From a virus: a stretch of DNA of 36,274 nt. Location of the stretch: IMG/VR virus record IMGVR_UViG_3300033153_007321, positions 1 to 36,274 of that record. One strand, given 5' to 3'. The notes beneath the pieces are model-generated. The model worked only from the letters and a program-made list of their open reading frames with translations. It was not told where the DNA came from and did no database searches. Both the position numbers and the translations under genes were made by a program. Numbering within the stretch: the stretch's first letter is position 1; every line of letters begins with the position of its first letter. Below are positions 1 to 36,274 of this stretch, piece by piece.

Positions 1-325
1 CTTCGTACGCAAATTCATTATTTTTGTTTAAAAGATATATTTTAGTTGGGTCTCCAGCTCCAGACCAATCCATTTTACAGCCTGTAGCAGGCAACTGTTC
101 TGTTTCACTTTTATTATCAGAATTAGAACTTGGCCCAATTAAAATCTGGTCTCTATATTGAATTACATCTTCAATTCTGTTATAAATTCCTGTATCTACT
201 TTTATATATTGAGCATCTGCTGAAATCCCACTTTGAAGTTTTGCTACATAATTTTGTCCAAACTCAAAATGGTTATTCTTTATAGGTGCTGCAACTGCTA
301 ACTGCCAGGATTCGCCTTGACTCAT
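1..325 (-). CDS. Partial hypothetical protein, C-terminus beyond window
   Basis: An open frame starts at an ATG at 325 and runs without a stop to the window edge, giving the first 108 residues (begins MSQGESWQLAV, last visible residues NNEFAYE). It starts 2 nt after the stop of the glycosyltransferase gene, with a weak AGG about 8 nt before the ATG. No family is recognised. The visible part is polar and probably beta-rich, with no signal peptide or membrane segment. Because it follows the tape measure and sugar cassette in the same operon, a distal-tail or fibre-associated virion protein is plausible, but that is inference from position only. Confidence 0.7.
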   Translation of the reverse strand, partial: MSQGESWQLAVAAPIKNNHFEFGQNYVAKLQSGISADAQYIKVDTGIYNRIEDVIQYRDQILIGPSSNSDNKSETEQLPATGCKMDWSGAGDPTKIYLLNKNNEFAYE

Positions 326-327
326 TT

Positions 328-957
328 TTAATACCTATTATAATTATTTCTATGTCTTCGATAAAACATTAATGGTTTAACTATGTGCTTATGTGAAGCA
401 CCTGCTATTAACATTTTTCTAAATAATACCCAGTCCTCATCTGTTCTTTTTCCCCCTCTTCTTGCATAACCACCAACCTGTTTTGCTAATTTTACATTGT
501 ATATAGAACTTCCATGTACATAATTTATTCTGTTTATATCGCCTTTTTTAAATTTCCAAATCCAATAACCATTTATTTGTTCTTCCATTCTCCAGCCTTC
601 TGCCCATTTATTTCTCCCTTCTCCACAAATGAAAAGATTATAAGAAATAATATCAGCATCTAGTGGGAGACATTTTAAAGCTTCTGGTGCTAAATAGTTA
701 TCTGCTCCAAGAAACATAACATAATCAGTTTCTGTTTTATTTAAAGCATCATTGAAGTTTTTAATAATTCCTAAATTCTCATGTCTTAATATATAATTTA
801 CTTCCGGATAAATTTCAACTAAATGTTGACAATCACTAGCTCCATCATCATAAAAATTAATAACATCAGGTCTAAGGTCTTGCTCAATTACACTCTCAAT
901 TGCTTGAGCAGCAAGATGACCATACTTATAAGACATTATATTTATAGTAAGTTTCAT
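328..957 (-). CDS. GT2-family glycosyltransferase
   Basis: Probable nucleotide-sugar-dependent glycosyltransferase of family 2 (GT-A fold). The 209-aa protein opens with the typical beta-strand and helix (INIMSYKYGHLAAQAIESVIEQ). It has a YDDGASD acidic motif at residues 36-42 and a DXD-like LGADN at 83-87 that would bind the metal and nucleotide-sugar. The C-terminal part (GGYARRGGKRTDEDWVLF) resembles the acceptor-side ED motif of the family. It is the last gene of a five-gene cassette; its ATG overlaps the stop of the deacetylase by 4 nt, so translation is probably coupled. It is short but appears complete. Donor and acceptor sugars cannot be told from the sequence. Confidence 0.85.
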   Translation of the reverse strand: MKLTINIMSYKYGHLAAQAIESVIEQDLRPDVINFYDDGASDCQHLVEIYPEVNYILRHENLGIIKNFNDALNKTETDYVMFLGADNYLAPEALKCLPLDADIISYNLFICGEGRNKWAEGWRMEEQINGYWIWKFKKGDINRINYVHGSSIYNVKLAKQVGGYARRGGKRTDEDWVLFRKMLIAGASHKHIVKPLMFYRRHRNNYNRY

Positions 958-1487
958 ATATATTCTCTGTTTAATTGAAATTTACTATCATCACCTTGAT
1001 TAACTGACCAAGCTTTTTTATAGTTTAATCTTTTAACTGCTTTTAGAACCTTATCATCAAATTTACCATAAGGATAAGCAAAAAAATCTTTAAACATTCT
1101 AGGTGCAATTAATTCTTCTTCCATTTTTCTTTCACTTAAAGTAGTTAAATCTTTATGTTCCCAAGTATGCCAACCTAAAATACAACCTAATTCTCTTAAT
1201 TCTTCTATTTGATTTATATCTGCATACTTTTCATACGGCATATCTGTATCAAATAAATTATCTTTTCCAATGACTAAACCAATAATAAAAAGATAAATAT
1301 TATAATCCTCTAAAAATTTTTTAAATTCTTTTTTATGATTCATTATTCCTGTATAAACATTTAAATAAACTCCATCAAAAGAAATATCACTTTTATTAGA
1401 TAATATGTCATCAATAATATTATAATTTGATGATACAGTCAAATCATCAGGTTTAGGTGATTTTCCTATGTTATGAATTAACTTCAT
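954..1487 (-). CDS. NodB-like polysaccharide deacetylase
   Basis: Probable carbohydrate esterase family 4 (NodB homology) enzyme that removes acetyl groups from N-acetylated sugars. The visible motifs are a TFDDG-like SFDG at residues 36-39, the metal-binding HTWEH at 107-111 (family HxxxH), and YPYG at 138-141 corresponding to motif 3. The first motif has only one of the two usual aspartates, so activity is likely but not certain. The 177-aa protein is shorter than typical secreted deacetylases and has no signal peptide, so it would act in the cytoplasm, for example on a sugar precursor. It overlaps the upstream methyltransferase by 17 nt and the downstream GT2 gene by 4 nt. Confidence 0.8.
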   Translation of the reverse strand: MKLIHNIGKSPKPDDLTVSSNYNIIDDILSNKSDISFDGVYLNVYTGIMNHKKEFKKFLEDYNIYLFIIGLVIGKDNLFDTDMPYEKYADINQIEELRELGCILGWHTWEHKDLTTLSERKMEEELIAPRMFKDFFAYPYGKFDDKVLKAVKRLNYKKAWSVNQGDDSKFQLNREYI

Positions 1488-1944
1488 ATAACTCTACTAT
1501 TTGATTATATTGTCTATATTTAAATGATGTTTCTTTAATTAAAGTACCTACTTTATGAGGAACTAACCAATCTTCTATTCCAGCAATTACTGCTTTATAA
1601 GCATGTTTAATAATTATATCTAAAAAAGTTTGAAATGAATACTGTGAATATAAAATTCCACAAGCTATAATATAATCATACATTCCCACGGGCTCAAATA
1701 CTCTCTTTATATTTAAAGGCATCCTACTAGCTGCTAAATCAGAAATTTCTATAGCTTCTATCTCTTTAGCAGGAAGATCTTTTGTAATCCACCCCTCTCC
1801 AGCACCTAGATCTAAAATTCTATTACACGGTTCAATAAAACTTATAATAATATCTTTTCTTTTTTGATCATCAGAAGAAGTTTTATATTTCCAAGGATCT
1901 TCTTCAGAATACCAAGTATTTAATTCTTGTTTTGTTTGTGCCAT
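1471..1944 (-). CDS. SAM-dependent methyltransferase, NodS-like
   Basis: Class I S-adenosylmethionine methyltransferase. The N-terminus (WYSEEDPWKYKTS, residues 11-23) matches the YxxxDPW opening common in NodS-type and related sugar methyltransferases. Motif I is DLGAGEGW at 45-52, followed by the acidic ribose-binding EIS at 66-68. Length is 157 aa, near the minimum for the fold, so the C-terminal part is reduced. The neighbours (deacetylase, glycosyltransferases) suggest a sugar substrate; a NodS-like enzyme next to a NodB-like deacetylase recalls the Nod-factor pair, where NodB deacetylates and NodS N-methylates the freed amine. That functional link is inference. It overlaps both neighbours (25 and 17 nt). 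Confidence 0.8.
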   Translation of the reverse strand: MAQTKQELNTWYSEEDPWKYKTSSDDQKRKDIIISFIEPCNRILDLGAGEGWITKDLPAKEIEAIEISDLAASRMPLNIKRVFEPVGMYDYIIACGILYSQYSFQTFLDIIIKHAYKAVIAGIEDWLVPHKVGTLIKETSFKYRQYNQIVELYEVNS

Positions 1945-2531
1945 TCTATAAAACCTTTAGGAAAATTTCCACCGTGAAACCCAAATGAACCATTGTAAAT
2001 CCGATTTTCTGCTGAAAATTTAAATGCTAAATCAGTTGGAGCAAATTTAATACCCTCGTTAATTAATTGTTCTCTATAAGTAACTCCTATAACATGATCT
2101 TCTGGAAAATAATCTATAAATTCTCCAGTCTTATATTTTTGCTGTAAAAGATTAAGTAATTTTTTACTTCTGAGACTAAAACCACCATTTCCAACAAGAT
2201 CGTTTCTGTGTTTCCAAGGAGCACCAATATAATCATATTTTAAAAATTCATCAGTCCAAGCTGTTGGATTAACCACATATCCATCCCACTGAACAAATAA
2301 AACATAATCTGTATCAATATAATCATTTAACTCAAATAAAACAAATTTAGAATAATCTTCTTTACCAATTATTCTTCTTATTGAGACTTTTTCTGGTAAT
2401 TTAAAATGTAAAGAAGTAAAGACTTTAACCTGGTCAAAAGTAATTTCACATCGACTGCATTTAATAGCTTCCATCATTCTATTTTTATCAATACAATCGA
2501 TAATTACTAATGTAATATTCTTTAGTTCCAT
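1920..2531 (-). CDS. DUF5672-family glycosyltransferase-like protein
   Basis: 203-aa protein that closely fits the DUF5672 family, small GT-A-like proteins found in surface-polysaccharide loci and phages. Family-typical stretches are FVQWDGYV at residues 79-86, YIGAPW at 101-106, VGNGGFSLRS at 113-122, and a C-terminal FGFHGG near 184-189. The N-terminus (ITLVIIDC, then QVKVFTS) also fits. Family function is not firmly established; a sugar-transfer role is inferred from fold and context. It overlaps the upstream methyltransferase-like gene by 10 nt and the downstream methyltransferase by 25 nt, so all five genes of this cassette form one translational unit. Confidence 0.85.
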   Translation of the reverse strand: MELKNITLVIIDCIDKNRMMEAIKCSRCEITFDQVKVFTSLHFKLPEKVSIRRIIGKEDYSKFVLFELNDYIDTDYVLFVQWDGYVVNPTAWTDEFLKYDYIGAPWKHRNDLVGNGGFSLRSKKLLNLLQQKYKTGEFIDYFPEDHVIGVTYREQLINEGIKFAPTDLAFKFSAENRIYNGSFGFHGGNFPKGFIEWHKQNKN

Positions 2532-3232
2532 TTGTCTCCCGTGTTAAAATAAAATAGTAAATCATCAGAATATTCAGCTGAAAAATAGATTTCATATTTC
2601 ATATCTATTAAAATCTCTTGAAATTTTTTATATGGAATAAATGTATTATGATCTAAAATCCAATCTTGACCATGAACCCAGCCTTTAAATTTATATCTTG
2701 CAACATTTGGGCCATAAATCAAAATATCTGTATTTTTTGGCAATTCTTTAAGTATTGCTAAATGCTCATCTAAATTTTGATGTTCAAGAATATGGATAAA
2801 TGATACAATTATGTTACTATTTTTATCATAAGGATATCGAGAGATTTTGTTTGAATCAAATATCAATTGTTCATATTCAAGTTCACCAGCGAATCCGTGC
2901 CATTTTCTAAACAAATCCTCGTGTTCAATATATTTATCAACCATTCCATCAATAACTTTAATTTTATCAATATTCAATAATGCTTCAAGTTTTGGAGCAC
3001 CACCACCAAAAGCGTAACAAATGTCATAATGTTTCTTAAATAGTTGAGGAATCTGTAACTTAAAAGTAGCATAAAAACCCTGATAATGATTTGCATCAAC
3101 TCTTATAACATCTTCAATTCGATTATTACCATATACTGCGTATACTTCATCAGTCATAGAATAAGTATATTCTCTTCTTACCCAGATTCCATCATCCCTA
3201 ATTTCATATCTTGGATCGATTGTTGATATCAT
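2522..3232 (-). CDS. Methyltransferase-like protein
   Basis: 236-aa protein with a Rossmann-like pattern resembling class I methyltransferases. A glycine-rich turn, YAFGGGAPK, lies at residues 73-81, an acidic strand IKVIDG at 91-96, and SFIHILEHQ at 144-152 resembles the post-motif of UbiG/class I enzymes (xxxLEHL). The N-terminal 60 residues form an extension of unknown role. Motif I is atypical, so SAM binding is probable but unproven. It begins 2 nt after the tape-measure stop and opens the sugar-modification cassette. A remote nucleotide-sugar enzyme is an alternative. Confidence 0.6.
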   Translation of the reverse strand: MISTIDPRYEIRDDGIWVRREYTYSMTDEVYAVYGNNRIEDVIRVDANHYQGFYATFKLQIPQLFKKHYDICYAFGGGAPKLEALLNIDKIKVIDGMVDKYIEHEDLFRKWHGFAGELEYEQLIFDSNKISRYPYDKNSNIIVSFIHILEHQNLDEHLAILKELPKNTDILIYGPNVARYKFKGWVHGQDWILDHNTFIPYKKFQEILIDMKYEIYFSAEYSDDLLFYFNTGDKWN

Positions 3233-3234
3233 TT

Positions 3235-6200
3235 TTACCTTCCTACTGCTCTTACGTTATCGAAATTGAATTCTTGATTATCGATTGATTGCTGTACACC
3301 TTCTTTCATTAATTCTGTTGCTTCTTCTACGTATTCAACTACTGATCCTGATCCTATAAATACTTGGTTTCCTTCAATAATAAATGTAGGACTAATATGT
3401 ATAGTAACTTCTTCTGCTTTTATTGTTCCACCAAACTTACTTAATTCGTTTTCAGGTGTATCAAATTCTAAGGGATCTATTGAAGGAATATCACTCATAA
3501 GAGTACTTACTAAACCAATACCAGCAATAAGTGCCCCAAACGGCAAAAAGGCTCCAAATGCGGCGCCTAACATTCCAAACATCCCAGCACCTTCTGTCAT
3601 CCCAGCAATTGCTTTAGTTGCAATTACCTGTTTAGCAAGTTCAGTTATAACCATAGTACCCATATCAGCCACTTGTTTCAGAACTGATGTTCCTAATTGT
3701 TTCCAAACATTATCAATTTGTTTACCATAATGTACATGAATTTGAGCAATTCTTTTCATTTTTTCATTAGCAGTGATTTCACCTTTTTGATACAAAGCTT
3801 CTTGCTCAAGGACTGCTTTATTTCTATCCTTTAGAAGGTTTTGTTCTTGTAACCTAAGGTCACCTATCAATTGACCTAAACTATAAGAAAAGTCAGCAAG
3901 AGATTGAACCATATTACGAAGACCTTCTATTAACTTTTCTTCTGTTAAAGATTTTTTAAGACCCATCATGACAAAAAGAAAATTATTGAATGACATTCCT
4001 AATTTAAATAAAGAATCATCAAGAGCAGCAATCTTTTCTTCAAAATAATCAATAAACTCAGTTGGAGCGTTAATTGATTCTAAGATATCTACTGCTTTTT
4101 TGTAGTAATCACGTTGTGCCTCTAAAACTTTTCTTGTTTTGTTATATCCTTTTGTAACTTGATCTTCTAAAGCTTTAAATCTATCATTAATTTCATTTAA
4201 GCTCTCATTATCTATACCAATAATATCTAAAAGAAAATTGTCAAAAGTATTGGCTCGACCTGTAGTCTCTGTTAATTTTTTAAGTTCTTCTTCAAGTGTA
4301 TTTGCAACTCCATCAAATAAATTCAATATTGGAGCAGCCACTAATTCAGGTGAAGGTAATCTACCAAGTTTAATTTCAAGATCTTGAATAAATTCCATCT
4401 CTTCAAATGTTTTTTCTAATTGTTTAGCAAAATCTAAAGCTTGAGTATCAGTAACACTATCCAATGCTTTTTTAAACCGTTCTATTTCTCGTCTACTAAC
4501 ACTTAATCTTTCAATAAATTTATTAAGCGTTTTATTTAAAAGATCCATTCTAGCTATAGGTTTTTTTAAATCAAATGATGTATCAATTGCTTCTTTTGTA
4601 ATTTCCATACCCAACAATCTTACTTCTAAATCATCTTTACTAATTTTTCCAGCATCAAATAATACTTGCAGTATCTTTTTTTGTTTTTCAAAATATCTTA
4701 AAAGTTGAGATTCTTGAAAATCTAATGTTCTTGCTGACAACATTAATTGCTTTTCTAAATTCAAAGTTTCTGTACCGACCAACTTCAAACCTCCTGCAGC
4801 ATCAACATAACTATTAGATAAATCTTTAAATTGAAATGAATTTCCTTTTAGTAATATTTTTTGAGTCTCTAATACAGTATTTAAAGCATTTGTTTCCTTA
4901 CTAACATCTAAAATCTTTTCAATCATGTTATCAAAATCTCTTGCTCCCTTTTCTCCTATTAAACCTATTAATTCACGGAATATTGATAATTGTGCAGCTT
5001 GAGAAGATTTTAAGATCTTAAGACTTTGAGTTGTTTCTTTAGAAGTATCACTAAAAATACCCATAAGTTGTCCAGACTGTAAAACAGTCTCAGCAAATTT
5101 AAAGAAAGCATCACCACTAGTAGAAAGTTCCTTATAAAGTTCTTTAGTTTTATTGATGAGTTTTTGCTCCTCAGTAATAGTGTCTTTACCTACAAGAAGC
5201 CCTTTAGGGGCGTCTGGAAGTTTAATGTTACCTAATGCTTTCATATCCCCTTTAGCCACATTAATTAACGTTTTATACTTTTCAAAATCAGCAAGAGAAA
5301 TATCTAAAACACCAGATATAGGATCTGTAAAACTTTTTAATCCTGTATGAATTTCTTTAATCTTAATCTCTATATCAGTAAGACCTTCTAAAAGAAGTTT
5401 TGGTCCTTCTTCTAAATTTTTAACAACTTCAGGAGTAATAATATGATCAACAGTCCCTGCAGATTTTTGTATTTCATCTATAAACTTTTTTTCATCTTTC
5501 AAGACAACATTCAAACTCTCAAGAGTGTTTTTTAATTTACCCTGAGCTACATTTTCATATCCAATTTGTTTTGTTGATAATTCAGAAAGATTCGTCGTCT
5601 GTTTTGCTATAGCTAAACTTTCTTGCTTTGCTAAAGACCATTTATTAAGAGCTGTTGAACTTATTGCTTGGCTTTGAAGACTTAATAATTGTTCAATTTC
5701 TGCTCTAACACTAGCAATACCTTGTTCAGTAGCCAATTGAATATCTAAAGCTTGTTTAAATAAACTATCTTGTAAACCAGCATATCTAAGTTTCATTGCT
5801 CTAATTTGAAGTTTTGCTATTTTCTTTTCCCCACTAATTACTATCTTTTCTAATTCTTCATAATATTTTTTATATGCTATCTTTTTTAACAAGAAAAATT
5901 CATTTTGTTCTTTTTTCTGTAATTTAAATGTATTAATGATAAAAGGATCAGTAATAGGAGACACTCTTGAAATATCTCCAGCTGCATAAATCTTTTTTAA
6001 GTCATCAAAGTACTTTTGAGTATTTTTAAAAATTTTACCCATAGAAGTAGAACTCTGAGCTCCCCATTTCTTTGTTAATTTAATAGTAGATTCAATTCCT
6101 TGGTTTACTTTATCTTGAGCTTTATCGTAATCTTTAAACATTGCATTAATTTCGGTTCGTAACTCATTAACTGTTTCTTGCTGTTCCTCTAATTCTTTAA

Positions 6201-8496
6201 TAGTAAAATCTTTAGGACTCTTAGCCATTTTTTCTAAAGTTAATTTTGCAACAGATAATTGGTTATTTATTCCCATCATATTAGATTCCATTGCTTCAAA
6301 AGTTTTTCCTGTAGCTGTCATTATATCTCGGTAACTTTTTCCTCCTTGAATTGAAAAAACTGAGTTTCTCGCATTTAAAGTTGATTGAATACTTTTAAAT
6401 GTATCATCTATTCCTTTAATAGCTTTTAATTCAAGATTGGCTTCTCTAGTAATTTTTGCATAATCTTCTGCATGTGATTTAAATAATTCACTAAAAATAT
6501 CATAAATCATTCTAGCAGTAATGTACCACATAAAAAGTTTTCCAACCACATTACCCACAATAGTTCCGATTGTTGTAACTGCTCTACCTGTAGCTACTAA
6601 AGCATTTCTAAAAGTATAAGTCATAGCAGTTGCTGCTGTTACTTGACCTTTATATCCCATAAAAAATCTTTTTACATTCATCCCTACACCAGCCCAAGTT
6701 GTTCCCAACATTTTAGTATCATGAATCATTCTTTGACCCAAACTCAAGTTTTTACGAGCCATATCGGACATAGCTCCTTGAACTGCTAATACTTGATTCT
6801 TTTGAGGAGTTTTTCCAATACCCCAGTAAACATCTCCTTGTCTTTTTAATCCTGATTTTCTTTGTTGAACTACCGCAGAAAATCCCATTTGTCTCATCTG
6901 AGCTGTTTTCTGTTCAAGTTCTAAAGCTTCAACTCGAGTACGATTTGCTTGTCTTAAAAGCTGATTAATTCTTTTTTGAAATACTTCCCTAATTTTTTCA
7001 GTTGCTAATTTCTTTCTAAATAATGTAGCAGATTCAAAATTAATTTTAGCCTCTTGAATAGCGTAAGCATTTGTACCTTTTTTTAATACTTGATATTTAC
7101 GTTCTAATATAATAGACTCTCTGAGAGCATTAGATCGAGTTTGTTCTAAACCACTTTCAAGAGCGCCCTTTCTCATTCCCCCTAAAAGTCCTCCAAAATA
7201 CTTTTGACCTTTCATCACTAAAGTAAGTAATAAAGCTGCTTTTATTATTTTATCTCCGAATTCATTTAGAGACTGAGTTAAAGGCCCAATATCAATAAAA
7301 GTACCAAAATTTGTACTCATTAATTTTACTAAATCATTAATAGCTGTACCTATGGTATCAAAAGCTCCACTCATCCAATTGAATGCTTCCACTACTCTTC
7401 CCAAAAATGAAGTTATTAAGGTAGTGGACATTGAAATCATTTCACTTAATTGACCAATAAAGGCTTGACCCAATCCTTCTTTTGTTCCAAGTTCTTTTGA
7501 TAAGTTCACAAATTTTTCAAATGAATCTAAAACTGGACCAGCAATAATTTCTCCTAAATCTCTTTTCAAAGAAAGCATTTGGGTTTTAAATCTAGTAAGT
7601 CTACCTTGATAAGAACTTAATGACTTTTCTGCATTACCAGCAAATAATGCAGCTTCTCTTAAAATACCATTAACAATTGCTTGGCGTTTTTCCATTTCAG
7701 TAAGAGACCCAGCAGTCTTACCAATTGATAGAGCATATTCTCTATACATAATTGAAACATTTTTCGTAATACCAGCATTATCAATCATAATCGAATTCTG
7801 ATTTTTAATACCCTGAGTTGCTCCTAATACTGCTTCTTCCATAGAAAGAGTACCTTGCCTATTAAAAGCAGCAGCATCAGTTAAAGCTCGTAATACTGCA
7901 ACAGACTCACTCATTGTTAAATTTGAAGCAGCTAAATTCTTTAATGCACCCGCACCTCCTCCAAGAGATAAAAATCCTTTCTCTTCCATTTCAAATGAAA
8001 CTTCTTTTAACTTATCAAAACTCAAACCGGTACTAACAGCAACAGCTTGTAAACCTATTAATGCAGCTTGAGCTTGTAATGTTGCTTGAAACCATTCCTT
8101 GAAAGCAGAGGTAACAGCTGCTGTAGCAAAAACAAATAGTAATAAAGTATTCCTTATTTTACCAACCTCATGACGTAACCCGGTAGTTACTCCTCGCATC
8201 TGTCTCTCTTGAAGCATAAAGTCATCCATACCCTGATTGATTCCACCTTTTCCTCCTCCAACAAAAGCTGAAGCAGTAATCTTTCGCATATCTAATGCAC
8301 TTTTTTTAGCAGAAGTCTTTATCCGTCTTTGACTTCTCTTTAATGAACTTTCAAGAAGTTTATTTGTTTTCTCTTGACCTGCAATCATTTGCTTTTGAAA
8401 TCCAGTCATTACAGCAGTAGCCTGTTTTGCATCAGCCATAATTTTAATCTGCATTTCCATTATTCTCTTCATTCGGGCTCTTGATTGATTAGCCAT
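3235..8496 (-). CDS. Tail tape measure protein
   Basis: At 1,753 aa this is the second-largest gene and has the usual tape-measure composition: long helical and coiled-coil stretches rich in K, E, A and Q, with a few hydrophobic segments. Hydrophobic runs lie near residues 110-128 (NTLLLFVFATAAVTSAF), 636-670 and 1636-1666 (glycine-rich, GAAFGAFLPFGALIAGIGL). The part around residues 130-330 resembles the TP901-type tape-measure core (sampling AQAALIGLQAVAVSTGLS). The C-terminal 60 residues are beta-prone, as expected for a piece contacting the tail tip. Known siphoviruses show about 0.15 nm of tail per residue, suggesting a tail of roughly 260 nm. Its ATG overlaps the stop of the gp10-like gene (TAATG). 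It follows the tail chaperones at one gene's distance, the standard position. Confidence 0.93.
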   Translation of the reverse strand: MANQSRARMKRIMEMQIKIMADAKQATAVMTGFQKQMIAGQEKTNKLLESSLKRSQRRIKTSAKKSALDMRKITASAFVGGGKGGINQGMDDFMLQERQMRGVTTGLRHEVGKIRNTLLLFVFATAAVTSAFKEWFQATLQAQAALIGLQAVAVSTGLSFDKLKEVSFEMEEKGFLSLGGGAGALKNLAASNLTMSESVAVLRALTDAAAFNRQGTLSMEEAVLGATQGIKNQNSIMIDNAGITKNVSIMYREYALSIGKTAGSLTEMEKRQAIVNGILREAALFAGNAEKSLSSYQGRLTRFKTQMLSLKRDLGEIIAGPVLDSFEKFVNLSKELGTKEGLGQAFIGQLSEMISMSTTLITSFLGRVVEAFNWMSGAFDTIGTAINDLVKLMSTNFGTFIDIGPLTQSLNEFGDKIIKAALLLTLVMKGQKYFGGLLGGMRKGALESGLEQTRSNALRESIILERKYQVLKKGTNAYAIQEAKINFESATLFRKKLATEKIREVFQKRINQLLRQANRTRVEALELEQKTAQMRQMGFSAVVQQRKSGLKRQGDVYWGIGKTPQKNQVLAVQGAMSDMARKNLSLGQRMIHDTKMLGTTWAGVGMNVKRFFMGYKGQVTAATAMTYTFRNALVATGRAVTTIGTIVGNVVGKLFMWYITARMIYDIFSELFKSHAEDYAKITREANLELKAIKGIDDTFKSIQSTLNARNSVFSIQGGKSYRDIMTATGKTFEAMESNMMGINNQLSVAKLTLEKMAKSPKDFTIKELEEQQETVNELRTEINAMFKDYDKAQDKVNQGIESTIKLTKKWGAQSSTSMGKIFKNTQKYFDDLKKIYAAGDISRVSPITDPFIINTFKLQKKEQNEFFLLKKIAYKKYYEELEKIVISGEKKIAKLQIRAMKLRYAGLQDSLFKQALDIQLATEQGIASVRAEIEQLLSLQSQAISSTALNKWSLAKQESLAIAKQTTNLSELSTKQIGYENVAQGKLKNTLESLNVVLKDEKKFIDEIQKSAGTVDHIITPEVVKNLEEGPKLLLEGLTDIEIKIKEIHTGLKSFTDPISGVLDISLADFEKYKTLINVAKGDMKALGNIKLPDAPKGLLVGKDTITEEQKLINKTKELYKELSTSGDAFFKFAETVLQSGQLMGIFSDTSKETTQSLKILKSSQAAQLSIFRELIGLIGEKGARDFDNMIEKILDVSKETNALNTVLETQKILLKGNSFQFKDLSNSYVDAAGGLKLVGTETLNLEKQLMLSARTLDFQESQLLRYFEKQKKILQVLFDAGKISKDDLEVRLLGMEITKEAIDTSFDLKKPIARMDLLNKTLNKFIERLSVSRREIERFKKALDSVTDTQALDFAKQLEKTFEEMEFIQDLEIKLGRLPSPELVAAPILNLFDGVANTLEEELKKLTETTGRANTFDNFLLDIIGIDNESLNEINDRFKALEDQVTKGYNKTRKVLEAQRDYYKKAVDILESINAPTEFIDYFEEKIAALDDSLFKLGMSFNNFLFVMMGLKKSLTEEKLIEGLRNMVQSLADFSYSLGQLIGDLRLQEQNLLKDRNKAVLEQEALYQKGEITANEKMKRIAQIHVHYGKQIDNVWKQLGTSVLKQVADMGTMVITELAKQVIATKAIAGMTEGAGMFGMLGAAFGAFLPFGALIAGIGLVSTLMSDIPSIDPLEFDTPENELSKFGGTIKAEEVTIHISPTFIIEGNQVFIGSGSVVEYVEEATELMKEGVQQSIDNQEFNFDNVRAVGR

Positions 8497-9470
8497 TATT
8501 TTGCTAATGCCTCCGCTAATTTTTTATCAACTGCTCTTGGAATAACAACTCCAAAGTTCTGATTTAATGTTCTTAATCTTCGTAGATCTTTCTGTGAAAA
8601 TATATAAGGATTACGTTCCTCAACCTGTGTCATTTTTTGAATGATATTAACTCCATACTTAATTTTACTATTTAAGAGATTGGATAAATCTAAAGTTTTA
8701 AATCTGGCCACATACTCATTAGGAATAGGGAACTTAAATTCAAACAATTCATAACCCCCTTTGTCAGTTGATTCTCTTGTAATAACTAATTGATATGTTG
8801 GCATCTTACCACCAATAAAATGAGTTCTTGCGTACGCAGCGGTTGTACTATAATGAAGTCCTCTTCTATATATTAATTGTTTCTTATTTAGAGTCTTTCT
8901 TCCTTTAACATATTTAAATCTCATTGACCTCATTAATCGTCCTGTATAAAGAAGTGCAGGATAATTAGGGGTTACTCCACCACCTGTATATCTAGGAACT
9001 TTATCTAATGTCCTAAAAAATCTATTTAATTCGTCTTTCAAAGGAGCTTGACTAAACTTTGATGGAGTTAATTGGATTGGAACACTAACGATTCCTTGAG
9101 CAGTTTCTTGTTGTTTATAAATAACAGCCTTTAAAATGTCTTTTTTCAAAGCATCAGGATTCATTTTATAAAGTCTAATTTTCCTTGCAGTTTTATGCAA
9201 AGGTGTCCATTGTCTTGGATTACGAATAAAATTACCTTTAAAACTTTTTAATTGCTCTTTACCAAATTTCCTCATTAGTCTATCAATTGATCTTCCATCT
9301 TGTAAATGATTATTAACTCCAGAAACTAGATTCTCCATACCAACATTTAACCTACCAATCTCTTGAGCAAAGATTTTCATAGATTGGTTATTAAAAGCAA
9401 TATCCTGAGCACTTGGCATTCCAAAAGCTCTCATTCTTAATTTAATTGATTTGGTTCTACTTTTTCCCAC
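8496..9470 (-). CDS. gp10-like / virion-morphogenesis-like tail completion protein
   Basis: 324-aa basic protein with the pattern of head-tail joining or tail-completion proteins (Mu gpG / HK97 gp10-like). It shows RQWTPLHKTARK around residues 86-97, LLYTGRLMRSM around 173-183, YARTHFIGG around 212-220, and a late FPIPNEYVARF matching the PxRxF motif that often ends the conserved domain. The N-terminal 80 residues and the C-terminal tail past the motif make it longer than usual. It sits between the tail chaperone and the tape measure rather than beside the connector, which is not the common order. The gene overlaps the frameshifted chaperone ORF by 14 nt and the tape measure by 1 nt. Confidence 0.6.
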   Translation of the reverse strand: MGKSRTKSIKLRMRAFGMPSAQDIAFNNQSMKIFAQEIGRLNVGMENLVSGVNNHLQDGRSIDRLMRKFGKEQLKSFKGNFIRNPRQWTPLHKTARKIRLYKMNPDALKKDILKAVIYKQQETAQGIVSVPIQLTPSKFSQAPLKDELNRFFRTLDKVPRYTGGGVTPNYPALLYTGRLMRSMRFKYVKGRKTLNKKQLIYRRGLHYSTTAAYARTHFIGGKMPTYQLVITRESTDKGGYELFEFKFPIPNEYVARFKTLDLSNLLNSKIKYGVNIIQKMTQVEERNPYIFSQKDLRRLRTLNQNFGVVIPRAVDKKLAEALAK

Positions 9471-10050
9471 GATTAAAAAATCCTTTTAAACCCTTTCCTT
9501 TTTTATCTTCATGTGCTCCCTTTTTAGATTGAGCCAATAATTTATCTGATCTAGTTCTTTCATATCTATTCCTTTCTGTTTGAATAACAGAAAAAACATC
9601 AAGATAAAATTGAGGCTGATCAAGAAGAGCTCCTGAATAAGGTAAACAATGGTAAATACTACATGATGACTCCATATCAACAAGTTCTCCCAAAGATTGG
9701 TCGACAAATGCAGTAAGACAAATTTCTGGATTTTTAGACTTAAGTAATCCTTGGACAAATTCAAAGGCAGGCATATTAGGGATGTATCGTTCATTAGTAT
9801 CATACAACCATTGGAGAAATTCATCTTGATTAAAGATCCTTTCATCTGTTTGAGTATTATCCAACTTTTTCAAGAGTGGATCGAAAACAGGTAATTTAAA
9901 AGGATATGCCCCTTGTCCAAATTCAGGATGGAAGCATATCCTCCGTTCATACCAGCAATTAGTATCTAAAGAACAAATATCACAATCATATAGAGCAGTT
10001 CTTTCTTTCTTCTCATTTCTCCAAAGAAAATACCAAATTAGGAGCTGAAG
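9457..10050 (-). CDS. Tail assembly chaperone, frameshift extension (T-like part)
   Basis: A frame open from 10050 to the stop at 9457 encodes 197 residues that continue the upstream chaperone after a -1 frameshift. There is no ATG near its beginning; the first plausible internal start is a TTG at 9873, which would leave about 59 upstream open codons unexplained. Read as a fusion with the first 140 residues of the upstream gene, the product is 337 aa, analogous to lambda gpGT. The part only reachable by frameshift contains a cysteine/histidine-rich stretch (CDIC, NCWYERRICFH) that could bind a metal. The C-terminus is rich in K and G, as in other T parts. The extension is thought to bring tape measure and tube subunits together during assembly. 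Confidence 0.8.
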   Translation of the reverse strand, partial: LQLLIWYFLWRNEKKERTALYDCDICSLDTNCWYERRICFHPEFGQGAYPFKLPVFDPLLKKLDNTQTDERIFNQDEFLQWLYDTNERYIPNMPAFEFVQGLLKSKNPEICLTAFVDQSLGELVDMESSCSIYHCLPYSGALLDQPQFYLDVFSVIQTERNRYERTRSDKLLAQSKKGAHEDKKGKGLKGFFNRGKK

Positions 10051-10469
10051 TTTTTTTTAGACCCTTCTGTTAGCTTACTAACATTATTAGAAACTTCAAG
10101 TATTTCGGACAAATGATCTGCCGCTAAGGTTCTTGAAATCTCTTTTAGAACTGCAGGATCAGTAGTTGAATCTATAACACCTTCATCATAATTACTGTAC
10201 ATTTTATGGCCTTTTGGAAAACCATAATTCTCAACCTTTTCAACTACGTATGAGAATTCCTCCTGGTCTGCTACATCCATTTTAATTGGATTAACATCCC
10301 TTCCACCTTTTCTATTCTCCTTAAATGCACTTGCATACCTTTGAAGAGTTTTATTTTGGTCATGTCCAGTTTTTGGGCGGATATGAAAAGTTGTCTGCTC
10401 ATCAACTGGGTTAGAACGATCATCTTCCAAAACATAAGGAAAGGTTGTTTGTTCTACTCCACGTATCAT
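10038..10469 (-). CDS. Tail assembly chaperone (G-like part)
   Basis: 143-aa acidic protein placed between the tail tube and tape measure, the position of lambda gpG-type chaperones. The visible pattern includes YVLEDDRSNPVDEQTTFHIRP at the N-terminus and a helical C-terminus ending HLSEILEVSNNVSKLTEGSKKNF. Both resemble the assembly chaperones of large siphovirus relatives. The ORF ends a few codons after a slippery A AAA AAC, so a minority of ribosomes should continue into the 197-codon extension. The chaperone is expected to coat the tape measure before tube polymerisation and not to be in the virion. Confidence 0.7.
   Translation of the reverse strand: MIRGVEQTTFPYVLEDDRSNPVDEQTTFHIRPKTGHDQNKTLQRYASAFKENRKGGRDVNPIKMDVADQEEFSYVVEKVENYGFPKGHKMYSNYDEGVIDSTTDPAVLKEISRTLAADHLSEILEVSNNVSKLTEGSKKNFSS
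10050..10056 (-). promoter_or_regulatory. -1 programmed ribosomal frameshift slippery site
   Basis: The minus-strand heptamer A AAA AAC lies four codons before the stop of the upstream chaperone ORF, in exactly the X XXY YYZ phase needed for slippage. Eight consecutive A precede the C. Moving back 1 nt joins the frame that stays open to 9457. This matches the conserved -1 frameshift between the two tail-chaperone genes of long-tailed phages. I did not identify a clear downstream stimulatory structure by eye. Confidence 0.75.
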
Positions 10470-10502
10470 GATTTACTCCTTTTATTAGGATTGATTAATT
10501 AA

Positions 10503-11690
10503 TTAAGACCACGTATTTTGTGCTACGTCAAAAGCAATATAAGATGTAACGCCTGCTATAGTACCGTCATCATCTATTAAAGCTTTAAAATCAATTGGAA
10601 CCATTGGGTTCTCATCAATATCAGTTTCATCATAATCCATAATTCTAACATAACTATGGATTGCAAAATAGTTATTAACTATTGTATTCTTTGCACCTGC
10701 AGGAAGAACATCAACTCCAGAGTAGTCAGGAGTACCAGTATCACTTACTGCAAATTGAGTAAATGAAGCATCACCCCAAACAAGACTTAATCTCATCATT
10801 GTTCCATCATAGAAATTTTTAATTGGAACAACATATTGTCCAGTTCCAGCAGGAATTGTGTAAGCTTCATTCCAAGGAAGAGTTATATTTCCTGTGAAGC
10901 TAAAACGTCCTTGAGTAACAGACTGAGCTGCAATTTGATTATAATACTGTTGTACTACTGGAGCTTCAAAAGTTAATTCAAAAGCTGGAATTGAAACCGC
11001 AACACCATCAATTTGAACAGAAAGATCTTCAAATTTTAAAGGTGCTGTAACATCAAATCCAGAAGCAGCAGCTAAAAGACCATCTAATTCTGCATCAGTC
11101 CAATTAGCACCTTCCCACTCAATCTCACCTTCAATTAAACCACCTTCTTCTCCTCTAATTACCATTCTTGAAGGAATAACGCCTCTTAGTGTCTGGTCAA
11201 CTATATTGTTATCACCAGCATCTTGTCTAAATCGAACAAGATTACCAAAACTTGATGGACAAGCATCAGCATAAGGAACACAAGTTAAAATTTCAAGAGC
11301 AGTATTAGTAGTTCCTGCATTAATAGTTACTCCATCTTGAAAGAATAACCAGAAAAATGCAGATAAATTATGTGCATTAAAAACAACAGGAGTCACAACA
11401 GAATCAGGTTTACTTATAACTTGAGTTACAGAAACCGTATTTTCCATTGATAATCCAGTTACAAGATTCTTTTCCACAATAGTATTTTGTGCTTTAACTA
11501 CTGGATGAGCATCATCAACCAAAAGGTTATATTTATGAACTAAATCTCCAGCACCAACAGCATCCCAATCTCCTTTAACACCATGAGTGTCAGTAAATGC
11601 TGGATCATTAGCAACAATATCAGCCAATGAAGTTCCTGATGCAAAAACTTCAAGTGCGTAAACGTCTTCCCATATTTGTCGGCAAGGCAT
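10503..11690 (-). CDS. Major tail (tube) protein
   Basis: 395-aa beta-rich protein, probably the tail tube subunit. The evidence is its position directly before the tail chaperone pair, the lack of any sheath gene, and its strand-rich composition. Central motifs include GVIPSRMVIRGEEGGLIEGEIEWEG around residues 165-190 and, after a second beta module, GRFSFTGNITLPWNEAY. These resemble the tube proteins of HK97/lambda-like tails, where paired strands of each subunit form the inner channel. At almost 400 aa it is larger than minimal tube proteins, so an extra surface domain is likely. A strong AAGGAG, 7 nt before the ATG, lies inside the last codons of the preceding gene and fits high expression. 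Confidence 0.75.
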   Translation of the reverse strand: MPCRQIWEDVYALEVFASGTSLADIVANDPAFTDTHGVKGDWDAVGAGDLVHKYNLLVDDAHPVVKAQNTIVEKNLVTGLSMENTVSVTQVISKPDSVVTPVVFNAHNLSAFFWLFFQDGVTINAGTTNTALEILTCVPYADACPSSFGNLVRFRQDAGDNNIVDQTLRGVIPSRMVIRGEEGGLIEGEIEWEGANWTDAELDGLLAAASGFDVTAPLKFEDLSVQIDGVAVSIPAFELTFEAPVVQQYYNQIAAQSVTQGRFSFTGNITLPWNEAYTIPAGTGQYVVPIKNFYDGTMMRLSLVWGDASFTQFAVSDTGTPDYSGVDVLPAGAKNTIVNNYFAIHSYVRIMDYDETDIDENPMVPIDFKALIDDDGTIAGVTSYIAFDVAQNTWS

Positions 11691-11691
11691 C

Positions 11692-12084
11692 TTAATTCTC
11701 CTTTATAATAGGTTTAATTGTGTCTTCAGATATAGTATCTGTTGTTTCAGCTTCATCTGAGACATCAATTTCTAATTTAGGTTTAACAACAGTGTCAATA
11801 ATAGCCTCTCTTGTTTTTGCTTGTTCGAATTTACTACTGTCGGCATACCTTTTTTTAAGTTCAGTTTCACTTAAATGAGTTTGACATCGAATACTGATAG
11901 CATTTCCAGTTTCAACGTCAACTAAATTATGAATTCTTTTAGCAATCTTTTCTGGGATCTCAACTGTTTTACCCTTTTTAATCTTTTCCAACTTTCCCAT
12001 ATTTTCCTCACTTGAGACCATCCATTCTATAATTTTGGAACTATAACCAAAACCAGAAGATTCTTTAATTAATTTGACTTTCAT
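11692..12084 (-). CDS. Hypothetical protein between tail terminator and tail tube
   Basis: 130-aa protein of no recognised family. Residues 1-70 look like a small folded domain (FGYSSKIIEWMVSSEENMG, then KKGKTVEIPEKIAKRI). The last 40 residues are acidic and low in complexity (SDEAETTDTISEDTIK), probably disordered. There is no signal peptide or membrane segment. It lies immediately upstream of the tail tube gene, and the tube gene's Shine-Dalgarno overlaps its final codons. A small tail-completion or connector role is possible from position but is not shown by sequence. Confidence 0.75.
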   Translation of the reverse strand: MKVKLIKESSGFGYSSKIIEWMVSSEENMGKLEKIKKGKTVEIPEKIAKRIHNLVDVETGNAISIRCQTHLSETELKKRYADSSKFEQAKTREAIIDTVVKPKLEIDVSDEAETTDTISEDTIKPIIKEN

Positions 12085-12094
12085 AACGTACCTC

Positions 12095-13051
12095 TTAAGT
12101 TGTTATTTCAGTAATAGGTTCAAAACTTGAACTCTCAATAACTAATTGACTTGCAAAAAATCTAGTATCCCCTATTTCTGTAGTTCCCATAATTAACTCG
12201 TCCATATTTGTATCATAGCTTCTGTGGAATAAAAATTTATTAGCAAACATAATTTCCCTAATTTTATGAATAATATCTAAATTTTGGTAAATACTTTTCG
12301 GCGCATTCAAAAAATCAGTAAAGACATGTACAATATATCTTGAATCATAAGTATCAACACCAGAAAAACGGCCGTCAATTTCTGCATTATCTGGAACAAC
12401 AACAACTGCTGGATAACGGCTAATAGGCTCAATTGCTCCATATTTAATAGTTTTTACTGATGGTAAATATGAAGCCTTAGATCTAGTTATTAATTCATAA
12501 ATAATCTTAGTCAATTCTTTTAAATTAGTAGTATTCAATTCAGTTGTAGTCATTGGTTTAATAACATTTGTTTTAATCTGACATGAATAATCAATATTCA
12601 ACTGAGCTTCACAAATAACTCCTTCAACTACTTTTATATGATCTAAAAACTGTATTTCAGAAACCTTAGCATTAAATACAATTGGATTCCCTGAGTTTAG
12701 ATCTTTCATTTTCCAATAATCGCTACCTTTTTTCCTACTGAAAAGATTCTTTACATTATTTGCTAATCCATTGGCTTGACCAAATGATGCATCTAATTTG
12801 GGTTTAATAGTCCTAATTCTGAAAGAAACAGTTCTTATAACATCAGCAAAATCTTCTGTGTATTTACGAACTATATATTCACTAATTGGAAGAACATATA
12901 AATAAGGATATTTAGTTGATACTTCATCTACTCCAACAGAAAGAGATTTGAATTCTGCAAGTCCTAATCCTTGCTGAACACTATCAGTGACTTTCTTATT
13001 AATTGCTTTTAATAAAGTAGAAAATGACGAGGTTGTATCATTCGAAAACAT
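12095..13051 (-). CDS. Tail terminator-like protein with internal duplication
   Basis: 318-aa protein that appears to be two copies of one tail-terminator-type domain. The first half has GLAEFKSLSVGVDEVSTKYPYLYVLPISE, and the second has KTIKYGAIEPISRYPAVVVVPDNAE. Each is followed by a strand equivalent (VSFRIRTIKP versus YIVHVFTDF) and a later strand (AQLNIDYSCQ versus SQLVIESSSF). The YP-xxxVxP pattern is typical of proteins that cap the tail tube and bind the head connector. These are normally 120-170 aa and form hexameric rings, so a fused pair could make a three-subunit pseudo-hexamer (inference). It lies between the connector and tail tube, where a terminator is expected. Confidence 0.6.
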   Translation of the reverse strand: MFSNDTTSSFSTLLKAINKKVTDSVQQGLGLAEFKSLSVGVDEVSTKYPYLYVLPISEYIVRKYTEDFADVIRTVSFRIRTIKPKLDASFGQANGLANNVKNLFSRKKGSDYWKMKDLNSGNPIVFNAKVSEIQFLDHIKVVEGVICEAQLNIDYSCQIKTNVIKPMTTTELNTTNLKELTKIIYELITRSKASYLPSVKTIKYGAIEPISRYPAVVVVPDNAEIDGRFSGVDTYDSRYIVHVFTDFLNAPKSIYQNLDIIHKIREIMFANKFLFHRSYDTNMDELIMGTTEIGDTRFFASQLVIESSSFEPITEITT

Positions 13052-13078
13052 ATTATTCTATGTTCAAAGTAGTATTTT

Positions 13079-13102
13079 AAAAAGAGCTAATTATGCTTAG
13101 CT
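13079..13102 (-). terminator. Weak terminator-like hairpin after connector gene
   Basis: On the minus strand AGCTAA (13102-13097) pairs with TTAGCT (13090-13085) around a 6-nt loop and is followed by CTTTTT. It begins 3 nt after the connector stop. The stem is short (6 bp, 2 G-C pairs), so at most partial termination or mRNA 3'-end protection is expected. Confidence 0.35.
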
Positions 13103-13105
13103 TTA

Positions 13106-13831
13106 TTATAAATAGTCTGAATTATCTTGACCATAATCATCTATATCATATTCGACCTCTTCAGTATCAAGGTCTTGAGCTTTAAGATCGATTTCCAAAA
13201 CATTTGAATACGGATCTTGAATTTCTTTAATCATATCATCAACTTCTCTTCTAAGTTCTTGAGCACTTGGGCCATCTGCTGCTAATTGAGAAGTAGCAGT
13301 CCTTTCAAGAATTCGTGAAGCAGCTGACTTAGCCAATAAACTACTTAAAAGAGATTCATAATGATAATGTAATAAATAGATTGTATCACCTTTATAAAAG
13401 GTGTATCCAGACCAAGCGCCTACTGCAACAGAGATTTTTGTTAAGTCAATAACTCCAGTAATATCTCCTGCAACTTCTGTACCTATATCTGGTGTAACTA
13501 ATACTTTTACTGTATCGGTTACATCTGAATCTTCTGTAAAAACAAATTTATAAACCTGTGTAAATTGTGTAATAACTGTAATATAGCTTGTATCCATTAC
13601 GAAATCTACATTATTATTTTTAGTAAGATTAAGTGTTTCAAACCTATCAGTGGCTATACTTAAATCTTCACCATAATAAGGTCTCAATTTACTTCTGAGT
13701 CTTTTCTCTTCAAAATCGAGGATTTGCAAGACTTTATTTTTAGTAATCTCTTGCAACTCTCCGGTTTCCCAATCAAAATACTGAGGTATTTCGTTTATAA
13801 CATCCATCCAAGAGCAGAATAGATTATTCAT
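13106..13831 (-). CDS. Head-tail connector (adaptor) protein
   Basis: 241-aa protein likely attached under the portal. The N-terminus (SWMDVINEIPQYFDWETGELQEI) and the following charged helix (VLQILDFEEKRLRSKLRPYYGED) match the DUF1320/gp6-like adaptor pattern. In this pattern a helical bundle begins with a (Y/F)xxxxDV...IP stretch. A beta-rich insert at about residues 75-150 is not usual for the short adaptors. The helical C-terminus (LLSSLLAKSAASRILER) then resumes the fold before an acidic tail. It is the first gene after the major capsid protein, the normal position. Its ATG overlaps the stop of a possible 15-codon ORF. Confidence 0.6.
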   Translation of the reverse strand: MNNLFCSWMDVINEIPQYFDWETGELQEITKNKVLQILDFEEKRLRSKLRPYYGEDLSIATDRFETLNLTKNNNVDFVMDTSYITVITQFTQVYKFVFTEDSDVTDTVKVLVTPDIGTEVAGDITGVIDLTKISVAVGAWSGYTFYKGDTIYLLHYHYESLLSSLLAKSAASRILERTATSQLAADGPSAQELRREVDDMIKEIQDPYSNVLEIDLKAQDLDTEEVEYDIDDYGQDNSDYL

Positions 13832-13878
13832 TAAGCTGCTTTCCTTAAAATAAAATTAAAATAATATTTTCTTTTCAT
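13831..13878 (-). CDS. Possible 15-aa leader peptide
   Basis: A short frame MKRKYYFNFILRKAA starts at 13878 with AAGGA about 5 nt upstream, a better ribosome site than expected by chance. Its TAA overlaps the ATG of the connector gene as TAATG, which would couple their translation. The peptide has no recognisable domain. It may be only a translational coupler, or the match may be fortuitous in AT-rich DNA. Confidence 0.3.
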   Translation of the reverse strand: MKRKYYFNFILRKAA

Positions 13879-13894
13879 AAATCCTTTTATATAA

Positions 13895-13944
13895 AGTCAA
13901 GAAGCCCAGGATCTGGATCATTTCCCGATATTGGGCTTCCGACT
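13895..13944 (-). terminator. Hairpin after the major capsid gene
   Basis: An 8-bp perfect arm (GAAGCCCA with TGGGCTTC), extended outward by AGTC/GACT across a small internal loop, encloses a 23-nt loop. It starts 8 nt after the capsid stop. On the transcript it is followed by TTTATATAAAA rather than a clean U-run. It may be a partial terminator or an mRNA stabilising/processing hairpin that raises capsid mRNA over downstream tail genes. Confidence 0.5.
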
Positions 13945-13951
13945 TATTGAA

Positions 13952-15160
13952 TTATGCAGTACTTTTAACAATGAATGAATAGTCTGAATGACCAACGCCA
14001 CCGTGATAAGAGAATTTATATGTCATAACAATGTTATTATAAAAAGCCTTATCTGCTGTGGCTGCCAATGAAGCAGTAGAAGGTCTCCATACCCAAGCCC
14101 AATACATTGAAGATTTTGGATCCCCAATATACCAAGTTGTTGCTGAAGCAGCATATCTTGAACCAACAACATTGAATCTAGGTCTAAACCCTCTAGGTCC
14201 TACAGGATTTACTCCATGATAAGTTGAAAGACCAACATCGGTAGCACCACCAGCAACTTTCCAATAAGTGTCAGAATTAAATACCTGCCATGCTGTAGAT
14301 AACAATTTTTCATGACAAAATACTGCTCTTGGTGTGATGACCATCTCATCGCCAGCAGGAGTTTTCATATCAACAAAAAGATCTAATGCAGCATCAACAT
14401 CTGTATAATCAACAAGAGCATTAGAGGCAACTAAGTTAGCATTAGTTCTTCCATCTGTTGTTGTATGATTAGTTGCATTATAAAAAGTTCCTACCTGGAC
14501 TGCTGTACCTTTATAAATAAAAGCATTTGCAGCAGCCGAAGCTTCTTTAAATGAAGTTCTTGGTAAACATTCCAAAGTTTGAACAATCATTTTAGCTCTA
14601 TGCTGTCCACCTTTTTCACCAAATCCACGAGCATTTTCAAGCAATTGACCAGTTCTATCATTGAAAATAGCTTCCCTAGTAACCGAGATTGTACGACCAA
14701 AATCTGCCATTTTGATAGTGATATCTCTTTCACCAAAGTTAGTTTCTTGATAAGACTGAGATTCTTGCCTCATCTCTGGACCTTCAGGATCTGTGAACCC
14801 GGCTAAATATTCCTCATTTGTTCGGGTTGCTGTAATATCAGTTACAAATTGTTCCATACCTTCTTGATGTAATTGATAAGCATCAAGAACTGTTTTATTA
14901 ATTGCTACTTTTGAAATAGTCGGGAACTGACTTGAACTGACTGCAAGGGCAATATCCTGGGTTTCCGCAGTTCTTAAATCATCGTAATCAGGAATCAACT
15001 CGTATGCAAGCTGATCGAATCTAAGATCTTCGGGTTTAATTTTATCCTCTTTTAAGAGTTTGTCAAGCTTCTTAGCAGTTAAAATACCTGCCTTTTTTTG
15101 GTTTCCACCGCATTCTTGAAGCTTGGCATTAAATAGATTAGTTATTACTCCGCGTTCCAT
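13952..15160 (-). CDS. Major capsid protein (HK97 fold)
   Basis: 402-aa shell subunit. The call rests on order (protease-scaffold, decoration, then this protein, then connector), length, and pattern. There is a helical N-terminal part (residues 1-60), an acidic/strand stretch with ERDITIKMADFGRTISVTREAIFNDRTG resembling the E-loop and spine-helix entry, and a long alanine-rich middle. The C-terminal part (DEMVITPRAVFCHEKLLSTAW, GLSTYHGVNPVGPRGFRPRFNVVG, SYHGGVGHSDYSFIV) has the P- and A-domain flavour of gpT-like and other HK97-fold capsids. Whether the N-terminus is cleaved is unclear. A GGAG ribosome site sits in an AU hairpin loop just before the ATG, and a strong hairpin follows the stop; both fit high expression. 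Confidence 0.85.
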   Translation of the reverse strand: MERGVITNLFNAKLQECGGNQKKAGILTAKKLDKLLKEDKIKPEDLRFDQLAYELIPDYDDLRTAETQDIALAVSSSQFPTISKVAINKTVLDAYQLHQEGMEQFVTDITATRTNEEYLAGFTDPEGPEMRQESQSYQETNFGERDITIKMADFGRTISVTREAIFNDRTGQLLENARGFGEKGGQHRAKMIVQTLECLPRTSFKEASAAANAFIYKGTAVQVGTFYNATNHTTTDGRTNANLVASNALVDYTDVDAALDLFVDMKTPAGDEMVITPRAVFCHEKLLSTAWQVFNSDTYWKVAGGATDVGLSTYHGVNPVGPRGFRPRFNVVGSRYAASATTWYIGDPKSSMYWAWVWRPSTASLAATADKAFYNNIVMTYKFSYHGGVGHSDYSFIVKSTA

Positions 15161-15186
15161 TTAAATTTTCTCCATTAATAATTTAA
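15161..15186 (-). promoter_or_regulatory. AU-stem leader hairpin with ribosome site in loop (capsid)
   Basis: Directly before the capsid ATG, TTAAATT pairs with AATTTAA (7 bp) around a 12-nt loop that holds the GGAG Shine-Dalgarno, 9 nt from the start codon. Nearly the same leader precedes the decoration gene. The stem is entirely A-U, so it is weak, but its conservation suggests a role in initiation or mRNA stability. Confidence 0.5.
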
Positions 15187-15198
15187 TAAATAATACCA

Positions 15199-15627
15199 TT
15201 ATGCGCTAATTGAAAATAGTTTTGCTAGACCAGGAGCATCAACAAGAACTTTAAGAGTACTAACACTAGTTCCACCAGTATCTTCCCAAGCCCAAGCTAT
15301 GCTATTAGCAGTAGCGTCTTCAAGAGCACCAGATGTTGCATTAAAGTGTAAAGCCTGACCGATTGTATAAGCTGCTGATGTTACAGGGCATTGAAAGACT
15401 CCTTCAGTAAAAACTGAAATATCATCGGTTTCACCGGCCTTAGTTTGACCTTCTGCAACTCCAAGAAAAGTGGCATCGTCTGCTTGAGCATCAAGGTCAA
15501 CTCCATAGCCACTTTCATAAGAAACAAAAGTTCCAGCTGGGATAACTGTAGCTGATTCAACAGGTACAGTTAGACGGCCTATTTTTTCGTCTCCTACTAA
15601 ACGAAGTTTACATAATTGATTAGCCAT
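15199..15627 (-). CDS. Capsid decoration protein (DUF2190-like)
   Basis: 142-aa beta-rich protein between the protease-scaffold and the major capsid gene, the usual place for head decoration/stabilisation proteins. The sequence shows a PAGTFVSYESGYGVDLDAQADDATFLGVAEGQT pattern around residues 30-62. A later YTIGQALHFNATSGALEDAT precedes a final strand. This alternation of 'set-value, G-V-A' strands is typical of DUF2190-type small beta-barrel proteins that bind threefold axes of the shell. There is no signal or membrane segment. The leader before the ATG is near-identical to that of the capsid gene, fitting similar stoichiometry. Confidence 0.75.
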   Translation of the reverse strand: MANQLCKLRLVGDEKIGRLTVPVESATVIPAGTFVSYESGYGVDLDAQADDATFLGVAEGQTKAGETDDISVFTEGVFQCPVTSAAYTIGQALHFNATSGALEDATANSIAWAWEDTGGTSVSTLKVLVDAPGLAKLFSISA

Positions 15628-15654
15628 TTAAATTTTCTCCATTAAATAATTTAA
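15628..15654 (-). promoter_or_regulatory. AU-stem leader hairpin with ribosome site in loop (decoration)
   Basis: Same element as before the capsid gene: TTAAATT and AATTTAA arms, here with a 13-nt loop (one extra T), with GGAG in the loop and the ATG immediately after. The two leaders match over about 31 nt apart from the extra T. Confidence 0.5.
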
Positions 15655-15665
15655 TATCATTTTAA

Positions 15666-16832
15666 TTAACCTGTTATTGCATCTACTAATTCTTCATCAG
15701 TTTGTTTAATAACTTCTTTGTTATCATCATTCTTAGAAGTATCAGCATTATTAATAACCGGACCGGCAACTAAAGTTTTACGATCTTCAATTGAAGCTTT
15801 AACTTCTTCAATAGTGTCCTTTTTCTTTAGGTCGCTCAAGAAAACTTCAGTGACAAGCTTTGTATCAATTTTAGATTCATCAATAGCAGCCTTAACTTCT
15901 ATTTCCCATTTAGTAATTTTTTGAGCTGTTTCGAACTCATCAACCTTAGTTTTAAAACCATCTCTTTCAGTTACTAAAGTTGCTTTCTCATTAGTAAGAG
16001 TCTCAACTTTAGTTGCTAAATCGGTTTCTTTCGTTTCCAATTTGGAAACCTTATTTTTCAACTCAAGTTCACCAGCTTTAAGGTCTGTTACTTGAATTTC
16101 AAACTGGGCTAACTTCTCGGCATCAGCTCCATTTTTTCGATCTTCATTCAATATAGCAGTAACATATTGCGGATATTGAATTCGAAGCTCTTCTGCGGAT
16201 TTGATTTCCATATCACGAGTCTCCTCATTTTTTGAATTAACAATTGAATTAATTTTTTCTAATCTGCTTAAAATTTCCTGATTCAAGATTTTTGTTGCTT
16301 CTCCGCCAGCAGCAGCATAAGAAACAATATCTGTAGAACGATAAGCTAAAACCTTATCAACATTTCGACCAGTTCTACCTTCCGGTGTATCCTTCTCAGA
16401 AACAACAGCTTGGATATCAATAGAAAATTGAACATTTTTAGGATCTTTATCGATCTCATTATAAAGCCAAATTGTATTAGGGTTATTTGTAAAATTTATT
16501 TCCCCTTTTAAAGAAGACTCATCTTTCCAAGTCTTTTCATAGGTAGCAGCCCAATCTGATTCACTTCTACCCATTCCCCAAAAATCATGGTTTAAATAGA
16601 TTTTTGGTCGATTTGACATTAAAGTCAAAACTTCATCAAGATTCTTATCACTAAAATAATAATCATTCATATTCCATCCGGATTTAAGAAAAATTATTTC
16701 AGCTCTAGTACTTCCTGAGTCATCTTTTTTCAATTGGATATTAGTCCCATCCAATCTAAAATGGATCTCCTCAGTAGAAACTTTTGTATCAACCTCTTGG
16801 TTATAAATATTAGTTATCATATTCTTTTCCAT
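15666..16832 (-). CDS. Prohead maturation protease fused to scaffold
   Basis: 388-aa protein combining a protease-type head (about residues 1-180) with a scaffold tail. Candidate catalytic residues are His82 in YLNHDF and Ser137 in VQFSIDI, in the order and spacing of herpesvirus-like prohead proteases (S78/U35 type). The STDIVSYAAAGG at 166-177 resembles the conserved end of that domain. Residues about 240-320 are a long K/E-rich coiled coil typical of scaffolds, followed by an acidic tail. Such fusions cut themselves and the shell during maturation. ATG codons lie at residues 1 and 5; the second has GGAAAAG upstream and could be the true start. It is placed before decoration and capsid genes as expected. 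Confidence 0.8.
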   Translation of the reverse strand: MEKNMITNIYNQEVDTKVSTEEIHFRLDGTNIQLKKDDSGSTRAEIIFLKSGWNMNDYYFSDKNLDEVLTLMSNRPKIYLNHDFWGMGRSESDWAATYEKTWKDESSLKGEINFTNNPNTIWLYNEIDKDPKNVQFSIDIQAVVSEKDTPEGRTGRNVDKVLAYRSTDIVSYAAAGGEATKILNQEILSRLEKINSIVNSKNEETRDMEIKSAEELRIQYPQYVTAILNEDRKNGADAEKLAQFEIQVTDLKAGELELKNKVSKLETKETDLATKVETLTNEKATLVTERDGFKTKVDEFETAQKITKWEIEVKAAIDESKIDTKLVTEVFLSDLKKKDTIEEVKASIEDRKTLVAGPVINNADTSKNDDNKEVIKQTDEELVDAITG

Positions 16833-16882
16833 ATTTTTAAATAAATAAGATTATTTTATTAAATTCTTTCGAGCCTCTCTTA

Positions 16883-17659
16883 TCAAAAACCAAAATAATA
16901 GCTATACCTTGCAAAGTACCAATCGCTATTCAAACTCAATTCCAAACCAATTGCATGAGTTTCATTCAACAAAATTCCACCTCCGATGTTAAAAATAGTT
17001 TTCTGACTTTGAAAATCAGAACCTATAGAGACGCTTGGACCAAATTTAAATGCATTGGTATCATCATAAAAATCAATAAATTCATCTTTAGCAATCTCAA
17101 CTTTCATTGAATCTATTGTGATATGGTCTTTAATAGACTCATCTGGAATAGCATATCCAGTCCAAACCCCTTCCGAATCTCTTACCAAATAAGTTGTTAG
17201 TTTAATTGGGGGAATAGTTACTTCATACTCAAACAATGGAGGATTGTTTACTTCAACTTTAATATAAATAGTATGCCAACCTGTTGTGTCGATATACGTA
17301 AGAATAAGCCCTATGCAAGTCGAGTCAATTATAATAGTTGTATCAATAGTACCATAACCTGACCCTACTAGTTTTTTAAGTCTTATAATTTCTTCATTCT
17401 TACTAAATATAGTATTATCAAGATTCTCAATAGTATTATCAAGATCAGAATTCATCCCCGTTAGGTTCGCAACACGTCTATTTAAAGTTTGATTATCTTT
17501 TTCAATAACTGTTAAAGAATCATTGTAATAAGCAGTTAATTGATTATTCATTTGTTCTTGTGCTTCTACCTCAGTACATTGCTGAATATAACCTAAACCA
17601 AAGATTACAACTGCAAAACCCAGAATCCCCGTTACAATAGTAGATATGCTTTTTAACAT
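16883..17659 (-). CDS. Spanin-like envelope protein with OMP-type C-terminus
   Basis: 258-aa protein with three visible parts. A single hydrophobic segment lies at about residues 5-27 (ISTIVTGILGFAVVIFGLGYI). A likely coiled coil follows at about 35-95 (NQTLNRRVANLTGMNSDLD, then NEEIIRLKKL). The rest is a beta-rich half whose end (FGPSVSIGSD, GGGILLNETHAIGLEL, ARYSYYFGF) looks like alternating barrel strands with a terminal Phe, the signature of outer-membrane proteins. An inner-membrane anchor, periplasmic coiled coil and outer-membrane-directed end would fit a spanin that fuses the two membranes at lysis. It is the last gene of the lysis region, next to holin candidates. The role is inferred; an unrelated envelope protein is possible. 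Confidence 0.5.
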   Translation of the reverse strand: MLKSISTIVTGILGFAVVIFGLGYIQQCTEVEAQEQMNNQLTAYYNDSLTVIEKDNQTLNRRVANLTGMNSDLDNTIENLDNTIFSKNEEIIRLKKLVGSGYGTIDTTIIIDSTCIGLILTYIDTTGWHTIYIKVEVNNPPLFEYEVTIPPIKLTTYLVRDSEGVWTGYAIPDESIKDHITIDSMKVEIAKDEFIDFYDDTNAFKFGPSVSIGSDFQSQKTIFNIGGGILLNETHAIGLELSLNSDWYFARYSYYFGF

Positions 17660-17663
17660 TTGA

Positions 17664-18119
17664 CTACCTCTTTTTAGATTTGTTTCCTACTAATTCAACT
17701 AATTTCCATGCGGGGTTAAGATACTTCCATTGTTTAAAGCCTTTACCCATACCCCAAATATGCATCATTAAATTTCTTTGCCAATAAAAGCCAACCCAAA
17801 ATATTATACCGTGTAGCGTAAGAGTCAGAAAAAACCAATACCATTCTTTACCTCCAATAACAAACAAAGGTTTCAGAATCAACAAAGAACCTTCCCAATA
17901 AAACCATATTGCTTCAAAGAATAAAAGAATAATAATTAAGCCCCACATAGTACCTCCAGCCATGTGAAAAGGATCTTTCTTAGAGTCTTGTGGAGCTTTC
18001 CAATATGGAAGCCACTTTGCTTTGGTTTTTAAATCCCATGTACCTTTATACCAGAACCTAGTCATATCTCTATAACCACTAATCCAACTCTGAACAATAA
18101 ACCAAATTATAAGTAACAT
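17664..18119 (-). CDS. Multi-spanning membrane protein, unknown
   Basis: 151-aa tryptophan- and aromatic-rich protein with about three hydrophobic segments: residues 1-15, 55-75 (GGTMWGLIIILLFFEAIWFYW) and 95-115 (WFFLTLTLHGIIFWVGFYW). A basic C-terminus (GNKSKKR) suggests a cytoplasmic end. A DPFHMAGGTMWG stretch before the second segment is distinctive, but I do not recognise the family. It lies between the holin candidate and the spanin-like gene, so it may take part in lysis or envelope modification; this is positional inference only. Confidence 0.7.
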   Translation of the reverse strand: MLLIIWFIVQSWISGYRDMTRFWYKGTWDLKTKAKWLPYWKAPQDSKKDPFHMAGGTMWGLIIILLFFEAIWFYWEGSLLILKPLFVIGGKEWYWFFLTLTLHGIIFWVGFYWQRNLMMHIWGMGKGFKQWKYLNPAWKLVELVGNKSKKR

Positions 18120-18120
18120 G

Positions 18121-18411
18121 TTAGCCGCCCTTATTTATTTGTTTTTTCTTGATAGAATCGTAAACATTAATACCGAGAATACCACCAATTAAAACAGCCC
18201 ATTCCCAAGAAATTGATGGCATAGTTTTCCACTGAGTACCTTCTCCAACTTTAATAATGGTATGAGCAAAAAGATAGATGACAGTTATAGTTGCCACTCG
18301 TTTAGAACTACCCACTAATTTACCATCAATCAATTCTTTTTCAGAAAGAAATGATTTAATCCATTGTAATTGTTTCTCAAACCAATTTCCAATACTACTA
18401 AAAAATTTCAT
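18121..18411 (-). CDS. Holin candidate
   Basis: 96-aa membrane protein with the look of small phage holins. An amphipathic N-terminus carries SEKELIDGKLVGSSKRVATI; a first hydrophobic segment follows around residues 40-55 (TITVIYLFAHTIIKV) and a second around 70-85 (WAVLIGGILGINVYD). It ends in the basic tail KKKQINKGG. The GK..SSKR before the first segment and the W..LIGGILGI second segment are common in two-pass phage holins. It would permeabilise the inner membrane at the end of infection. Adjacent membrane genes and the peptidoglycan-active candidate support a lysis cluster. A clear AGGAAA precedes the ATG. Confidence 0.55.
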   Translation of the reverse strand: MKFFSSIGNWFEKQLQWIKSFLSEKELIDGKLVGSSKRVATITVIYLFAHTIIKVGEGTQWKTMPSISWEWAVLIGGILGINVYDSIKKKQINKGG

Positions 18412-18432
18412 AACATTTTCCTTTCTTTTTTG

Positions 18433-18891
18433 TTAACTTCCTGCAAAAGCTTTAATTATATAAAAAGCTCCTATTGCAGAACCAATTAAAATTAAATCTC
18501 TAAGAACTCCCTTAAATCCCTTATAAACTTTTATTGAAGTTCCTTTCATTGTTTCATTTACAATCTTTATAATTTTTTGTCTTAACCCATTATCGGTCAT
18601 ATCAACTACTTTTGCCTCAATTAAAGCATCAATTCCTGATACATTTAGTGGACAAATTTCTTTATGTACTGATTGAGTGTCTTCAATCTTTTTTAAAATA
18701 GTTATCTCCATACTAAAAACTTGTTTTCTAAATTCTTTTGATTCCCTATGCAATAAAAAAGAATCCCAAGCATTTGAATTCTCTTCATTTAATTTCTTAA
18801 TATATTCTGGTTTTATTGCATTAAGTGGAGCATCATAACGAACAAGAACTCCATCATCCATTTCGTAACCATCGTCTAGAGGTTTACACAT
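18433..18891 (-). CDS. C-terminally anchored protein in lysis region
   Basis: 152-aa protein with a soluble, charged N-terminal part and one hydrophobic segment at the very end (residues about 128-150, VLRDLILIGSAIGAFYIIKAFAG). This topology leaves about 125 residues on one side of the membrane. I see no known domain; the middle (IEAKVVDMTDNGLRQKIIKIVNETMK) is helical. It lies between the peptidoglycan-active candidate and the holin candidate, so an accessory or antiholin-like role is conceivable but not shown. GGAG stands 9 nt before the start. Confidence 0.7.
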   Translation of the reverse strand: MCKPLDDGYEMDDGVLVRYDAPLNAIKPEYIKKLNEENSNAWDSFLLHRESKEFRKQVFSMEITILKKIEDTQSVHKEICPLNVSGIDALIEAKVVDMTDNGLRQKIIKIVNETMKGTSIKVYKGFKGVLRDLILIGSAIGAFYIIKAFAGS

Positions 18892-18894
18892 TAT

Positions 18895-19677
18895 TTAAAC
18901 TCCTTCTATATTATGAGGAAGCCAAGGAGCTCGGAACATTATTTTATCTAGAAAAGATTTAGATATATTCTGTCTTTGCCAAATAGAATGAGCAAGTTTA
19001 ATGGCTACGTCTTTATTAATAACAACATAATCTATTAGATCTTTATTACTAATAGATTTTACTAACGATTTAAAATGATTCTTCCAATGCCAATCGTTTT
19101 CTTTTGAATCAGGTTCTAAAACAGTACAACCCAAACTGCTATTCCTGTAGCCTGCTGCATCATGAATGTTTATACCAAAAATACCTTTCTGTTTCTTATA
19201 GGTTTTTATAATCTTCCCAGTAATATCTGTTCTCCCTACTAAGACATCATTAGGGCCTTGACAGATAGCAGTTCTTCCAGGTTGCCAACGATGCGGTCTG
19301 ACCTTGTAAGAAGCATAAACTCCTTCAAGTAAATGAGCAATTTTATTTCTTTTAGCTTTAGGATCCATTGTAACTTTAAAGACATAAAATAAATGAGATA
19401 TTCCTTGAGTTTGCTCAATAACTAAAAGATCATTACAATATTGATCGTCGTTAAAAGCAATTTCTTGATTATTTCGTATTCCCATTACATTAACCGACAT
19501 CTCATCTAAACGAAGACGAGGTTTTCCAATTACTCTATCTCTATCTCTAGCAATAGTTAAATACTTTCTCCATACTCCGTGAAAGACTGGCGAAGTAAAA
19601 AACTTATACTCTCTTAACGTCTTATAAAGACTTCCTTCTTCGTTCAACAATGTTGGAGATACAAATGCTACCATCAT
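18895..19677 (-). CDS. Putative peptidoglycan-active protein (L,D-transpeptidase-like motif)
   Basis: 260-aa protein with the motif GINIHDAAGYRNSSLGCTVL around residues 168-187. This gives His172 followed by S181-x-G-C184, which resembles the catalytic H...S-x-GC of YkuD-type L,D-transpeptidases. The preceding region (LEGVYASYKVRPHRWQPGRTAICQ, then VLVGRTDITG) matches a phage protein family with the same GINIH...GC block. It could cut or exchange peptidoglycan cross-links during lysis, consistent with neighbouring holin-like genes. There is no signal peptide, so it would depend on a holin. Direct enzymatic function of this phage family is not established. Its ATG overlaps the upstream stop (TAATG). 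Confidence 0.55.
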   Translation of the reverse strand: MMVAFVSPTLLNEEGSLYKTLREYKFFTSPVFHGVWRKYLTIARDRDRVIGKPRLRLDEMSVNVMGIRNNQEIAFNDDQYCNDLLVIEQTQGISHLFYVFKVTMDPKAKRNKIAHLLEGVYASYKVRPHRWQPGRTAICQGPNDVLVGRTDITGKIIKTYKKQKGIFGINIHDAAGYRNSSLGCTVLEPDSKENDWHWKNHFKSLVKSISNKDLIDYVVINKDVAIKLAHSIWQRQNISKSFLDKIMFRAPWLPHNIEGV

Positions 19678-20015
19678 TAGTTTATCAATTTTAGTTTTTT
19701 ATATCCATTAAAAAAGTTCTCATAAAAAGCTAAAAATCCTTTATGCTGTGGCAGATTCTGTTCTTTATCTGCTAAAGCAAGACTCATTCCAATTAAAGTG
19801 GCTTCATCTTCAGTCCATTGAATTTTAATACCTTTATCAAGTATTTTATTCCATTTAACATTACCATCTTCAATTCGGATATTACAAGTTTTTTTATCTT
19901 TTTCTGTAATCTTCATCTTTTGACGAATTGTCTCACAAGATTTTAAGATTATAAATGACCCTTTTTTTGGTAAAAGACCTGGAAAAAGAACTCTTTCATA
20001 CATAAATATTAACAT
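19677..20015 (-). CDS. Hypothetical protein in lysis region
   Basis: 112-aa basic protein of no recognised family. It has alternating strand-like segments (GSFIILKSCETIRQKMKI, CNIRIEDGNVKWNKILDKGIKIQW) and a helical acidic stretch (WTEDEATLIGMSLALADKEQ). There is no convincing membrane segment. Two close in-frame ATGs occur (residues 1 and 5); AAGGAAA lies about 7 nt before the first. It is translationally coupled to the next gene through TAATG, so it may work with it. Confidence 0.7.
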   Translation of the reverse strand: MLIFMYERVLFPGLLPKKGSFIILKSCETIRQKMKITEKDKKTCNIRIEDGNVKWNKILDKGIKIQWTEDEATLIGMSLALADKEQNLPQHKGFLAFYENFFNGYKKLKLIN

Positions 20016-20045
20016 GATTATTTCCTTTTTATTAAGGTGGATAAA

Positions 20046-20258
20046 TTAGCAGTTTTGAAACACTACTATGATTATTATTATTATAGCTATACCTATTGTA
20101 TATTGCCACAATTTCGGATTTTCGAACCAAGATTTTTCCTTCACAGGAATTTCTTTTTCTTTCTTTTTTTGTTTTTTCATTTCAGGTTCCTTTTTATTTT
20201 TTTCTCTTTCTTTATTAAGAATTGCCCTTCTCTGTTTAAAATTGTGTTTTGGATTCAT
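20046..20258 (-). CDS. Small tail-anchored basic membrane protein
   Basis: 70-aa protein with a very basic first 45 residues (mostly K, E and R) and a single hydrophobic segment near the C-terminus, rich in isoleucine (YTIGIAIIIIIIVVFQ). The C-terminus is a Cys two residues later. It starts the lysis-region block just after the large fibre gene, with AAGGAAAG before the ATG. A holin or membrane-tether role is possible, but the sequence is too simple to assign a family. Opposite-strand open frames here only mirror its lysine codons. Confidence 0.65.
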   Translation of the reverse strand: MNPKHNFKQRRAILNKEREKNKKEPEMKKQKKKEKEIPVKEKSWFENPKLWQYTIGIAIIIIIIVVFQNC

Positions 20259-20281
20259 GATTCTTTCCTTTCATTAGGTTA

Positions 20282-23125
20282 TTAATAATTTATCTCAAAC
20301 GAAACTGATTCTATAACAATAGCACCAGACTCACCTCCTGCAATAACTTGAATAGCTATTCTTTCACCAGAACTAATTGAAAATGAATTTGATGTATCAG
20401 ACTGAAGCCCAGTTACACCTGATCCGTAAGTAACGGTTACTGATTGATCAGCTCCATTTTTTCTTAATGTAACAACACAATTATCAGCTGTATTTTGAGT
20501 AGAGACATAAACTCTTAAATTCTTTACTATACCTGCAACAGGAATATAAAATTCTGCATAAGCTTCTGTAGTATTGACATCACCACCCCCATTGCCTAAA
20601 TAACGAGTTGTTGCAGCAGGAACATTTGAACCTGTACCACTAAATCCTAAAACATAACTATGAGAAATGGCTGCTATTAAACTATTTACTTTAGATGAAC
20701 TAAATAATTCAACAGCACTATCACCACTATCATTTATAATTCTATGCTCGCCAGCAGCAAAATCAGCTAAAGCATCATGGCTCAACATTTTTTCTAAATT
20801 AGCAATAGTTATTTTCTTTTTAACATTTATAGCTTCAGTATCTTCTATCAACAATACATCAGCACCAATAGGACTATTTTTAGCAGCTACATTTATTATT
20901 TCAGCAGCTGTATTATCATGGATAGCAGTGCCGTCAGTACCATCCCCACCAGGAGTATCACAAGTATTAGCGCTAGTCTGGTCAGCATTTGCATCTGTAC
21001 ATTTTGCATCTGTTTCAGTTACAGGTATAGGAGAAGATTGAACTGAGTAGTCTCCTGCACCATCAGTTTTGCAATACCCTGAACTACTAAAATCGCCATC
21101 TATAACTACATCAGAATGACTAGTTTCGAGAGTAGACACAACAGAACCTAAGGTAGCACTCTTTTTAATATAAACTGCATCACTATCTTCTATGATTATT
21201 TCATCAGCACTTTCAGGTGTTCCTTTCAAAGTGATGGCAGTAATTTCATTTTGTTGATTATCATGAATAGCAGTCGTGTCAGTACCTGGCCCACCTTCAA
21301 TATAGTTATCAATATGGATTGTTCCTACTGAGTTTTCCCAGTTATAATGTTCAGCAGCAGTAATGCCTGCTAATGAATCATGATCTAACATCTTTTCTAA
21401 ATTTTCAATAGTTAATTTCTTTTTAGCATTTGCTGCTTCAGTATCTTCTATCAACAATACATCAGCACTAAGTGGAACCCCTTTATCTGCTATAGCAAAT
21501 ATCTCACCTAAAACATTATCGTGAATGGCTGTAGTATCTGTTCCAGCACCTCCAGGGGTATCACAAGTATTATCTCCTGTAACATCAGCGCCATCAATAA
21601 CATTAATATCTCCACGGAGTTCGCTAAATGTCTTACTTTCTAATCCAAGAGTAGTGAATTTTGCATATTCTCCATTAGTAATAGATTCACTATCAATTGT
21701 GACTATATGATTATCTATAATACCATGAGAAATCTGATGACCATGATCACTTCTAGCTAATGAGTGGGCTGTACCAGTAGATTTAGCTACAACAATTGAT
21801 ATTTCTCCTGGAAGGGCTGTATCTAAAGCATCAGATCCGTCTTCAGGATCATGTTCGTCTTTATGTGCAGAAGGTGCTCCTGCAGGTAAATTAGTAATCT
21901 GAACCATCTTTTTAATATTAGAAGCTTCACTATCTTCAATCATTAGCATATCAGTTTGAATAACAGCTGTTTTTTCTGCTATAACACTAATTTCATCAGC
22001 AACATTATCGTGGATAGCAGTTGCATCAGCTCCATCTGGGACTCCAGAAGCAGGAATTGCTCCATCCTTAACCAAAAGACCATCAATTGTGACGCCTACA
22101 TCTGTAGTAAGTTCTTCAATCAAATCGATTAAAAGTTCACCATCACTTGTAAGAACCATTTTAACGTCGTTAATAGCATCAACATCTGCTGCATCATCAT
22201 TTGAATCTACAGCAAAATATAAATGACCTTTGCCATTTGTCATAGAATCTTCTCTCAAGTGCATTATTGCAGATTTGTAATAAATATTATCAACACCAAG
22301 TTTTATTAGTGCTCCATAACCATCAGCATTACTATTTCGTAACACATTTAATAATTCTCCACTTGTATCAAATATATTTATTTCGTTACTAAATGTAATA
22401 CCAACTCCTGTAGTACTTTCTTTTATTGAGTCGACAAAAAGATCACCTTCAATTTCACAATCATTTTGAACTCCCAAATCAGCACCATCAGAACTAGTAT
22501 CACAAGCAAGATTATCAAAAATATCTTCATTTGCTTGCCAATAACCAACAGTTACTATTTCATCATCCAGAATTGCAGGACCAGCAATTAACATCGATCT
22601 TGGGTTATAAGTAGCATTCCCTACCCCTGACTTTGGAATAGCAAATCTTATATTATTAGAGCTTTCTGCAAATAAAAATTCTATATTAGATGTTGATGGA
22701 GACCCAACATTTCGAATTATAATTGACCCATCTATATCTAAATCTCCAACATTATGAGAAGTTCGTCCAATAATACTATTCCCCATTCTTATGATTCCAT
22801 AATCAGGAGTTGTTACATCACCAACTGTAAGATCATAATCAGTTAATCCACCATCACCATCACCTATAAAATTCCAAAGACCTGTGATTTGTTCAGTACT
22901 AGTAATATCACCATAAAGAGCATGATCATCATCTTCTAATCCCGTTAAAGCACCATGATCACCAGCACTACTACCAATAGCCGCATACAAATCTTTTACA
23001 ACAGAATCTATAAGATGCTTTAGTTCAATATATTGTTCATGTGTTACTACTTGTTTATCAGTAGTAGCTTTATTACCACGAACTCCCTTTTTATTTCCTA
23101 AATCATGTTGATTCGTTTTTGCCAT
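20282..23125 (-). CDS. Modular tail fibre protein
   Basis: 947-aa virion-type fibre. Residues about 1-110 form a conserved-looking base (VTHEQYIELKHLIDSVVKDLY, then DHGALTGLEDDDHALYG) typical of phage fibre N-terminal regions. From about residue 360 to 790 there are four copies of a module beginning G(T/A)DxTAIHDN and continuing with EI..(I/V) and ADxLLIEDxEA..KK; two copies also share NLEKMLxHDxLA. These begin near residues 362, 527, 613 and 727. The last 120 residues, after a helix, form a beta-sandwich-like tip (YLGNGGGDVNTTEAYAEFYIPVAG to SVSFEINY) that could bind the receptor. Direct DNA repeats occur between modules 2 and 4. The function is inferred from family style and location. Confidence 0.8.
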   Translation of the reverse strand: MAKTNQHDLGNKKGVRGNKATTDKQVVTHEQYIELKHLIDSVVKDLYAAIGSSAGDHGALTGLEDDDHALYGDITSTEQITGLWNFIGDGDGGLTDYDLTVGDVTTPDYGIIRMGNSIIGRTSHNVGDLDIDGSIIIRNVGSPSTSNIEFLFAESSNNIRFAIPKSGVGNATYNPRSMLIAGPAILDDEIVTVGYWQANEDIFDNLACDTSSDGADLGVQNDCEIEGDLFVDSIKESTTGVGITFSNEINIFDTSGELLNVLRNSNADGYGALIKLGVDNIYYKSAIMHLREDSMTNGKGHLYFAVDSNDDAADVDAINDVKMVLTSDGELLIDLIEELTTDVGVTIDGLLVKDGAIPASGVPDGADATAIHDNVADEISVIAEKTAVIQTDMLMIEDSEASNIKKMVQITNLPAGAPSAHKDEHDPEDGSDALDTALPGEISIVVAKSTGTAHSLARSDHGHQISHGIIDNHIVTIDSESITNGEYAKFTTLGLESKTFSELRGDINVIDGADVTGDNTCDTPGGAGTDTTAIHDNVLGEIFAIADKGVPLSADVLLIEDTEAANAKKKLTIENLEKMLDHDSLAGITAAEHYNWENSVGTIHIDNYIEGGPGTDTTAIHDNQQNEITAITLKGTPESADEIIIEDSDAVYIKKSATLGSVVSTLETSHSDVVIDGDFSSSGYCKTDGAGDYSVQSSPIPVTETDAKCTDANADQTSANTCDTPGGDGTDGTAIHDNTAAEIINVAAKNSPIGADVLLIEDTEAINVKKKITIANLEKMLSHDALADFAAGEHRIINDSGDSAVELFSSSKVNSLIAAISHSYVLGFSGTGSNVPAATTRYLGNGGGDVNTTEAYAEFYIPVAGIVKNLRVYVSTQNTADNCVVTLRKNGADQSVTVTYGSGVTGLQSDTSNSFSISSGERIAIQVIAGGESGAIVIESVSFEINY
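20832..20865 (-). repeat. 34-bp direct repeat in fibre gene, copy 1
   Basis: Perfect 34-bp match to 21435-21468, encoding the VLLIEDTEA part of fibre modules 4 and 2. The copies are 603 bp (201 codons) apart, so recombination between them would keep the frame. Confidence 0.9.
21435..21468 (-). repeat. 34-bp direct repeat in fibre gene, copy 2
   Basis: Perfect match to 20832-20865 in the same frame; see that entry. Confidence 0.9.
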
Positions 23126-23364
23126 TAATCTTCTATTTCAATTTCTAATCTATGAGTAACTTCTATTTCTCTAGGATTTTGAACTACTATCCCAGTAAAT
23201 TTTAAAGCAATTGTACCATAATAATTTCCAGTATTATACTTATCCAAAACAAAAATTAAGGCTCTAGCCAAATCAATGCCGTTATCTACAGAAGCCTTTG
23301 AATTAGTCTTTAATCCCAATTGAATACTTTTTAAAAGTCTTTTCTGTAATTTTTCTGAATTCAT
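23125..23364 (-). CDS. Hypothetical protein
   Basis: 79-aa protein, family not recognised. A helical N-terminal half (LQKRLLKSIQLGLKTNSK, ARALIFVLDKY) is followed by a beta-prone end (TIALKFTGIVVQNPREIEVTHRLEIEIED). No signal or membrane segment. The stop overlaps the ATG of the large fibre gene (TAATG), so it is probably co-translated and could be a fibre-attachment or chaperone partner; that is inference. Confidence 0.7.
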   Translation of the reverse strand: MNSEKLQKRLLKSIQLGLKTNSKASVDNGIDLARALIFVLDKYNTGNYYGTIALKFTGIVVQNPREIEVTHRLEIEIED

Positions 23365-23387
23365 TTTTAACTTTCATTGAGTTTAAA

Positions 23388-23792
23388 TTATTCTCTCTTA
23401 TAAGCTAGTCCAGAACCACTTGTCAGTTCAATATAAATAATGTTCCAAGCATAAAAATTAGTTGATGCAGGTAAAGTTATTGCTTTATATTGAGTTGTAT
23501 CACCTACTACATCTACTGCTGCCATACTGTCAACAACTGTTGATTCCATTGTAAAAAATAAATAAAAATTTCCTGAATGTAAAGCTGCATCGGCAATCAA
23601 TTCTGCCCCGTATATTCCGTAAACTTCCATCGGATAATAGTAGTAATGAGTATCATCAATAGGATTATACACCATTGCCGGAAACATTTTAGTACCGCGA
23701 AAATTTAAATCACTACTTGGAACTTCAAGTGCTTGTCCAAATAAATTTAAACTAAATAAAATAAACGAAATTAGAACTAGTAACTTTTTCAT
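23388..23792 (-). CDS. Small secreted protein with Sec signal
   Basis: 134-aa protein beginning with a clear signal peptide, MKKLLVLISFILFSLNLFGQ, with cleavage likely near LFG/Q. The ending FGQ is common in secreted proteins of Bacteroidota-like bacteria. The mature part (about 115 aa) is beta-rich, with VPSSDLNFRGTKMFP, a tyrosine run and LPASTNFYAWNIIYIELTSGSGL. No family is recognised. It resembles small fibre-tip or decoration domains, and with two other signal-bearing proteins in the fibre region it raises the possibility that this phage exports part of its products. It is followed by a 79-aa gene. Confidence 0.75.
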   Translation of the reverse strand: MKKLLVLISFILFSLNLFGQALEVPSSDLNFRGTKMFPAMVYNPIDDTHYYYYPMEVYGIYGAELIADAALHSGNFYLFFTMESTVVDSMAAVDVVGDTTQYKAITLPASTNFYAWNIIYIELTSGSGLAYKRE

Positions 23793-23803
23793 TCTTACAC
23801 TCC

Positions 23804-24070
23804 TTATTTGTGAGACCCACCTTTTTCTGGGTGAGATTGATTATGTTTAGCTGCTGCCGTTGAGCCTTTACTAGGCTTTAAAACTTTTAAATTAGATTTA
23901 GCTGAATTACTTTTATTGTGGTCTTTATGGTGAACAATTTCCCCCCTCTTTGCACCTGCTTTCTTTCTATAATAGGATTTGGATCGTCCACTTTTCCAAC
24001 GTCCATTAGATTTTCCTGATCTCTTCATTCTAGGATTTTTTACTTTACTACTTGGATTTCGGTTGGACAT
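23804..24070 (-). CDS. Small HNH endonuclease
   Basis: 88-aa very basic protein with an HNH core: GEIVHHKDHNKSNSAKSNLKVL, with HHKDHN at residues 47-52, N/L at 60-61, and a later H..SH at 76-80. This order (HH-x-D-x-N...NL...H...H) is the betabetaalpha-metal HNH signature. The protein is near the minimal size for such nucleases and has no intron-homing DNA-binding module beyond the basic N-terminus (GRWKSGRSKSYYRKK, similar to a NUMOD-type leader). It could be a free-standing homing nuclease among virion genes, or a nuclease aiding packaging. Position away from a terminase makes the first somewhat more likely. Confidence 0.75.
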   Translation of the reverse strand: MSNRNPSSKVKNPRMKRSGKSNGRWKSGRSKSYYRKKAGAKRGEIVHHKDHNKSNSAKSNLKVLKPSKGSTAAAKHNQSHPEKGGSHK

Positions 24071-24335
24071 CTATTCTTCTCCTTGTATAATTATATTCAG
24101 AAGGATTTCTTTCTTTTACAACAATTCTTTGAACTGGAGTTCTATCTCCTAAAACTACTCCGTCCGGCACTGGTTGTGCTGTAGCATGTAAATCATGAGA
24201 ATCAAAAACCCTATCTACTACTTGATAACCTGTATAACAAATAATCATCAAAATCAAAACTATAAATGCTTGTATTGGAGTTACTTTCTTTGATAAAGTA
24301 ACAACTCCATCACCTATTTTGTCCCATATACTCAT
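24048..24335 (-). CDS. Single-pass membrane protein, unknown
   Basis: 95-aa protein with one hydrophobic segment (residues about 21-42, IQAFIVLILMIICYTGYQVV) and a roughly 50-residue polar, proline-containing tail (TAQPVPDGVVLGDRTPVQRIVV) rich in R and K at the end. The topology resembles small phage inner-membrane proteins such as Rz-like or infection-accessory proteins, but there is no coiled coil to support a spanin. Its ATG overlaps the upstream stop, and it overlaps the HNH gene by 23 nt. Confidence 0.7.
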   Translation of the reverse strand: MSIWDKIGDGVVTLSKKVTPIQAFIVLILMIICYTGYQVVDRVFDSHDLHATAQPVPDGVVLGDRTPVQRIVVKERNPSEYNYTRRRIDVQPKSK

Positions 24336-24706
24336 TATATAAATGGAAATCTAATCCATACAATATATGTTTTAGAACTTGCCGTAAATATTTTTAACCA
24401 ACCCCAATATGTATGTTCTCTTAATTTTTGAGTATCAGAAGGAGTAAAATATAACTTAAAAGTACTAGAATCAGTAATTTCAATTTGACTATTACTCCCA
24501 CCAGCAGCCGTATTTCTTTTCCTAAAAAGAGCCACTCCTTCTTTTACTTTTTTCAACTCGAATTCTATAGAAGCATCAGTCAAATCAGTAAAAAGAGTTG
24601 ATTGGTTAATTGATTCATAAGTCGTATAAATCAATTCTTTATCACTTCCTCTCTCAATGGGTTGCATAACGACAACAGAAGTTTCAATTACTTCCAAATT
24701 TTGCAT
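24335..24706 (-). CDS. Beta-rich virion-type protein, baseplate-like
   Basis: 123-aa protein whose pattern (ASIEFELKKVKEGVALFRKR, SQIEITDSSTFKLYFTPSDTQKLREHTYWGWLKI) matches the N-terminal domains of phage baseplate upper proteins and similar small strand-rich modules, where a 'lTPsDTxxLxxxxYxWxlki' stretch ends the fold. It is too short to be a full baseplate protein and may be an adaptor that seats the giant adhesin, whose gene lies just upstream. No signal peptide or membrane segment. AGGA precedes the ATG. The family match is by pattern only. Confidence 0.45.
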   Translation of the reverse strand: MQNLEVIETSVVVMQPIERGSDKELIYTTYESINQSTLFTDLTDASIEFELKKVKEGVALFRKRNTAAGGSNSQIEITDSSTFKLYFTPSDTQKLREHTYWGWLKIFTASSKTYIVWIRFPFI

Positions 24707-24707
24707 T

Positions 24708-27700
24708 TTATAATCCTATATTTTTACGTATAATTTTATTTACTGAGATACTTGCTTCAACTTCCATCAACGGTACTTTCATAGCCTTTCGTATTTTATT
24801 ATTGATATAGAGGTCTGTGAAGATTTCTTTACCGCCTGGTATAACTCCATAAATGTACTCGTTCGCAAGAATATTATCAAAAATTCCTAAATAAAGTTCA
24901 CTTCGAACTTCAACAATTTCAGTCGTATAAACATCATCATATACAAATATGAATTGAGGTTGCTCAATAAAGATAGATTCTGTTACAATACTATCATCAT
25001 AAAGATCTATATAACTAATAACTTCTAAAGCATAAGGGAGTTCTATAATATAAACATTAGTAATTTCTGCTGAGAAAGTTTCTGACGGAGTAGGTCGAAA
25101 ACTAAGAGCTTCCTCAGCTGGAGGTTCTCCAAAACAGGGGAAAGAATAAATAAAGTGATGATGGCCATTTGAAGTAACAGTATAGTCTTGAGCTAAAAAT
25201 GTTCCCCCTGTTAAGTTTGCAACATCAAATGAAATATCATAAAATGTATTGCAAAGTAATCCATTACTTATGTTATAAATTCTTGAATTACCCCCAATAT
25301 CTGTTGCAATTAGTTTCCCCCCGCCGACAGTCCAAGTTCCAAGATCTAAAAACTGCTCCCAATATATGTCAAGATTAAATGAGCCGTTTGCAATATGATT
25401 TGTATAGCTAATAGGACTCTCAAATACATTTATTTTAAAGCTAGTCCATTCAGTAAATAGTTCTTCTATTGAATAAGCTTCATCATAGATATCTAATGTA
25501 ATTCCTGTATAAAGAATTAAATTTTCATCAGTAAATACATCCTCGTAAAGATCAATTACAATTGCTCCAGGATCGACTCTTGTGAGGTTAATAGATTCTG
25601 TAGTAAATACATTTTGAAAAATGTCTATTACTAAAGCATCTGGTAAAACTATCGTTATATCTTCAGTGGTAAATATGTCATCAAAGAGTCCAGGATGCGA
25701 GACAACTTCAGTATAGTTAAAAACTTTCCTAACTGTAAAATTATCAAAACTTCCACTCATGATTCCCTGATTAGCTACTACATAAATAGTCTTAATAGAA
25801 GGATTGGAGACCGTTAATATTTCATTATAATGAGCACTTCCCGACATGACAATAACTGCTGGCCCTCCAAAAACAATACTTAACCCATTAGCAGTAACAT
25901 CATAAGCATCAAATGTTATCTCAAACTGATCTCCATTTACCATACTACAAGATAGAATTTGGCGAGTATTTCCAGAGATAGTAGCGTCTGTAGCTAATAA
26001 TCTTTTATTAACAGCGTCATAACTCCAAGGTATTCCAGTTAGTATCCAAGAGCTTGTACCAGTATCAAAAGTACCATTAATGACTAAATTATCTCCAACA
26101 TTGTAATCTCTTAAATACGATAAATCATTTACATTAATACTTATTTGTATTTCACTTAAAGTAACTTCTTCAGAAGTTTTAGCATCCTCATATATATCAA
26201 TAACTATTGCACCAGCATCGACTCTTGTCAGATTAAGCGATTCAGTTACAATTGCATCATCATAAACATCTACTAAATAGTTTTGATAGAATAAAGTAAC
26301 TAATTCTGTTGTATAAAGGTCATCAAAAATATCGATGTTTCGAGAAGGTAATGCTCCTATATTAATAGTTATATCTTCTGTTGTAAAAATATTATCAAAT
26401 GAGTCTATGAATGAAATAACTTCAACAAATGTGGTGACCCTTTGAAGAACTATATTATCTATAAAAGCTTCAAAGCAATCTCCAGAAGCTCTTATTATAA
26501 AGGGTTCCCCACCTGTCTCATTATAATCAAAATATTCAACAAAAGTCCCCCCATTGTCTCTTGGAATCCCCTCAGAAGTACCTATCATCCACCTTAGATC
26601 ACCATCATCTATATCATCAATATCAAAAGAAATTCTATATCTTCCAGGTACCATATTTATATCATCAGACTGTACAAGGTCATACCAATCATCAGGTATT
26701 ACTTGTTCAAAATGAGCCCACTTATCTACTAAGTCAATATCCCAGCCTGAGTCCCAATCCCAAAAATCGTCTATTGAAAACTCCCCATTCAAAATCATAT
26801 TATCAGTTAGATTTAAATCATCTCTTATGAAAAGAATATCATTAATATCAATATTAGCTTGTATCTCGCTTAAAACAATATCTTCAGTGGTAAAACCTTC
26901 ATCGTAAACTAGAATGTAATTCTCTTCACTTAATGAGATGTTTTCAGTAGTGAATGCTTCATCATATAATGATAATAAATAATTATCAAATAAGAAAGTT
27001 AAATCCTCAGAAGTTTTTGCATCTTCATAAAGATTAATTACTATTGCTCCCGCATCAACTCTTGTTAGATTAAGTGATTCAGTTGTATATCCAAGTTCTG
27101 AAAGGTCTATATTGTATTCTGGTATAAGAGTAATAATATCTTCAGTGGTAAAACCTTCATCGTATGTATTGAGGTTTACTGAGACTTCAAGGGTTATAGC
27201 AGAAACTTCTTTAATAGATATATCATCTATTGCTGCAGTAGTCGGATCATCAACAGCATTTAGATAAAAATCTTGATATTGAGCAAATATCTCTTCTGAA
27301 TACCAACCAGTAGAATCTATTAACTCACCTGAGTTATTTCCAAGCGCAGCTTTAAGTCTACCTTCTGAAAGGGAAGTAACATTAAAAGAAACTCTATAAG
27401 TTTTACCAGTTGTAACAAAACCATATCTAAGAAACCCACTCCAATCAGTATTATTAGTCCAAACCATTTCTCCGCCAGTTATAGCAGTATTCCCATTTAT
27501 TGTCCAAAACCCTGTGTCGCTTGAAAATTCTCTATCAGCCGCAACAGTAATTAGTTCTACTTCATTAACGTATGGATCAGTAACTATAGAATCATCGAAT
27601 GAATCGATGTTTAATTCTCCTATAACAGGGATTGAGGCTGTAATGTCTTCAGTGGTGAATGCCTCTGAATAAATATTAATATCTCCCAATTGAAGATTCT

Positions 27701-30700
27701 CAATTACTATATCCTCCACCGTCTTTGCATCCTCATAGACATTGATAACAATGGCTCCTGCATCGACTCTTGTCAGATTTAATGATTCTGTTGTATACCC
27801 GAATTCTGAAAGGTCAATATTATATATCTGGTAGAATAAAGTTATATCTTCTGTAGTAAACGCTTCATCGTATAAATCGATGTTAGCCTGAATTTCGCTT
27901 AAAGTAATATCTTCAGTGGTATACCCCTCATCAAATAAATCGATATAATATTCTGGAATAAGAGTAGTAATAAATTCAGTTGTATATCCTAAATCGAATA
28001 AATCGATATCAAGATTACCAACATCAAATTCGACTGTAACGTCTTCAGTGGTAAATATATCATCAAGAGGTCTGATATAAGAAATAACTTCCATTGTAAC
28101 ACGAGGATCACCATCAATTAGCATCCAAACAATTTCTCCATCTACATCATAGACAATATCTCCATTTACGTCTCTTAAAGGCTCATAAATAGTATACATT
28201 GAAGAATCCACATAAGCAATATTATATACATTAATATGATATTCTGGTATAAGAGCTGTTACTTCCTCTGTTGTAAAGCCTTCTGAAAAGACATTAACAT
28301 AATATTCTCCTATAAAAGAAGTTTCAGCTGTAACATCTTCTGTAGTATTAATATTATCAAGAATATCTATAAGAATATTTTTTTCAAGAGTTGATACTGT
28401 ATCTACATTCTCCCATCCAAAGATGTTTAAATCAATTCTTGTAATAATGTCTTCTGTTGTAAATCCTTCTGAATAGACATCAACATTTAAATCTCCTATA
28501 ACAGGGATTGAAGCTATTATATCTTCAGTGGTAAATCCCTCTGAATAGGCATTGACATTTAATTCTGAAACTGATACAATAATATCTTCTGTTGTAAATA
28601 CAAAATCATAGGACTCAATATATGACGCTTCGTGTTGTTGTATATATTCAATTGTATAAGCAAAATCCTGAAGATTTATATCTCCTAATTGTAGGTTTTC
28701 AGTAGTAATACCCTCCGAGGTCTTCGCATCATCATAAAGATTAATTACTATTGCACCTGCATCAACTCTTGTGAGGTTAAGTGACTCAGTTGTATATCCA
28801 AATTCTGAAAGATCAATATTATATTCTTGGTAAAATGAAGTTATATCTTCTGTTGTAAATATATCATCGTATGTATCAACTATTGGATCAGAAACTATAA
28901 CATTTGGTATCTGTTGAACTACAATATCATCTATTGTAAATTCTTTACCAATTGCCATGAAAGTGTCTCCGAATTTAATTAGTGGACTCCAATTTTGACA
29001 CTCTACAACAATAAATTCATAATTTTGATACTCTGTATTCAAAGATGGGTTCAAAATTTGAATTGGACTCTCTGCATCAGCAATACCCATCTTAGATGTT
29101 GAATTTGAAGATTTGGCTCGCCAAGTAAATCTATATGGTCTGCCAATAACCAACTGACCATATTTGTAAATAGAAGCTTCATAAGCTACATTATTAACCG
29201 TAAAAGTCATATCGAATGAGCCAGAGTTCCAAGCAACAGTACCGTTAGATAGCGACCACCAACCTGTCCCATCTGTTTCAAAAGTACTTGAAGCTGCTGG
29301 AATAGCATTAACATTTACTACATCACTAAAATTATTACTGGCTATAGAATCATCATAGACATCAACATTTAATTCTCCTATAACAGGGATTGAAACTGTA
29401 ACATCTTCTGTTGTAAATCCTTCTGAATAGGTATTAATATGATATTCTGGTATAAGAGCTGTAACATCTTCAGTTGTAAATATATCATCGTATGTATTGA
29501 GGTTTACTGAGACTTCAAGAGTTACTGCAGAAACTTCTTTTACTGAAACATCATCTATTTCTGCATTACATGGTGTTCCTGTATACTGTTTAATTATAAA
29601 CCACATAAAACCTGCTTCAAGTATGCCTGTGTGTACCCCAGGAGAGGATATATAGACCATCATATCAGCACCAAATTGAAGAGCAAATGTTCCAGTTATA
29701 GATTTAACATCTATCGAATAATAATAAGATTTACCGGCTGTTAAAATAGTTTGACTAACACTTGCAGATGTTCCATCCGTTATTAAATTCAACTGTCCAG
29801 GTGTAGTCTGGGTAATATTACTTGTAGCATCACCGACCTCAGTTACATCCCAACCATCTGGGTCATCACTTGTCCAGTTTGCGAAATCACCATTTATTAC
29901 TAATTCTATTGGACTAAGATATGGATCTGAAACAATAGAATCATCGAATAAATCAATACCAGCTTGTATTCCACTTAAAGTTATATCTTCAGTTGTAAAT
30001 GAATCATCATATGTATCAACTATAGGATCAGAAACTATGACATTTGATATTTGTTGAAATATAATATCATCTATTGTAAATTCTCTACCGATTGGGACAC
30101 TAGATGCATCAAATACAATCAGCGGATTGATATTTGGAGCAACTTGTATAAATTCATAATTTTGATATTCTGTAGTTAAGTTCGGATTTAATATTGTTGT
30201 ATAACTACCTTCAGCACTTGGACGCATTTTCTCTGTAGAGTTAGAAGATTTTGCTCTCCACTTAAATCTATATTTAATTCCCTGAACAGTTCCAGTCCAT
30301 CTGTGAATTCCAGCTTGATAACCAACCTCTGTTACAGTACAAGTGGCATCCTTCGTACCAGAATTCCAAACAAAAGAAGAACGTGCCTCCTCCCACCACC
30401 CAGTACCATCAGTATCAAAATAGGCTGAAGCATCAGGAACAAGATTAACATTTACTACATCACTAAAATTATTACTGGCTATAGAATCATCATAGACATC
30501 AACATTTAATTCTCCTATAACAGGGATTGAAGCTGTAACATCCTCTGTTGTAAATCCTAAATCGAATGAATCGATATGGTATTCTGGTATAAGAGCTGTA
30601 ATGTCTTCAGTGGTAAAACCTTCTGAAAAGACATTAATATTTCCTAATTGAGAATTCTCAATCGTTACCTCTTCAGTTGTAAATCCTAAATCGTATGTAT

Positions 30701-32543
30701 CTACATGGTATTCAGGTATAAGAGTGATAACGGATTCTGTTGTAAATGCTTCATCAAATAAATTAACATGGTATTCTGGTATAAGAGTGGTAACGGATTC
30801 TGTTGTAAATGCTTCATCGAATGAATCGATGTTTAATTCTCCTATAACAGGGATTGAGGCTGTAATGTCTTCAGTAGTATAAATATTATCATAAACATCT
30901 ACTTCTAAACCCCCTCCCTCAGCATCGGCCTTAATTGCAAAAACGACAGCTGCCTGGTAACTTACGGCACCTACTTCATACGAGAAAGTATCTTCTCCGA
31001 GTTCATAGGCAAGGTCGTGGCTAACAACACCACTAATTCCTGACTCAAAACTTGTTTGCCCATTCAATGCACAATTTACTGTATTATCATATACTGACCC
31101 AAATATGAAGCCTAAGTCATTCGCACCAACATCTCCTATATCCTCACTCGTCCAAGTGGTGTCGTCATCACCACTGTCTGTTGCATCAGACCCAATTACA
31201 AATGTTTCATCTACAACCGTTCCTGATAGAAAAAACAATATAACAGTCCCATCAAATTGAAAATCATCTGTGAAAGACCCTGTGAAAGTTAGTCCAGTTG
31301 CTCCTCGGGTTGGAAAACCTGTTTCGCCATATTTTAAATAATAAGCACCTGCTGCTTGCTCATTATTACTTGTATCACCCCCACCTGCAAGAAGTGTAAA
31401 ATGGTCATCAGTATCAGCATCAAAATTACTAATGTCTAATATATCATTTCCAGCCGTGCCCATATAGCCACCAACCAAACAAAAGATTGCGGCTGTTGCG
31501 TTTGCCGGAACGTCTATACCTGTAATTGTCCAAGTTTGACTTGATGTTGGAAGTGGACTTACAAGCCACTTATATACTGTTCCAATGGTGATTCCACTAA
31601 TAGCTTCAGCAAAAATAGATACGTCAACAACAACAGCTTGTTCAAATAAATCAATGTTTAGATCAACAATGCCTAATCCAGAAAGAGTAATATCCTCCAC
31701 TGTATATGCTTCTGAAAAGACATCAATGTAAGAAGTTAAATCAGATGAGATTGATTCTGTGGTAAAACCTTCTGAGAAAACATTAACATTATTATCGGCA
31801 ACGTCAATAAATGAAGTAATGATATCTTCTGTGGTAAAACCTTCTGAGAAAACATTAACATCTAAAATTGCTTGAAAAACTAAAGCTGTAACATCTTCTG
31901 TTGTAAATCCTTCTGAATAGGTATTAATATGATATTCTGGTATAAGAGTTATAATGTCTTCTGTTGTGAATCCTTCTGAATAAGCGTCTATCTCAACAAA
32001 ACTAACAACTCCAGTTTCAATAGTTACATCTTCAGTTGTATAACCCAGTTCATAATCAATATTAATATCTCTATCTGGAAGAGATTCAGTATATACCCCA
32101 TCAGTCCATATATCCCAAATATATTGATATTCCTTATCTCCACCCCCTACTCTGTCATAAACAATTCTTACTTCTATATCTGATAAAATTTGATCATTTG
32201 CTAAAATAGCACTCTCTGTTTGAATAGCAGCATTACCGTTTGGCCCCATAGCTAATAACCAATTTCCCCAAGAACCGCCTCCGTTTAATGAGTATTCAAT
32301 TCCCCAAATATCATTATCATAAGCTGTAGTTCCAGACCATTTAACATATAAGGTTAATGCAGTATAAACTTCAATTGGAGTTTGCCAAGTGTGGTATCTA
32401 TATGTTGAATCGGCTACATTATACCAATCAGCATTTGTGGTTTCATCTCCTCCAGTAGCAGTATCATATGCCTGCCCAGGATTAGACATTATTATACCGG
32501 AATCACCAGTACTAGCGGTAGGTTTCCTTATCTCATTAGCCAT
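24708..32543 (-). CDS. Giant repeat/lectin-domain adhesin (2,611 aa)
   Basis: The largest gene. After a beta-sandwich-like head (residues about 1-155), nearly 60 tandem copies of a 20-24-residue unit follow; the core is xIDxFxEGFTTEDITxxIPEY with variants such as DSIVTE and EDAKTSE. The array is broken by one domain similar to the 253-aa neighbour (about 328-545, ending in a GGG linker) and seven lectin-like domains. These start near residues 698, 880, 1078, 1662, 1915, 2152 and 2385, many opening with INGxF or NGSF and ending IDDIxxxxV, as in galactose-binding/CBM_4_9-type folds. The last 60 residues are basic and form a distinct end. It is probably a long fibre displaying many sugar-binding domains, or a baseplate-attached adhesin. 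There is no signal peptide. GGGGGA lies upstream of the ATG. Confidence 0.8.
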   Translation of the reverse strand: MANEIRKPTASTGDSGIIMSNPGQAYDTATGGDETTNADWYNVADSTYRYHTWQTPIEVYTALTLYVKWSGTTAYDNDIWGIEYSLNGGGSWGNWLLAMGPNGNAAIQTESAILANDQILSDIEVRIVYDRVGGGDKEYQYIWDIWTDGVYTESLPDRDINIDYELGYTTEDVTIETGVVSFVEIDAYSEGFTTEDIITLIPEYHINTYSEGFTTEDVTALVFQAILDVNVFSEGFTTEDIITSFIDVADNNVNVFSEGFTTESISSDLTSYIDVFSEAYTVEDITLSGLGIVDLNIDLFEQAVVVDVSIFAEAISGITIGTVYKWLVSPLPTSSQTWTITGIDVPANATAAIFCLVGGYMGTAGNDILDISNFDADTDDHFTLLAGGGDTSNNEQAAGAYYLKYGETGFPTRGATGLTFTGSFTDDFQFDGTVILFFLSGTVVDETFVIGSDATDSGDDDTTWTSEDIGDVGANDLGFIFGSVYDNTVNCALNGQTSFESGISGVVSHDLAYELGEDTFSYEVGAVSYQAAVVFAIKADAEGGGLEVDVYDNIYTTEDITASIPVIGELNIDSFDEAFTTESVTTLIPEYHVNLFDEAFTTESVITLIPEYHVDTYDLGFTTEEVTIENSQLGNINVFSEGFTTEDITALIPEYHIDSFDLGFTTEDVTASIPVIGELNVDVYDDSIASNNFSDVVNVNLVPDASAYFDTDGTGWWEEARSSFVWNSGTKDATCTVTEVGYQAGIHRWTGTVQGIKYRFKWRAKSSNSTEKMRPSAEGSYTTILNPNLTTEYQNYEFIQVAPNINPLIVFDASSVPIGREFTIDDIIFQQISNVIVSDPIVDTYDDSFTTEDITLSGIQAGIDLFDDSIVSDPYLSPIELVINGDFANWTSDDPDGWDVTEVGDATSNITQTTPGQLNLITDGTSASVSQTILTAGKSYYYSIDVKSITGTFALQFGADMMVYISSPGVHTGILEAGFMWFIIKQYTGTPCNAEIDDVSVKEVSAVTLEVSVNLNTYDDIFTTEDVTALIPEYHINTYSEGFTTEDVTVSIPVIGELNVDVYDDSIASNNFSDVVNVNAIPAASSTFETDGTGWWSLSNGTVAWNSGSFDMTFTVNNVAYEASIYKYGQLVIGRPYRFTWRAKSSNSTSKMGIADAESPIQILNPSLNTEYQNYEFIVVECQNWSPLIKFGDTFMAIGKEFTIDDIVVQQIPNVIVSDPIVDTYDDIFTTEDITSFYQEYNIDLSEFGYTTESLNLTRVDAGAIVINLYDDAKTSEGITTENLQLGDINLQDFAYTIEYIQQHEASYIESYDFVFTTEDIIVSVSELNVNAYSEGFTTEDIIASIPVIGDLNVDVYSEGFTTEDIITRIDLNIFGWENVDTVSTLEKNILIDILDNINTTEDVTAETSFIGEYYVNVFSEGFTTEEVTALIPEYHINVYNIAYVDSSMYTIYEPLRDVNGDIVYDVDGEIVWMLIDGDPRVTMEVISYIRPLDDIFTTEDVTVEFDVGNLDIDLFDLGYTTEFITTLIPEYYIDLFDEGYTTEDITLSEIQANIDLYDEAFTTEDITLFYQIYNIDLSEFGYTTESLNLTRVDAGAIVINVYEDAKTVEDIVIENLQLGDINIYSEAFTTEDITASIPVIGELNIDSFDDSIVTDPYVNEVELITVAADREFSSDTGFWTINGNTAITGGEMVWTNNTDWSGFLRYGFVTTGKTYRVSFNVTSLSEGRLKAALGNNSGELIDSTGWYSEEIFAQYQDFYLNAVDDPTTAAIDDISIKEVSAITLEVSVNLNTYDEGFTTEDIITLIPEYNIDLSELGYTTESLNLTRVDAGAIVINLYEDAKTSEDLTFLFDNYLLSLYDEAFTTENISLSEENYILVYDEGFTTEDIVLSEIQANIDINDILFIRDDLNLTDNMILNGEFSIDDFWDWDSGWDIDLVDKWAHFEQVIPDDWYDLVQSDDINMVPGRYRISFDIDDIDDGDLRWMIGTSEGIPRDNGGTFVEYFDYNETGGEPFIIRASGDCFEAFIDNIVLQRVTTFVEVISFIDSFDNIFTTEDITINIGALPSRNIDIFDDLYTTELVTLFYQNYLVDVYDDAIVTESLNLTRVDAGAIVIDIYEDAKTSEEVTLSEIQISINVNDLSYLRDYNVGDNLVINGTFDTGTSSWILTGIPWSYDAVNKRLLATDATISGNTRQILSCSMVNGDQFEITFDAYDVTANGLSIVFGGPAVIVMSGSAHYNEILTVSNPSIKTIYVVANQGIMSGSFDNFTVRKVFNYTEVVSHPGLFDDIFTTEDITIVLPDALVIDIFQNVFTTESINLTRVDPGAIVIDLYEDVFTDENLILYTGITLDIYDEAYSIEELFTEWTSFKINVFESPISYTNHIANGSFNLDIYWEQFLDLGTWTVGGGKLIATDIGGNSRIYNISNGLLCNTFYDISFDVANLTGGTFLAQDYTVTSNGHHHFIYSFPCFGEPPAEEALSFRPTPSETFSAEITNVYIIELPYALEVISYIDLYDDSIVTESIFIEQPQFIFVYDDVYTTEIVEVRSELYLGIFDNILANEYIYGVIPGGKEIFTDLYINNKIRKAMKVPLMEVEASISVNKIIRKNIGL
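29307..29394 (-). repeat. 88-bp perfect direct repeat, copy 1
   Basis: Identical to 30444-30531, found just before two paralogous lectin domains of the giant adhesin. The offset is 1,137 bp, exactly 379 codons. Confidence 0.92.
30444..30531 (-). repeat. 88-bp perfect direct repeat, copy 2
   Basis: Identical to 29307-29394. It covers the linker SIPVIGELN, the unit VDVYDDSIASNNFSD, and the entry into the lectin domain. Confidence 0.92.
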
Positions 32544-32604
32544 TAAAATCCCCCAAAGTATTAGTTACAGTATAAATAGAAAGATGTCTTGTTATATCAG
32601 CCAT
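32536..32604 (-). CDS. Possible 22-aa ORF between the two adhesin-type genes
   Basis: An ATG one nucleotide after the stop of the 253-aa gene opens a frame MADITRHLSIYTVTNTLGDF... of 22 residues that ends 8 nt inside the giant adhesin gene. The ribosome site is poor (GAAGAT). It fills the only gap here, but it may be a non-coding remnant of a lost adhesin repeat rather than a gene. Confidence 0.25.
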   Translation of the reverse strand: MADITRHLSIYTVTNTLGDFNG

Positions 32605-32605
32605 A

Positions 32606-33367
32606 TTAATCTTCAACTGTTATTCCCAAAGAATCTGTTTGAATAGTTAACTCCTCTATTGAATGTCCCTCAGAAAAAGTATCAATCTCATCACCACCAC
32701 CAGCAGCTGCTCCCTTAAATGCAAATTGAACTCCTGTCCTTCCATCGACTACATCTGTTGTTATAGTAGCAACCCCAGTATTATCAGCACTTGCCATTAC
32801 TTTTGTTCCCCAAGACATACTTGGAGAGAAAGCATTTCCCGGCCTTTGAGCAGACTCGCCTCCATAAAACCAACCGGTTCCAGAATAAACAAAAGTCCCA
32901 AAATCTGCACCATCAAGAGAAGAATGGACAATAACTAAACAATCATCTTCATCAGTAATTATCTCATCAACATCAAAAACATCCGTATCGGCAGTGTTAG
33001 GTGTTCCCAGGGCATTGAAAGGGTCAGCGGTATCTACCCCCCTCAACACAATATAAGATCCACAATACTCCGTAGCAGAAACGGAAGTTACGGTAAAATC
33101 TCCCGACTCGCTTCCCGAAGCAACTTTATAAAAAGCACCAATAGTATCTGACCCGTTAGTGCCATCAGAATACATAAAGGTGTAGCCCGCTTCACTTACG
33201 TTTCCCGAACCTGTCCATTGAACTGGATCACCATCTTCATTACTCACCAATAGAATGATTAAATCATCCGCCTGTATGCTCCCCCAATGGGAAAAGGTTA
33301 GTGTATCGCCAGTATCAGCAGATGGTAAAGAAACAGCGTCACTATAAACTACTGTTGGTACAGCCAT
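32606..33367 (-). CDS. Beta-sandwich fibre protein, paralogue of giant adhesin domain
   Basis: 253-aa protein with a phage fibre-type beta-sandwich. It opens AVPTVVYSDAVSLPSADTG, with GSIQADDLIILLVSNEDG and later FYKVASGSESGDFTVT and YCGSYIVLRGV, a pattern common in virion fibre domains. It ends with TGVQFAFKGAAAGGGDEI followed by DTFSEGHSIEELTI. This reproduces the arrangement inside the giant adhesin, where AAVVFAIKADAEGGGLEV leads into VDVYDNIYTTEDIT. The protein is therefore the same domain plus linker plus a single FTTEDIT-type unit. It is most likely a short fibre or an attachment partner of the adhesin. Confidence 0.75.
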   Translation of the reverse strand: MAVPTVVYSDAVSLPSADTGDTLTFSHWGSIQADDLIILLVSNEDGDPVQWTGSGNVSEAGYTFMYSDGTNGSDTIGAFYKVASGSESGDFTVTSVSATEYCGSYIVLRGVDTADPFNALGTPNTADTDVFDVDEIITDEDDCLVIVHSSLDGADFGTFVYSGTGWFYGGESAQRPGNAFSPSMSWGTKVMASADNTGVATITTDVVDGRTGVQFAFKGAAAGGGDEIDTFSEGHSIEELTIQTDSLGITVED

Positions 33368-33486
33368 TAGATTCTCCCTAACTTTATTAGAGGATCATTT
33401 GCTTGTAATCCAGATGGATATGGTAAAGAAATTATACCATTTGAGTAAGTTACTCCCCCGTTTTCTATGTAAGTTGGAGCTGCCAC
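33367..33486 (-). CDS. 39-aa GTG-started ORF, N-terminal fragment of the same fibre family
   Basis: A GTG at 33486 with AAAGG about 9 nt before it opens a 39-residue frame, VAAPTYIENG to LIKLGRI. Its TAA overlaps the ATG of the 253-aa gene (TAATG). The sequence APTYIENGG...LPYPSGLQANDPLIKL matches the first 40 residues of this fibre-domain family, including the APT start and the GLQANDxLI strand also seen in the 253-aa protein (GSIQADDLIIL). It therefore looks like the opening of a paralogue whose remainder was lost. It may still be translated as a coupler for the next gene. Confidence 0.55.
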   Translation of the reverse strand: MAAPTYIENGGVTYSNGIISLPYPSGLQANDPLIKLGRI

Positions 33487-33488
33487 TA

Positions 33489-33671
33489 TTAATTACCTTT
33501 CAATGGTGGATCATTAATATTAGTTTTATGTCCCGCTTCTTTAAAAATAATCATATCATCTAAAATACACATAAAATAAGGTATTCCCCTAATTGGCTTA
33601 ATTTCTTTAGGTATTATATCAATAACAATTACTTCTTCTATAATAGAAATATGATTAACTACTTCGATCAT
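33489..33671 (-). CDS. Hypothetical small protein
   Basis: 60-aa protein with no recognised domain. It is rich in isoleucine with a likely strand-rich first half (EVVNHISIIEEVIVIDIIP) and then GIPYFMCILDDMIIFKEAG. The start overlaps the stop of the beta-helix gene by 4 nt (ATGA), and a GTG-started ORF begins 2 nt after its stop, so it is tied into the same translational chain. Function unknown. Confidence 0.55.
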   Translation of the reverse strand: MIEVVNHISIIEEVIVIDIIPKEIKPIRGIPYFMCILDDMIIFKEAGHKTNINDPPLKGN

Positions 33672-35242
33672 TGTTCAACACCCCAAATTTTAATTGAATC
33701 ATTACCCCAGAATTTTCCATCGGTACCCCAAAGAGGTTTTCCCCCTTCTCCTGAGTCTTTTACATCATAAGCCCCGATTGTTGGCGTTGACGAAGTTGGT
33801 CTAGCTGCACCATTCGGAACACCAAGCGTTCCTACAATTCTTGTCCCACAATACACCCAAGGTAATCCCATTGAAGTTATCTTCGTTTGTAAATCTTCTC
33901 CCGCACTTATACAAGGCGAAACACCTGTTAATTCACCATCCATATTTGCTTGGTCTGATATTCTCCCACTAAAATCAAGATCAAAATCAGGGTCTTCATT
34001 TTTGCCCGTACCACCAAGCGTATTTATAAAAGTTGACCATCCGAAATCAGTTGCTGAAGTTTCATTTCCATAGATAGTCCCTCTAAATAAATTATAACCA
34101 GTTGCTCCTTCATACTCTCGCCATACTAAATTTTCTCTTATACTATCTGCATAATTACTGTTTGAAAGTTTAATAAATGACATCCATTTTCCACCACCAG
34201 TACCATCTCCAAATTGTGCAAATACATTATTTACAAATGTAGCAGGAACTTCGTGTACAACTGCATCTGCATAAGGTCCCCAGGAGACAACAGTATTATG
34301 AGCAACAAAAGTAGGAGGCTTTACTTGCCCACCAGCATCTTGCCACCTTAAATTCAATACTGAGGTTTCATTAAAATCACTTGAGTTCCATGTACCACCT
34401 TGATACATAAAATTATTATAAACTATAACTGAATCTTCATTAGCACCATCAGCCCAAGCACGAACAATATATGATTGTCCTTGTGCATTTGAATCAACAA
34501 TTATTATATTATTATATATTCTAAACCCTTCAGATAATATAGCCAAAATACCATCTGCATGTATATTCTGATACTGAGAGTTTCTCATATGCAAGAAATT
34601 ATTTCTGATTATATGGTTACTACTACCATTAAAGGTGATACAGTCGCCACCACCAAGAGGCGGGCTAATCCAATTACTATTTTGTATGAGTATATTGCTC
34701 ATATTATCGGGATCATCCGATGCTGTATGGAATCCTTGATTAGTCCAGCCGTATGATGACAAAGAATCTAAAATTATTGAGTGCGCCTTATACTGTATAA
34801 AGAAATTATAACGTCCACCTCTCAATTCTAATCCATAAATAGTTATATAATCAGTCGAATAAGAATTATTCCCCCCCATATATATACAATCTCTTGTTGG
34901 TATTGTACCGGTAGCTTCTAATATTGCCCTACCATTATGCCCTGCATCCCAGCTATTTCTTATAGTAATTCGATTTTCAGCAGTACCTTGAATATTAAGG
35001 ACAGATAATATAGCATTACCACCACCACCACCATCCGTATCATAAACAGTTGAATCAGTACCGCCCGATACGTATATAATATCTCCAGGGTTAACTGAAC
35101 CCCAATTTATATCTGAAAAAGATTCCCAAGCATTAGTCCAACTTGTGCCACCATTAGTGCCATTAGCATTTTTATCTACATAATGATCAGTAGCAAATAA
35201 ACTATAAGTCATAAACAATACTAGTAAAAATAATTTTTTCAT
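33668..35242 (-). CDS. Secreted parallel beta-helix protein (pectin-lyase-like)
   Basis: 524-aa protein with a strong Sec signal (MKKLFLLVLFMTYSLFA, cut before TDHYVDKN). The start of the mature part, DHYVDKNANGTNGGTSWTNAW, then WGSVNPGDIIYVSGG, matches the opening of DUF1565/right-handed beta-helix proteins. The middle contains typical coils: ITIYGLELRGG, NILIQNSNW, HIIRNNFLHMRNS, FRIYNNIIIVDS, VIVYNNFMYQG. The conserved ending SSTPTIGAYDVKDSG is followed by a short W-rich tail. Phage beta-helices often bind or cleave polysaccharide, but a signal peptide is unusual for a virion tailspike. It may be a periplasmic or secreted depolymerase, or a surface protein of infected cells. Catalytic residues were not identified. 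Confidence 0.8.
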   Translation of the reverse strand: MKKLFLLVLFMTYSLFATDHYVDKNANGTNGGTSWTNAWESFSDINWGSVNPGDIIYVSGGTDSTVYDTDGGGGGNAILSVLNIQGTAENRITIRNSWDAGHNGRAILEATGTIPTRDCIYMGGNNSYSTDYITIYGLELRGGRYNFFIQYKAHSIILDSLSSYGWTNQGFHTASDDPDNMSNILIQNSNWISPPLGGGDCITFNGSSNHIIRNNFLHMRNSQYQNIHADGILAILSEGFRIYNNIIIVDSNAQGQSYIVRAWADGANEDSVIVYNNFMYQGGTWNSSDFNETSVLNLRWQDAGGQVKPPTFVAHNTVVSWGPYADAVVHEVPATFVNNVFAQFGDGTGGGKWMSFIKLSNSNYADSIRENLVWREYEGATGYNLFRGTIYGNETSATDFGWSTFINTLGGTGKNEDPDFDLDFSGRISDQANMDGELTGVSPCISAGEDLQTKITSMGLPWVYCGTRIVGTLGVPNGAARPTSSTPTIGAYDVKDSGEGGKPLWGTDGKFWGNDSIKIWGVEQ

Positions 35243-35695
35243 TTAATTCTCAGCCCAAATATTAGGAGAAACAAGAAGTTGAGTAGTAGAGAGAGCCTGA
35301 CCAACAGCTTTTAATATTGTCCCACCAGTTGTTGGTTTAGTTGAAGTCCATTGACCCTCCGTTTCTGAAAGCCAATAGATTGTTCCAGCAGTTAAACCTG
35401 TTGTAGTATAAACACCGTTTATTAGAATAACATTAGAACCTAAATAAATACCCAAAATCCCATCTGCAGTAGCTTCAGCTGAAGCATCAGCTTCATCCCA
35501 CCCAGAAGAAGTAAATTCACAAACTTCTCCTACTGTAACAGAACCATCTATTGTTTGAGTGCTAAGTCTTGAAATTCCTAATGAATCTGTATCTTCAACA
35601 ACGTGGATATAGTAGTTTAACTCACTAGTTGTATAATCTAACTGAGCCCAAAGAGGGATTGAAATTATTATAAAGAGGAACAAAAATTTTTTCAT
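35243..35695 (-). CDS. Secreted fibre-tip-type domain protein
   Basis: 150-aa protein with a signal peptide (MKKFLFLFIIISIPLWAQ). The mature part ends in a module often found in phage tail-fibre and decoration proteins: ADGILGIYLGSNVILINGVYTTTGLTAGTIYWLSETEGQWT, then ILKAVGQALSTTQLLVSPN. It has the LTAGxxYWLS...VGxALSxTxLLV pattern. A Sec signal on this fold is unexpected. The gene lies 9 nt after the glycosyltransferase-like gene and just before the beta-helix gene, so the two secreted products are probably made together. Confidence 0.7.
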   Translation of the reverse strand: MKKFLFLFIIISIPLWAQLDYTTSELNYYIHVVEDTDSLGISRLSTQTIDGSVTVGEVCEFTSSGWDEADASAEATADGILGIYLGSNVILINGVYTTTGLTAGTIYWLSETEGQWTSTKPTTGGTILKAVGQALSTTQLLVSPNIWAEN

Positions 35696-35704
35696 TTTTT
35701 CACC

Positions 35705-36274
35705 TTATGTCATTGAATCCTTTGAATCATTTTTAACTATTGGCATATTACTTTCAAGTCTTTCTGGTTCATATTTAGCATCTTCCATCATTGCGGGGAA
35801 TTGCTTCCCATCAAAATCTATATGTTTACAATAAATCCTAGTATCACATAAGAATGGATAAGGTTCTACTTGGAATTCTGGCCAACCAGCCTTATCAAAG
35901 AATCTGCCTGTTACAACTCGATCACTCCACCATATATCTTCAGTTCCAGATTTGTTATGGAATTGACCTTGTTCTTTATCATACCAAGCTATTTCTGGAG
36001 TTTCAAATATTCTTCTTACTTTCATTCCAGCAAGCATATATTCTTCTGATTCCTCATACATTGCTTTAAGTATCGAAACATGTATTAGAGTACATCCCAT
36101 ATGCGTATACCCAAGCCAAACCTTATCACCAAATTTCCACTTATCATAATAACCTGAACCCTTTTGTCTATACATTAAAGGCTCTGATGGTATAGATTTA
36201 GTAAAGTATATTCCTGAAATCACTGGGTACTTTCTTTCAATCATTGACTCGTTAAGCCATAATAGCGTACCCTG
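35705..36274 (-). CDS. Glycosyltransferase-like protein, 5' end beyond window
   Basis: The frame is open to the edge: ten codons (QGTLLWLNES) precede the first visible ATG at 36244 with no stop, so the real start is outside. The 189 visible residues resemble the C-terminal half of small phage and bacterial GT-A glycosyltransferases. ERKYPVISGIYFTKS is followed by WLGYTHMGCTLIHVSILKAM (family GxGCxLIxRxxxxxL), TEDIWWSDRVV, then FQVEPYPFLCDTRIYCKHID, the last matching the acidic E-D and C-x-H-ID end of the family. The sugar and acceptor are unknown. A capsular or virion glycan target is possible, given another sugar cassette later in the operon. Confidence 0.7.
   Translation of the reverse strand, partial: QGTLLWLNESMIERKYPVISGIYFTKSIPSEPLMYRQKGSGYYDKWKFGDKVWLGYTHMGCTLIHVSILKAMYEESEEYMLAGMKVRRIFETPEIAWYDKEQGQFHNKSGTEDIWWSDRVVTGRFFDKAGWPEFQVEPYPFLCDTRIYCKHIDFDGKQFPAMMEDAKYEPERLESNMPIVKNDSKDSMT

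Follow-up and report, generated by a model that had tools for sequence, protein, structure and literature searches.

A giant adhesin-like phage protein that interleaves an FTTEDIT repeat with seven CBM-type domains

In siphophages, sugar-binding modules on virion proteins have been tied to host contact: modules of the neck and tail that bear a CBM bound to host cells, and two such virion proteins have been demonstrated to do so (PMC6669499). In the 936 lactococcal siphophages these modules sit on structural proteins, namely the evolved Dit, the major tail protein and the neck passage structure, and aid contact with the host (PMC6669499). CBM_4_9 is named among the domains of phage receptor-binding proteins (PMC9230537). 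Tandem putative carbohydrate-binding domains are also found beside the tail genes of crAss-like phages, where BACON arrays expand by duplication and transfer of single domains (PMC6949934).

The window, that is, the whole stretch of 36,274 bases analysed here, is an IMG/VR virus record for which no end repeats are reported, and it is therefore probably a fragment. It comes from an uncultured tailed phage, probably a siphovirus. Its giant gene is a single open reading frame of 2,611 amino acids at 24708-32543, exactly where an earlier note on this DNA had placed it, and lies on the minus strand. We consider it probable that the product is a fibre-like adhesion protein of the virion, in which a backbone of short repeats carries seven CBM-type glycan-binding heads.

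The repeat follows the consensus [IV][DN]x[YF][DS][ED][GA][FY]TTE[DS][IV]T. Aligned on the invariant TTE, 47 units with this core were found in the giant protein, mostly spaced 20-24 aa apart inside uninterrupted arrays. Some ten further units are halved or degenerate, eight of them directly preceding an inserted domain, so that full, shortened and degenerate units together number about 56-57. The figure of about 58 repeats given in the earlier note was close when degenerate units are included, but only 47 carry the TTE core. A repeat HMM marked 52 places in the protein; in 200 shuffled copies, scores above 3 arose 0.03 times per protein.

The repeats are distributed over the protein as follows, all on the minus strand. 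Two arrays of six units plus a half-unit, placed by both the repeat HMM and the TTE alignment, occupy aa 159-301 (31641-32069) and aa 548-688 (30480-30902). The HMM places one unit and a half-unit at aa 842-872 (29928-30020) and further repeats at aa 1016-1067 (29343-29498), aa 1792-1899 (26847-27170), aa 2044-2140 (26124-26414), aa 2286-2375 (25419-25688) and, as the last of the series, aa 2510-2545 (24909-25016). The longest array, aa 1222-1655 (27579-28880), is broken by a 46-aa non-repeat stretch at aa 1442-1487. Ahead of the first array lies an N-terminal domain without known relative (aa 1-158, 32070-32543), whose position makes it a candidate attachment domain, and the protein ends in a basic tail that lacks the repeat core (aa 2546-2611, 24708-24908).

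Eight insertions, lettered A to H from the N-terminus, interrupt the repeats. Domain A (aa 302-547, 30903-31640, minus strand) is not CBM-like and shows weak similarity to the 253-aa protein encoded upstream, and the other seven, B to H, form one family. The seven larger domains proposed in the earlier note are thus present and homologous to one another; that layout had missed insertion A, the N-terminal domain and the non-repeat stretch at aa 1442-1487. Each of the eight insertions (8/8) is preceded by a half-unit in which the first half of the repeat is kept (for example NIDSFDDSI) and the TTEDIT half is missing, and each is then followed by a full unit. This fixed phase suggests, from the sequence, that the heads would be held at equivalent positions along a regular backbone.

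We found no relative of the FTTEDIT repeat in any database searched. The whole giant protein had none in viral_contigs, phages or genome_contigs, and a repeat profile matched nothing in PDB or Pfam, nor in the records behind the fetched loci, the last in a scan run without a positive control. Among degenerate DNA patterns searched in viral_contigs, where near copies of this record may be lacking, GFTTEDIT gave two unrelated single matches only, and D[DE]x[FY]TTED[IV]T and V[FY]DxITV.ExVTV gave zero. A match to phrog_13093 (1.9e-6) was rejected: its best stretch covers 14 residues, none passes alone, and the score is summed over repeats.

The inserted domains are more readily placed. Neither Pfam nor PHROG gave a significant match to the whole protein, and none of the single domains B-H reached a Pfam cut-off, the best values being 0.016 for CBM_6 and 0.085 for CBM_4_9 (PF02018); since the curated cut-off of CBM_4_9 is not reached by the seven domains, we do not file them under that Pfam family. 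Several of the inserted domains carry a motif akin to GKTYxVSFD, and a DNA pattern for the latter pulled 29 stretches from viral_contigs, most of which encode a phage-fibre domain of the form 'NGDF...W...GKTYKVSFD...IDNVSVKEV'; this pattern was picked with the record's own motif in mind and favours motif-bearing domains. A profile was built from 21 domains taken solely from other phage contigs. One member of this foreign set (L034) passes the curated CBM_4_9 cut-off (29.5 against 25.9 bits) and a second matches CBM_4_9 at 7e-5.

The phage-domain profile matches five of the inserted domains with E-values from 2e-13 to 2e-8, covering most of the domain length. These CBM-like domains, again on the minus strand, are C (aa 873-1015, 29499-29927; 9e-12), E (aa 1656-1791, 27171-27578, where a predicted jelly roll adds to the profile), F (aa 1900-2043, 26415-26846; 5e-10), G (aa 2141-2285, 25689-26123; 4e-13) and H (aa 2376-2509, 25017-25418; 2e-8). 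Domain D (aa 1068-1221, 28881-29342) follows at 2e-5 and domain B (aa 689-841, 30021-30479) at 8e-4. Domains E and G score 39.8 and 39.2 bits, compared with at most 10.4 for shuffled domains. Taken alone B is weak, barely above its shuffles (8.9 against 7.7 bits), and it is 61% identical to D. The profile did not match the N-terminal domain, domain A, the repeats or the tail, and no other protein in the window reached E <0.05. By these comparisons, B to H belong to a single family within the group of phage CBM_4_9-like fibre domains, and the giant protein can be classed as a multi-CBM phage adhesion protein, since one product of the appendage region holds several CBM-like domains homologous to each other. 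The earlier assignment to CBM or galactose-binding modules therefore stands by way of the intermediate phage profile and the predicted fold of domain E, but not directly at the Pfam cut-off.

AlphaFold2 predicts domain E as a beta-sandwich jelly roll with pLDDT of about 86-96 over most of its length. Its matches by Foldseek and VIA-align are CBM22, CBM29, CBM16, CBM4 and a porphyran-binding CBM; examples are CBM22 4xup (Foldseek E 2.6e-5) and 8xmz (VIA Z 11.1, rmsd 2.7 A, 116 of 137 residues). Among viral models, domain E lies near proteins annotated as CenC-like, tip attachment protein J and tail fibre. For this one domain, the model thus gives a CBM/galactose-binding-like jelly-roll fold. 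Jelly-roll matches to insecticidal and binary-toxin proteins reflect a common fold, and we do not propose a toxin reading.

Eph-receptor ligand domains, which do not bind sugar, score nearly as high against domain E, so the jelly roll alone is no proof of sugar binding. It is conceivable that the jelly rolls serve as spacers in the structure of a large fibre, or as modules for docking between proteins, and that the host is recognised elsewhere, for example by the 947-aa fibre-like protein encoded close to the giant gene or by the 123-aa protein just downstream. The presence of this other fibre-like gene would suit such an arrangement, as would the low mutual identity of B-H (13-36% except for the B/D pair), which is expected where no ligand is conserved. 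This divergence equally fits the binding of several different sugars, however; phage members of this family carry carbohydrate-binding annotations, and the siphophage CBMs that were tested bind host cells (PMC6669499). We regard the spacer or docking role as doubtful, and glycan-binding heads as the better account of the seven domains.

The repeats were modelled as short regular beta strands, at pLDDT of about 30-48 in both AlphaFold2 models. The first run, on seven internal rows, had a mean pLDDT of 41, and the second used an alignment of 25 rows; alignments containing P0004 were misaligned and were therefore excluded from folding. Where the first model matched tail fibres, tailspikes and NLRs over its whole length, we set the matches aside for their low confidence. 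A triple beta-spiral of the adenovirus type was also entertained as a possible fold of the repeat. More tentatively, the FTTEDIT repeat might be a new fibrous beta fold that serves as a plug-in rail, with jelly-roll heads at a fixed phase, where various glycan-binding domains could be gained or exchanged while the rod stays intact.

The gene order around the giant gene was compared with that of G001, a 77-kb viral contig. The two are collinear between the scaffold-like gene (15666-16832) and the partial tail gene at the low end of the window (2-325), and the major capsid protein of G001 is 55% identical to its counterpart here. Across 16883-36274 there is almost no likeness, the exceptions being a small HNH-like gene and the C-terminal segment of gene 35243-35695. 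The giant gene adjoins fibre-type genes in this region, upstream of the conserved head-tail block, and the gene order supports an appendage region where the earlier note had spoken of nearby fibre genes. The next gene upstream (32606-33367, minus strand) encodes the 253-aa protein, which has one domain, distantly akin to a protein from the tail region of a Ruegeria phage (E 5e-6), and ends at its C-terminus in a single unit resembling the repeat of the giant protein (EIDTFSEGHSIEELTI). Directly downstream, the 123-aa protein (24335-24706, minus strand) matches phrog_1084 (8e-5), a family without assigned function; a connector in the baseplate or fibre would be in keeping with its size and position.

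In the matching place G001 carries collagen-like proteins (a 1,267-aa ORF and a truncated ORF at the contig start), one of which shares its C-terminal tip segment with gene 35243-35695. In this variable region, then, the giant gene is one among several rod-like occupants that are unrelated to each other. Several proteins of 311-324 aa with repeated 'TRGIFAGG'-like segments are also encoded in the appendage region of G001. In L013, a locus of the relative phage, three related proteins of this size (2518-3492, 3497-4435 and 5093-6028), with 'YVTIATTGNAxDFGDL...GTRGIFAGG' repeats, lie beside collagen-like genes and are possibly propeller-like heads. A decorator-like protein ahead of the relative's capsid gene (L010, 9377-9928) ends in a short collagen-like tail (GLCGPAGLCGPIGLCGPEG) that is absent from its counterpart at 15199-15627.

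That the giant gene lies among appendage genes, on the upstream side of the head genes, would also suit a capsid or neck decoration directed at glycans of the environment, for instance those of mucus, algal polysaccharide or biofilm matrix, in place of a tail fibre that chooses the receptor. CBMs on the neck and the major tail protein are known in 936 phages (PMC6669499), and the structure closest to domain E by VIA is the porphyran-binding CBM, level with others. We recognised no capsid- or neck-binding domain in the protein, however, and its N-terminal domain has no known relative; we consider such a decoration unlikely.

Three minus-strand genes of the appendage region, at 33668-35242, 35243-35695 and 23388-23792, have starts like those of secreted proteins (MKKLFLLVLFMTYSLFA, MKKFLFLFIIISIPLWAQ and MKKLLVLISFILFSLNLFGQ), which is unusual for virion proteins; L008 has a start of this kind at 3353-3790. 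With such neighbours, the giant protein might be imagined as a phage product that acts on the surface of the infected cell, for example by blocking further adsorption, and forms no part of the virion. Its own start, MANEIRKPTAS, has no signal-peptide-like segment, and we consider this role very improbable.

Elsewhere in the window, five small minus-strand genes (328-3232) separate the tape-measure gene from the tail gene that comes next: a family-2 glycosyltransferase, a polysaccharide deacetylase, a weak methyltransferase match, a DUF5672 protein and a 236-aa protein without match. In G001 the tape measure is directly followed by the homologous tail gene, and the five genes therefore look like a sugar-modifying cassette inserted in the tail operon.

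Traces of how the giant gene grew are seen in its DNA. Self-comparison aligns aa 642-855 with aa 1021-1235 at 75% identity over 655 bases, a segment that takes in B, D and their flanking units, and many shorter repeat matches have 70-92% DNA identity. Domains C, F, G and H are 18-36% identical to E. These five are far more diverged than the B/D pair and are therefore either old duplicates or separate acquisitions. The gene may thus have grown by duplicating units and repeat-plus-domain segments, and its diverged domains may have been acquired from a common phage pool.

We propose that the short repeats of this adhesion protein form an extended, beta-structured backbone from which seven CBM-type jelly-roll domains, each in place of the second half of a repeat unit, would hang as heads. 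The heads would bind glycans at the surface of the host cell or in its surroundings, be it capsule, exopolysaccharide or cell-wall sugar, with low affinity at a single site and high avidity across the heads. If true, the protein would be a natural modular scaffold in which seven diverged heads of sugar-binding type are held in register by a short repeat. Phage adsorption would then offer a clear instance of multivalency, and the protein a possible template for the display of binding domains.

The earlier note had treated the layout as isolated. This does not hold for the domains: multi-copy ORFs of the same domain exist in phages, with up to five copies per ORF, and siphophage sugar-binding modules are well documented (PMC6669499). 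The tandem CBM_4_9/CenC-like phage proteins (L025, L026, L039 and L041; BFVD A0A6J5QSY4, 'Carbohydrate-binding, CenC-like') share with the giant protein the domain family, the several copies per ORF and the phage origin. Phages commonly carry this domain family in multiple copies, and in this respect the protein is of a kind already known. The L025, L026, L039 and L041 proteins have no FTTEDIT repeat between their domains, and their ORFs are shorter, several of the contigs being fragments. In the 936 phages, likened here by the role of the modules, CBMs are spread over several virion proteins, whereas here seven share one repeat backbone. BACON is a different domain, and the abstract of PMC6949934 mentions no short repeat interleaved with it. 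What appears new is the scaffold repeat interleaved with the domains, found nowhere else among the sequences searched. The collagen-like fibre proteins of G001 are likewise long and repetitive and lie in the corresponding appendage region, but they are built of GXY collagen repeats in place of FTTEDIT beta repeats, and no CBM-like domains were seen by eye in G001. One appendage region can host unrelated types of rod, collagen-like or built of the FTTEDIT repeat, in related phages.
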